From: Cymodocea nodosa | Taxonomy: Eukaryota > Streptophyta > Magnoliopsida > Alismatales > Cymodoceaceae | Length of the DNA stretch: 64,000 nucleotides | Direction: 5' to 3' | Assembly (NCBI GenBank): GCA_036874045.1 | Contig: CM072343.1 | Location: 16,326,001-16,390,000 of the forward strand | Part shown: in pieces, positions 1 to 64,000 of the stretch | Layout: each line of letters begins with the position of its first letter | Numbering within the stretch: position 1 is the stretch's first letter | The notes under the pieces: model-generated | Told to the model about the DNA's origin: nothing | Seen by the model: the letters and a program-made list of their open reading frames with translations, nothing else | Database searches by the model: none | Made by a program: the position numbers and the translations under genes

Positions 1-1816
1 TCGGTAAGTTACAGGCTTTGAAATTCTTAAGTATCCGAATTTTCTGTTATTTCGGAGAGTTATATTGCATGTACCAAACAGTTATGTTTTAAATGCATAA
101 AGAATATTTTATTATTTCCTAGAGTACACGTGTTGTAACCATAATGTATGACTTAAGTGAATGTTCGGTAAGTTATTTGTTAACTATCTAAAATACATCT
201 AAGCATCGAATAGTTAGGTTTGTAAGTATCTGAAATATTTAAACTCGTTAAGTTAGAATTATGCACTTGTTGAAATTAAATGTTTTAGTATATCACGTGA
301 ACTGCACATGTATAACTCGTTAAGTTAGCATAACTATATGCGTTGAGTTAATTGAATATACACTAAGGTAACGCATTGTATTAGTACGCTTATAAGTTAT
401 TTCTTTATTGCATGTGTTTTATAGTTAAATCAACGAAGTAAGTCCGTTGAGTTATCTGTAACTCCACAGATCATTTATTTTCTAATATGCCACTATAGTA
501 GTTGCAGAAATAGGAAATTCAAAGGAAAACCACGATTGCACGTATCACGTAGGAATCCACTCGTAGAATGAAGAAGAAATCACCATCATTGATATGAATG
601 AAGGAAATCCAACCGATCATCTAAGTAGAAGTAGTTACTATAGAAAGAAATATAAAAGAAGAGGAGAAAGATGAAGAAAAAGTGTGTGTGTAGAGGTGGA
701 GAACCACGTTAACTACAGGAAGCGTCGAAAGTTCCTTGAAGCTCCACACCACCACCAAAATCACTAACCATCGGAGGTCTGTGAGGATACTTTTCAGATG
801 TCGGGTCGATTCTGAGCCAAACACGGTGATTGACAACCACTATGAGGAGTGATTGTGTCGCAGGAAGGGAAACCATTTTCACCAAGCACCGACTCATATC
901 TCCGGAGATCGTAAAGCTTCTAGCCTTGGTTTCAGATTGATGCTAGTATGTTGAAGAGAAGATCATCTTACAATTCTTGATTCTATAGGGAGAGGAAGCA
1001 AGATTGTAAGTGATTAAGTTTTCAATGGTGTAATCACGTCGCATAAAGTGACAAAAGTTTTTACTATCGATAGAGATTTTTACATTTCACCTTTTGCTCA
1101 TCTTCAGGAACATATTAAAACAAAAATACCAAAAACAACCAATTATTTGTGTTTACATTTAGTATTAAAGTGTTGTATTGTTTGTTTTGTATCGTGATTA
1201 ATATTATCATTGTCAGTATTTTGAATGTTTTATCTTTGTTTGATTTAGAAAATAGAAAATAGTTTTTACAATTTACTAAAATTGAATCGTTCCACATACT
1301 TAAAGATTTTAATGGTTACTGTTTGAAATATCTGAATGTTAGTGTTGCTTAATGATAAATCTAATATTAATTAACATTAAAGAGCTTAATTGATGTCATT
1401 TACATTCTATGGAATCGCCCAATGGTTGGCCAAATTCCTTTATAAATAACAGTATTTAGTTGGAAAGGTAGGCTCGTGAAGTTAACTTAAGTCCACGAGG
1501 TTAGTCCGTTGAGTTAACTATAACTCCACGAACTAAGTACATTGTGTTAACTGTAACACAACGGAGTGCTTGACTGAACACATATAAACTCCAATATAAA
1601 AATTAACATAGTACACAATTCTTGCACAATCTTTGTGGGATCGACTTGTACTTGCACACAAATACAATATACACTGTACACTTACAGTTAAAATACAAAT
1701 TGGACTTAATATCTAATTTGTGTGAAAGGTTGTTTGTTTAATTCTAAAAGTAATTATTGATATAAGCATAAAAACAAATTAAACAAGTTTCTAATTTAAC
1801 TTTTCACAACAATACA
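1..1816 (+). repeat. Partial LTR (LTR-1) of the Athila-like family, cut by the window start
   Basis: Aligns base for base with the solo LTR at 1845-3803. Its first base matches about base 176 of that LTR, so roughly 175 bases lie outside the window. Shared landmarks are G-box-like CACGTG sites, a TATAAAAG box at 651-658, a GC-richer leader block (about 680-1080) and paired hairpins near 1505-1564. It seems to end at ...AATACA (1816), where an inverted protease sequence resumes. The left duplication is out of view, so solo LTR versus one end of a full element cannot be decided. Confidence 0.85.
651..658 (+). promoter_or_regulatory. LTR TATA box (TATAAAAG)
   Basis: TATAAAAG recurs at the matching place in the other LTRs: 2661, 21576, 35197 and 37739, and as TATAAAG at 43458. 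Its conservation and position upstream of the GC-richer leader suggest the Pol II core promoter at the U3/R boundary. Transcription itself is inferred. Confidence 0.6.
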
Positions 1817-1844
1817 GACATCTTCTATTTTTCCTCTAGGGTAT
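1817..1844 (-). pseudogene. Sliver of inverted Athila-like protease between two LTRs
   Basis: These 28 bases are the reverse complement of the inner element's protease region near 24180-24210 (the part encoding YPRGKIEDV). They continue directly into 3809 once the solo LTR and one GGTAT copy are removed. This shows that LTR-1 and the solo LTR entered the same old fragment 28 bases apart. Confidence 0.75.
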
Positions 1845-3803
1845 TGTTTAGAATGAAAAAGTGCATAATATTAATGGTTAAATAATGGTTAATTGCATAA
1901 TATTTAACTTATCATATAAGAATTAAGCCATTATGTTATAATTACACTATTATATGCCTTAATGAAAGAATCTACATAATTTCAGGGAATTAGTGTTAAT
2001 TAAGTACATTTCTGCACTGTCGGTGAGTTACAAGCTTTGAAATTCTTAAGTATCCAAATTTTCTGTTATTTCGGAAAGTTACATTTCATGTACGAGACAG
2101 CTATATTTTAAATGCTTAAAGAATATTTTATTATTTCCTAGAGTACACGTGTTGTAACCTTAATACATGTCTTAAGTGGATTTTCGGGAAGTTAGGTGTT
2201 AACTATTTGAAATGTGTTTAAGCATCAGATAGTTAAGTTTGCAAGTATCTAAAATATAATTTTATCATAAAACTTCCTGAGGACATTTGTCATGATCTCG
2301 AAACTTGACTTAAGTTATCTTTCGAAAGGTTAGCCACTAACTATCTAAAATGTATGTAAGTCTAGATACTTATAGTTATAACTATCCAAAACATCTGAAC
2401 TTGTTAAGTATTTTTTTATTATACGTGTTTTATAGTTAAGTCAATGAAGTAAGTCTGTTGAGTTACACTAACTCCACGAACTAGTTATTTTCTAACATGC
2501 CTATGTAGTAGTTGCAAAAATAGGAAATATGAAGGAAAATCATGATTGCACGTATCACATAGAAATTAACTCGTGGAATGAAGAAGAAATCACTATCGTT
2601 GATATGAATGAAGGAAATCCAACCAATCATTTAAGTAAAAGCAGTTACTACTAAAAGAAATATAAAAGAAGAGGAGAAAGACGAAGAAAAGTGTGGGTGG
2701 AGAACCACGCTAATTGCAGGAAGCGATGGAAGTTCCTTGAAGCTCCACAACACCACCAAAAATCACCAACTATCGAAGGTCTGTGATGATACTTTTCAAA
2801 TGTCGAGTCGATTTCGAGCCGAACACATTGTGATTGACCACCATTGTGAGGAGTGATCGCGTCACAAGAAGAGAAGCCATTTTCACCATGCACCAACTCA
2901 TATCTCAAGAGATCATAAAACTTCTAGCCTTAGTTTCGAGTTGATGCTAGTATACTGAAGAAGAAATTAACTTACAAGTCTTGGTTCACGATTCTATAGG
3001 GAGAGGAGGCAAGATTGTAAGTGATTAAGTTTTCAATGGTGTAATCGCGTCGCATGTAGTGATAGAAGTTCTTACTATCGATAGAGATTTTTACATTTCA
3101 CCTTTCGCTCATCTTTAGGAACATATCAAAACAAAAATACCAAAAATAATTAATTATCTATGTTTACATTTAGTATTAAAGTGTTGTATTATTTGTTTTA
3201 TATCATGATTAATGTTATCATTGTTAATACTGTGAATGTTTTATATTTGTTTGATTTAGATAACAAAAAATAGTTTTATTGTTTACTGAAATTAATTCAT
3301 ATAGAATACTAAAAATCTTAATGGTTATTGTTTGAAATATCTGAATGTTAGTGTTGCTTAATGACAAATTTCATATTAACAAACATTAAAAAGCTTAATT
3401 GATGTTATTTACATTCTGTGGAACTGCCCAATGGATGGCCGAATTCCTTTGTGAATAGTAGTATTTAACTGGAAAAGTAGGCTCGTGGAGTTAACTTAAG
3501 TCTACAAGGTTAGTTTGTTGAGTTAACCATAACTCCACAAACTAAGTCAATTGAGTTAACTGTAACTCAACGAAATGCTTAACTGAACACATATAAACTT
3601 CAATATAAAAATCAAAATAGTACACAATTCTTACTCAATCTCTATGAGATCGACCTATACTTACACACAAATACACTATACACTATGCACTTGTAGTTAA
3701 AAATACAAATTGGACTTAATACCTAATTTGTGTGAAAGTTATTTGTTTACTTCTAAAAGAACTTATTAATATAAGCATAAAAACAAATCAAACAACCCAA
3801 ACA
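1845..3803 (+). mobile_element. Solo LTR, Athila-like family, TSD GGTAT
   Basis: Begins TGTTTAGAATG and ends CCCAAACA, the termini of this LTR family. It is flanked by GGTAT at 1840-1844 and 3804-3808. Flanking sequence on both sides is the same inverted protease reading, so it is an insertion with its target-site duplication. No internal region is present, which fits LTR-LTR recombination leaving one LTR of 1,959 bases. TATA box at 2661-2668. It is closest to LTR-1 and to the LTR at 42519 (all carry ACTGAACACATATAAA), and less like the inner-element LTRs. Confidence 0.9.
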
Positions 3804-3808
3804 GGTAT

Positions 3809-4480
3809 CTTATACTTTTATTTGCTAATTGAATGATAATACTAGTAGGGTTTAAGCCATCTAATCCTAGGGATACAAATATATCATTAGACATAACATT
3901 TATACCTGCACCTAAGTCTATTAAGGTTCTATCCAAAGTTGTATTACCTATTGTGCATGATATAACAGGAGTTCCTAGATCAGATAACTTTTTAGAAATT
4001 TATGTTAGAAATAAAGAACTACTTTGTTCTACTAAAAAGACTTTTCTTAACAATTTTCACTCCATTTTCTTAGTACACTGATCCTTAAGAAATTTAGCAC
4101 AAGGTGACGTGTTTTACAATAAATCTAACAAAGGAATGTTAACTTGTACTTTTTCAAACATTTCTCGAAATTTTTCTTGTTTTTGGGAAATGTTTGTTTT
4201 AATCTTTCAAGATAGGGCGTAATGATTGTGATTTAAAAGATTCTTTTTCTTGTCCTTGATTAACTTCAAATTCTTTTTTATCTATTTCTTTCTTTTGGCC
4301 ATTTAAAGTTTCATTTTCAAATTCCATTTTCAGCTTTACTCAATGGACTCGTTCATTTCTAGACTTTTTCAAACCAAGATCTTTAATCTTGACTTTGTCA
4401 AAATTATCTTTGATTACCATTTTTAAATATTTGATCGAGTCTTTAGAAATATGGTAGAGTGTATGTGAGTACGTGTGTGC
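3809..4480 (-). pseudogene. Inverted fragment of Athila-like pol: N-terminal spacer and aspartic protease
   Basis: Read on the minus strand it matches the inner element from about 24180 back to 23600. Recognisable pieces are the spacer rich in K, E, N and Q, the stretch before the protease where GCACAA encodes AQ/CAKFL-like residues, and the protease block around the DLGAG active-site region. It has several stops. The RNase H and integrase parts are missing. It is a relic in opposite orientation to every other Athila-like piece here and served as target for the LTRs at 1-1816 and 1845-3803. The 4480 edge is approximate. Confidence 0.75.
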
Positions 4481-5278
4481 CACATGTCATCTGCAAAATA
4501 AATATTCCTACAACAAACTTTGATTAAATATAAAAAATATAATAGTTAAATAAATTCATCAAAATGATAACATTATGACCCTTCGTAAAGTTATGCCCAT
4601 AACTTTATGAGTTTATGTGTAGCAGAACATTATGAACATTTGTAAACTTATCTCTATAACTTTATGGACTCTTACATGTTAGCACATGTAAATTACAATT
4701 GTTTATCTTTGACAAACTATGTATATTAGACTTATAACTTTACAAACCCCTTAAGAGATAACATTATGGAGGTCTACCAAGTTATTTTTATAACTTTACG
4801 GATTCTATATATCATAAGTTTACGAAGATTTGTAACGTTAAAGTCATAACTTTACAAGCTTAAGATTCATAACTTATATATATATATATGTAACTTCATA
4901 ACTTCACAAATGTTCATAAAGTTATCTTCATAACTTTACGAGTCTCCATAAAATTATATACTTAGATAAATTCTAGAGTTATAAACTAGTGTTATGAACC
5001 AGATAAGTTTACGATTTTCTATAAAGTTAACTATATAACTTTATGACAGTTCATAAACTTATGAACTTAATACTATTCTGATGTTCATCATTTTATATAA
5101 CTTAAGTTTAAATCATTTTGTCAATCATCAAAATATAAACATATTAATAGATAAGAACATTATCCTTAAAAAAATCTAATAATTCTTTAAGTAAACAAGC
5201 AATTTTCACGAATAAGATTTAAGTTCAGTAAATCTATTCATTTTATTAACTACAAATACATAGAGTCTATCACAAGTT
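4481..5278. repeat. Non-coding spacer rich in AAAGTTAT/ATAACTTTA inverted repeats
   Basis: No coding frame is evident. About a dozen arms of CGTAAAGTTAT or its complement ATAACTTTACG occur between 4580 and 5060, often facing each other across a few bases (for example CATAAAGTTAT...ATAACTTTACGAG at 4916-4943). A short (TA)n run lies near 4876. The arrangement mirrors the GTTGAGTTA hairpins of the LTRs but with a different arm sequence. Confidence 0.6.
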
Positions 5279-6150
5279 ACATTTGCTTGGCCAAGAACTG
5301 AAGAAGAAAACAAGGTGTTTGCTAGTTTGGTCAAAGTAGCAAAAGACCAAGGAGATTGTGAGGAAATGGCTATGGCCAAGGCACAAGTATGAAGAATTAG
5401 AAAAAGAAGTTAGGGCAGAATATACTATGTTCGTAACTCCATCCCAATCTGTCATAGAAGTAGAAAGAACAATAACAATGTAGATTGGTAATCAAGAGGA
5501 AGAAGAAAGAGAAGAAGCCAAGCAAAAAGATAAACAAGAAGAAAAGAACTCGATAGATTCCTCTTAAGAGAATGAAACTCTTCAGCAACTTATGGAGAAA
5601 ATACAAGAAAAAAATATGGAAAGTTCTGCAAGCTCTCCACCACATTTTAGAATTGAAAGGCAAGAATCTCCAAATTATTTTCAGCAACAAGTACAACAAG
5701 TTCAGCAACTTGAAGAAGAAATTCAAGAACAAACCCCTCTAGAGCAACAAATCCAAATTCCTAACCCGTCAGAGGCAACTATTCTAAATTAAGTTCACTT
5801 TTAGAGTCAAGAAGCATACAACAAGTATCAAGAGATAAAGGAGTATGATATCATTTACAGTAGGCTAGTAGATTAGACTGGAATGGAGGAGATTAAAGAA
5901 TTATTTGAATTCCAAGGCCTATTGGACTTTATTCCAAAAGAAAAAAGGCATGTAGTTTATGAAAATTTAGTACCCTGTTTTTATGCAACTTTAAGAGAGG
6001 AAGATGGAAAATTAATTACAAACGTGGAAGAAGTTAATATTCAGATAACAATTGAGCTTCTCCACAACATTTTTAGGTTGAAAAATGAAGGAATTGAAAT
6101 TTTGGAAGAAATAACTACAATGGAATGGACTGAGTAGGAAATTAAATAGT
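5279..6150 (+). pseudogene. Truncated copy of the element's third ORF (plant-transposon-domain protein)
   Basis: Opens in mid-gene at TTTGCTTGGCCAAGAACTG, matching about 17884 in the outer element's third ORF, and runs through the Q/E-rich linker into the conserved domain (HVVYENLVPCFYATLREEDG, then LLHNIFRLKNEG). It ends near 6150, before the second half of the domain. There are several in-frame stops and an internal deletion relative to 17884-19141. Both ends are abrupt and no gag or integrase accompanies it, so it is a fragment. Confidence 0.75.
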
Positions 6151-6193
6151 GCATAGCCAGTGACTCTCGTGGAATGGACTGAGTAGGAAATTA
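6121..6193 (+). repeat. 24-bp direct repeat, 49-bp spacing
   Basis: TGGAATGGACTGAGTAGGAA plus ATTA occurs at 6121-6144 and again at 6170-6193. The first copy is in the third-ORF relic; the second marks the edge of unrelated sequence. It is too long for an LTR target-site duplication. It looks like a small tandem duplication or repair scar at the junction with the copia region. Confidence 0.7.
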
Positions 6194-6796
6194 GTACATG
6201 GATTATGGATTATGGGTTGAGTGGATGAACATGCTAAACGTGAAGTCAGAGTTCGACTACTAAAAATAGATAGTACAAGCTGCATTACGAAGGATCTCGA
6301 TCCCAATCCCTAATTACAAACTAAAAGATCAAATCTGAATATTCAATCCCAATCTCAAATATCAAATCTGAATATTTAATTGCATATCAAATCTAGAAAA
6401 ATTCTCCAGCATAAGAAGAAGTTCAAAATTACAAGCAATTTCAGAAAAGGAGCTGCAAACATAAGAAGTCTGGAAATTCGACAACTAGAGAAGAGATATA
6501 GAAGTTAAGCAAAAAGAAAGAAAATGAGCTATGTACATAAAGATCAAGTTTCATACAATTCGAAATTAGCTTTGAATAAGGACTTCATTTTCTATTTGAA
6601 TTGTATATTAGACATTACTGTATCAAAACCGACAAGAAGGGAATTGAGCTGAAAAGATATTGTAAATTCTTTCTTTAAAGTTTATAAAGAATAGAATTTT
6701 ATTTACGAGTGTTTTGTGCTATAGTTTTATCCACTAGTAATTTTAATTACTAAAGACACAATTCACCCCCCTCTTGTGATACAATGATACTATAAC
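6194..6796 (+). repeat. Probable copia 5' LTR end / leader region
   Basis: No open frame of note. The last 60 bases carry AATTCACCCCCCTCTTGTG, a sequence typical of the 3' end of plant copia LTRs, just before a degenerate tRNA-Met primer site. The left LTR boundary could not be found because no second copy of this LTR is visible after the element. Confidence 0.45.
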
Positions 6797-6808
6797 TAGT
6801 ATTAGAGC
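6797..6808 (+). other. Copia primer-binding site (degenerate)
   Basis: TAGTATTAGAGC differs from TGGTATCAGAGC, the initiator tRNA-Met complement used by plant copia elements, by two transitions. It lies 74 bases before the gag start. Confidence 0.7.
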
Positions 6809-6881
6809 ATAATTAAGAGCTATCATTTCTCTATTTAGGAATTAGTTTTTCTTGTCATTTACTTAGGATCATTTATTTAAA

Positions 6882-7826
6882 ATGGATAATACTGAAATCT
6901 TAGTTATGTCTAAAGGACAAACTACTAATCGTCCTCCTATGTTCGAAGGTAGCAATTATGGTTACTAGAAATATAGGATGAAAGTATTCTTTCAGTTAAT
7001 TGATTTCAAATTATGGCATATAATTAGCAATTCTATAGTGTTAGTTACCACTCCATATGATGCTTGGACTTTTGATGAAAAGGAGTGAATGATACTAAAT
7101 GCTAAAGGTTTAAACATCTTGTTCTGTGCTTTATCTCATGATCAATTTAACAAAATTTCTGCATATCAAACTACATATGAGATATGGCATGCATTAGAAG
7201 TTGCCAATGAATGTACTAACCAAGTCAAGGAATCTAAAATTAATATGTTAGTACATAAATATGAGCTTTTTAAAATGCATGAAAATGAATGTATCTCTGA
7301 TATGTTTTCCCGTTTTCTTGAGATTATAAATTCATTAAAATCTTTAGGTAAGAAATTCAAGGAAAAAGACTTGGTAAGAAAGATCATTAAATCTTTAACT
7401 AAAATTTGGGCTCAAAAGACAACATCTATTGAAGAGTCCAAAGATTTAAATATATATACTCTTGATGATCTCATAGGCAATTTGATTGCCTATGAAGTAC
7501 AACATTTAGATCCAAAAGGGAAGAATCCTAGAAGAGATTTGGCTTTTGAGGCTGATAAAGTCTTAGAAGTCACTAGTGATTCTGATGATGATTTATTGTT
7601 ATTGACCAGAAAATTTAAAAGTTTGTTGAAGAAATGCAGGAACTTCAGGTCAGCAAAGACATCTAGAGATATGGAGAAAAAGTCATTCATGAAAGACAAA
7701 ATCATATACTACAAGTGCAATAGGCTAGGCCATTTCAAACTAATTGTCCTCTCAACAAAGATAAGAAGAATTCAAGGAGGAATTTCAGGAATAATAAATT
7801 TAGAAAGAGAAGGGCACTTAAAGTGA
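6882..7826 (+). pseudogene. Copia gag (UBN2-type) with frameshifted zinc knuckle
   Basis: Starts MDNTEILVMSKGQ and keeps one frame to 7826 except for stops at 6969 (TAG) and 7086 (TGA). The capsid-like core reads DMFSRFLEIINSLKSLGK and IYTLDDLIGNLIAYEV, typical of the UBN2/Retrotran_gag family. The zinc knuckle is damaged: YYKCNRLGHFK has Y for the first cysteine, and a frameshift near 7738 moves the last cysteine (TNCP) into another frame. The frame opened by that shift continues into the next feature, so the original gag was longer. Confidence 0.85.
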
Positions 7827-8647
7827 CATGAGATGACTCTTCAGCTTCACAAAATAAAGAAACAAAGGATTCAACACCAAACAATGAATCCTCATCAAAA
7901 TCAAATTCAGAAGAAAATCTGGCAAACGTATGCTTCATGGAAAAATCTAGTGAGGTATCTTCTAATCCAAATGCTAGTTTTGATAGTTTTAATAGATTAC
8001 TTGTTGAATATAATAAACTAGCTAGAAAATATAAGAAAGTAAAAACAGAAGGAAAAAACACTAGGAAAATGCTAAATGAATCTAAAAATAAGATTGATTT
8101 TCTGATCTCTACGTTGAATAAATTTAAAGAAGAAAATCAAAAGCATGCACAGGAAATTTTAAAGTTTACTGCAATAGAAAGAAAACTACATGCTAATTGT
8201 GAAAACTTAATTGCTAATAAAAAGAAAATGATCTGTGAAATTGAAAAACTTAAACTAACTATTATTGATTTAAATTTAGAAATAGATATATTAAAGATTA
8301 AGGTTTGCGATCAAAAAGTTATCTTAAGTAAATGGAATAATAGTCAGTCTATAACAAATGAACTTAGTAGTAAAATATCAAATGTAGAAAAATATGATAT
8401 TGGTTTGCACGATGTATCTTCTGAAAATTATGTATTTCATGATGATACTATTAAAAATAATGTCATTATTTCTAGTATTAAGAATAGTAGAAGAAAAACT
8501 ATTTCGTGTGTGATTAAAAAGGGAGATAAATATGTGCAAATTAATAAAATGCAACATATAAATAATAACACACGATGCAAGAATTACAAAAGAAATTTTC
8601 AGAAAAATCAGGCTAAGTCATTTAACGATTTTAATATTTTTGATTAG
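7739..8647 (+). pseudogene. Copia gag C-terminal coiled-coil region
   Basis: After the frameshift this frame reads TNCPLNKDKKNS, a basic and Ser/Asn-rich linker with TGA where Trp is usual (near 7826), then CFMEKSSEVSS and a long heptad-rich helix (KLARKYKKVKTEGKN onward, about 200 residues of K, E, I, L and N). This layout, knuckle then 'NVCFM' linker then coiled coil, is familiar from Tork/Sirevirus-like plant copia gags. The stop at 8645 separates it from the protease part. Confidence 0.7.
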
Positions 8648-9080
8648 TTTTATTCATATTTAAAAAATATCAGATATTGGGATCAGCAATCAAATAATGT
8701 TAGAAATGAAAATTTCAACTCTAGTTTACATAGAGATAAATGTTTTGATAATTACAACATTAAGAGGAATAAATGCAAGAATAATTATCAAAAAATAGAT
8801 AAGTTGAAGTTTAAAAATATTGATTATATGACTCTCTAAAATTCTTGAACCCACTCAGAAATGGGTTCTAAGAGATAAAATCTATTCTTAACTATTTTGT
8901 AGGTACACAAATCAAAATGGATAATGGATAGTGGAGCATCCAGCCACATGACTAGAGATATACGATTATTTACAGAAGTAACAAAGACCAAGAACGAACA
9001 AGTTACGTTTGGAAATAAAAGTAAAACAAATATCCTTGGGCTTGGCAAGGTTTAGGTAACTGAAAAATATTTTATAAATG
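8648..9080 (+). pseudogene. Copia aspartic protease
   Basis: The active-site segment WIMDSGASSHMT is encoded at about 8920-8955, with the catalytic DSG intact, followed by TFGNKSKTNILGLGKV and a TAG stop near 9054. Upstream (8648-8880) is a low-complexity N/K/R-rich linker with stops. An inverted, more decayed relative of this segment lies at 60722-60953. Confidence 0.8.
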
Positions 9081-9091
9081 ATGTCTTATTA

Positions 9092-10018
9092 ATGAAAATC
9101 TTAGGTTTTAATTTATTAAGTGTTCCTGTCATAATGAAGTTTTATAGAGTAATTTTTGAAAAAGATTCTTATAAAATTATGGACATGTCTACAAATGAAA
9201 TTTTATTCAGTGCATATAAGAAAAGATCTGTTTGTATTTTAAATTTTCCTTCTGATATTATTAAAGACAATGCTTACTTAATTGCAAAATCGGATGAAGT
9301 TATTTTATGGCATAGAAGGCTAGGACACTCAAACTTAAAATTATTGCAAAAGATGTCTAAAAAGAATCTAGTTAGAGGTTTACCTAGTATTAAGTACTCA
9401 AAAGAGTTTATGTGTAATGCATGTCAACTAGGTAAATTACATAAAACATCCTTTAAAAGTTTAAATGAAATAACAAGCAAAAGAGTATTAGAACTAGTGC
9501 ATATGGATTTATTTGAACCTACTAAGACAACTAGTCTAGGAGGTAAACATTATACTTTTGTATTAGTTGATGACTATTCTAGGTTTACTTAGGTTTATTT
9601 TCTAGCTAATAAAATTCAAGTGTTTGAAATATTTCAAATATTCTATAATAAAGTTCAAAATGAGCAAAATGTTCAAATTCAAAAACTTAGGAGCGATCTT
9701 GGTACAGAATTTGATAATGATCAAATGGACACCTTTTGTGAAGAATTAGGCATAGATCATAGGAACTCATTTCTAAGAGCTCCTTCACAAAATGGGATAG
9801 TAGAACATAAAAATAGATCACTTTAGGAAATCTCCAAAACTATGTTAAATAAAAATAAGTTACCCCTATCTCTCTAGGTAGAAGCAGTTCATACAGCATG
9901 TTATGTTATAAATAGAGTACATCTAAAATCAATTTTGGATAAAACTCCTTATGAGATATGATATAATAGGGTTCCCAAAATAAGTTATTTAAAACCTTTT
10001 GGCTGCAAGTGTTTTATT
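9092..10018 (+). pseudogene. Copia integrase (GAG-pre-integrase and catalytic core)
   Basis: The GAG-pre-integrase zinc-binding region is seen as WHRRLGHSNLKLLQKM and CNACQLGKLHK (HHCC pattern). The core carries the three acidic residues in VHMDLF, RSDLGTEF and GIVEHKNRS. Stops near 9590 (TAG), 9824 (TAG), 9876 (TAG) and 9960 (TGA) stand where homologues have Trp or Gln, so they look like point transitions. The integrase strand-transfer fold is otherwise complete but cannot be expressed. Confidence 0.85.
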
Positions 10019-11330
10019 TTGAACACTAAGGAACATAGAGACAAATTTAGAGCCAAATCAGATGACGGTATTTTTGTTGGTTATTTCATTAGAAGTAAGA
10101 CATATAGAGTATATAACAAATCAACAAAAATCATTGAGGAATCCCTACATGGAAAATTTCATGAAAATTCTCATTTAGACTTTAGACATGCTGAAAACAT
10201 TGATTCAAAAATTCTCCCAAAAATAGTATTAAATAATGTTGATAAAGAAATTGAGAGACTATTTAACAAACTAAGAAATATAAATTTAAATGATGAAGAT
10301 TTAGAAGAAAATAATGTCATGCATATAGAAAATGTGGAGCAACATAGAAATTGGCATTATACTTCATCTCATCTTATTGATGAGATAATAGGCGATCCTA
10401 ATCAAGGAGTTAGGACTAGGTCATTAGTAGTCAACATTTGTAGTGCTTATTCATTTGTTTCCTTACTAGAACCTAAGAAAACTAAAGATGTCTTAGAAGA
10501 TGAATTTTGGTATTTAGCTATGCAAGATGAGCTAAATCAATTTATAAGAAATGAGGTATGGGATCTAGTTCCACCTCTTGAAAATCAGTCTGTAATAGGA
10601 ACAAGGTGGGTATCTAGAAACAAAGTAGATCAAGATAAACATATAGTTAAAAATAAAACTAGGTTAGTTGCTCAAGGTTATAAGCAAGAGGAAGGAATTG
10701 ACTATGATGAAATATTTGCTCCTGTTGCTAGACTAGAATCAATACGAATTTTGTTAGCATATGCTTGTTACATGGATTCAAATTATATCAAATGGATGTT
10801 AAGACTGCTTTTTTAAATGGATATATAAAAGAAGAAGTTTATGTAAAATAACCTCTAGGTTTTGAAGATTCAAAATATCCTAAGTATGTTTACAAGCTTA
10901 AAAAGGCACTATATAGCCTTAAACAAGTCCCTAGGTCTTGGTACGAGAGATTATCTAAATTTCTTATAGAAAAAGGGTATTCTATAGGAAAGGCAGATCA
11001 CACTCTTTTTATCAAGAAGGTCGAAAAAGATATATTGATAGTTCAAATTTATGTAGATGACATTATATTTGAAGCAACAAATGATAAATTAGTTGAGTCT
11101 TTTTCGAATGACATGACTAATCAATTTGAAATGAGTATGATGGGTGAACTATCATTTTTTCTAGGCTTACAAATTAAGCAGTTAGAATAGGGTACTTTTA
11201 TTTCACAAGAAAAATATATTCGAGATTTAATAAAGAGGTTTGGATTAGACAATACTAATACAAAGAATACATCAATGAGTACTATCACTAAGTTGGATAA
11301 AGATGACACTGGAAAAACTATAGATATAAA
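10019..11330 (+). pseudogene. Copia integrase C-terminus and reverse transcriptase
   Basis: Begins with the integrase tail [15 protein letters not shown] and [14 protein letters not shown], then the RT region: [38 protein letters not shown], and the catalytic IYVDDIIF at about 11050. A frameshift at about 10790 splits the polymerase before [11 protein letters not shown], and stops follow at about 10850, 11190 and 11330. The order integrase then RT is diagnostic of Ty1/copia. The wording of the integrase tail suggests the Tork/Sirevirus side of the tree, which I infer only weakly. Confidence 0.85.
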
Positions 11331-11388
11331 ATAATATAGAAGTATGATTGGTTCATTACTTTATTTAACAGGTAGCTGACCAGATATT

Positions 11389-11998
11389 ATGTTTAGTGTG
11401 TGTACTTGTGCTAGATATCAATCTAATCCAAAAGAATCACACTTACTTGCTGTTAAACGAATTTTTAAATATCTATTAGGAACCATCAATTTTGGATTGT
11501 TTTACTTTAAACACAGTTCTTTAAATTTAATAGGTTATAATGATGCTGATTACGTAGGATGTAAGTCTGAAAGAAAAAGCACTAGTGGCACTTGTCAATT
11601 ATTAGGAAATTCTTTAGTATCATGGTTTAGCAAAAAGCAAAATTGTGTAGCATTATCTACAACTGAAGCTGAATATAGCTACTGCACTTTGCTGTGCTTA
11701 AATCCTGTGGATCAGACAAACTTTAAGAGATTTTAATTTAACCTATGAACCGACTAAGATATTCTGTGATAGTAGTTTTGCAATAAGTTTGTCTAAAAAT
11801 CCTATTTTACACTCACGAGCTAAACATATAGAAGTTCGACATCATTTTTTAAGGGATAATGTTATAAAAGGAAAAATAGTATTAAATTTTATTCCTACCA
11901 TAGAACAATTAGCAGATCTATTTACAAAACCCTTAGATGAGAATACATTTTCAAAATTACAATTAGAATTTAGTATCTATAGGTTATCTGATGTTTAA
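11389..11998 (+). pseudogene. Copia RNase H
   Basis: Shows GYNDADYVGCKSERKSTSGT and ALSTTEAEY, the conserved RNase H blocks of copia, then a frameshift near 11700 and the C-terminal block HIEVRHHFLRDNV, LADLFTKPLDENTF ending at TAA 11998. A TGA just upstream (GSLLYLTGS then stop, then PDIMF) stands where Arg is usual, as expected for CGA to TGA. This ends the copia coding region. Confidence 0.85.
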
Positions 11999-12919
11999 AT
12001 TGTCCTATTCATTCCATAACATTTTGGTTTGTTACAAATTTAGAATTTAATTTCTTTATATTAATATATATATATATATCTGTTTTAGAATTTTTGTTTA
12101 CTAGTAGTTAAGAATTTATGAAATTTTGATTTTTATTGAAGTCAATTTATTTAAGGAAAAATTCAAAAAATGTTACTTAAAGAAAGTTGATTTAATTCAA
12201 TATGAGTACCAACTATATTTTTGTTACTTATGTATACGCCATTATAGAGATTTTAACTGGAAAATACATTGAAAATATGTACTATTTATTAAAGGAAAGT
12301 TATTAACATACTGTTAGAAAAATTAAGTCTTGCAGTTGCCTCTTATTCAATTTACTATCTTATTTTATTGTTTGTTTGCAATTACTTGAGTAATTAAGTC
12401 CGTTGGGGGATCTTAAACCCTAGTTATTTGAACCAACTAGTTTGGGATGTGTTGACTGAAAACTCATTTTACAAGTAATTCAGATTCTATTTTTTAGAAA
12501 AAAAAGGTACTGGTTCTCACTTATCATTAAATAACTGATTATCTTTCCCTTAAGCAAGGGATTGTGATCACGTAAAAAGATGATATTGTGGGAGGTAATA
12601 CATAAAATATATATATAAATATAAATGAAAAAAGGAGGGCAATGTACTCAAGCTTAGTTTCTTTTACAAGTGTTATAACAATTGTACCATAATCTATGCA
12701 TATAATCTTTGTTATTATCTATTCTTTACACATAATGTAATGCATTTATTTTCTTAAGTTCATTTACTCATTATTGAATTCTTTTACGTTACCTGAAGGT
12801 ATATCTCTACGAATTTTTTTTTGTAAATTTAATAAAATAAAAGTCTAAAAGTCTAAATTGTTAAATCTACTACTTATTTCTGTATTTACCTTAAAAAGAA
12901 GAAGGAGTGAGACAGATTC
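11999..12919 (+). other. Copia 3' untranslated region
   Basis: AT-rich with no gene-like frame. A (TA)n run lies at 12065-12080 and short purine runs at 12586 (GTGGGAGG) and 12633 (AAAAAAGGAGGG) could be polypurine-tract-like. No copy of the 6194-6796 sequence is present, so no 3' LTR can be shown. Confidence 0.5.
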
Positions 12920-13236
12920 AAATCTATTGGGGCTTGGCAACCTAGTTTAAGTACGCCATTTGCACTTAAATGATAAATCTATTAGGGCTTGGCAACCTAG
13001 TTTAAGTACGCCATTTGCACTTAAATGATAAATCTATTAGGGCTTGGCAACCTAGTTTAAGTACGCCATTTGCACTTAAATGATAAATCTATTAGGGCTT
13101 GGCAACCTAGTTTTAAGTATATCATTTGTACTTAAATGATAAATTTATTAGGGCTTAGCAACCTACTTAAGTCAGCCATTTTGAACTTAAATGACAAATC
13201 TATTAGGGCTTAGCAACCTAATATTAAGTACGCCAT
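12920..13236 (+). repeat. Tandem repeat, 55-bp unit, about 5.8 copies
   Basis: The unit AAATCTATTAGGGCTTGGCA continues with ACCTAGTTTAAGTACGCCAT and ends near ATTTGCACTTAAATGAT. Copies two and three are identical, while the last two or three carry substitutions and small indels. The array lies between the copia RNase H stop and a purine tract, where Sirevirus-type copia elements often hold repeated non-coding units. Confidence 0.95.
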
Positions 13237-13260
13237 AGTTTCTCTTTAATACATTTATGT

Positions 13261-13269
13261 AGGGGGAGC
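13261..13269 (+). other. Candidate copia polypurine tract
   Basis: AGGGGGAGC preceded by TTTATGT is a typical plant copia plus-strand priming tract. Sequence after it does not resemble the presumed 5' LTR, so the assignment is tentative. Confidence 0.4.
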
Positions 13270-13270
13270 A

Positions 13271-13999
13271 AACAATGACAAACAATGGTAAATTTAATCA
13301 AATGCAAATATTCTGGAACTTATATTGGTAAAAAGTTAGACTCATTCAGTTAGTTTAACATACAGTTATGTATTTCACTTGAATTCAGCTATTTTATCTC
13401 ACATATTGATAACTAGCCATCCAAGTTTTTCGTATTGTTATGTTTTACTCTTCTACAAACTCGAATAGTTAGATTTTTCTCTAAGTTTCTGTTTTAAATT
13501 CTTATATTTTATCCTTTTAAGAAACTCGAACAGTTATGCTTAAGACTTCGACTTTTTCACATATCCATCCGAGAAACTTGAATAGTTAACTTAATATTAT
13601 TATATTTTTTATGAAAGACTTAAAATATGACAACTATTCTAGTTTGTCGTATAGTTATGTGCTTTACTGCTCATAAAACTCGAATAGTTATCATAAGTCT
13701 TCGAGTTTTCTCATTTTTACTTAGCTAGTAGTTATTTTCTTTACACGAATAGTTATGCTAAGTCTTTTGCTTTTTATAGGTGGTAAAACTCGTACAGTTA
13801 TTGTAAGCATTTGAGTTATTTATCAGTAATTGATATTATATTTATGATTTCAATGATTGAATCCATTTATCCGATTATAAACTCGAAGAGTTATAAATGT
13901 TTTACTGACAACCTTTCGTGTTTCTACCTTGGTAAAACCCTAGTTTCACAATCTTTACTTCCACTAAGTTCTACAGTGAACAACGAAGATTAATCGACA
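13271..13999. repeat. Non-coding leader with CTCGAATAGTTAT repeats
   Basis: Between 13440 and 13890 the motif AACTCGAATAGTTAT or a close relative recurs about seven times at 60-110 base spacing, several followed by a partial inverse (for example AACTCGAATAGTTAT then ATAAGTCTTCGAGTT at 13678-13705). It lies directly upstream of the unknown ORF at 14000 and may be its 5' leader or a remnant LTR. It does not match the TGTTTAGAATG LTR family. Confidence 0.5.
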
Positions 14000-15439
14000 A
14001 TGTCAAGACATGGAAGAGGACATGGTAGAATGACAAAAGTGTAGAAAAGAGAGATGGAAGTTTAGAAGATAGAAAGTGAGATCAACAACATTTACTCAAG
14101 GTATACTTTTTCCAATGAAGTACTACATGAAATTAGAAAAGCTATTCAAGATGAGAAAAAATTTTGTTGGAAATTTATTAGAAACTATGCTGAGACATAG
14201 TTTAGATTAAAACAGACCAAACTTTCCACATTAAAAATGTGGAAAAGAACATTACAACCTAACCCTAAGGTTGTTACAAGTTCTGGACAAGTACCTAAAA
14301 AATTGGTACAGTCTATTACTTATTATGGAAAGAAATGGAGACCAATGATAGAAAATGCCAACAAGGAATTAGAATCTTTGTATTCCCAACATTATTTTCC
14401 ACCGGCTGTTTTAGATGAAATTCAAAAGTTTAATGATGAACAGAAAACTGCCATTTGGAAAATGAGCATTCAAAGTGAAAGACAAAAAATTTATCAACTG
14501 AAAATGGCAGAGGTTGAGAGATTAAAACTCTATATTCCATTATTGCAACCTAGACATTTTGATGAAGGACCGTCACGACCATAGGTGCCTTTAACAGGAA
14601 AAATATAATCAACATTAGAACCTCCTGAATAACCTAAGACACTACAGACATATAGTCGGAAAAAGAAAAATACAATAGAATATTTTGGACTAACTACAAG
14701 TGTACAAGGAATATTGCAGCAAAGAGAAGAATCTTTGAAAAATGGAAAACTATGTTCCATTGCACAAGTTGGACAGGATTTTGTTTTAGGAATCCTAGCA
14801 GATATGACAAATATCGGATTACAAGCATACACTTTAAGGTATTATGTCATATTAGTACATAATGTTTCTTTTAATACAATGGATAGTTTTTCACATCATG
14901 CTGCAAGCCAACATTCTATTCCTATGGAAATAGAACATGTAGGAAATTTTGATGATATATATATAGATGATATCACTTTGGATGACATTTTTGATGATAT
15001 AGGCATTGAGTCTATGAATTTTGAAGATATTTCATCTGAAGAGGAATGTACAGATATTTTTCCTCTTACTATATTTCGAATATAGATTTTTGATTTTTGG
15101 TATAGTTGCTTATACTACATTTTATACATGTGGCTATGTTTGTTACAAAATATAGTATATTTGTTGATAAATGTATATAATCAGCAAACTACATAGTTAC
15201 AAATAGAATATGACATTGCAAATGTCTCAATTATAGAAATTTCAGAATTACAGAATGACTCTATTACATAGACAGATATAAAACATTCTTTCATATAGAG
15301 ACAGTTGTTGTATAGATCACTTATAGAAATAAATGTTGCTGATAGACAGAATAGTACACAGATTGTTGATATTGATATACATATATCAGTTACTAATATG
15401 TTTCATGAAGATCAAATAGAGGAAACTTAGCAGATTATT
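14000..15439 (+). pseudogene. Unknown ORF fused in frame to integrase (ORF-X)
   Basis: Begins MSRHGRGHGRMTK at 14000 and stays in the same frame as the integrase at 15440-16699. Interruptions are at 14042, 14063, 14198, 14582, 14606, 14630, 15083 and about four more before 15440, nearly all TAG or TAA. The last 118 codons before integrase hold only TAG stops. The product is not recognised. Visible traits: two related segments of about 45 residues (IYSRYTF...VLHEIRKAI and LYSQHYF...VLDEIQKF), an EGPSRP motif, an acidic Asp-rich stretch (DDIYIDDITLDDIFDDIG) and a strongly hydrophobic stretch at about 15086-15160 that could span a membrane. It occupies the place where protease, RT and RNase H would be expected. 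Confidence 0.55.
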
Positions 15440-16699
15440 GATACAACAATAACAAAGATTTTTAAGAAATTGTTCTTTTCAAGAGTAAAATATTACTATT
15501 AGGAAGACCCATACTTATTTAAGAAATGTCATGATCTAGTTTTAAGGAGGTGTATTCCAGAAACTGAATATCAGAGCATATTATCTTTCTGCCATGACCA
15601 AGCATGTGGAGGGCATTTTGGTTCAAGGAAAATTGCTGCCAAAATTCTACAATGTGGATTTTATTGGCCAACACTATTCAAAGATGCTCATAAATATTGC
15701 TTAAGCTATTTAAGATGTCAACAAATAGGAAGAATATCAAAGAGGAATATGATGCCTCTTAATCTTATTGTTGAGGTTGAAATCTTTAATATGTGGGGAA
15801 TAGATTTTATGGGTCCATTTCCTATGTATGATCAATTTAATTATATATTATTGGGGGTGGATTATGTATCTAAATGGATAGAAGCTATTCCTACAAAACC
15901 TAATGACAACAAAGTGGTAATATATTTTATAAGAACTAATATAATTGCTAGATTTGGAATACCTAAAGCTATTATCAGTGATAGAGGAATTCATTTCTGT
16001 AATAGAAGTTTTGAAGCATTAATGAGGAAATATGTAATAAATCACAAAATTGCAATATCATATCATCCGCAAACAAGTGGACAAGTAGAAAGTGCAAACA
16101 AACAAATTAAATTAATTTTAGAAAAAGTAGTAAATCCTATTAGAAAAGATTGGGCTAATAGACTAATAGATGCACTTTGGGCTTATAGAACTGCTTATAA
16201 GACAAGCTTAGGTATGTCACCTTTTAGGCTAGTATATAGAAAAAATTGTCATTTACCTACTGAAATTGAACATAAAGCTTATGGGGCATTAAAAACTCTA
16301 AACACTAATTTAAATCAAGCTATTGAAAATAGAAAAATGCAATTGATTAAATTAGAAGAATTTAGGAATGAAGCTTATTCAAAAACTGTAAAAGAAAAAG
16401 AAAAAATGAAGTTCTAGCATGGCAAGAAAATTATTTCAAAAACCTTTGAAATAGGACAAGAGGTGTATCTTTACATGACTAGACTCCATAACCATCTAGG
16501 AAAATTAAGATCTAGATGGGTAGGACCTTATATAATTTGAAATATTTATCCCTATGGAGCTATTGAAATTGAAAATCCTAAAAATCAGAATATATTTAAA
16601 GTAAATGGACAAAGACTTAGACCTATTTTGAAGATACCAAAAAGTTCCTTTGGAATTATAGAAGAAGTAAGAGTAGAGGACTACTCGAGCTTTACTTAG
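15440..16699 (+). pseudogene. Ty3/gypsy integrase of the outer Athila-like element
   Basis: The zinc-binding part (CHDQACGGHFGSRK, then HKYCLSYLRCQQ, with Y for one expected Cys-preceding residue) leads into the core, whose acidic residues lie in WGIDFMGPF, IISDRGIHF and GQVESANKQ. Stops at about 15499 (TAG for Trp), 16415 (TAG for Trp) and 16538 (TGA for Arg) are all explained by single transitions against the inner copy. It ends at TAG 16697-16699 at the same codon as the inner copy's integrase. The upstream protein is ORF-X, not RNase H. Confidence 0.9.
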
Positions 16700-17408
16700 T
16701 AAAAAAATTATCTAAGTGTGTGTTATTTAAATAAAAAAAAAGCTTAGTAATAATTAGTCACGATTCAACCAAAAGGAATTATTAGTTTTACCGAAACATA
16801 TATTAAAAGAAAAAAATCGTTGCGGTTCAACCAACAAGATCCATCGGTCTAACCGAAACATAAAAAATCTATATGTTATATTAACTAAAAATATCGATTT
16901 TATTGAAACATAGTATCAGTTCAACTGGTAGAAAAAAATAGTATTTAATTTCGGTTTAACCGAGGAATATAATGGTTTAACCTAAATTTTAAAATGTTGA
17001 AAAAATTAAGAGTCAGTTAGATCGGAAATTCTTCAATCTTGACTGAAGTAAAAATTATTATTATAAGTATTTTTATTAGTTATAACTTTACGGAAAGTCC
17101 ATTGAGTTACGCTTAACTCAACGAACTTACTCTATTAAGTCTAGGATAAGTTAACGAACTTACCCCATTGAGTTAACTATAACTCAACGGAGTACTGTAG
17201 TTAAGTCCACGGACTAAGTCCTTGGAGTTAATTGTAACTCCACAAAGAGGTAAATGAGAGAGCGAGAGTTTGCATGGGAAAATGACCCAATTACCCACCT
17301 AAACTTAGGGCTTATTTATATTAAAACTTAGGATTTGGGGGTATTATCCATAGAATCATTTAGAATTGAGAATAGTAGAGTGATTCTATTTCGTTCCATT
17401 ACTCTACG
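16700..17408 (+). repeat. Spacer with GGTTCAACCG motifs and GTTGAGTTA hairpins
   Basis: Non-coding. At 16757-16990, variants of CGGTTCAACCG alternate with CGAAACATA. At 17095-17255, three hairpins of the type TTGAGTTA-CGCT-TAACTCAA follow each other. It is collinear with 26401-27058 of the inner element, so it is a constant part of the family between integrase and the third ORF. Confidence 0.7.
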
Positions 17409-19658
17409 ATGACAAAGATGACACCAGAATTTTAGGATGACGTAGTAGACACGACAAGATTTCTTAGAGAATCGAAAGAATGGCACACGAGGTAGAAGAT
17501 CAGAAATACAACACAAGAAAAAGAACTACAAAAGGTAAAATCTGACATTTTTTATTAAAGGAAAGTTTTAGTAGATTGAGAAATAAAAATACCTTAGATT
17601 ATGGAAACAAGAATCAAAGTAGCAATAGAAGTTGTATTAAATAGAGAGAGAAAAATCAAGTCAAACAATGAAGTTGCCTTAGAGTTAATCCGGCGTAAGT
17701 CTCGACTATGGTTCAAAAGATGCATTGGTGGACATGCCTAGTGGACAATCTAGGAGCAACAAAGGAAAGGAATTGAAGAACATGCAGCTGAAGAACAAGA
17801 GGAATTGACTACTGAAAGACCTATCCCTGAGGAACAGCAGCTAGGACCTTCAGTTCCACCAACAGAACCATTACCACAATTAGCATTTGTTTGGCCGAGA
17901 ACTGAAGAAGAAGATAAAGAGTTCGCTAGCTTGGTCAAAACGGTAAAAGACCAAGGAGATAATGAAGAAATGGCTATGGCCAAGGCACACATTCTGTATA
18001 ATGTCATAAAGAGAAGGCGGGCTAAAGAAAAGATGAAGGCCCAATATTAAATTAAAGTAGAGCAACATCAAGAAGTAGCTAGATCAATGGCTGCAAAAGA
18101 AATGGAAGTTGGTCCTTCAAGACTAGTAGTTATAGAAAAAGTGAAACAGGAAGAGCTAGTACCTATGTCTCGAGGGCCTGTAAAGCCTATTTTTGTAGAT
18201 TTAATCTCAAAGGAGGAAGAGGAAGATCAGGCATAGCTAATTAGAAGAAGGAAATGAAAAGAGATAGTGTCTGAACATTAAGAAGAGATTAAATCTGAGA
18301 TGCAAATATCAGTAGGGCCTGTAGAGCCTATTTTTGTAAACTTGCTATTCAAATCGAAGGAGGAGCAGGAGCAGCAACAACAAGAGCAAAGAGAAGAAGA
18401 AAAATAGGTTGAACTAATTTGTAGCCTGTACAAACAGAAGATACTGAAATTAGGGCAAAAACTGATTTGCCCGTGACTCCATCCCAATCTGCCACAGAAT
18501 CAGAAAGAACAATAACAATGCAGATTGGAAGTTAGGAGGAAGAAGAAAGAGAAGAAATTGAACAAGAAGTTGAGCAAGAGCATATGGAACAAAAAGGAAA
18601 TATCTTGATAGATTCCATTGAAGAGTAAGAGACTCTTCAACAAATTTTGGAAAAAATTCAAGAAAGAATAGTAGAGAGTTCTGTCGGCTCACCACCACAG
18701 ACAGAAGCAGAAGCAAAAATGCTAGAATCTCTGGATCATTTTCAAAAAAGTCAAGTTTAGCACATGGAAGAGGAAATTTAAGAACAAATCCCTCTAGAGC
18801 AACAAATTCAATTTCCTGACCCGACTGAAGCAATAGTTTTGAATGAAGTACACTTTTGGAGTCAAGAAGCATATAATAAATATCAAGAGATTAGAGGTTA
18901 TGATATTATTTATAGTAGACCAGTAAACTAGGACTGTATGTAGGAAATCAAAAAATTATTTGAGTTTCAAGGTCTACTACAATTTATTTCTCAATAGAGA
19001 GGGCATGCAGTATACGAAAATCTAGTGCCCTAGTTCTATGCAAATTTAAGAGAAGAAGGACAATTAATTTCCAATGTAGAACAAGCTGATAATGAAGCTT
19101 CTCTACAACATTTTAGGATTGAAAAATGAAGGGAAAGAAATTTTGGAAAGCATAATTGTCGTTGAGTAGGCAGAATAGGAAATCAAAGGCAGTTTAGCTA
19201 TCAATCCTGGTGTACCATTATTAAATAGACTGAAGCACTTAAATGGTAAAGCATACATGGTAGCTAACATTTTGATTAAAAATGTCTACCAATGACAAGG
19301 CCATGATATTGAACAAAGTTAATTTGTCAAGTGGGCCACATATGCAGTTGTGAATAGAATCCAAATTAACTAGTATCAAGTCTTCTTGTCAAAGATAAAA
19401 TCTACAAAGAAGAAATTATTTTATGGAGATTTGATACCTATATTGATGGTGGACTGTATTGACTTCACGAAATGGACATCTAAAAGGATAAAATCAAGAG
19501 CCATTTCAGTGAAGGAATACAGAAACTACAATGTTGTAGCTACTGAAGTACTTGTACCTTCTAGAGACATTATTGGAGCTATGAATCAGATAAATCAATT
19601 AAAGCAACAACTAGAGAAACTCTAGAAGGAAGTAGATGAACTTAGGAGAAAAGACTAA
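17409..19658 (+). pseudogene. Third ORF of the outer element: Q/E-rich protein with plant-transposon domain
   Basis: Begins MTKMTPEF at 17409 and ends at TAA 19656-19658, collinear with 27059-29266. N-terminal third: charged, with W-rich segment (RLWFKR) and a Pro/Glu-rich linker (TTERPIPEEQ). Middle: acidic Q/E tracts and MEVGPSR. C-terminal domain of about 230 residues resembles the 'putative plant transposon protein' family (Pfam PF20167-like, from memory), e.g. LLNRLKHLNGKA and KLFYGDLIPILMVDCIDF, ending in a leucine-heptad coiled coil. It has many stops, mostly TAG, and an 11-base deletion near 19095. Function unknown. Confidence 0.75.
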
Positions 19659-20646
19659 ATGTATTGTTCATCTACTTATATTTGTATTGAAAGATATTTG
19701 ACTGAATGTAAATGTAACTATTCATATAAATGAATGTTTCAAATTCAAATGTTTTTACATTCATGTTTGAGAATGAATGATATAATTGATGAACTATATT
19801 GAATATTATATAATTGTTTGAACAATGTGCAAGACTCTTTAAAAGATTTACAAATTTTCTGAATGACATGGTTCAATACATGATAATTGGTTAATGTTTG
19901 AATATATCTGCATGTTGCAAAGTAAAATGTAAATTCTGCATAACAGGAAGTGAACTGTAAGTTAAATTTGTATATAATGTTCAGATTTAAATAAGTTAAA
20001 TTAGAGCACTGCATTGATGACATTTATTTAACTTTATTTAAGTTAACAAAATGCAGGAGAGAAAATATATATAGAAGTTAATATGGAGAGTGAGTTTTAG
20101 AAAAAATTTGCTAAGTGTTAATTCAGCGAACTTAGTACGTTGAGTTATGCTTAACTCCACGAGGTCAATAACAATATATAAGGTCACTTTGTTGAGTTAT
20201 CTGTAACTCAATGAAGTTAGTCTGTGGAGTTAGCAAATAGTAACCTAAGCTAGTCCGTTGAGTTATCTGTAACTCAACGAGGTTAGTTCATGGATTAAGC
20301 TAAACGGTTATTTTTTTAGCCACAAACGGAACTTTGTGGGTTCAGCGGTTACTAAAATTTAAAAGTAGAAGTGAACACGTATCCATAAAAATAGGAACCA
20401 TACTACACGTTACAAGACACGTTCTTGCGACGAGATTCATTTGCTTTATGGATGTGCATTATAAATATAGAACAGAATGTTATTTACGAGTTACCAATAC
20501 TTTTGAAAGAAAAGAAAATTCGTTGGGGAACTGGAAGGAGAAGCAGCTGATTCAACTTCATTTGTCAACAACTATTTACTGAATACAAAGCTTCAGACTG
20601 GTATGTAATTGATCTTTTGCTATTTTACTTTATGTAAGAGTTTATG
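19659..20646 (+). repeat. Spacer before gag with hairpins and a donor-like site
   Basis: AT-rich non-coding DNA. Four GTTGAGTTA-type hairpins lie at 20130-20290 (for example CCGTTGAGTTATCTGTAACT then CAACG at 20254-20280). CAGACTG|GTATGTAAT at about 20595-20610 resembles a 5' splice site and is kept in the inner copy at about 30175. A short frame at 20334-20582 is shared with 29938-30162 but is not recognised. Confidence 0.55.
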
Positions 20647-21033
20647 AGCACATGGATTCGTTCTCCTAGCACTAAACGATTAGTAAGAACACCTACACAA
20701 GATTATTCAACATAAAGGCGTACTGAAATATTTTCTAAATTGGACTTTAATGAAATCCTTAGGGGTGTAGCTAACCTTTCTTTAAAAGAGAATATAGATA
20801 TGGCTGCTCCAATAGAAAAACCATTAGGGGAAATTTTGTATACTGAACTAGTTGATGAACCTTCATGTATTCGATTGCCAAACTTTGAGGGAGATAGGTT
20901 TGAACTGAAATCTAATTATATTAATCAATTGTCACACTTTCATGGATTAGAAAGAGAGGATGCCTATTATTTCCTTAGAGAATTTAACGAAGTTTGTCAA
21001 ATGATGAAAATACCAAACATGAGTATTAATGCT
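20647..21033 (+). pseudogene. Gag of the outer element, part 1 (N-terminal)
   Basis: Starts MSTWIRSPSTKRLV; a TAA near 20716 is the only break before the insertion. It continues PLGEILYTELVDEPSCIRLP and HFHGLEREDAYYFLREFNEV, the start of a Retrotrans_gag capsid domain. Coding is cut at 21033 by the inner element. The ATGCT at 21029-21033 is the target-site duplication, and gag resumes at 36390. It lies 3' of integrase, the reverse of the usual gag-pol order. Confidence 0.9.
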
Positions 21034-22762
21034 TGTTTAGAATGAAAAAGTGCATATTATTAACGGTTAAATGATGGTTAATTGCATAATATTTAGCTTA
21101 TCATATAAGAATTAAGTCATTAAGTTATAATTGCACTGTTATATGCTTTAATTGAAGAATCTGCTTAATTTAGGGGAATTAATGTTAATTTAGTACATTT
21201 ATGAACTGTCAGTAAGTTGCAAGCTGTGAAATTCTTAAGCATCCGAAATGCACCTAAGCATCGGATAGTTAAATTTATGCACGTGTTGAATTTAAATGCT
21301 TTAGAATATCACATGAGATGCACATGTTTAACTCATTAAGTTAGCATAACTGTACACGTTGAGTTACATGAATATTACACTAAGGTAACGCGTTATGTTA
21401 GCAGCTTATTTCTTTATATTTTCTAATATGCCACTATAGCGGTTGCAGAAAAAAAACCATGTTTGCACGTATCACACAGGAATTCAATCGCGTAGGGAGA
21501 AGAAAGCATCGCCATTGATATGAATGAAGGAAATCCAACCGACCATTCAAGCAGAAGTAGTTACTACTGAAGAAATATAAAAGAAAAGAAGAAGAAAAGA
21601 AGAAGTGTGTGATCGATGGGCGGACAGTGTGTGCAGAGGAGGATCGGCGACGCAATTCTCTGAAGTACCACACCAACCATCGTCATCACCACCATAATCA
21701 CCAACCATCGGAGGTCTGTGAGGATACTTGCCTGATGTCGGGTCGATTCTGAGCCAAACACAGTGCCTAACAACCATTGTGAGGAGTGATCGCGTCGCGG
21801 GAAGGGAAGCCATTTTCACCAAGCGCAGACTCATATTTCAGGAGATCGTAAAGCTTTTAACCTTGGCTTCGGGTTGATGCCTGTATGCTGAAGAGGAGAT
21901 CATCTTGCTATTCTGGACTTGCGATTCTATAGGGAGAGGAGACAAGATTGTAAGTGGTTTAATTTTCAGTAGTGTAATCACATTGCAAGTAGTGTCGGAA
22001 GTATTTACTATCAAGTGAGATTACTTTACATTTCACCTATCACCCATTTCCATGTTCATATTAAAACAAAAATACCAAAAATAATTTATCTATGTTTGTA
22101 TGTTGTATTTGAGTGTTGTATTGTTTGTGTTGTATCGTGATTAATGTTATCTTTGTCAATGTTGTGATTGTTTTATTTTTATTTTTATTTTACAGTTTAC
22201 TGAAATTGGTTCGTTCAAAAGACTTAAAGATTTTAATGGTTACTATTTGAATTATCTAAATGTTAGTATTGCTCAATGATAAATCCAATGTTAACTAACA
22301 TTAAAGAGCTTAATTGATGTTATTTACAATCTGTGGAATCGCCCAATGGTTGGCCAAATTCCTTTGTAAATAGTAGTATTAAAAAGAAAAGTTAGGCTCG
22401 TGGAGTTAAATTAAGTCCACGAGGTTAGTCCGTTGAGTTAGCCATAACTCAACGAACTTAGTCCGTTGAGTTAACTATAAATCAATAGAGAGCTTATTGA
22501 ATATATAAATTTGATTTTTAACAAACGAACAGTTCTCAAGTTCGTCAGCAATTCCCTATGGGATCGACTTGTACTTGCACACTGACACAATAGACACTGT
22601 GCACTTGTAGTTAAAGTACAAATTGGAATTAATATCTAAATTGTATTAAAGGTTGTTTGTTTACTTCTAAAAGAGAGAATAGGCATAAAGATAAATTAAC
22701 TAAGTAAAAACAGAAGTAACAAATCCAAGTTTTTCTAGTGTAGTGCTGGGAAAACCCAAACA
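21034..22762 (+). repeat. 5' LTR of the inner element
   Basis: 1,729 bases, TGTTTAGAATG to CCCAAACA. It has TATAAAAG at 21576-21583, a GC-richer leader at about 21660-21980 and hairpins GTTGAGTTAGCCATAACTCA (22433) and GTTGAGTTAACTATAA (22465). Relative to the 3' LTR it lacks a short stretch near 21450 (AAAAAAAACC versus AACAGATAGTTGGAAGAG). Confidence 0.95.
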
Positions 22763-22769
22763 AGTTTTA

Positions 22770-22787
22770 TGGTGCCGTTACCGGGGA
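22770..22787 (+). other. Primer-binding site of the inner element
   Basis: TGGTGCCGTTACCGGGGA resembles the TGGCGCCGTTGCCGGGGA site found in Athila/Tat-type elements, thought to pair with tRNA-Asp. It sits 7 bases after the LTR end. Two transitions separate it from that consensus. Confidence 0.85.
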
Positions 22788-22809
22788 ATTGAATTGAATT
22801 GAATTGAAT
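22786..22809 (+). repeat. GAATT pentanucleotide microsatellite
   Basis: Four to five GAATT units directly after the primer site. Probably slippage; no function evident. Confidence 0.8.
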
Positions 22810-22857
22810 AGATATAAGCAACTATTAGAGCTGTTTCATTTTAATAGCTAGAGTTGT

Positions 22858-23874
22858 GTGTTTTCTTCTGTAATTGAGAATATGGCATATGCTTATGCTC
22901 AAAGATTTCTGAAACCTGTAATTAGCATATGTGAATTCTGCAATTCTGAAGGACACGACATTTCTGACTGTTTGAAACTAAGACATTTACAGATGATTAG
23001 ATCCCATGAACAACAAATGAATTATCCTCAATATAATAGAGTCGAGTATGAGAATCCTATAGTTTACCCAATTGATGGTCAGTATAGAATGTGTAATATG
23101 ATGAGAGACACTGAAGTTTGGGATAGCTATGACAGACTGGAGGATAGTATAGAGCAAAATCTGGACAAACTGGAATACTTTGTGTGTCAACAACAAGAAG
23201 TCAACCAATTAAACTATAAGGAGGCATATTCAAAACCTAAAAAGGATATAATTTACGAAACTTAAAAAACCATAAAGAAAATTGATCAACAAGTGAATGC
23301 AATGAAATTAGATGATCTGGAAACAAAATTAAAAGCATTAAACGAAAATGCAATGAAAATACAAGTTATGCAACAGGACAATGAAAATTATAATGTTATA
23401 AACCTGCATAATTTGCAAAATATACAGCAAACAGAAAATACTAATGCAAGAGAATTTAAAGAATGCATTTTAAAACTAAAAACAATTGAAGATCATAATC
23501 ACGAAAATGATTTGCAAAAACATCATGAAGGTAATGAAAATTTAGAAGATGTATATGTAACACTAAGATCTAGAACTGATATACCATTAAGAACTCAAAA
23601 TAAAAATGATATGAAGGTGGATAAGAGTAAAAATCAAAATGATAATGAAAATATAATAGCTGAAAATCTAGAAATCACTGAAGAACAATCTGAATCTGCG
23701 AATAAAGCTAAAAATGATCAAACAAATCAACTGAAAGAAAAAGAGTCTTTGAAATCAAAATCTTTAGCACCATATCCTGAAAGATTACAACAAACAATTC
23801 CTGAAAAACAAGAAAAAATCAGAGAAATTTTTGAAAAAGTACAAGTTAACATTCCTTTGTTAGATCTATTGTAG
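22858..23874 (+). pseudogene. Zinc knuckle and charged spacer at the start of pol (inner element)
   Basis: The frame that runs to integrase at 26400 opens here (possible starts at 22858 or 22882). It has a CCHC knuckle, CEFCNSEGHDISDC, about 30 residues in. In ordinary Athila-like gags such a knuckle follows the capsid; here no capsid precedes it, and the capsid is found at 30213-31554. The rest is rich in N, E, K and Q with coiled-coil potential, ending LAPYPERLQQTI and VNIPLLDLL, the usual lead-in to the Athila protease. Stops: TAA 23263 and TAG 23872, the latter just before CAKFLKDW. Confidence 0.85.
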
Positions 23875-23877
23875 AAA

Positions 23878-24640
23878 ATGTCACCTTGTGCTAAATTTCT
23901 TAAGGATTGGTGTACTAAGAAAAGAGAGCGAAAAGTTCTTAAAAATGTCTTTTTAGCTGAGCAAAGTAGTTCCCTATTTCTGCCACAAATTCCAAAAAAG
24001 TTATCTGATCCTGGAATCCCTGTTATATCATGCACCATAGGAAATACCATTCTAGAAAGAACATTAATAGACTTAGGTGCAGGTATAAATGTTATGCCAA
24101 GTGATATATTTGCATCATTAGGATTAGAAGGCTTAACTCCTACTAGTACGGTTATTCAATTAGCTGATAGAAGTATAAGATACCCTAGAGGAAAAATAGA
24201 GGATGTCTTAATTAAAATCAAAAATTTTATATATCCTATTGATATTGTAATTTTGGATTCCCAACAAATTAAGCATAAAAATAGTGATACATCTTTAATT
24301 TTGGGAAGGCCATTTTTAGCAACATCAGAGTGTGTTATAAATTATAAAACTAGAGTAATGAAATTAGCATATGGTAATGAGGATATTCAATTAAATATTT
24401 TCAAACCAGAAATGTTTGAGGAGTTAGAAATGTCCTTACATACCATAGACTTTTTAGAGGATGAAGGAGATATGTTAGATGATGTGATTCAAGAAGAATT
24501 AAATAGGCAAATCAATTCTAAAACTTTAGAAGAAAGTGAAAGCATAAACATAGGAGATCAGGAAGAAATTAATTTAAAAAATGATGATGTTCAATTAGGA
24601 GCTCTAGCTTCTGATGGGCAACATTTAGAATTAAAACCTT
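23878..24640 (+). pseudogene. Aspartic protease of the inner element
   Basis: Retropepsin-like domain: IPVISCTIGNTILERTLIDL then GAGINVMPSDIFASLGLEG. The active site reads DLGAG rather than D(T/S)GA, as is common in Athila-like elements. It continues with VIQLADRSIRYPRGKIEDVL, SLILGRPFLATSECVINY and then an acidic spacer, ending LKPLPPELTYIF. That last motif normally introduces reverse transcriptase. The domain has no stop after 23872. It would process the polyprotein in the particle. Confidence 0.9.
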
Positions 24641-25149
24641 TACCTCCTGAATTAACCTATATATTTAAGTTAATGTGCAATGCTTTTGATTTTGCTGTAG
24701 GAGCAGTGTTAGGACAGAAGATAGAAAAATCTCCTAGAGTGATTCATTATGCAAGCAAAACCTTAAATGATGCTCAAGTTAATTACACAACTACTAAAAA
24801 TGAATTATTAGCTGTTGTGTTTGCTTTAGAAAAGTTTAGATCATATCTGATTGGAGCTAAAGTAATAGTATACACAGATCATTCAGCTCTGAAACATCTA
24901 ATAAAGAAAAAAGAAACTAAACCTAGATTGATCCGATAGATATTATTATTACAAGAATTTGATCTAGAAATTAAAGATAAAAAGGGTTGTGAGAATGTAG
25001 TAGCAGATCATTTATCAAGATTACAAATAGAAAAATCAAATATTGAAATTAAGGATAATTTTCCTGATGAACAATTAATGACCATCAACACAATGCCTTG
25101 GTATGCAGATATAGTTAATTACTTAGTTATTGGTTTAACACCTAAGGAT
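24641..25149 (+). pseudogene. RNase H of the inner element, RT deleted upstream
   Basis: After LPPELTYIF the frame passes directly to KLMCNAFDFAVGAVLGQ, the first RNase H block, with acidic residues in FDFAVG, NELLAVVFALEKF, VYTDHSALKHL and VVADHLSRL. All four acidic positions are kept. The expected 300 or so residues of reverse transcriptase, including the FxDD polymerase motif, are absent, yet the frame is unbroken. A TAG at 24937 (after PRLIR) stands where homologues have Trp (RWIL...). Another stop, TGA, is at 25150. Confidence 0.9.
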
Positions 25150-26400
25150 TGAAATAGACAGGATAAGAAATTATTTTTCTCAAGAGTAAAATATTACTAT
25201 TGGGAAGACCCATACTTATTTAAGAAATGTCCTAATCTGGTTTTAAAGAGGTGTATTCCAGAAACTGAATATTCAAGCATATTGTCTTTCTGTCATGACC
25301 AAACTTGTGGAGGGCATTTTAGTTCAGGAAAAACTACTGCAAAAATTCTGCAATGTGGGTTTTATTGGCCAACACTATTCAAAGATGCTCATAAATATTG
25401 CTTAAGTTGTTTAAGATGTCAATAAATAGGAAGAATATCAAAAAGGAATATGATGCCTCTTAATCCTATTGTTGAGGTTGAAATCTTTGATGTGTGGGGA
25501 ATAGATTTTATGGGTTCATTTCCTATGTCAAATCAATTTAATTACATATTTTTAGGGGTGGATTACGTCTCTAAATGGATAGAAGTTATTCCTACAAAAA
25601 CTAATGATAACAAAGTGGTAATACAATTTATAAGAACAAATATATTTGCCAGATTTGGAATACCTAAAGCTATTATCAGTGATAAAGGAACTCATTTCTG
25701 TAATAGAAGTTTTGAAGCCTTAATGAAGAAATATAGAGTAAACTACAAAATTGCAACATCATATCATCCGCAAACAAGTGGACAAGTAGAAAGTGCAAAC
25801 AAACAAATTAAATTAATCTTGGAAAAAGTAGTAAATCCTACTATGACAGATTGGGCTAATAGATTGATAAATGCACTTTGGGCTTATAGAACTGCTTATA
25901 AAACGAGCTTAGGTATGTCATCTTTTAGGCTAGTATATGGAAAAAGTTGTCATTTACCTACTGAAATAGAACATAAAGCTTATTGGGTATTAAAAACTCT
26001 GAACACTAATTTAATTCAAGCTGCTGAAAATAGGAAAATGCAATTAATTGAATTAGAAGTATTTAGAAATGAAGCTTATTCGAATACTGTAAAAGAAAAA
26101 GAAAAAGTTAAATTTTGGCATGATAAAAAAATTATTCCTAAAAGCTTTGAAATAGGACAAGAAGTATATCTTTATATGGCTAGACTCCATAACCATCTAG
26201 GAAAATTGAAATCTAGATGGGTAGGACATTACATAGTTCGAAATGTTTATCCTTATGGAGCTATTGAAATTGAAAATCCTAAAAATCAGAATATCTTTAA
26301 AGTAAATGGACAAAGACTTAAACCTATTCTGAAAACACCAAAAAGCTCCTTTGGAATTATAGAAGAAGTCAGAGTAGAGGATTACTCGAGCTTTTCTTAG
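25150..26400 (+). pseudogene. Integrase of the inner element
   Basis: HHCC part: CHDQTCGGHFSS then HKYCLSCLRCQ with TAA at 25420. The core reads WGIDFMGSFPMSNQFNY, IISDKGTHFCNRSFEAL and TSGQVESANKQIKLIL with all three acidic residues. The C-terminal domain reads MARLHNHLGKLKSRWVG, then FKVNGQRLKPIL. From 25450 to TAG 26398 there is no break, 316 codons. It is collinear with 15440-16699. The integrase of the inner copy is thus nearly intact although RT is lost. Confidence 0.92.
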
Positions 26401-27058
26401 TAAGTAATCAGTTTTTATGTTTATATATATAAAAAAAAAACATTAAAAATATATATAAAACATAAAAATCGTTGCGGTTCAACCGACAGGATCCATCGGT
26501 ATGATCGAAACATAAAAAAATGTATATTAATTTTCAGAAAAAATATTGGTTTTACCGAAACATAGTATCAGTTCAACCGAAAGAAAAAATAAATAAAAAT
26601 ATATATATAAATATTTAGGTCTGACCGAAACATAGTATCGGTTCAACCGAAAGATAAAAAATAAAATAAAAATATATATATAAATATTTAGGTCTGACCG
26701 AAACATAGTATCGGTTAAACCGGTAAAAAATAGAAAAACTATTCTCAGTAATATTTTTATTATTATATTTGCTTGTACGGGGAGTCCATTGAGTTACGCT
26801 TAACTCAATGAGCTTACTCCGTTGAGTATTGAGTTAGTCAACGAGCTTATTCCGTTGAGTTAACTGTAACTCCACGGAGTACTATAGCTAGGACCGCGGA
26901 TTAAATAGTAATAGTTGGTTCGGAAAATGACCCGATTACCCGCCTAAACTTAGGGCTTATTTAAACTAAAACCTAGGGTTTTGGGGGCATTATCCGGCAA
27001 ATCATTTAGAATCTAGAACATTAGAAATTAGAGCGATTCCGTGCTGTTGTGTAACTCC
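26401..27058 (+). repeat. Spacer after integrase with GGTTCAACCG units and hairpins
   Basis: Units of about 70-80 bases, each with CATAGTATCGGTTCAACCGA and a (TA)n run, repeat at 26562-26725. Two of them are nearly identical. Hairpins of the GTTGAGTTA type follow at 26785-26880. AAAACCTAGGGTTTTGGGGG at about 26968 precedes the third ORF. Confidence 0.75.
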
Positions 27059-29266
27059 ATGATGAGGAAGATGACGCCTGAATTCTGGGAAGAGGCAGTT
27101 GACACCGCACAGTTTTTGAAGGAATCTGAAGAATGGCACACAAGGTAGAAGATCAGAAATACAACATGAGAAAAAGAGTTACAGAAGGTAGAATCTGAAC
27201 TTTTTAGATTAAGAAAAATATTAGTAGATTGTGGTATACAAATACCCCATATAATGGAGAGACGAATTAGAGTAGTAACTGAAATTGTAGTTAGCAAAGA
27301 AAAAAAAAATTGGCCAAACAATGAAGTAGCCCTTGAGCTAATTCAACGTAAAGCCAGATTGTGGTTTAAGAAACGCATTGCTGGTCGAGGAAGTTGGGAA
27401 ATATGGAAGAAGGAACAACAAGAGGCAACTGAAAGACAAGAGGAGCCGACTACTGAAAGACCTGTTCCCAAGGAGCAGCAGCCTGAACCTTTAGTTCCAC
27501 CATTTAAGCCGTTGGCACGAGCAGAAATGATGGAGCCTTCGACTGAAAAAGAGATAAGAGAATTTGCAGAACTGGTTCAAGTTGGGAAGAACCAAGGAGA
27601 ATCAGAAGATTTGGTAATAGCCAAAGCACATCTAGTGTTTGATGCACTTTACAAAAAGAGGGCTGCAGAAAAGTTGAAAGCCCAATATAAAATCAAATTG
27701 GAACAGCATCACGAAGCTACTGCCAGAACTGCTGCCAAATCTGTGCAAAAGAAGCTGAAGCTGGTCCTTCGAGACCAGTAGTTATAAAAAATGTTAAACA
27801 GGAAGAGCCAGTACCTGTGGCTCGAAGGACTGCAGAGCCTATTTTTGTAGATTTAATTTTAGAAGATGAAGAGGAAGAACAGGCACAACTAATCAAAAAA
27901 AAAAAAAGTGCCTGAATATGAGGAAATTAAATCTGAAGTACCAATTTTTACAATGCCTGTGGAGCATATTTTTATTAACCTGCTATCTGATTCTAAGGAG
28001 CAGGAGGAGCAAAGAAAAGAAAAAAATCAGTTTGAAATTGGTCTGCAGCCTATACAAGAAGAAACAGAAATTAGGGCAGAAACTGAATTACCCGTGACTC
28101 CATCCCAATCTGTTACAGAATCAGAAAGAACAGTAACAGAATAGATTGGTGGTCAGGAGGAAAAAGAAAGTGAAGAAAATAAAGAGGCTGAAAGAAGCCA
28201 TTTGGACAAAAATAATTTCACAGATTCCACTGAAGAACAAGAAACTCTTCAGCAATTTATGGAAAGAATTCAAGATAGAGTGGAGAGTTCTGCCGGCTCA
28301 CCACCACAGACAGAAGCAAAAGTAAAAATTCAGGAGTCTATAGAGAATGTTCAAATGCAGCCTATGCTAGAGGAAGAGCAAGAGCAAACCCCTCAGGAGC
28401 AACAAAGTCACCTTCCTGACCCGACTGAAACAACAATTTTAAATGAAGTAGATTTTTGTAGTCAGGAAGCTTATACCAAATACTAAGAAATAAGGGGTTA
28501 TGACATTATTTACAATAGACTAGTAAATTGGGATGGAATTCAAGAAATCAAAGAATTATTTGAATTCCAAGGTCTATTGCAATTTATATCTCAAGAAATA
28601 GGGCATGCAGTATATGAAAATTTAGTGCCCTATTTCTATGCAAATTTGAGAGAAAGAGAAGGAGGATTAATTTCAAACGTGGAGGAAGCTGATGTAAAGA
28701 TAACACCAGAGCTTCTCCATAACATATTTGGTTTAAAGAATGAAGGAACAAAAATTTTGGAAGATACAACTGTAGTTGAATGGACTGAACAGCAAATTAA
28801 GGATTGTTTAGCTATCAATCCTGGTGTGTCATTATTAAACAGATTGAAGCATTTAAATGGTAAAGCACACATGGTAGCTAACATTTTGATTAAGAATGTC
28901 TATCAACGACAGGGCCATGACATAGAATTAAGTCAATTTGTCAAATGGGCCACATATGCAGTTGTAAATAAAATCCAAATAAATTGGTCTGCAGTTTTTG
29001 TCTCCAAGTTGAAAATAGTGAAGAAGAAATTATTTTATGGAGATTTGATTCCACTACTGATGGTGGACTGTATTGATTTCACTAAATGGACATCAAAAAG
29101 GATTAGATCAAGAACCATTTCAGTGAAAGAATACAAAAATTTTGTAGCTGCAGAACAAACTGTACCTTTTGCAAGAATTACAAGAGCAGTAGAGAGGATT
29201 AATCAATTAGAGTTTCAATTAGAAAAACTCCAGAAGGAAGTAGATGAACTTAGGCATAGAGATTAA
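27059..29266 (+). pseudogene. Third ORF of the inner element: plant-transposon-domain protein
   Basis: Start MMRKMTPEFWEEAVDTA at 27059; TAG and TGA follow within 45 codons, then open frames 27254-27781, 27908-28144, 28202-28486 and 28577-29266 with a frameshift near 27765. The N-terminal helical part contains RLWFKKRIAGRGSWEIWKK. The centre is a Glu/Gln/Pro-rich acidic linker with repeated PIFVDL-like and TPSQSVTESE motifs. The C-terminal domain, GHAVYENLVPYFYANLRERE through KLFYGDLIPLLMVDCIDFTK, resembles PF20167-type 'putative plant transposon proteins' and ends in a heptad helix (INQLEFQLEKLQKEVDEL). Role unknown; its place corresponds to env-like ORFs of some Athila elements, but no signal peptide or membrane segment is seen. 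Confidence 0.8.
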
Positions 29267-30212
29267 ATCGTATTGTTCGTCTACTTATGTAAAATTGTAT
29301 GAAATTGTATGATGCACTTGTATTGTAATTCATTCATATTAATGAATGTAAATTTTTCAGATGCAATTTTCATACGTGTTTTGAATGTGAAATGAATGGA
29401 AATTATTGAATATTATGTTATTGTGAAACTTTATGAATGAATATGTAACAGATTTACAATTTACTGAATGACAGGATAACTGCTTAAAAATTTCTGCATG
29501 TTATAAGGTAAAATGTAAATTCTGCATAACATAAAATGACCTGCAAGTTAAATCTTTATATATTGCTTAGATTTAAACGTATTTTTATTAGAATGACGCA
29601 TTAATGACATAGATTTACTTTTATTACAGTTAGCAGAATAAACAAAGAAAAAAATAAAGAGGAATTTAAGAGAGTAAAACTTAGATGTTGCTAAGTGTTA
29701 ACTCAATGAAGTAAGTCTGCTGAGTTAACTGTAACTCCACGAGGTCAGTAATATAATATAAAGTCACTCCGTTGAGTTATCTGTAACTCAACGAAGTTAG
29801 TCCGTGGAGTTAGCAACAGTAACTGACTGTAGTCTGTTGAGTTTTCTATAACTCAACGAGGTTAGTTCGTGGATTAAGCAGAATGGTTATTCTTTTAACC
29901 ACAAACGAAACTTTGTCGATTTAGCGGTTACCAAAATTTGAAATTAGTAGTGGTACACGTACCCATAAAAATAGAAACCACGATGCACGTTGCAAGACAT
30001 GTTCTTGCAACGAGATTTATTCACTTTATGGATGCACATTATATATATAAAACAGAATGTTATTTACAAGTTACCAGCACTTTTAAAAGAAAGGAGAAGG
30101 CGTTGGAGGAATTGGAAGGAGAAGTAGCTAATTCAACTTCATCTGACAATAAATATTTATAAAATGGAAAGCTTCAGACTGGTATGTAATTAATCTTCTG
30201 CTATTTATTTAT
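29267..30212 (+). repeat. Spacer before gag (inner element)
   Basis: AT-rich, non-coding. Hairpins at 29712-29738, 29770-29796 and 29833-29860 (GTTGAGTTATCTGTAACTCA type). A short shared frame lies at 29938-30162, of unknown nature. CTTCAGACTG|GTATGTAAT at about 30172-30190 is a plausible 5' splice site 30 bases before the gag start. Confidence 0.6.
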
Positions 30213-31554
30213 GAGCACATGGACTCGTTCTCTAAGCACTAAACGATTAGTAAAAACACCTACCTAGGAATTTTTATTGTAGAGGAGTACTGAAAAATTT
30301 TCTGAACTGAACTTTAACGAAATTCTTTGGGGTGTAGCTAACCTTTCTTTAAAAGAGAACGTAGAAATGGCTACTCCAGTAGAAAAACCATTAGGAGAAA
30401 TTCTGTATCCTGAATTAATTGATGAAACTTCATGTATTCGATTGCCAAACTTTGAGAGAGATAGGTTTGAACTGAAATCTAATTATATTAGTCAATTACC
30501 ACATTTTCATGGATTAGAAAGAGAGGATGCCTATTATTTCCTTAGAGAATTTAACGAAGTTTGTCAAATGATGAAAATGCCGAACATGAGTATAGATGCT
30601 GTTAAACTTAGATATATCCATTTTTCTTTAAAAGACACAGCTAAGAGATGGTTATATACTCTATTGCCTGATTTAATTTCTACATGGACTGAATTTTGCT
30701 CTGTTTTTCTGGAAAAATATTATCCAACACATCAAACGATTAAAAAGAAGAAAGACATATTAATGTGTAGCCAAAAACAAGGTGAACCATTCTAGAAATA
30801 TTTTGAAAGATTTAAAGATTTACTGACTCAATGTCCACATCATGCAATGAGTAAAGCACAACTAATAGGTATAATTTATGAAGGCATAGATGTTTCAACG
30901 AAATCTTTATTAGAATCTACTTGTCAAAATAGATTTTTAAAGTTATGTAGTGAAGAAGCATGGGCATATTTAGAAAACTTTGCAAAAAGAACTACATAGT
31001 GGGAAAATTCGGCTGAAGCTATTGCAGATAAAAGAATATTGCCAAGAGGAATACATGAAAGAGATTCCAATACTATGCTTGAGGTGAAATTAAATGAATT
31101 AACAAAGAAAATAGAAGAGTTATCATTAAATCAAAAGCTAGCAGAAAATAATGCAAACATAAATGACTTAGATATTATTTATGCTAGAAACCAGAGAGAT
31201 AACTTGGGAAATTCTTATCATCCTAATTGGAGAAATCACCTGAATTTATCTTGGAGAAACAATAATTTCCAAGGAGGAGAAAATATAAATGAGAAAAACA
31301 TAAGTTATGAAGTATTAATTGAACAAGGAGCTAGAATAGAGAAATTAGAAAAGATAATCCAACAAGTAAACAATCGTCTAGAATTTATATTTGGAAATGC
31401 TGCAATTCAAAATCAGAATAGAAATATATCACTTAGACAGAAGGAACCAATGGAAGTTAGACCTACTAGAGGATTGCCAATACAAGCTATACCTAATCCT
31501 ATCAATAGAACGGTTAATGAAATTGATACCTCTTTTGGGAGGGTAGCTGAATGA
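30213..31554 (+). pseudogene. Gag capsid protein of the inner element, located 3' of pol
   Basis: Frame starts MSTWTRSLSTKRLV and ends at TGA 31552-31554 (447 codons). Retrotrans_gag domain: LKDTAKRWLYTLLPDLISTW, FLEKYYPTHQTIKKK, KYFERFKDLLTQCPHH. C-terminal part: YHPNWRNHLNLSWRNNNFQ, the usual Athila gag signature. No CCHC knuckle is seen within it; that lies at the start of pol. Stops near 30267 and 30282 (TAG), 30793 (TAG for Trp) and 30997 (TAG for Gln) are transitions. It is followed after 190 bases by the F-box gene. Finding gag after integrase in both copies argues for a family trait. Confidence 0.9.
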
Positions 31555-31744
31555 AGCAGCATATCTGAAGCAACTATCTATATGTATATATGTTTTTTAT
31601 TTTTAGTTAATAGTATCGTAGAGTTAATTTTTAACTCAACGAACTTAGTCTGTTGAGTTATGCCTTAACTCCACGAGGGTGTGCAGTAGTTAGGTTAATT
31701 TTTGTCTCTGCTAAATTTTTGTTTGTGTTTTACAGAATCAACAA
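31555..31744 (+). promoter_or_regulatory. Gag/F-box spacer with 3' splice-site-like end
   Basis: Contains a GTTGAGTTATGCCTTAACTC hairpin (31642) and ends TTTTTGTTTGTGTTTTACAG (AG at 31734-31735), 9 bases before the F-box ATG. The outer copy has the equivalent TTTTTGTTTATATAG with AG at 39569-39570. A pyrimidine-rich acceptor at the same place in both copies suggests the F-box ORF is reached by splicing. Confidence 0.5.
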
Positions 31745-32884
31745 ATGGAATTGATGCAATTACCAATGGATGCACTAAGGGAAGTACTAAGTAACTTGTC
31801 AACTAAAGATCTGTGCAGGCTATGTTATGTATCAAAGGAAATTAAAGACTGTATTGATGAAAAATATTTTCAAGGACTACAAGCTGCAAAAATGACTAAG
31901 ATTAGAGAAGGATTCATATGGAGGTCATTTAATCGTAGTTCAAATACCCATGAATATCTGACTATGGAAGAAACTACTGGAATTCCACCCAATGCATTAG
32001 AAGGAATAAATCATATTATGGGGATAGATGAAGGATTAATCATATACAAGACGAGACCAAGGTATGCAAGTTTATTATTACTTGATATTTTGATAAGAAA
32101 TCCTATAACAGGAGAAGAATGGAATATAGGAAGACCTAATAGATTTGAAGCACCAACTGTAAATTGTGGGTCAGCTTTGATATTTTCTGATAAAAATTCT
32201 GTAATTCCTAAAAAATTATATTATTGGAGACCTACAGGAAATTAGGGTGAAGATTTACGCTTAAGTGTGTATAATTTTCTGAACATATCTTGGAATGAAA
32301 ATATTATGATATATCTAGGACAGAAATCATTAATTAACCAAACACATGTCATACTTGATGGATATATATATCTAATCACGGAGATATCATTAGCATATGG
32401 ATCTGATTTATACATAGTGAGCATAGATAGTTATGATGAATATATAAAAATTTTACCTGTACCAAGTGAAATAGCTAAACCACCATCTGCAGAATTTAAT
32501 GAAATTCAAATAGGAATGTGGTATAATGAAGAAGATGATCCTACTTTATGTCTGATAAGATGGTGGGATGAACTGATGAAATTTCAAATATGAATTATGG
32601 AAGACATAAATGAATGGAAGTGGGAAGAAGAGTATATTGAAATAGATGTAGAAATAGAAACTGCTACATTACCCTGGAACCAAAAAGGATCCCTTTCTGC
32701 ATTACATATCATTAATGGTAATACCCTCGTATTTGGAATTTATAATATATTGCATGTTTACAAATTAAGAAGGAACAAGAACTGCATTAAAACAGAATTA
32801 ATAGCAAGAAGAACTATGCCTAAAAAGTTTGCTTGGACTGATACATTTATTCCATTTGTTTCTACTTTTCAATCATGTTCTTAA
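31745..32884 (+). pseudogene. Retrotransposon-borne F-box/F-box-associated protein (inner copy)
   Basis: 380 codons from ATG 31745 to TAA 32882-32884, in one frame, broken only by TAG 32243 and TGA 32591. The outer copy has TGG (Trp) at both. Residues 4-45 form an F-box: LPMDALREVLSNLSTKDL then CRLCYVSKEIKDCI, the SKP1-binding helix set. The rest resembles the F-box-associated (FBA) domain of plant F-box proteins: ITGEEWNIGRP, HVILDGYIYLITE, LCLIRWWDELMKFQI, EWKWEEEYIEIDVEIE, and a final WTDTFIPFVSTFQS. Plant F-box/FBA proteins recruit substrates to SCF ubiquitin ligases. That this one does so, or that it acts on silencing or particle proteins, is inference. It lies between gag and the 3' LTR. 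Confidence 0.8.
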
Positions 32885-34630
32885 GCTATGATTTTGTGTG
32901 TTTAATGTTGTGTGTATTCTGCATTTATTGTTAGAAAGAAAAAAAAAAAATTTTATAGTTTTCATTTTTATTTTATAAAAGAAAAAAAAAACAAAATATC
33001 AATCCAGTTTATTGGTATCTACTTTAGGAAATCAATTGGCTTGCTTGTGAGCCACCAAAGGCATAAGAGCCTGGGTTCCACACAAGACACTGATTTAGTA
33101 ATATCTGTTAAATGTTATTTTGTTTTATATTTTACTTTTATCTATGAATGAAAAGTTTTTCAGAATCAAAAATTGGAATATGCAGAATGAGATACAAATG
33201 AAACAAGGTATGTCACTAATTACTCATCCTGAATTTTAAATCAAGCAAAACTGTATTCATGCTTGCTACAATTACTGTACTTATTGTGAAATTTTTTACA
33301 TTGAGGACAATGCAAAATGTAGGTATGGGGGGGAGGTAATTAAAGTAACATCCATGTAAGTTTATTAATTAAAGAAATTAAAATGGTACTGCAAAGTTGT
33401 GGAAATTGAAAATTTTTATGAACTTGTTGTAACTATTAGATAAATGAGACTGTAAAATTAACTACTTGACTGTTATATTTAGAAGGCTATATATGATGCT
33501 ATAGAATTTATTATTTGTGCAAATCTAGATATAGTATCTTATGTTTTTCTGAATTTCATGAGTTTAACAGTTTCACGATTTCAAAATGAAATCAGAATGC
33601 TTAATGAAAAATCAGTAAATTATCTAAAGTCTTGAAAGAGCTAAGATGTGAATTCTAGATTAAATGAAACACATATGATTAAAGATACATTTAATTTGAC
33701 TAATTGAACTTGTAGAATGATTTATGTGTAGATCTTATTAAACTACAGAAAAAGTATGAGCTTATTGTTATGGATTCATATTTTCAGTAACTGATAGAAG
33801 CAGGACTATATGAGATTAACGTTTTACTGCATTTGTATTAATGAAATACATACATATATAGTATGTGATAAATGTTTTGTTTTGTGTTTGTAGTTTTAAA
33901 AAAAAAGAAAAAGGGAAAATTTCAGAGTTATTGACTTGTTTGATCACAAGCCTTTTGTACTTGAGAAGATAGGTATGTAAGAATTGTTGACTTGAAAAAT
34001 GACTCTTGAAATCTGGCAACCTAAGATCCTGATCAGATCTGGGATTGTTGACTAAAAGCTCGTTACATGGGTACATTAGAAAGCTCTTCTATAATTCAAG
34101 CTTGTCAAATTAACTTTTAAAGTACGAAAAAAAGAAAAAAAAAGGAAAGGAAAAAATATACATATACTGTTCTGAAAAGATACAAGTGTTTTGATTAATA
34201 CAGATATCTTATGAATCGAGTATATTTTCTATTATCTAGAATTGCTGAAATATGAATCTGGAATTGACTTTTGAAGTTGTTTAATGGAGATACAATTCTT
34301 TATTCTACTTGTCTTAATCAAATTGAATTGGATTGTACTCTAATTCGTATGTTGTTGAAATTTCTTCTAGAAATCTTATTGGAAAATTCAGGATGACAGA
34401 TGATGAAAAGAAGAACAAACGATAATATAATTAACACCTATATGATGATGATATACTTGGTATGTAATTTACATATATTCTAAGTATATTTGCAGGTTGA
34501 TTACTGAAACATACAAAATATATTTTTATGCTAAACAGAAGAAAAACAAAGGGAAAGAATTAATTCTAGCACTTTTAAAGACCAATTAATTAGATCTTAG
34601 TTTGCTAAGGGACTAGCAAAATTTAGGTAC
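32885..34630 (+). other. 3' untranslated region of the inner element, with an internal purine tract
   Basis: No gene. ACATTGAGGACAATGCAAAA at about 33300 followed by GGTATGGGGGGGAGG (33332-33346) is the sequence that closes the coding part of many Athila-like elements. A further 1.3 kb of AT-rich DNA follows before the true 3' LTR. Collinear with 40722-42511. Confidence 0.65.
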
Positions 34631-34638
34631 GGGGGAAG
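34631..34638 (+). other. Polypurine tract of the inner element
   Basis: GGGGGAAG abuts the TG of the 3' LTR. It is preceded by TTTGCTAAGGGACTAGCAAA, the usual Athila-type lead-in. The outer copy has TGGGGAAG at the same place (42511-42518). Confidence 0.9.
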
Positions 34639-36384
34639 TGTTTAGAATGAAAAAATGCATATTATTAACGATTAAATGATGGTTAATTGCATAATATTTA
34701 GCTTATCATATAAGAATTAAGCCATTAAGTTATAATTACACTATTATATGCTTTAATTGAAGAATCTGCTTAATTTGGGGAAATTAATGTTAATTTAGTA
34801 CATTTATGAACTATTGGTAAGTTGCAAGCTGTGAAATTCTTAAGTATCTGAAATGCACTTGAGCATCGGATAGTTAAATTTATGCACGTGTTGAATTTAA
34901 ATGCTTTAGAATATCACGTGAGATGCACATGTTTAACTCATTAAGTTAGCATAACTGTACGCGTTGAGTTACATGAATATTACACTAAGGTAACGCGTTA
35001 TGTTAGCAGCTTATTTGTTTATATTTTCTAATATGCCATTGTAGCGGTTGCAGAAACAGATAGTTGGAAGAGAAAAACCACGTTTGCACGTATCACGCAG
35101 GAATTCAATCGTGCAGGGAGAAGAAAGCATCACCGTTGATATGAATGAAGGAAATCCAACCGACCATTCAAGCAGAAGCAGTTACTACTAAAGAAATATA
35201 AAAGAAAAGAAGAAAAAAAGAAGAAGTGTGTGATCGATGGGCAGACAGTGTGTGCAGAGGAGGATCAGCGACGTAATTCTCTAAAGTACCACACCAACCA
35301 TCATCATTACCATCATCACCACCATAATCACCAACCATCGGAGGTCTGTGAGGATACTTGCCTGATGTCGGGTCGATTCCGAGCCAAACACAATGCCTGA
35401 CAACCACTGTGAGGAGTGATCGCGTCACGGGAAGGGAAGCCATTTTCACCAAGCGCCGACTCATATTTCAGGAGATCGTAAAGCTTTTAGCCTTGGCTTC
35501 GGGTTGATGCCTATATGCTGAAGAGGAGATCATCTTGCAATTCTGGACTCGCGATTCTATAGGGAGAGGAGACAGGATTGTTAATTTTTAGTGGTGTAAT
35601 CGCATTGCAAGTAGTGTCGGATGTATTTACTATCAAGTGAGATTACTTTACATTTCACCTGTCACCCATTTCCATGTTCATATTAAAACAAAAATACCAA
35701 AAACAATTTATCTATGTTTGTATGTTGTATTTGAGTGTTGTATTGTTTGTGTTGTATCGTGATTAATGTTATCTTTGTTAATGTTGTGATTGTTTTATTT
35801 TTATTTTAGTTTTACAGTTTACTGAAATTGGTTCGTTCAAAAGACTTAAAGATTTTAATGGTTACTGTTTGAATTATCTGAATGTTAGTATTGCTCAATG
35901 ATAAATCCAATGTTAACTAACATTAAAGAGCTTAATTGATGTTATTTACAATCTGTGGAATCGCCCAATGGTTGGCCGAATTCCTTTGTAAATAGCAGTA
36001 TTAAAAAGAAAAGTCAGGCTCGTGGAGTTAAATTAAGTCTACGAGGTTAGTCTGTTGAGTTAGCCATAACTTAACGAACTTAGTTCGTTGAGTTAACTAT
36101 AAATCAATGGAGAGCTTATTGAATATATAAATTTGATTTTTAACAAACGAACAGTTCTCAAGTTCGTCAGCAATTCCCTATGGGATCGACCTGTACTTGC
36201 ACACTGATACAATAAACACTGTACACTTGTAGTTAAAGTACAAATTGGAATTAATATCTAAATTGTATTAAAGGTTATTTGTTTACTTCTAAAAGAGAGA
36301 ATAGGTATAAAGATAAATTAACTAAGTAAAAACAGAAGTAACAAATCCAAGTTTTTCTAGTGTAGTGCTGGGAAAACCCAAACA
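34639..36384 (+). repeat. 3' LTR of the inner element
   Basis: 1,746 bases from TGTTTAGAATG to CCCAAACA, followed by ATGCT. TATAAAAG at 35197-35204 and CACGTG near 34916. Hairpins at about 36052 and 36082 match those of the 5' LTR. Confidence 0.95.
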
Positions 36385-36389
36385 ATGCT

Positions 36390-36910
36390 ATTAAACTTAG
36401 ATATATCTCTTTTACTTTAAAAGACAACTAAGAGATGGTTATATACTCTATCGCCTGATTCAATTTCTACATGGACTGAATTTTGCTCTATTTTTCTAGA
36501 AAAATATTATCCAACACATCAAACGATTAAAAAGAAAAATGAAATATTAATGTGTAGCCAAAAACAAGGAGAATCATTCTAGAAATATTTTGAAAGATTT
36601 AAAGATTTACTGACTCAATGTCCACATCATATAATGAGTAAAACACAATTAATAGGTATAATTTATGAAGGCATAGATGTTTCAACGAAATCTTTATTAG
36701 AATCTACTTGTCATAATGGATTTTTAAAACTGTGTAGTGAAGAAGCATGGGCATACTTAGAAAACTTTGCAAAAAGAACTACACAGTGGGAAAACTCAGC
36801 TAAAGCTATTACAGATAAAAGAATATTGCCAAGGGGAATGCATGAAATAGATTCAAGCACTATGTTTGAAGTTAAATTAACTGAATTAACAAAGAAAATA
36901 GAAGAGTTAT
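36390..36910 (+). pseudogene. Gag of the outer element, part 2
   Basis: Resumes the reading cut at 21033 (ATTAAACTTAGATATATC). It has a 2-base deletion at about 36425 against the inner gag and a TAG near 36580. Segments KYFERFKDLLTQCPHH and LLESTCHNGFLKLCSEEAWA are clear. Cut at 36910 (GTTAT) by a solo LTR, after KKIEELL. Confidence 0.9.
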
Positions 36911-38919
36911 TGTTTAGAATGAAAAAGTACATAATATTAACGGTTAAATGATGGTTAATTGCATAATATTTAGCTTATCATATGAGAATTAAGCCATTAT
37001 GTTATAATTGCACTATTATATGCTTTAATGAAAGAATCTGCATAATTTCAAGTTATTAGCGTTAATTTAATACATTTCTGAACTGTTGGTAAGTTGCTCA
37101 TTTTTAAATCTTTAGTATCCGAATTTTCTATTATTTCGGAGAGTTATGTTTAATGTACTAGAAAGTTATGTTTTAAACGCTAAAAGAATATTTAGGTGAA
37201 TAGTAATAACTCACTGAGTTAGTGTTCTTTTTGTTAAAAGATCACGTGCCAACTCGTTGAGTTATAGATTTAAAGGTATAAAAAGATCATGTGAGAACTC
37301 GTTGAGTTAGCGAGTAAAAACCTTAAGTTATATATATGAACTCGTTAAGTTAGAATTATGCACATGTTGAATTTAAATGCTCTATTATGTCATGTGAGAT
37401 GCACATGTTTAACTCGTTAAGTTAGCATAACTGCACGCGTTGAGTTACATGAATACGCACTAAGGTAACGCGTTAGGTTAGCAGCTTATTTCTTTATTGC
37501 ACGTGTTTTATAGTTAAATCAACGAAGTAAGTCCGTTGAGTTATCTGTAACTCCACGGACCATTTATTTTCTAATATGCCACTATAGCGGTTACAGAAAC
37601 AAGACATTCGAAGGAAAACCATGATCACACGCATCACGTAGGAATTCACTCGTCGAAGGGAGAAGAAATCGTCGTCGTTGATATGAATGAAGGAAATCCA
37701 ACCGACCATTCAAGTAGAAGTAGTTACCACTGAAAAAATATAAAAGAAAAGAAGAAAAAGAAGTAAAGTGTGTGATCGATGGGTGTGGCCAGTGTGTGTA
37801 GAGGAGGATCAACGTCGGTAATTCTCTGAAGTACCACACCAACCATCATCACCACCACCATAATCACCAACCATCGGAGGTCTGTGAGGATACTTTCCTA
37901 ATGTCGGGTCGATTCCGAGCCAAACACAGTGCCTAACAACCACTATGAGGAGTGATCGCGTCGCAGGAATAGAAGTCATTTTCACTAAGCGCCAACTCAT
38001 ATCTCAGGAGATCGTAAAGCTTCTTGCCTTGGCTTCAGGTTGATGCCTGCATGCTGAAGAGGAGATCATCTTGCAATTCTGGACTTGCGATTCTATAGGG
38101 AGAGGAGGCAAAACTGTAAGTAATTAAGTTTTCAGTGGTGCAATCGCATCACATGTAGTGACGGAAGTATTTACTATCGACTAAGATTACTTTACATTTC
38201 ACCTTTCGCCCATTTCCATGCTCATATCAAAACAAAAATACCAAAAATAACTTATCTGTGTTTATATTTTGTATTTGAGTGTTGTATTGTTTGTTTTGTA
38301 TCGTGATTAATGTTATGTTTGTCAGTGTTTTGATTATTTTATGTTTGTTTTAGAATTACAGTTTACTGAAATTGGTTCGTTCAAAAGACTTAAAAATTTT
38401 AATGGTTATTGTTTAAATTATCTGAATGTTAGTATTGCCTAAAGATAAATCCAGTATTTACTAACATTAAAGAGCTTAATTGGTGTTATTTACAATTTGT
38501 GGAACCGCCCAATGGTTGACCGATTTCCTTTGTAAATAGCAGTATTAAATAGGAAATGTAGGCTCGTGGAATTAACTTAAGTCCACGAGGTTAATCCGTT
38601 GAGTTAAATGTAACTTAACGGAGAGCTTATTGAATATATAAATTTGATTGTTAAAATTAGAACAGTTCGCAATGCTTAAGTAATTTCCTTTAGGATCGAC
38701 CTGTACTTGTACACTAATATAATAGACACTGTGCACTTGCAGTTAAAATACACATTGGAATTAATATCTAATTTGTGTAAAAGGTTGTTTGTTTACTTCT
38801 AAAAAGGAATATGCATAAAGATAAACTAAGTAAAAATAGAAGTTAACAAATCCAAGTTTTTCTAGCGCGTTGCTGGGTAACCAAACAAGTTTTCTAGTGC
38901 CGTGCTGGAGATCCAAATA
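36911..38919 (+). mobile_element. Solo LTR in the outer gag, TSD GTTAT
   Basis: 2,009 bases starting TGTTTAGAATG; GTTAT at 36906-36910 and 38920-38924; gag coding continues on both sides. Closest to the inner-element LTRs (GAGAGCTTATTGAATATATAA near 38620). The 3' end is unusual: TTTTTCTAGCGCGTTGCTGG (about 38857) and TTTTCTAGTGCCGTGCTGGA (about 38890) form an imperfect tandem repeat, so the LTR ends ATCCAAATA rather than CCCAAACA. The second unit resembles the primer-site segment. TATAAAAG at 37739-37746. Confidence 0.9.
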
Positions 38920-38924
38920 GTTAT

Positions 38925-39361
38925 CATTAAATCAAAAGCTAGTAGAAAAAAATGTAAACATTAATGATTTAGATATTATTTATGCTAGAAACCAAAAATA
39001 TAACTTTGGAAATTCTTATAACCCTTATTGGAGAAATCACCCGAATCTATCTTAGAAAAACAACAATTTCCAAGGAGGAGAAAATATAAATGACAAAAAT
39101 ATAAGTTATGAAGCATTAATTGAACAAGGATCAAGAATAGAGAAGTTAGAAAAGATAATTTAATAATTAAATAATCGTCTAGATCTTGTATTTGGAAATG
39201 CTGCCATTCAAAATCAAAATATGAATAGAAATATACCCCCTAGATAGAAGGAATCAATAGAAGTTAGACCTACAAGAGGATTGCCAATGCAAGTAGTATC
39301 TAACCTTGTCAACAAGACTGTTAATGAAATTGATACCTCCTATGGAAGGGAAGCTGAATGA
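38925..39361 (+). pseudogene. Gag of the outer element, part 3 (C-terminal)
   Basis: Starts with CATTAAATCAAAAGCTAG, the continuation of 36910. It shows NPYWRNHPNLS, then a TAG for Trp, and ends RTVNEIDTSYGREAE-like at TGA 39359-39361, as in the inner gag. Several further stops. With parts 1 and 2 it accounts for the whole gag, so the outer element had the same gag position between third ORF and F-box. Confidence 0.88.
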
Positions 39362-39581
39362 AGTAGTATAACAAAAGTAACTATGTATAATATAGTAAAT
39401 ATAAAAATATATAAAAAGAAAAAATGTAAGTTTAATTATAGTTAGTAATATCGTAGAGTTATTACTTAACAAAACAAACTTAATTCGTTGAGTTATGACC
39501 TAACTTACGAGGGTAAGTAAGTAGCTATGTTAATTTTGTCTCTATTAAATTTTTGTTTTTGTTTATATAGAATCACAACAG
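39362..39581 (+). promoter_or_regulatory. Gag/F-box spacer with acceptor-like site (outer copy)
   Basis: Collinear with 31555-31744. A weakened hairpin (GTTGAGTTATGACCTAACTT) lies near 39488 and TTTTTGTTTATATAG ends at 39570, 11 bases before the ATG. Confidence 0.45.
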
Positions 39582-40721
39582 ATGGAATTGATGAAATTAC
39601 CACTAAATGCACTAAGAGAAGTACTGAGTAACCTATCAGCTAGAGATCTATGTAAACTGTGTTGTGTAGCAAAGGAAATTAAAAACTGTGTTAGAGAAAA
39701 ATATTTTCATGGACTACAAATTACAAAAATGACTAAGATTAGAGATGGATTTTTATGGAAGTCATTTAATCATAGTTCAATTAGCTATGAATATCTGAAT
39801 ATGGAAGAAACTACTGGAATTCCACCCAATACATTAGAAGGAATAGATCATATTATGGGGATAGATGAATGATTAATTATTTACAGAACCAAACCAAGGT
39901 ATGCAATTCTATTACCCGATATTATGATTAGAAATCCTATCACAAGAGAAGAATGAAATATAGGAAGGCCTAATAGATTTGAAGTACCAACTGAAAATTG
40001 TGGGTCAGCTTTAACATTTTCTAATAAAAATTTGACCATTCCTAAAAAATTGTATTACTGGAGGCCAACGGGAAATTGGGATGAAGATTTATGTTTAAAT
40101 GTGTATAATTTTCTAAATGGATCTTGGATTGAAAATACTATGATATATCTAGAACAGAAAGCATTAATTAACAATATACATGTCATACTTGATGGATGTA
40201 TATATCTAGTGACAGATATATAAGTTGCATTTAGATCTAATTTATACATAGTAATCATAGATAGTTATGATGATAACTTTATAGAAATATTACCTATACC
40301 AAGTGATATAGCTAAACCACCGTCTACAGAATTTGATAAAATTCAATTAAGAATGTGGTATAATGAATATGATGATCCTACTTTATGTCTGATCAGATGG
40401 TGGGATGAAGTGATGAAATTTCAAATATGGATTATGAAAGACCTAAATGAATGGAAGTGGGAAGAGGAATATATTGAAATACATGTAGAAATAGAAACAG
40501 ATACATTATCTTGGAATAGAAGAGGATCCCTTTTTGCATTTCAATTCATTAATGGAAATACACTTATATTTAATATTGATAACATACTATAAGTTTACAA
40601 GTTAAAAAGGAAAACGAACTGCATTAAAACAGAATTAATAGCAAGAAGGATTATGCCTAAAAAGTTTGCTTGGACTGACATGTTTATTCCATTTGTTACT
40701 ACTTTTCAATCATGTTCTTAA
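39582..40721 (+). pseudogene. Retrotransposon-borne F-box/FBA protein (outer copy)
   Basis: Exactly as long as the inner copy (1,140 bases, 380 codons). Two 3-base indels relative to it cancel (near 39905 and 40275), so the frame was kept through divergence. Stops: TGA 39870, TGA 39954 (Trp in the inner copy), TAA 40221 and TAA 40590. The F-box LPLNALREVLSNLSARDL and CKLCCVAKEIKNCV is intact, and the FBA part reads HVILDGCIYLVTDI, LCLIRWWDEVMKFQIWIMKD and FAWTDMFIPFVTTF. It keeps the two Trp codons lost in the inner copy. The copies therefore had an intact common ancestor and acquired different stops. Now a pseudogene. Confidence 0.8.
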
Positions 40722-42510
40722 ACTGTGATTCTATGTGTTTAATATTATGTGTATTCTACATTTATTTTTAGAAAAAAAAAAAAGAGAAAGAAAAATTTTA
40801 GTTTTAGTTTTATTTTATAAGAAAAGAAAAAAAAAATATCAATCTAGTTTGTTGGTATCTATTTTGGGAAACTAACTAGCTTGCTTATGAGCCACCAAAG
40901 GCATAGAAGCTTGGGTTCCACACAAGACACTGAATTAACAATTTATGTTTTGTTATTTTGTTATATATTCTGCTTTTATTTGTGAATGAAAAGTTTTTCA
41001 GAATCAAAAAATCGAAAGATATTGAAGGAGATACAAAAGAACAATGTATGTAATTGATTACTTATCCTGAATTTACATTTAAACTCAATTCGTGAAGTTA
41101 TTCATTAACTCAATGAATTAAGTTCATTGAGTTAGGTGTTAAGTCAACGAAACAATATTCATGTTTGCTAACATTTACTGTATTTACTATAACTTTTACA
41201 TTGAGTACAATGCAAAATGTAGGTATGGGGGGAGGTAATTAGATTAACAGCCAAGTAATTTTGTTAATTAGAGGAATTAGAATGGTGTTGCAAAGTTCTG
41301 TGGAAATTGAAAATTTTGTATAAATTTGCTGTAACTATCCGATAATTGAGATTGTCAAATTTTTAAGAACTGTAACTACTTGAATGTTATATTTATAATC
41401 TTATATAAGATGCTATAAATTTTACTATTAATACAAATCTAAATATAGTATCTTATGTTTTTGCTGAATTTTATGAGTTTAACAGTTTCACAATTTTAAA
41501 AAGAAATCAGAATGCTTAACTAAAACTCAGTAGATTATCTGAAATCCTGAAAGAGTTGAAATGTTGATTTTTGGATTAAATGAAATACATATGATCAAGG
41601 ATACATTTAATTTGATTGATTAAACTTGTAGAATGATTTATGTGTAAATCTTATTAAACTACCGAAAAAGTATGAGCTTATTGATATGATTCATATTTTC
41701 AGTTAATAATAGAAGCAGGACTATACGAGATTTGTGTTTTATTACATTTGTATTAATGGAATACGTACATATACTGTGTTGAAAAAAAAAATAAAAAATA
41801 AAAAATTTGAGATTTTATTGACTTGTTTGATCACAAGCCTTTTGTACTTGAGTAGATAGGTATGTAAGGATTGTTGACTTGAAAAATGACTCTTTAAATC
41901 TGGCAACCTAAGATCCTAATCAAATCTAGGATTGTTGACTGAAAACTCGATACATGGGTGCACTAGAAAGCTCTTGTATGATTCAAGCTTTTCAAATTAA
42001 CTTTTAAAGTACAAATATGCATATACTGTTCTAAAAAGATAAAAGTATTTTGTGAAATACAGAAATCTTTTGAATCAAGTATACTTTCTGTTGTCTAGGA
42101 TTACTGAAGTATGAATCTAGAATAGACTTTTGAAGTTGTTTATTGGAGATACAATTCAATATTCTACTTGTTTTAATCATATTGAATTGGATTGTGTTTT
42201 GATTCGTATGTAGTTTAAATTTATTTTGGAAATCATATTGGAAAATTCAGGATAACAAATGTTAAAGAAGAAAAAATGATAATATAATTACTACCTATGT
42301 GATGCTAATATATTTTGTATGTAATTTACATATGTTTTAAATATATTTGCAGGTTGAATAGGAGAAAGCAATGTTAAAACATATTACTAAAAAATATAAA
42401 ATATCTATATAGTAATCTAATTTATGTATTCTGAAGAAGTAATTCCAGCAACTTTAGAAAGACCAACTAGTTAGATCTTAGTTTGCTAAGGGACTAGCAA
42501 AATTTAAGTA
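40722..42510 (+). other. 3' untranslated region of the outer element
   Basis: No gene seen. Internal purine tract GTATGGGGGGAGG at 41223-41235 after ACATTGAGTACAATGCAAAA. Two GTTGAGTTA-like hairpins near 41092-41150 are absent at the matching place in the inner copy. A-rich runs near 40770 and 41790. Confidence 0.65.
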
Positions 42511-42518
42511 TGGGGAAG
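42511..42518 (+). other. Polypurine tract of the outer element
   Basis: TGGGGAAG directly before the LTR TG, after TTTGCTAAGGGACTAGCAAA. Confidence 0.85.
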
Positions 42519-44608
42519 TGTTTATAATGAAAAAGTGCATAATATTAACGGTTAAATGATGGTTAATTACATAATATTTAGCTTATCATATAAAAATTAA
42601 CTCATTATGTTACAATTGCACTATTATATGCTTTAATGAAAGAATCTGCATAATTTTAGGGAATTAACGTTAATTAAGTATATTTCTGAATTGTCAGTAA
42701 GTTACAGGCTTTGAAATTCTTATGTATCCGAATTTTCTATTATTTTGAAGAATTATATTGCATGTACCGAATAGTTATGTTTCAAAGGTTTAAAGAATAT
42801 TTTTTTTGAAGGACACGTGTTGTGATCTGAAAACCTGATTTAAGTGTGGTTTTATAGTATTAAGCATGATCCATTTTATTTGCATATGTTTATATCATGT
42901 ACAAGTGCATAGTAACAACTCGTTGAGTTAGTGTTCTTTTTTGTTGAAAGATCGCGTGCCAATTCGTTGAGTTACAGGTTTAAAGGTATAAAAAGATCAC
43001 GTGAAAACTCGTTGAGTTAGTGAGTAAAAACCATAAGTTATATATCTGAACTCGTTAAGTTAGATTTATGCACGTGTTGAATTTAAATGCTTTATTATGT
43101 CACGTGAGCTACACATGTATAACTCGTTAAGTTAGCATAACTATACACGTTAAGTTACTTGAATATACATTAAGGTAACGCGTTGTGTTAATAAGCTTAT
43201 AAGTTATTTCTTTATTGCACGTGTTTTATAGTTAAATCAACGAAGTAAGTCCGTTGAGTTATCTGTAACTCCACAGACCATTTATTTTTTAATATGCCAC
43301 TGCAGCAGTTATAGAAACATGAAATTCGAAGGACAACCACGATTGCATGTATTACGCAGGAATTCACTTGTGGAATGAAGAAGAAATCACCACCGTTGAT
43401 ATAAATGAAGGAAATCAAACCGATTATTTAAGCAGAAGCAATTACTAAAGAAAGAAATATAAAGAAGAAAAAAAAGACTAAGAAAGTGTGTGTTCAAAGG
43501 TGGAGAACCGCGCTAACTACAAGAAGCATCGGAAGTTCCCTGAAGCTCCACATCACCACCAAAATCACCAACCCTCAGAGGTCTATGAGGATACTTTCCT
43601 AATGTCGGGTCGATTTCGAGCCAAACATGATGACTGACAACCACTGTGAGGAGTGACCGCGTCGTAGGAAGGGAAGTCATTTTCACTAAGCATCGACTCA
43701 TATCTTAGGAGATCGTAAAGCTTCTAGCCTTTGTTTTGGGTTGATGCTAGTATGTTGAAGAAAATATCATCTTACAATTCTTGATTGGCGATTCTATAGA
43801 GAGAGGAGGCAAGATTGTAAGTGATTAAGTTTTTAGTAGTGTAATCGCGTCGCATGTAGTGACGAAAGTTTTTACTATCGATAGAGATTTTTACATTTCA
43901 CCTTTCATTCATCTTCAGGAACATATCAAAACAAAAATATCAAAAACAACAAATTATCTGTGTTTATGTTTAGTATTAATGTGTTGTATTGTTTGTTTTG
44001 TATTGTGATTAATGTTATCATTATCAATATTGTGAATGTTTTATGTTTGTTTGATTCAGAAAATAGAAAATAGTTTTACAATTTATTGAACTTGAATTGT
44101 TTCAGATACTTAAAAATTTTAATAGTTACTGTTTGAAATATCTGAATGTTAGTATTGCTTAATGATAAATCTAATATTAACTAATATTAAAGAGCTTAAT
44201 TGATGTTATTTACATTCTATAGAACTGCCTAATGATTGGTCGAATTCATCTGTAATTAACATTATTCAACTAGAAAAATAGGTTCATAGAGTTAACTTAA
44301 GTCCACGAGGTTAATTCGTTGAGTTAGCCATAACTCCACGAACTAAGTCTGTTGTGTTAAATGTAATTTAACGAAGTGCTTAACTGAACACATATAAATT
44401 CTAATATAAAAATTAAAACATTATACAATTCTTACTCAATCTTTGTGAATTTGACCTATGCTTGCATACAAATACAATATACACTATGCACTTATAGTTA
44501 AAAATACAAATTAGATTTAATATCTAATTTATGTAAAAGATTGTTTGTTTATTTCTAAGATTAATTATTTATATACAAGTTTTTGATTTAACTTAACAAC
44601 CACAAACA
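42519..44608 (+). repeat. 3' LTR of the outer element
   Basis: Starts TGTTTATAATG and ends CCACAAACA, about 2,090 bases. It is of the LTR-1/1845 subfamily (ACTGAACACATATAAA at about 44383) rather than the inner-element subfamily. G-box CACGTG occurs near 42826, 42998 and 43100, and a TATAAAG box at 43458. No matching 5' LTR is in view, so the outer element is truncated or its 5' end was rearranged. The following AATAT cannot be checked as a duplication. Confidence 0.85.
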
Positions 44609-46029
44609 AATATTAAAATTGATAAATTAAATATTTTTTATATTTATTTACAAGATAGAAAATAGTAAAATTTATTTCACATATCTCTCATAATATCAAT
44701 TCACATTCACTAATGATATAAATAATTTTTATATCAAAATTATATGTTACTAATATATTATGTAATAATTCACCTTTGTTATTCCTTTATTTTTTATCAA
44801 TTTTAAAGATTAGAATATCAGAAAATTTTTCTCATATTTGAGAATGAGAAAAAAATGATAGAATTTTTTAAAAATTCATTTGATACATAGATACTTATAA
44901 AATAAAATAAAAATTACTATTTTTTCTAACATTTTCTATTATTTTTTAAAGACAAAGACACAAGAGAAATATGATGCGAAGATGCTTGCGAAAAGACAAT
45001 CGGTGATATTGGATGATTTTATACCGACAAATGAAATTATTTTTGTTATTATTATGATCTTTTGTACTTTGACAAATGATTTGTAATTCTTTATTTATCG
45101 AAAACATTCCAGATTGCTTCACATTCAAATTTATGTAATGTACCAATAATTGATATTTACGTGCTTTTGTTTTATTTATTCAAGTGTCATTATTTGAAGA
45201 AACATATATGGAACGTGATCTATAACGTATCATGATTGTCTTTTTTTTTTTCTGTCAATGTATTATATCTTAATTAATGTCAATATATATTTAAAATATT
45301 AAAATAACTTGTGTAATATGTCAACATCAACATGTTTACACTAAAATAACGTCAATATGTTTACGATAATTAATATTAAAGTGTGTTTAATACATCATAA
45401 TAAATTTGAATGAATATTTTAACAATATCAATTCAAAATATTTTCTTTCAATTAACTATTCTATCATGTCAAATAATAAATGAAATCATTAAATATCAAC
45501 AACATTACTTTTTTAAAAATAAAATAAAAAAGATAAATTTAAAAATCTATTGACAACATTACTCGATAAACAAACGCCACTTATTACTCTTCTGTGTTAT
45601 AATTACCCTTTCAGCAAAAATTTGCAGTTATAAGTGTGTTTATTTCAACTCTTTATTAGTACTCTAGTTCCTGCGAAAAGTGATATTGTAGTTATGCGTT
45701 AATAAAAAGTGAGTCATATGAGAAAAACATTAGTTTACGAAGTCATACTTGTCGGATAAAACAATGTTATATATATATATATATTTAAAATTTGTCATTC
45801 TTATGCTTTTTAGTGTAACGTAATTACTATTTGGTGAGTTTTTTAATGCTTGTAGCAATATTTTGAAATAATATATAATTTTATACGATAAAATGATTTT
45901 TTGAAAATAATATTTCGAATAAATATGTAGAAACTATTTTTCGACATTTTTTTGGATAATTTCTAAATTAAATAAGTAATGTTTTAAATTACTATCGTCA
46001 ATTAAAATATATGAAATTAATTGATTTAA
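44609..46029. other. AT-rich intergenic DNA
   Basis: No coding frame, repeat family or RNA gene recognised. A (TA)n run at 45769-45783 and many short A/T tracts. Confidence 0.6.
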
Positions 46030-46049
46030 GCAATTACGTCGGTGGATTC

Positions 46050-46480
46050 AAGACCGAATAATCACCCCACAGCCCCCAAGGGCATCAAACCGATCTCCTC
46101 CACTGCTCAATCGCCGGAGCAATAGCACCCACTTCCGAGCACACCAGAAGGATTATCCGACCGACGCCCCAGGCCGAACCAGCTCCGGAAGAACCACCCT
46201 GGCGAGAACACCACCACCCGCCCTTTCTACAACAAGTCCACCGATCCCCTGCCCTTCTCGCACCGAATCCGCGAACTTGTCCTTTGCGAGCATGGAGAGC
46301 TGCTAAGGTCTGTTCACTCCACCAAGCGTTCGCCCACCTCTCCCCAGTCCGAACGCCCGCGGACGATCTCTGTCATCGTATCTGACGACGCCTTATTTCT
46401 TCTTCCAAGTGAAGTTCTCTTCCGTTCGGAGTCACAATCGCAAACTGTGGGTTCCCCCCTTCTGGTCCTTTCCTTTTTTT
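46050..46480. other. GC-rich island of unknown origin
   Basis: Sharply richer in G and C than its surroundings (CCGACCGACGCCCCAGGCCG at about 46158). One plus-strand frame is open without an ATG from about 46123 to 46520 (includes DPLPFSHRIRELVLCEHGEL). The minus strand holds a 49-codon frame ending near 46150. Neither is recognised. It could be a first exon or leader, a captured gene fragment or a MITE-like insertion. Confidence 0.4.
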
Positions 46481-48740
46481 TTTCTTTTACATTGATTCAG
46501 GCAATACATCGACTGTCCTTATTTGGTCTTGACTGATTTAGTTTTTCATTAGCACTTCATATTATTTAGTTTATTTCTCTTCGTACCAATACTTGAATGC
46601 GAAATTCTAACACGGCCATTTCCTTCTCTTCTAATTCATCATCTCATCTCTTCTCTCTACCCTCATTTGATTTCATCTTTTATGGATCACATGGGACCAC
46701 TCGTCCCCTCTTGTTTTACGCATAAACGCCCATTGAGCATTTAGTCTTAGAACCTCTGCACTTTAGAAGCCTAGCAAATTTACTTACTAAGGATAATCAA
46801 GGAGTTGAGTGATTCAAACTTGTGAGATGATTAACACCTTTCTTATGTATACTTTGAGCGTTTATCCAGATCTATGATTCACCATTTCATAGTCTTACAC
46901 TTCATAGAAGTTACTTGCATTTTGCATATATGTTTTTCCTAGTTTACCTTCCAATTAGACTAGGTGGTGACTCTTTGTCTTATCTTTCTTACTCAACCTT
47001 AAGAAAGAGTTGGGTTGTGGCAGCAACATTACACATAGAGATATTTATAATTTCAGCAAGATGATCTTTTTCTCTTTCTAGTATCTTGTAGATCATATTT
47101 ATTATAAAGGTGTAGTGGAAAAACAATGGTCTTAGTGAAAATAGTATTTCAGTACCTAAGCATCTGAATTTCTTTGTATTGGTATGATCTTGTCTTTTCT
47201 ATTGGCCATAAACTCTATTGATCATCAACATGGGATCTGTTAAAATATTAAAATTTCTTTAAATTAATACATTTCTCTGAAGTTGGTTGCACAATGACCA
47301 TTGTAGAGATGTACTCAATGACATTATAATACAACAATCAGCAAGTAAATGAATAACAATATTGCATCATCCCAATCACTTAAAGAGAACATGAATATCT
47401 TTGTTTTCATGGTTTATGTTTTCCATTGATTCCACTCAAACTAGTAGGCTGACTAGTGGCCACTTTTAATTTCCTGTTTTGTATGTTACTTTGTTACTAA
47501 ATAAATAGGAAGTATTTTTGCCTCAGAAAATAACAAATTGAAATATTGGGCTCCATGTTGTAAGGGGTTTCTCATTGTTTTAACAAGTTACATGGGACTG
47601 TATAGGTATGATCACATTTCCATGTATGAATTCTATAAAAATTTTACCTAGTAAACATGTCATTAGAAGAATTTAGATGTGTCAGATGTCATGTGTTAAT
47701 GCTTTGTATACCTAAAATAAGGTTTATCAATGTTGCATAATGTTATAATTCTTTTAACAAGTTAATAACAGGATATATAAAAATGATGATATTTCCATAT
47801 ATAATTCTCAAATGATGTAATATAATACAATATGTATAATAAACATGTTATAAAGAATGTAAAGTACCCAAGATAATGTTTCACAAATACCAAAAATAAG
47901 ATTTAAGCTTATATGCATTTGTAAATGCGGGAAACATCGTAAGTACTTGGATACCTGATTACCCATTAAAACAAGCATATCCAAAATCATCTTTACCATG
48001 GTGTGTAAATTCATTTATATTAAGCTGATATGAATTAAAAAAACATCAATAAGTTTTATGAAAGTGTATTTGACTTGTAAAGCTGTAAAATGAAAGTGAA
48101 TTTTATATGGATTTCTTATGGATATAATATGTATAACTGACATTTCCTTAGTGGTTGCTTGCTTTAATGAAATGTTTCATTTTACATGAGTAATTTGAGA
48201 GTTCATTTAAATTCATGTCAGCATGTGTATGCAAGAATTTAATATTTTTAGGTAGGCTACTGACATTTGGAAAATATAAGAACCACTTGACAAAAGATTA
48301 GATGTACTTCCAAAACGACTAGTTCAGCAAATATCCAACAACATTGACTAATAGCTAATTGATACTATTAAGGGTGCATTTATGGATATCTCATTATGTA
48401 TACAATTTAATAGCTAAATCTAGACATACTTTGTGATTGTAAAAAAATTATCTAACTGATTTTTAATGAATACTCATTAAAAATAAAAATTAAATCATTT
48501 TAAAACAAGTGAGTATAAGAGATTCAAGCATGCAATGTATACTTTATATATTGACTTCATGCATGCATGTTCATTGATTTTAGAAATAACCTACTTTTTG
48601 TTCACAAGTACCCTTAAAATGTTGACAAAGAAATTGTATTTTAGATTTAATGTCAACTTAATTGATTATAGATTAAACAACATGTATGTTGATGTATATT
48701 ATTTCACTTACTCATCACTACATCTTGTATTGTGATCAGA
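46481..48740. other. Intergenic DNA upstream of the PPR gene
   Basis: Unique-looking AT-rich sequence with pyrimidine tracts near 46470. No transposon signature or coding frame found. It could include 5' leader or intron of the PPR gene. Confidence 0.5.
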
Positions 48741-48796
48741 AAGGAGGATGTTTTTATCTCCATTCATTATTCCAGCCACTGCAAGGAATTTGATTT

Positions 48797-50773
48797 ATGA
48801 TTTGTATGCTTCGCCAACCAATGTGCCTCCTTTCCACCACCTCAAGATGCACCAGGCTAACGAAGAGAACATGCATCTTACTCCTTCAGAGCTGCAAATC
48901 AATGAAGCACCTGAAGCAAATACATTCCCAAATGTTCAGGTCATGCCTCCACGAGAGCAAGGATGTTATGGATGACTTCATGGTATTCTGCACTAACCCA
49001 GATACCGGGAACATGCACTATGCCAAAAAGGTGCTTCTTAATCTCCAAAAGCCATCTCTTTTTCACTATAACTTGGTCATCAAGGCATTTGCAAAGAAGA
49101 GTTGTTTCCAAAAAGTGATTTTTGTGTATGATAGGTTGAGAGAAGATGGGCTGTTGCCTGACAAGTTTGGTTTTCCTTTTGTTCTCAAGGCAGTTGGGAA
49201 TTTCAGGTGGGTCTGGGAGGGGAAGAAGATTCATGGACTCATTATTAAAATCGGTCTGGAATTTGATTGTTGTGTTAGAAACTCACTTATGGAGATGTAT
49301 GCTTATGTGGGGTGTGTTGGAACTTCACAGTTGCTATTTGATGAAATGCAGGAAAGAGACGTATTTGCTTGGAATATCATGATAGCAGGATACGTCAAAT
49401 GCCAGATGTTTGAGGAGGCAATTTCTACTTTTGTGAAGATGGAGGGTGAGGGCATTGAGCCTGATGAGGCTACTCTGGTGAGCACTCTTTCTGCTTGTGT
49501 TCCATTGAAAAAATTGGAACTTGGGAGGAATATTCACCATCATATGAATGAGAAATATGGATTCACCATTATTCTAGGTAATGCATTATTAGATATGTAC
49601 TGCAAATGTGGTGATGTTGATATGGCTAGGAAGCTCTTTGATGGAATGCCTGATAGAAATGTAATTTCCTGGACAACTATGGTCTCAGGCTATGTGAATT
49701 GTGGTCAGTTGGACGAGGCAAGGGTTGTTTTTCAGAAGAGCCCCACCAAGGATCTAGTTCTGTGGACTGCTATGATCAATGGATTTGTTCAATTTAACCA
49801 GCTTAATGATGCTATGTTTTTATTCCGAGAAATGCAGGCTAACAGAATCAAGCCCGATAATTTTACAGTGTCTACACTTCTAACAGTTTGTGCTCGTCTT
49901 GGAGCTCTAGAACAAGGTAGATGGCTTCATGGATACGTCAAGGAGAACATGAATAAGATTGATACTGTTGTTGGTACTACACTTATAGACATGTATGCGA
50001 AATGTGGATGCATAGATGAGTGCATTGAAGTATTCAGAAAACTTGAAGAAAAGGACTTGGCAGCATGGAATGCGGTCATATATGGGCTTGCCATGAATGG
50101 TCGAACAAATAAAGCACTTGCATTGTTCTCGGAGATGAAGAGTGTAGGAATCCAGCCAGATGACATTACATTTATTGGTGTTTTAAGCGCATGTACTCAC
50201 AGTGGATTGGTCAACCAAGGCTGGCAATATTTTCATGATATGAAGAGAAATCACCAAATCCAACCCAAACTAGAACATTATGGTTGTTTAGTTGACCTCC
50301 TTGGGCGTGCTGGACGTCTGAATGAGGCTGAAAAGTTGATTCAAAGTATTCCATTTGAAAACCAGAATGACATTCTGCCAATTTGGGGCACTTTGCTTAG
50401 CGCCTGCAGAATCCATGGTAATGTTAGTATGAGCAGGAGAATATCTGAACAGTTTAGACAGCTTGAATCATGTGATTCTGGTGTGCACGTACTTCTTGCC
50501 AACACATATGCAGCTGCAAGCAGATGGGAAGATGTTATCAAAGTTAGGAGAGGGATGAAAGACCTTGCCGTGAAAAAGACACCAGGATGCAGCTCTGTGG
50601 AAGTTGATGGCACCGTTTATGAGTTTATGGCAGGTGATAGCTCACACCCCCAGGCATCTGAATTTGTTTTCATGCTGCAAAATACAAGTAGAACACTTAA
50701 ACTAGAAGAGATTGCAGAAAATGACATTGGAAACATATGTTTTGATCACACCCTTTGGGATGTTGGCGTTTGA
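48797..50773 (+). CDS. PLS-class pentatricopeptide repeat protein (E/E+ subgroup)
   Basis: 658 residues, single exon, intact. The N-terminus (MICMLRQPMCLLSTTSR) is basic and Ser/Thr/Cys-rich, fitting an organelle transit peptide. From about residue 28 (LLLQSCKSMKHLKQIHSQM) to 525, alternating P, L and S repeats are evident, e.g. YNLVIKAFAKK, NSLMEMYAYVG, WNIMIAGYVKC, ALLDMYCKCGDVDMARKLFD, WTAMINGFVQ. The E region starts near residue 528 (WGTLLSACRIHGNV) and passes into E+ (KTPGCSSVEVDGTVYEFMAG, then HPQ). No DYW deaminase follows. Such proteins bind organelle RNA and act in C-to-U editing or splicing; the target cannot be inferred. It resembles the Arabidopsis At1g31430 type from memory. The start was chosen as the most upstream Met in frame before the conserved 'SCKSMKHLKQIH' block. 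Confidence 0.93.
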   Translation: MICMLRQPMCLLSTTSRCTRLTKRTCILLLQSCKSMKHLKQIHSQMFRSCLHESKDVMDDFMVFCTNPDTGNMHYAKKVLLNLQKPSLFHYNLVIKAFAKKSCFQKVIFVYDRLREDGLLPDKFGFPFVLKAVGNFRWVWEGKKIHGLIIKIGLEFDCCVRNSLMEMYAYVGCVGTSQLLFDEMQERDVFAWNIMIAGYVKCQMFEEAISTFVKMEGEGIEPDEATLVSTLSACVPLKKLELGRNIHHHMNEKYGFTIILGNALLDMYCKCGDVDMARKLFDGMPDRNVISWTTMVSGYVNCGQLDEARVVFQKSPTKDLVLWTAMINGFVQFNQLNDAMFLFREMQANRIKPDNFTVSTLLTVCARLGALEQGRWLHGYVKENMNKIDTVVGTTLIDMYAKCGCIDECIEVFRKLEEKDLAAWNAVIYGLAMNGRTNKALALFSEMKSVGIQPDDITFIGVLSACTHSGLVNQGWQYFHDMKRNHQIQPKLEHYGCLVDLLGRAGRLNEAEKLIQSIPFENQNDILPIWGTLLSACRIHGNVSMSRRISEQFRQLESCDSGVHVLLANTYAAASRWEDVIKVRRGMKDLAVKKTPGCSSVEVDGTVYEFMAGDSSHPQASEFVFMLQNTSRTLKLEEIAENDIGNICFDHTLWDVGV

Positions 50774-53331
50774 TATACATTGGGAATGTAGTCGATGAAA
50801 ATATACTGGGAAAATTAATTGCTGAATAAAATTTATGATGCCTTTTAATGACAAGTGAAGTTGTCCATTCAAAATTATATTGGAAGAACAAGGATAATAC
50901 CATTTACCAATGGTGTTAACTTTCCAATTTTGTCTGTTCTTTATATGTCAATATCTACTTTCATTAAGGGGGGTTTGTGTTTTATTGGAATTCTCGAAAA
51001 GGAAAGAAACGAAATTGAAGAAAAAAAATATTTGTGTGTATATTTGGAAACTTGGGAAAGTTAAAAATCTTTTCCAAGTATAAAAAGGAAGATTTTCTAG
51101 GATTTTGGATACCCCCTTCTTTCTTCGAAATCTTGGAAAAACTTCTTTGCATCTCATTCAACCCTTATCTAAAGTTTGCTTGACCTTTGTTGATCTTGCT
51201 CGAACTTTGTCAGCTTTATTCAAACTTTGTTGACTTTGCTCGAACTCTATCAATCTTGCTTGAACTCCATTGACTTTGCTCTACCTCTATTGACCTTAGT
51301 GGACTTTGCCCAACCTCGCTCGACCTTAGTTCACATTGTCTAACTTCGTTGGACCTCAATCCATGTTGCTTGCCCATTCGTTCATTGTCCCATCGCAGGT
51401 AAGGGTTTATCGAATGTTGTCTCTAATAAGGGTTTAGGGTTTTAGAAAAGTCAATTCACATTACCTTTGTTTTCCAATGCCATCTCAAGTTTCTGTAGCA
51501 TATTGTCTCCCGTTTTGATGTATTTTGATGTATTGTCTCCTACTTAATAGTTGTGTATTCTTGGGAGGCCTACATTGATGTAATAAATACATGACTTCAA
51601 TGGTTTATTTAATTAAAATTTCAATGTGATTTACCAATGAAGTGCCAAACTTTTTCATCAATGGTTTTGGATTCTTAGGTAGATTTGTTTGAGTATTAGG
51701 AATTGCATGCATGCTTATGGTTAATTATTTTGATTATTGTTGTCATTAACTACTAAATTAGTATGACTTAGGTCTCAAAGACAAGATTCCTTGAATAGTT
51801 ACTATTAAATGCTCTTTATGTCTCTTTATCCTAGATTGTAGCATACCCAAAAATAGTCTTTCATTGTATTGATTGAAAATCCAAGGCATTACACATGAAT
51901 AGTTTATACATGATCTTAGGTCTTATCTTTCTTCCTTTCCAACAATACTAGTTCCGAGAGGGGGAGCTTGATGATCCCTTTGTCCACTAATTCCTACAAT
52001 TTTATTGTCATCTCTTCTAGCACAATTTGTGGCTTTGTGTAATTATGTAAGATGCTTTAAATTGTGGCTAGGCACTCATTGTTAGCTTAATAATAATAAT
52101 ATGTACCTGCTATAACAAAGGCAACATTTGCGAGTATAGGCTGCATTGTCTTCACTATATTCTTAACAGTTGTATATTATTCTGATACTTCCTCTCATGT
52201 TGGAACATCTAAGATGTACAACTTGCATCATCTAATATACACAACACATCAAATGGGCTTGCTTTCTTTTCTTTTAGGGGCATTCCTTTTGTTGTTCTAC
52301 TACTTGAAGATGTTATTTACTTCATTTGTTATATTACTTCAATTTCAACGACTTTATGCTTATGAACTGCCTATGTGGGCTTTTTTTCCCACTCTACGAC
52401 ACTGCTTCAAGATCTCAAATGCAATGTCTTCTGTTGTCTTGTGACATTTAGTAATTCTATGATGAAATTTCGAGGATTAGTGGATGGCTAAAGGATACTT
52501 TCTTGTGAATACATGTATGGATGCTTGATTACTGAGTGGATGCGAATTGAATCAATGTTTTAATTACACTTCGTTTTGTGTAGAAAATAGAGTAGTTGCT
52601 TCTAAAATCTCTGTTTCTACTATTATAGGGGATGAAATCTTATTGGTTTGATATTTTTCATGGAAACTCCTATTTATGAGCTTTCATTTGAGTCCTTAAA
52701 CATTGTCATTTGATTTTTGTGCATTTAGTTACAAATAATTGAATGCAAGAGTGTCTACTGAATTTCTATGTAGGGTGAGTTCTTGTTTGGTCTGTTTTCT
52801 AGCAAATCTGCTATTACTTGAATTGTTGGATTTGCATTTTTAGATTTTTCCTTGAAAGTATACTTCCTCACCTTTCATTTGAGTATTTACACGATTCAAG
52901 AGGATTTTTATGCTTTTCTATGGAATTTCTTGAAGTGTGGGTGCCAACATGAATTAAACACTTGATGAGCTGTGATTTAGGCTGAATTGATTATTGGTTA
53001 TTTATATATAGCCACAATGCATATTTTCACCTCATACTTTTACACTTAGCTCTTCATGATGTGCCATATGCTAAGTCTGAAAGTATACTATATTATAATG
53101 ATGTATGGTTCAAGTATTGGTGCTTCTATCGATGGAATATGAGGCATTTGTGATGAAAGTGAATTTTGTGACATTCTAAGAAAAAAAATAATTATAAAAT
53201 AAGAAACTTTATATTCAGTCATTCATTATCCATTATTCAAATTATTCATCACAACTGTTTTAAATGGATTATAACATGCACTTCTTTGCTCAAATTTCCA
53301 TTACACCCCCTTATTGTTGCTATGCATTTCT
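50774..53331. other. AT-rich intergenic DNA downstream of the PPR gene
   Basis: Holds a degenerate short tandem repeat (51166-51370, listed separately), a TATA-like GTATAAAAAGG at 51077 and a donor-like CGCAG|GTAAGG at about 51396, but no coding exon was recognised. The rest is unremarkable. Confidence 0.5.
51166..51370 (+). repeat. Degenerate tandem repeat, unit about 20 bp
   Basis: About ten imperfect copies of a unit like CTTTGTTGACTTTGCTCGAA, diverging progressively towards 51370 (ACCTTAGTTCACATTG). Period 19-21 bases. Confidence 0.75.
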
Positions 53332-53465
53332 TTATTTAAATAGTTAATCTTCCTTTGTTGTTACATTGTTTTGGCATGTTAGCTTTTTTTTTTGATATAT
53401 TTGATATGCAATTGAAATAATACATGTTAATCTTTTGATTTATATGTATGTGTTACAAATTAGAT

Positions 53466-54570
53466 ATGACTAGTATAGAAAATACAACACAAGATAAACA
53501 AAGATCTTACACTAGTTGGAATACAAAAGTAGATACCATATTTTTGGGTATATTAGAAGATGTTATAAATGTTGAGAATGAAAAGACACATGATGGAAAA
53601 GTTAAAGTAGAAACATAGAATGAGTTAATATAGAAATACAACAATGACATAAATGCAGGTATCACAAAGAAAAATGTTGACAATTGAATTAAAACATGAT
53701 GACAGATGTATCACAATTACACCAAAATTATATCTCAAAGTGGTTGAAGATGAAATTACATACAAGGTCATATAGATATTTAAGATGAAGTTTAGAATGA
53801 ATTTATTAAGGTAACATCTTTGAAAGTGTTATTATAATTTATTTGTCTCGTATGTGCTAATATTTTTCAAATCTTGCAAAAACATCTAGATTGTGCCTTC
53901 CTCAAAGGAAAATTATGTCACATTTATGATTAACTACAACTATTATTTGAAATTAATAATATTAGTAGAGGCCCTAAAGACATGAGTCAAAATAAAGGAG
54001 TTATTGAAATATATGAATCAAATGAAATAACACCTTCACCAAATAGAAATCATTTTCAATATTTCACACCACCAAGTGATAGTCTAATGGATATAAATGG
54101 TATCCAGTTCAAGCTCTAACTTCTACATCAAGAAGGTCCATTAAAATGAGAAAGTCAAAGCATCCAAGACCTCATGTCGAGTTAGCATAACTTATGGTAT
54201 CTTCATTTAAAGATGTTATATCTATTATTATGTGATTATGTGAAAAAGAAGAAGATAAAACTAAAGCTCGACAATAATATTATAATAATGTAACAAACAT
54301 ACAGAAAGAACAACTTGAAATTCAAAAATAGCAAGCTAAAACTTAAGAGAGGTAGTTTAACTTTTAAGAGAGGTAGGTTAAAGCTCAAGAGAGGCAAAAC
54401 CTATTTAAAGAGAGGTAGGTTCAAGTGTAAGAGAAAATGTTGTAATTGAAAGTGAAAGAAGAAAGTTTTATAGTACAAGTTATAGAAGCATTATTACAAA
54501 TTGAAAGTCTTAGTAACAATGAAAAATTAAAAGCAATAACTTTATTAGCAATAAAAGAATTAGCAAAATA
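53466..54570 (+). pseudogene. Harbinger Myb/SANT-like DNA-binding protein, copy 1
   Basis: Starts MTSIENTTQDKQRSYTSWNT; the segment SWNTKVDTIFLGILEDVI, then VKVET followed by TAG where Trp is usual, resembles the Myb_DNA-bind_3 domain of Harbinger accessory proteins. A spliced or frameshifted middle follows (GITKKNVDN). The C-terminal part reads SRGPKDMSQNKGVIEIYES and a K/E/Q-rich helix with repeated QAKTQERQ-like units (several TAG). The accessory protein normally brings transposase to the nucleus and DNA ends. Disabled by many stops. Confidence 0.65.
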
Positions 54571-54956
54571 ATTTCTTAGCATCCCAATGGAAATGAGGGT
54601 AAAATGTATAGAGTATCACAATTCATGAATATCCTTTTCTATTATTGAGTAATATTGAACAATGTGGTGAACTTTATTATTATGGTGAACAATGTTTAAT
54701 GTTGAATTTTAGACAATAACGATGACTATTGATTTTCATGTGTGAATGCTTGATTGCTTGATACTTTATATAAATCTTATTATGTAAAATAAATTTTTTT
54801 TTTATTGTTGAAGATTCTTATAAGTAGATGGAAAAGATGTACTAATCTCATTCTTTGTTGTCGGTAACAATGGAAAGGAATGGTATAGATGGTTTAGAAT
54901 GGTTAAAGAATATGATTGAGGAAGAAGTAGAAAGATGATGAACATTACTTCTTTCA

Positions 54957-56223
54957 ATGCAGAACTTCCTTATAGTCATTGCATGTATGTCAAGTATATT
55001 GACTAGTACTACACATCGCATTTATAGTAGAAAAGGATATGACTACATTAGAAGATTATTAAATCCATCACTACCATGTCAAGCATATAACTATCAAAAG
55101 ATATGTAGAATGAATCAACATGTATTCCTTGACTTCTATAATTTATTACAAAGACAAGGTGGCATGGGAAATACAAGTAACATTAGTGTGAAAGAAAAGT
55201 TTGCAATCTTTCTCATCACTATTGGTCAAAACCAATGATATGGAATAATAGGGAAGTACTTCTCTCGATCTACATGGATACCTACTTCAATGTAATACTT
55301 AATATAATTTTAGACTTACATAAAAAACTTCTTACATTGCCTCTAACATCAACTCTAAGTAGAATACTACATGATTCAAATGTGTATCCTTATTTTAAGG
55401 TAAATATGTATTTTCATATAGAATTGATTTGTACATTATTTTTTGAAAAATTTCTTATATTTATGTTAACAGAATTGCATTAGTATTGTTGATGGAATAC
55501 ATATTAAGGCAAATATTTATGGACAATAAACAACAAGATTTAGAAATAGAAAATGAGAGTTAAGTTAAAATGTTATAGCTGCATGTAATTTTGATATAGA
55601 ATTTACATATATTCTTGGCGATTGGAAAGGATCAACTTAATCCTTCAAGATGTAGTCACAACATCAGTCATTTAAGGTTCTACCAAGTATGAAGTAAAAT
55701 TGTTGAATATATTTTTGTTGTTTACACTAATTTTTAATTATATACAGGCAAGTTTTATTTGGTTGATGTTGATTATCCTAATTAACTTGAATGTATTTGT
55801 TCATATCAAGGAGTGAAATATCATCTATTTAAATATGAAAGTAATAAGCTTTTAAAAAATGTAGTAGAGAACTTCAATTATAGACGTTCATAATTAAGAT
55901 TAACGATTGAGTGATCATTTAAAATTATAAAACATCATTTTGCAATCTTACGAGAACACATGATGTATCCTTATGAGATACAAGCAAAGATTATGATGGC
56001 TTGCTTCATCTTATATAATTTTATATGTAGAGCTGATATAGTAGATTTATTAGAAGATGAGTTAGCTAAATTTAATCTAAAAAATGAATAAATTGAAATT
56101 ACTTAAGATAAACTTTTGTAGATGAATAGTATATTAGAAATGACACAAGAATAAAGAAAACAAATAGTAGATGAAATGTGTGACAACATGAAGACTGGTG
56201 TATGGGATGAATGTAACTTTTAA
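54957..56223 (+). pseudogene. PIF/Harbinger transposase, copy 1
   Basis: Start block: YDYIRRLLNPSLPCQAYNYQ, KICRMNQHVFLDFYNLLQRQ and ISVKEKFAIFLITIGQN, the DUF8040-type N-terminal domain of plant Harbinger transposases. After stops and a probable intron near 55400-55470 comes the DDE part: SIVDGIHIKA, TRFRNRK, NVIAACNFDIEFTYILGDWK. Then HFAILREHMMYPYEIQAKIM and ACFILYNFI. The first Asp (VDG) is visible and a second is plausible near ILGDW. At least ten stops make it a dead copy. Confidence 0.8.
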
Positions 56224-56240
56224 ATCATTTCATTTGTAAT

Positions 56241-57240
56241 TTTATGATATTGTTATGTTACAATATTTGTATGTTGAGAATTTATATTTATATTGTGAAC
56301 TTTATTCATATGTTAGAATATTAGTTTTTAATTTTGAAATGTAATGGTTTGTGATATGTTATGTTCAAATAGGTAATGGATAATATAATTTTTTTTTAAT
56401 TTGTTTATGACATTATTAATAAATAAAAATAAGAAAAATTGATATCTTTTTTTAAAATATAAGTATTATGAAGTGAAGAAATAGAGTAAATAAAAAATAA
56501 TTACTAGAGTATTTTAATTAAAAAAATATTTAGTAAATTAACTTTTTTTCTTTTAATTTTAATATAAAAATAAATAAATAAATAAAATATAAAAAACTTT
56601 GTACTTGGATCTAACCAAAGCTTAAACAAAAATATAAAAGCTTCGATTAGATTGAAGCTTTCATTTCGACTAAAGGTTAAAAAAAGTTAATAAATAAATA
56701 AATAATTATAAACTTCGATACAACCAAAACTTTATAAAAAAATATAAAAGCTTTGATCAAATCGAAACTTTCGATCCGACCAAAAGTTTTTTAAAAAAAA
56801 AACTTAGTTTCTGTCAAAGATTAAAATATTAAAAAGTAAAAAGATTATATTATTATTTTCCTATTTTTTAAATTACTAAATATATTTTTTTCTCCCTTAA
56901 AAGTCTAGCTAGATTTTGATATCACGTGAAGATAAGAACAAGAGCAAAAACTGTCGATTCCTTAACAAATGATTTTGACAACTTGAATTGACGCGTCTTT
57001 GCTCTTTCTGGAAGCGAATGTTACGTCCACCACAGGCGAGTTAGATATCTTTCTCCCATTTGTCGAATATTCTCCTTTCCTCTTCTGTCAAATACTGAAT
57101 TTTGTCGTCAAGCCATCAAAGAACTCAGCTTTTGTTGCGTATTCTTGATGTTCCTTTTTAAGTAATACTTCCTTATTGGAATTATTCTCCACCAAAGGTT
57201 GCTTTCATTTTCCCAACGTCAGAGTCTTGTAGTTGCTGCA
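56241..57240. other. AT-rich intergenic DNA
   Basis: Includes a block at 56595-56810 with repeated AAAGCTTCGAT..GAAGCTTTC-like inverted pieces and AAATAAATAAATA runs, and a CACGTG at 56923-56928. No coding sequence seen. Confidence 0.5.
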
Positions 57241-57254
57241 CTTGTTCAATGCAA

Positions 57255-57870
57255 CTAAAATTATAACTAAATATAATCCCAAGCTACGTTTCAATAGTAA
57301 TTTTGACAAATAAAGTAAACAAAATGTTTCTTATTTGTAAATATTCTTTTTTAACGTAAGTAATTCTCACTTTTAATATATTTTAAGTTGATGTATCTAA
57401 ATTCTAGATGGCGAGAGAAAGAAACTTTGAATTTTTTTTTTTTCTTTTTTTTTTACTGTGGACCTAAAGAAGTTGACAATAAGAAAAGGACATATTGGCA
57501 TAAGTAAAATATTCAAATATCATATTTGAAAAATACAATCTAAACACGATACGATTCAAATTATACTTAAATACAATGAGAGATTTGGCCTACCAAAAGT
57601 TACATTTCAATACAATTCAAATTATAATTAAATATAATTTAGGTTACATTTCAATACAATCTAAATACATAAAAGAAAGAAATGTCTCTCATTCATAAAT
57701 ATTTTTTTTTAAAAAAAAAAACAATATTCATTGTCAATAAATTTTAAGTTGAGTTTTGTTATTTTGACTATTTCTTGTGTTTCAATAAAGATCTTGAGTA
57801 TTCCCTTAAAAAAGGAAAAAGGTCAAAATGGCATAAATGAGTGAAATTTTCAAATGTCAGACGTGGTCGT
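57255..57870 (+). repeat. Diverged direct duplication upstream of the lipase gene (period about 357 bp)
   Basis: About 57259-57530 is repeated at 57616-57870. Shared blocks in order: AAATTATAACTAAATATAAT, ACGTTTCAATA, TTCTTATTTGTAAATATT, a T/A homopolymer run, TTTTAAGTTGA, and AAAAGG..AT..TGGCATAA. The copies differ by many indels, so the duplication is old. It lies within 750 bases of the lipase TATA box. Confidence 0.65.
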
Positions 57871-57953
57871 ATGTATATTATATGGACCAGTTCCAAGAGC
57901 GTATGTGGGGATGGTTGATTTGTTCAATGAATGAGATTAGCGTACATCGATCT

Positions 57954-57963
57954 CTATAAATAC
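57954..57963 (+). promoter_or_regulatory. TATA box of the lipase gene
   Basis: CTATAAATAC lies 208 bases before the start codon. It is a good plant TATA match, placing the likely transcription start near 57985-57990 and giving a leader of about 180 bases. Confidence 0.65.
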
Positions 57964-58170
57964 GAGCTTACGCCTTCCTTTCATTCCTCATCCCTCGGAT
58001 GTACGTAGAGCAAAATAGGAACACAAGTTACTTCAAACCGATCTTTATCTCTCGGTGCATTCTTTTGAATTACCCCAGCAATATTCAACATCAAAAGTCC
58101 CGTTTGATTTGAACATAATTTCACTTGGTCTTTCTGATCTCGCGCAAGTGGACACATAATAGGTGTGGAA

Positions 58171-59643
58171 ATGCTTGACTTAAAGAAGGATGACTTTCAT
58201 AAATCAGGACCCAAGTATCTGACTCCTGTGGATTGGTATGTTGTAATCTCTCTTTTTATTTTTGGCTTGCATGAACGAGGTTACTGCTTAATTATATCTG
58301 ATTGTTGATATTTCATTATTGTATTATATTATTATAAAGTAATTAAAAAGGCTGGCCATTTTTGAATTCGCATATATGATAATGTTGTTTACCACAGAAA
58401 TCACATATATATTTGGAACCAGTTGGATCTTAATTATATGGCATGCTTAATGTTTGATTAGTCTTACATGCACGTATATATATTTAAAAAATCACATATA
58501 ATTCATGAATGTTGAATTGAAACTACGTACAAATCTATCTATCTTATTGAATTATACACTGTATGATTCTTGCATTATTGCTTGTACAGGAATCGTCCTC
58601 TTCACAGAAGAGCTGTGGCTGCTAGTTTGGTTCAGGGCATATACGTCCGGGAGCGTGACCGACAGAGAAGTCCCTCAGGAAGCTTGGCTACACCTTGGTG
58701 GGATTTTTTCCAATTTCAACTGATAAAGGAGCTTGTTGACGATGCTGATCAATCCATATTTGGTGGCATTTACGAATACAAACCCTTTAATTCGGTACAA
58801 AACATTAATGCTTTAAAAGAAAAGGTTCCCAAATATGTCATTGCATTTCGAGGCACCATTGTAGTAGGTCAATCCGCTCTTCGAGATCTTAAATTGGATG
58901 CTGATTTGGCAAAAGCTAAACTGCATGAAGCTTCTCGGTGTAGAATTGCAATGCAAGCTGTGGAAGACAAGGTTCGTCTTCCTGTTGGTGCATCGAACAA
59001 CATTATTTGGTTAGCTGGTCATTCACTTGGGTCAGCGGTCGCCACATTTGTTGGGAGGAGCATGGCAAAGAAAGGGATCTTCTTAGAGTCTTTTCTTTTT
59101 GATCCACCTTTTGTTTCTGCACCGACATGTTGGATAGAGAACGAGAAAGTGAAACACTTCGCCAGAGCCAGTCATAGTCTTATCAAGGTTTCGCTTGCCA
59201 CCGTGACAGGTCATTCAGATGATGATTTCACCAGCTTGTCATCATGGATTCCCCATCTCTTTGTGAATTCCGAAGACATCATCTGTTCTGAGTATATCGC
59301 CTACTTTGAGCACAGGAAATACATGAGAGATGAAGGAGTAGGAGATGTTGAGAGTCTTGCAACACAACTCTCTCTTCTTTCTCTTTCTCGTCGTGTAATC
59401 GGAAAGAAATCTTATCCTCCACTTCATCTCCTTCCATCCGCTAGTTTGACCATAAACAGGAGTGACACACATGAGGCTCATGGAATTTGTCAGTGGTGGG
59501 AACAAGATTTGGATCTACAGCATGAGAGAAATATCTGGCATGAATTCCAAAAAAAAGGAATGGAAAAAGAAAGAAAAGAAAAGAAGAAAGTATTGGACGA
59601 ATTGAAGTTACTGTGTTGTAAACGATACAAAAGTCAAATTTAG
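58171..59643 (+). CDS. At4g10955-like GDSL-annotated lipase/esterase (alpha/beta hydrolase), two exons
   Basis: Exon 1 is 58171-58235 (MLDLKKDDFHKSGPKYLTPV then D and TG of Trp), donor GTATGT at 58236. The acceptor is TTGTACAG at 58589. Exon 2 is 58590-59643, giving 372 residues. The join restores the Trp codon and the family motif VDWNRPLHRRAVAASLVQG. Lipase class 3-like features: AFRGT near residue 108 and nucleophile elbow GHSLGSA with Ser about 167. A later Asp (SFLFDPPFVSAP) and His (HGICQWWEQDL) are candidates for the triad. The C-terminal tail is Lys/Glu-rich. Relatives are plant proteins named 'GDSL esterase/lipase At4g10955', though they are alpha/beta hydrolases rather than true GDSL enzymes. 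Substrate unknown. Intact, no stops. Confidence 0.93.
58236..58589 (+). other. Intron of the lipase gene
   Basis: 354 bases, GT-AG (GTATGT...TTGTACAG), T-rich, phase 2. It disrupts VDW|NRP. Without it the downstream frame would begin with an unrelated MHYCLYR. Confidence 0.9.
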
Positions 59644-60549
59644 AATATAAATTGATCATTTCTTATATACTATGAATCAAATTTTATTTGTATTCTTGTT
59701 AATAATTTTACATTAATTATTTTTAAAGATTATCCTGACAATAACACTTAAAAGATTAAACCTTACATTTATACATATTTCTCGTTGAAAAATAAAATGA
59801 CGAGAAATGGAAATGACAGAATATAAGAGAAAATATAAGGTCGTTTGTATAGATGAGGAAATTGTCGAAAATTAAAAAATGAAATGTTTGTGTAATTATA
59901 GGTGATGATAGAAAATATATTGTTTAATAATTTTTAAAATATTAAATAATAAATTGATAAAAATTACTACTAGCTTGATAAAAATGATAGGAAATTAAAA
60001 TTTTAATAATTTTTTTTAAAATTAAATAATAATTTTAAAAATATTATATTTGAAAAGTAATATTTTAAATATTATAGTATATATTAATATTTCATTAAAT
60101 ATAGATGTAACATGTGAAATAATATATTTGTAATTAACATAAACAATATTGTTCATTATAATCTAATTTTTTTCAGAAATAATATGTTAATGTATTATTT
60201 AATATTATTAAGTTGTGTTGAAATTAATGTTACTTATTTAACATATTATTTAGTTGAATATCTTAATGTATTATTTATTCTTACAACATTAATGTTATTA
60301 TATTTTAATGTATTATAATCTAGTATCATTTTTCTACATTATTTTTTATTTTAATTTATTATAATTATAATATGTTGTTATTTATTTATTATTATAATTA
60401 TACTTTTTGATATCATGTTAATGTTATTATTTTAATGTATTATAATTATAATATATTATTTATTATTATAATTATAATTATTATATTTTAATTTATTATA
60501 ATTATATATTATTTATTATATTATAAGTCTGTATCATTTCTTATTATTT
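59644..60549. other. Very AT-rich DNA with TTATAATTATAAT runs
   Basis: No gene. Low-complexity A/T blocks from about 59990 to 60530. The part near 59800-59850 (GAGAAATGGAAATGACAG, AAGGTCGTTTGTATAGA) partly resembles the complement of 60640-60720, which may mark an old MITE pair. Confidence 0.5.
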
Positions 60550-60715
60550 TCAAAATGATGAGGTAAGAAATGGCAAGAAACGTTTTCTTTAATAAGGAAA
60601 GAAACAGTAAGAAATCATCTCATCTCATTTTTATTGGTCCAAACACATGAAATGATGAGAAAACTTTTCCTGCCATTTCTTTTCTCTCCATTTCTTGCTA
60701 TTTCTAAGTCGCACA
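60550..60715. repeat. Inverted repeat, probable MITE remnant
   Basis: AAGAAATGGCAAGAAACGTT (60562) faces the complement of AAGAAATGGCAGGAAAAGTT (about 60668-60689) across a GATGAG/CTCATC-containing centre. The arms extend imperfectly to about 60550 and 60715. Confidence 0.55.
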
Positions 60716-60721
60716 AACCTC

Positions 60722-60953
60722 CTTTAATAAAACATTTGTTAGTTACCTACACCTTGCTAGACCTAAGGATTTTAGTCTTACTTTTATTCTCAAAGATAAC
60801 TTATCAATTTTTGGTCTTTATAACTTCTATAAGTAGTCTTCTATCTTTAATCATATGGTTGGATGCATCATTATTTATTATCCATTTTAATTTATTTACC
60901 TCCAAAACAATTAAGAAAAGATTTTATCTATTGAAACTCATTCTTGAGTGGGT
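60722..60953 (-). pseudogene. Inverted copia protease fragment
   Basis: On the minus strand it follows 8850-9070 of the copia element: the leader after CCCACTC, an active-site region with Asn/Asp changes (ATGGATAATAAATAATGATG instead of the WIMDSG coding), SNHMIKDRR-like residues, then the glycine-rich stretch. All copia neighbours are missing. It ends where the hAT element begins. Confidence 0.75.
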
Positions 60954-61137
60954 TAGAGGTGTCAATTGGGCTAGGCCATTGCGAGCTAGCCTGGCTCAAC
61001 CCATTATGGGTTAGCCCAGCCTAACCTGATTTAAAAAATTAGGTCAAGTTGGGCTATAATATATTAAAAATTTGGATCAGGTCAAGCTGGCCTACAAGTC
61101 GATTTGGGTCAGGTTGGGTTGGCCCACAGGTCGAACA

Positions 61138-61325
61138 TTCGTAACATTGTTTTCAACATTTGTAAAAAAAGTGAACATTAAAACAATGATAAAAAAAGAA
61201 AGAAAAATACAAACGTTATTTTAATGTTTGTAAAAAATGAACGTTATTTCAACATTCATTAATAACGTTTGTAAAAAATAAACGTTGAAATAATGTTCGT
61301 AAAAAATGAATGTTGAAACCAACGA
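61138..61325. repeat. AACGTT/AACATT short interspersed repeats
   Basis: GAACGTTGAAACAATG-like units recur with alternating orientation (TGTTTGTAAAAAATGAACGT, ACGTTTGTAAAAAATAAACG). Likely hAT subterminal binding-type repeats. Confidence 0.5.
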
Positions 61326-61507
61326 TAAAAAAAAGGAGAAGAGAATGGATGAAAGGGAGAGAGGAATGGTGATGGAAAAATCTATAAATAGAGAAGAATG
61401 TTAGAATTTTTTTCACAATTCATACTCATTCAATCTTCTCTCTTTCTTTTACAAAATATAAAGATCATCTTTTAGGCTTCAACTTTCAAGTCAGATTCTT
61501 TACAAAA

Positions 61508-61648
61508 ATGGCACACAACTTCAACGATTTCATCTCCAATAGCGTTGTCGATGTTGGTGATACTTTTGAGCAGGAACAACAATACTCTCAAGCTCAAACT
61601 ATAGAAGAAGGTGGAGCATTGACTTCAACTACTACTACTAAATCTTCC
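61508..61648 (+). pseudogene. N-terminus of an hAT transposase
   Basis: Begins MAHNFNDFISNSVVDVGDTF and continues with a Gln/Thr-rich stretch (EQEQQYSQAQTIEEGGAL, then TSTTTTKSSL). This is the N-terminal pattern of plant hAT transposases ahead of the BED zinc finger, recognised from memory. 47 residues remain before the Harbinger sequence takes over. A TATA box lies about 125 bases upstream. Confidence 0.6.
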
Positions 61649-61782
61649 TTATTTAAATAGTTAATCTTCCTTTGTTGTTACATTGTTTTGGCATGTTAGC
61701 TTTTTTTTTTGATATATTTGATATGCAATTGAAATAATACATGTTAATCTTTTGATTTATATGTATGTGTTACAAATTAGAT

Positions 61783-62887
61783 ATGACTAGTATAGAAAAT
61801 ACAACACAAGATAAACAAAGATCTTACACTAGTTGGAATACAAAAGTAGATACCATATTTTTGGGTATATTAGAAGATGTTATAAATGTTGAGAATGAAA
61901 AGACACATGATGGAAAAGTTAAAGTAGAAACATAGAATGAGTTAATATAGAAATACAACAATGACATAAATGCAGGTATCACAAAGAAAAATGTTGACAA
62001 TTGAATTAAAACATGATGACAGATGTATCACAATTACACCAAAATTATATCTCAAAGTGGTTGAAGATGAAATTACATACAAGGTCATATAGATATTTAA
62101 GATGAAGTTTAGAATGAATTTATTAAGGTAACATCTTTGAAAGTGTTATTATAATTTGTTTGTCTCGTATGTGCTAATATTTTTCAAATCTTGCAAAAAC
62201 ATCTAGATTGTGCCTTCCTCAAAGGAAAATTATGTCACATTTATGATTAACTACAACTATTATTTGAAATTAATAATATTAGTAGAGGCCCTAAAGACAT
62301 GAGTCAAAATAAAGGAGTTATTGAAATATATGAATCAAATGAAATAACACCTTCACCAAATAGAAATCATTTTCAATATTTCACACCACCAAGTGATAGT
62401 CTAATGGATATAAATGGTATCCAGTTCAAGCTCTAACTTCTACATCAAGAAGGTCCATTAAAATGAGAAAGTCAAAGCATCCAAGACCTCATGTCGAGTT
62501 AGCATAACTTATGGTATCTTCATTTAAAGATGTTATATCTATTATTATGTGATTATGTGAAAAAGAAGAAGATAAAACTAAAGCTCGACAATAATATTAT
62601 AATAATGTAACAAACATATAGAAAGAACAACTTGAAATTCAAAAATAGCAAGCTAAAACTTAAGAGAGGTAGTTTAACTTTTAAGAGAGGTAGGTTAAAG
62701 CTCAAGAGAGGCAAAACCTATTTAAAGAGAGGTAGGTTCAAGTGTAAGAGAAAATGTTGTAATTGAAAGTGAAAGAAGAAAGTTTTATAGTACAAGTTAT
62801 AGAAGCATTATTACAAATTGAAAGTCTTAGTAACAATGAAAAATTAAAAGCAATAACTTTATTAGCAATAAAAGAATTAGCAAAATA
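61783..62887 (+). pseudogene. Harbinger Myb/SANT-like protein, copy 2
   Basis: Same reading and same stops as 53466-54570. One noted change turns ACATACAG into ACATATAG near 62617, adding a TAG. Not functional. Confidence 0.65.
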
Positions 62888-63273
62888 ATTTCTTAGCATC
62901 CCAATGGAAATGAGGGTAAAATGTATAGAGTATCACAATTCATGAATAACCTTTTCTATTATTGAGTAATATTGAACAATGTGGTGAACTTTATTATTAT
63001 GGTGAACAATGTTTAATGTTGAATTTTAGACAATAACGATGACTATTGATTTTCATGTGTGAATGCTTGATTGCTTGATACTTTATATAAATCTTATTAT
63101 GTAAAATAAATTTTTTTTTTATTGTTGAAGATTCTTATAAGTAGATGGAAAAGATGTACTAATCTCATTCTTTGTTGTCGGTAACAATGGAAAGGAATGG
63201 TATAGATGGTTTAGAATGGTTAAAGAATATGATTGAGGAAGAAGTAGAAAGATGATGAACATTACTTCTTTCA

Positions 63274-64000
63274 ATGCAGAACTTCCTTATAGTCATTGCA
63301 TGTATGTCAAGTATATTGACTAGTACTACACATCGCATTTATAGTAGAAAAGGATATGACTACATTAGAATATTATTAAATCCATCACTACCATGTCAAG
63401 CATATAACTATCAAAAGATATGTAGAATGAATCAACATGTATTCCTTGACTTCTATAATTTATTACAAAGACAAGGTGGCATGGGAAATACAAGTAACAT
63501 TAGTGTGAAAGAAAAGTTTGCAATCTTTCTCATCACTATTGGTCAAAACCAATGATATGGAATAATAGGGAAGTACTTCTCTCGATCTACATGGATACCT
63601 ACTTCAATGTAATACTTAATATAATTTTAGACTTACATAAAAAACTTCTTACATTGCCTCTAACATCAACTCTAAGTAGAATACTACATGATTCAAATGT
63701 GTATCCTTATTTTAAGGTAAATATGTATTTTCATATAGAATTGATTTGTACATTATTTTTTGAAAAATTTCTTATATTTATGTTAACAGAATTGCATTAG
63801 TATTGTTGATGGAATACATATTAAGGCAAATATTTATGGACAATAAACAACAAGATTTAGAAATAGAAAATGAGAGTTAAGTTAAAATGTTATAGCTGCA
63901 TGTAATTTTGATATAGAATTTACATATATTCTTGGCGATTGGAAAGGATCAACTTAATCCTTCAAGATGTAGTCACAACATCAGTCATTTAAGGTTCTAC
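63274..64000 (+). pseudogene. Harbinger transposase, copy 2, partial
   Basis: N-terminal block identical to copy 1 except one Arg-to-Ile change (YIRILLN). The DDE part is entered (VDGIHIKA, NVIAACNFDIEF) before the window ends. Confidence 0.8.

What the first reader, a model, noticed from the sequence alone, without database searches (positions are those of the whole stretch)
31745..32884. An F-box/FBA gene carried inside an Athila-like retrotransposon
The sequence shows a 380-codon frame between gag and the 3' polypurine tract, inside an element bounded by matching LTRs and an ATGCT duplication. It starts with an F-box (LPMDALREVLSNLSTKDL) and continues with FBA-like motifs (LCLIRWWDE, FAWTDTFIPFV). 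F-box proteins recruit targets to SCF ubiquitin ligases. Some plant viruses (polerovirus P0, nanovirus Clink) encode F-box proteins that act on silencing or the cell cycle. A retrotransposon with its own F-box could use the same strategy against host silencing or its own proteins. That last step is inference.
Basis: partly seen in the sequence, partly recalled or inferred. Interest (0 to 1): 0.92.

Follow-up and report, generated by a model that had tools for sequence, protein, structure and literature searches.

The report
F-box gene inside plant retrotransposon family
Two separately inserted copies of a plant jumping gene (LTR retrotransposon) carry the decayed remains of the same F-box gene, a type of gene that helps mark proteins for destruction, so the gene looks like part of the element and not a one-off passenger.

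Summary
The F-box frame is real and lies inside an LTR element with an ATGCT target duplication (element A, 21034-36384; LTRs 96% identical). It is not open: two in-frame stops cut it, and the longest intact ORF is 166 aa. The Pfam F-box match is E=4.5e-10. The tail is FBA-like (TIGR01640: 3.3e-4 in A, 5e-8 in the second copy; both below the curated cut-off). A sits inside an older, partial relative (element B) with the same ORF at the same place (39582-40721, 86.4% identical, four other stops). No stop is shared. The only two gap runs are 3 nt, against 22 in the 3' noncoding region. dN/dS is 0.47, moderate evidence because controls reach 0.56. The ORF was probably intact in the common ancestor and kept in frame within the element. 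F-box genes inside LTR elements have been reported as single cases (flax, Thlaspi); family-level retention in a gypsy element was not seen in the papers I found. SCF recruitment fits but is inferred; an anti-silencing role is speculation. The window's own genome could not be searched. Verdict: a real extra gene of a retrotransposon family, a new variant of a known kind.

The parts
31745..32884 (+). F-box/FBA-like ORF of element A: 379 codons plus stop, with in-frame stops at codons 167 and 283; F-box at residues 4-42
39582..40721 (+). Homologous F-box/FBA-like ORF of element B, with in-frame stops at codons 97, 125, 214 and 337; 86.4% nt identity to A, two 3-nt gap runs
31700..31735 (+). T-rich stretch ending in ACAG, splice-acceptor-like, 9 bases before the ATG (B has a T-rich stretch ending in ATAG at 39570); judged by eye
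31617..31678 (+). Palindromic box(es) in the gag'/F-box spacer, related to the box next to the LTR TATA
30367..31554 (+). Second gag-like region (gag'), broken by two in-frame stops; Retrotrans_gag PF03732 E 1.4e-8 in the 30367-30792 piece
29695..29877 (+). Palindromic boxes in the ORFX/gag' spacer
28487..29266 (+). ORFX, last part; weak match to PF20167 Transposase_32 (E 1e-5, below cut-off; scanned as 28577-29263)
27170..27781 (+). ORFX, first part; no Pfam match in the scanned piece 27254-27778
26779..26882 (+). Palindromic boxes in the integrase/ORFX spacer
25426..26400 (+). Integrase ORF (rve PF00665, E 5.3e-13 in 25450-26397)
23878..24939 (+). Protease-like and RNase H domains in one ORF; no reverse transcriptase domain found between them
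22852..23265 (+). ORF with a CCHC-like zinc-finger motif (by eye; no Pfam match)
22770..22787 (+). Candidate primer binding site; the only match of this 18-mer in the window at up to 3 mismatches
21034..22762 (+). 5' LTR of element A; palindromic boxes at 22393-22486, TATATAA at 22502
34639..36384 (+). 3' LTR of element A (1652 of 1721 aligned sites identical to the 5' LTR); preceded by a purine-rich stretch
21029..21033 (.). Target site duplication ATGCT, left copy
36385..36389 (.). Target site duplication ATGCT, right copy, inside gag' of element B
15463..21033 (+). Element B, left part: integrase, ORFX, start of gag'
36385..36910 (+). Element B, gag' continuation between A and a solo LTR
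38920..44608 (+). Element B, right part: end of gag', F-box ORF, 3' LTR from 42519; right end judged by eye
36911..38919 (+). Solo LTR inserted in gag' of B; duplication GTTAT at 36906-36910 and 38920-38924

Best explanation
The ORF is a resident accessory gene (extra ORF) of an Athila-like (OTA-type) Ty3/gypsy family. It derives from a plant-type F-box/FBA gene captured before copies A and B diverged, and it was kept under purifying selection while the family moved. It would be expressed from the element's own transcription, either by splicing to the acceptor-like site just before its ATG or from an internal promoter marked by the palindromic boxes. The intact protein would bind host SKP1/ASK through its F-box and present a target bound by its FBA-like tail to an SCF ubiquitin ligase. 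Shown here: the same position in two copies, private stops, frame conservation, and the F-box and FBA-like similarity. Inferred: capture from a host gene, expression, SKP1 binding and ligase function. The target is unknown: a host restriction or silencing factor, or the element's own Gag. Both copies in this window are broken.
For: F-box PF00646 in A (4.5e-10) and B (2.4e-8); TIGR01640 F_box_assoc_1 in A (3.3e-4) and B (5e-8). Same position in two insertions: A lies within gag' of B with its own ATGCT duplication. None of the six in-frame stops (2 in A, 4 in B) is shared. Indels: 2 gap runs, both 3 nt, in 1137 aligned ORF positions against 22 in 1686 aligned 3' noncoding positions (Poisson P 4.5e-5, Fisher P 0.0011). 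dN/dS 0.47 against a simulated neutral mean of 0.90, 0 of 1000 simulations as low. Synonymous changes are as frequent as in the integrase (50.5 of 236.3 against 41.0 of 204.7 sites), as expected if both were inherited together. Third-position GC (0.208) is nearer to integrase (0.19), gag' (0.225) and ORFX (0.271) than to the one host gene compared (PPR, 0.409).
Against: Only two copies, both broken. In one search the ten control frames (noncoding, LTR, wrong frames) ran from 0.56 to 1.02, so 0.47 is the second lowest of 12 values but near the lowest control. One of four stretches of the ORF (alignment columns 170-290) gave 1.02. FBA matches are below curated cut-offs. No expression data. No relative found among 5.8 billion proteins or in viral contigs. 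Structure prediction of the intact piece failed (mean pLDDT 35.3). The three gag' pieces next to it do not show clear constraint (75, 247 and 22 of 1000 simulations as low). F-box genes between LTRs are reported elsewhere as simple captures (flax, PMC5142383).
Confidence: 0.6

Rival explanations
1. Neutral passenger: a host F-box gene was captured once, shortly before A and B separated, and was carried without function.
For: Captured genes in plant LTR elements, usually in one or a few copies, are known (PMC7264820 parts 1-2; PMC3726574 passages), and a flax Ty1-copia element with an F-box gene between its LTRs is described as a capture (PMC5142383 passages). Both copies here are broken. dN/dS is only moderately low and near the edge of the controls.
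Against: Few indels, none that shifts the frame, compared with adjacent noncoding DNA; no shared stop; synonymous divergence like that of the integrase; base composition like the element's own genes.
Confidence: 0.25
2. The F-box protein is a silencing suppressor that works like polerovirus P0, marking an ARGONAUTE or another silencing factor for destruction.
For: P0 is an F-box protein that assembles an SCF ligase against AGO1 (PMC11371168 passages). An element gains by escaping silencing (inference). An orchid gypsy family has fixed an RNA demethylase, which its authors link to host surveillance of transposable elements (PMC9289625, abstract and sections 5 and 12).
Against: No comparison with viral suppressors was made and no target is indicated. 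The tail is of the plant FBA type, whose targets vary widely (recalled).
Confidence: 0.15
3. The F-box protein regulates the element itself, for example by turning over Gag to set particle levels or limit copy number.
For: It lies directly behind gag'. Regulatory roles are proposed for accessory ORFs of plant elements, though for antisense ones (PMC7264820 part 2).
Against: No direct evidence; position can also reflect chance capture.
Confidence: 0.12
4. The ORF is a host F-box pseudogene that arrived in A alone by a later insertion with its own boundaries.
For: None found.
Against: It is present at the same position, with homologous flanks, in element B, into which A jumped.
Confidence: 0.02

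Closest known systems
Extra ORFs (eORF/aORF) between pol and the 3' LTR of OTA (Ogre/Tat/Athila) gypsy elements, including Athila env-like ORFs (PMC6317226 passages and section 9; PMC7264820 parts 1-2; PMC2410132 passages)
   Same: Extra sense-strand gene between pol and the 3' LTR; eORFs are heterogeneous and thought to be acquired independently; in Arabidopsis Athila, gag and env-like ORFs of pol-less elements are under purifying selection and families recombine
   Different: The extra gene encodes an F-box/FBA-like protein; the passages read name plant mobile domain, Transposase_28 and Athila ORF-1 as the prominent eORF domains. A also has a second gag-like region after the integrase
Flax Ty1-copia element (RLC_Lu6 family) with an F-box gene between its LTRs (PMC5142383 passages)
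   Same: An F-box gene inside an LTR retrotransposon
   Different: One element of the copia type, described as gene capture; here a gypsy-type family, two separate copies, with frame conservation between them
Thlaspi arvense 'LTR-gene' TaChr6G576 in the F-box family (PMC8764390 passages)
   Same: An F-box family gene flanked by LTRs
   Different: Treated as a duplicated host gene and tandemly duplicated; not described as a gene of an element family in the passages seen
Phalaenopsis gypsy elements with an AlkB-type m6A demethylase ORF (PMC9289625)
   Same: A gypsy family that kept a host-type gene as an extra ORF in several copies
   Different: Demethylase with shown activity in large (25 kb) elements; here an F-box gene, untested, two broken copies
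Polerovirus P0 (PMC11371168 passages)
   Same: F-box protein encoded by a virus or element
   Different: P0 has shown SCF assembly and AGO1 degradation; no homology or target is shown here
Sirevirus palindromic repeated motifs (PMC2829016 section 9)
   Same: Palindromic boxes near the LTR TATA and again upstream of the extra gene
   Different: Sireviruses are Ty1/copia, mostly with CGG-CCG cores; here a gypsy-type element with a CTCAACGAACT...CGTTGAG box, in the three spacers of A between integrase, ORFX, gag' and F-box
Plant F-box proteins with F-box associated domain (PF00646, PF07734, TIGR01640)
   Same: F-box, then FBA-like region, in the same order
   Different: Encoded inside a retrotransposon; FBA match below curated cut-offs; no close relative found

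Membership tests
F-box protein (PF00646) | F-box domain above Pfam gathering score | tested here: met
   A 39.5 bits, B 34.0 bits, cut-off 20.5
F-box protein (PF00646) | Binds SKP1/ASK and joins an SCF ligase | not testable with these tools
   needs a binding assay
F-box/FBA subfamily (TIGR01640, FBA_1) | FBA domain above curated cut-off | tested here: inconclusive
   TIGR01640 A 20.1 bits, B 32.5 bits, cut-off 37.9; FBA_1 B 16.3 bits, cut-off 21.1, none in A; stops masked as X
LTR retrotransposon | Two matching LTRs, target duplication, candidate PBS and purine tract, integrase | tested here: met
Ty3/gypsy, OTA clade, Athila | Integrase downstream of RNase H (gypsy order) | tested here: met
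   RNase H in 23878-24939, then integrase 25450-26397
Ty3/gypsy, OTA clade, Athila | No chromodomain; no second (archaeal-type) RNase H | tested here: inconclusive
   neither was found in the ORF pieces scanned at E<=0.01 and E<=10; only those pieces were scanned and pol is incomplete. Criteria from PMC6317226 section 9
Ty3/gypsy, OTA clade, Athila | Placement of RT/RH/INT with Athila in a phylogeny | not tested
   A lacks RT; no tree was built
Ty3/gypsy, OTA clade, Athila | Athila ORF-1 domain (PF03078; in 16% of Athila elements, PMC6317226 passage), not obligatory | tested here: inconclusive
   not found in the ORF pieces scanned
P0-type viral F-box silencing suppressor | Suppresses RNA silencing through AGO1 degradation | not testable with these tools
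   no target evidence

The most novel reading that the evidence does not exclude
A plant retrotransposon family carries a selected F-box/FBA gene as an accessory factor that redirects the host SCF ubiquitin ligase against a host silencing or restriction factor: a retroelement counterpart of viral F-box suppressors and of lentiviral accessory proteins that hijack ubiquitin ligases (the lentiviral comparison is recalled).
Probability: 0.15. Interest if true: 0.9.

Novelty: new variant of a known kind. Interest (0 to 1): 0.55.

Why it matters
Extra genes in plant LTR elements are common, but only about a fifth matched known domains in one survey (21.4%, PMC6317226 passage) and their functions are mostly unknown. 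An F-box/FBA-like gene held in frame by a mobile family offers a concrete, testable activity (SKP1 binding, substrate degradation). If borne out it would show that retrotransposons, like some plant viruses, can use the host ubiquitin system.

Tried and rejected
Protein relatives: the F-box frame of A with X at stops gave 1475 candidates, none at E<=0.001; the A plus B alignment gave 4617 candidates, none at E<=10. The control with the intact integrase gave 7821 of 8000 scored candidates at E<=1e-10. Of the 120 listed, the closest is 69% identical, and 20 of the 21 with a named organism are plants; the other is a bacterium. So plant retroelements are held, but nothing very near to this family was listed, and the word filter can miss distant F-box proteins: the negative for the F-box is weak.

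Viral contigs: no F-box relative; one weak gag' hit (L001) was not followed. PDB sequence searches gave only hits at E 0.59 or worse. AlphaFold on the intact 166-aa piece gave mean pLDDT 35.3, so no fold search was run.

Considered and rejected: X2 (1845-3803) as the 5' LTR of B. It has GGTAT on both sides and is a solo LTR; B has no identified 5' LTR in the window. The 99.8% direct repeat 53328-55683/61645-64000 as an LTR pair: no LTR-like ends seen.

Literature: ten searches (one search was malformed). On checking, that was wrong: PMC5142383 reports one in flax and PMC8764390 an LTR-flanked F-box family gene in Thlaspi. I lowered interest from 0.62 to 0.55 for this. PMC13310191 mentions F-box only in its reference list. 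Other listed papers holding both words, among them PMC6135824, PMC13017756, PMC6124018, PMC4791638, PMC7826183 and PMC8285094, were not opened. Additional file 4 of PMC6317226 and Supplementary Figure 1 of PMC9289625 list further domains and could not be read, so an F-box may be listed there.

Full report
OBSERVATION. Window 31745-32884 reads as a 379-codon frame plus stop, with two in-frame stops at codons 167 and 283; its longest intact ORF is 166 aa. Residues 4-42 match the F-box (PF00646 E 4.5e-10, 39.5 bits, cut-off 20.5). The 2 stops before the last one compare with a mean of 33.7 (minimum 18) in 2000 base shuffles of the same stretch, and the other two forward frames have 40 and 43. The two tail pieces gave no Pfam or NCBIfam match when cut at the stops. 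With X at the stops, A matches TIGR01640 F_box_assoc_1 over residues 169-334 at 3.3e-4; the second copy matches it over 113-326 at 5e-8 and FBA_1 at 0.0092. All are below curated cut-offs, so 'F-box with an FBA-like tail' is likely but not firm.

THE ELEMENT. Element A runs 21034-36384: LTRs 21034-22762 and 34639-36384 (1652 of 1721 aligned sites identical), ATGCT on both sides, a purine-rich stretch before the 3' LTR, and a candidate PBS at 22770-22787, the only match of that 18-mer in the window at up to three mismatches. The PBS resembles the tRNA-Asp type that I recall for Athila; this was not tested. The order inside is: ORF with a zinc-finger-like motif, protease-like and RNase H in one ORF, integrase, ORFX (weak PF20167), a gag-like region (PF03732, here gag'), F-box ORF, about 1.75 kb noncoding, 3' LTR. 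No reverse transcriptase domain was found between protease and RNase H, so this copy as it stands probably could not move by itself. The gag' region after the integrase is unusual. One possible origin, by inference, is recombination between a pol-bearing element and a pol-less one with gag plus an extra ORF, as described for Arabidopsis Athila (PMC2410132, passages).

THE SECOND COPY. A sits inside gag' of another member, B: the sequence left of A (15463-21033) and right of A (36385-36910, then 38920-44608 after a solo LTR with duplication GTTAT) matches the integrase-to-3'-LTR part of A. B carries the F-box ORF at 39582-40721, 982 of 1137 aligned sites identical to A, with stops at codons 97, 125, 214 and 337; none coincides with A's. 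So A and B are separate insertions, and their common ancestor most simply had no stop in this frame. B has no identified 5' LTR in the window.

SELECTION. Between A and B the ORF has 2 gap runs, both of 3 nt, in 1137 aligned positions; the 3' noncoding region has 22 in 1686, giving Poisson P 4.5e-5 and Fisher P 0.0011. dN/dS is 0.47; a neutral simulation with the observed substitution spectrum gave a mean of 0.90 and 0 of 1000 as low. The same measure in ten control frames (two wrong frames each of F-box and integrase, three of the 3' noncoding region, three of LTRs) ran 0.56-1.02, so it can read low on DNA that is not coding and the dN/dS evidence is moderate; integrase gave 0.29. In four stretches of the ORF (alignment columns 0-60, 60-170, 170-290, 290 to the end) the values were 0.51, 0.33, 1.02 and 0.30. 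In one search, which took seven regions, integrase and both parts of ORFX were also below all 1000 simulations, while the three gag' pieces were not clearly so (75, 247 and 22 of 1000 as low). Synonymous change in the F-box ORF (50.5 of 236.3 sites) is like that in the integrase (41.0 of 204.7), while ORFX is much more diverged (71.5 of 156.3 in its last part): the family looks mosaic, but in this pair the F-box ORF has about the same age as the integrase. Third-position GC of the ORF (0.208) is near integrase (0.19), gag' (0.225) and ORFX (0.271), and unlike the one host gene compared (PPR ORF, 0.409).

EXPRESSION SIGNALS. A T-rich stretch ending in ACAG at 31735 lies 9 bases before the ATG in A; B keeps a T-rich stretch ending in ATAG although the spacer is only 69.8% identical. 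By eye this looks like a splice acceptor; no donor was sought. A palindromic box (TAACTCAACGAACTTAGTCCGTTGAGTTA; 10 rows, that is 8 sites of which two count on both strands, at up to 3 mismatches, 0 expected) lies in the LTR just upstream of a TATATAA at 22502. Related, diverged boxes lie in the three spacers of A between integrase, ORFX, gag' and F-box (26779-26882, 29695-29877, 31617-31678), with counterparts in B (17083-17245, 20115-20303; weak at 39452-39507). Against a simple 'box before each gene' rule: B also has weak matches behind its F-box ORF (41088-41152), and the stretch 27782-28486 between the two ORFX parts has none. Sireviruses show palindromic motifs in the LTR upstream of the TATA box and upstream of the env-like gene (PMC2829016, section 9). 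That the boxes here regulate the internal genes is inference.

RELATIVES AND LITERATURE. No protein relative was found, and none in viral contigs. In the integrase control the closest of 120 listed proteins is 69% identical. The window's own genome could not be searched: the tool was busy 11 times. Precedents: a flax Ty1-copia element carries an F-box gene between its LTRs and is described as a gene capture (PMC5142383, passages), and Thlaspi arvense has an LTR-flanked gene of the F-box family (PMC8764390, passages). A screen of LTR elements in 121 angiosperm genomes reports 15 non-canonical domains passing its filter; the sections I read (5 and 12) name nine, with no F-box, and the term does not occur in its main text (PMC9289625). 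The term is also absent from the main texts of PMC6317226, PMC11963269, PMC13317346 and PMC3726574, and from PMC7264820 by the count. Supplements were out of reach.

VERDICT. The likely function is an SCF substrate receptor encoded by the element; target and benefit are unknown. Single captures of F-box genes by LTR elements were already in print; what is new here, within the papers found, is retention across copies of a gypsy-type family with signs of selection on the frame. It is a new variant of the known extra-ORF kind, limited by two broken copies and no genome-wide count.

Noticed in passing
22393-22486, 26779-26882, 29695-29877, 31617-31678 (A); 17083-17245, 20115-20303 (B): Palindromic boxes shared by the LTR promoter region and the spacers ahead of ORFX, gag' and F-box, resembling Sirevirus repeated motifs in layout.
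   Followed up: partly
23878-24939: Protease-like and RNase H domains in one open frame with no reverse transcriptase domain between them: an apparent in-frame loss, so A probably moved with help from another element.
   Followed up: partly
30367-31554: A second gag-like region after the integrase, in both A and B; unusual order for a gypsy element.
   Followed up: partly
27170-29266 versus 17517-19655: ORFX differs far more between A and B (67% and 80% identity in its two parts) than integrase (91%) or F-box (86%): signs of a mosaic family.
   Followed up: partly
1845-3803 and 36911-38919: Solo LTRs of the same family with duplications GGTAT and GTTAT.
   Followed up: yes
7089-10816: Fragments of a Ty1/copia element (copia-type gag, gag-pre-integrase, RVT_2).
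   Followed up: no
53328-55683 and 61645-64000: Direct repeat, 99.8% identical over 2356 bases, reaching the window end; ends do not look like LTRs. A lipase-like ORF (58570-59643) lies between the copies.
   Followed up: partly
48797-50773: Intact PPR ORF of 658 codons, probably a host gene.
   Followed up: no
12920-13236: Short tandem array with a unit of about 55 bases, seen in the self-comparison.
   Followed up: no
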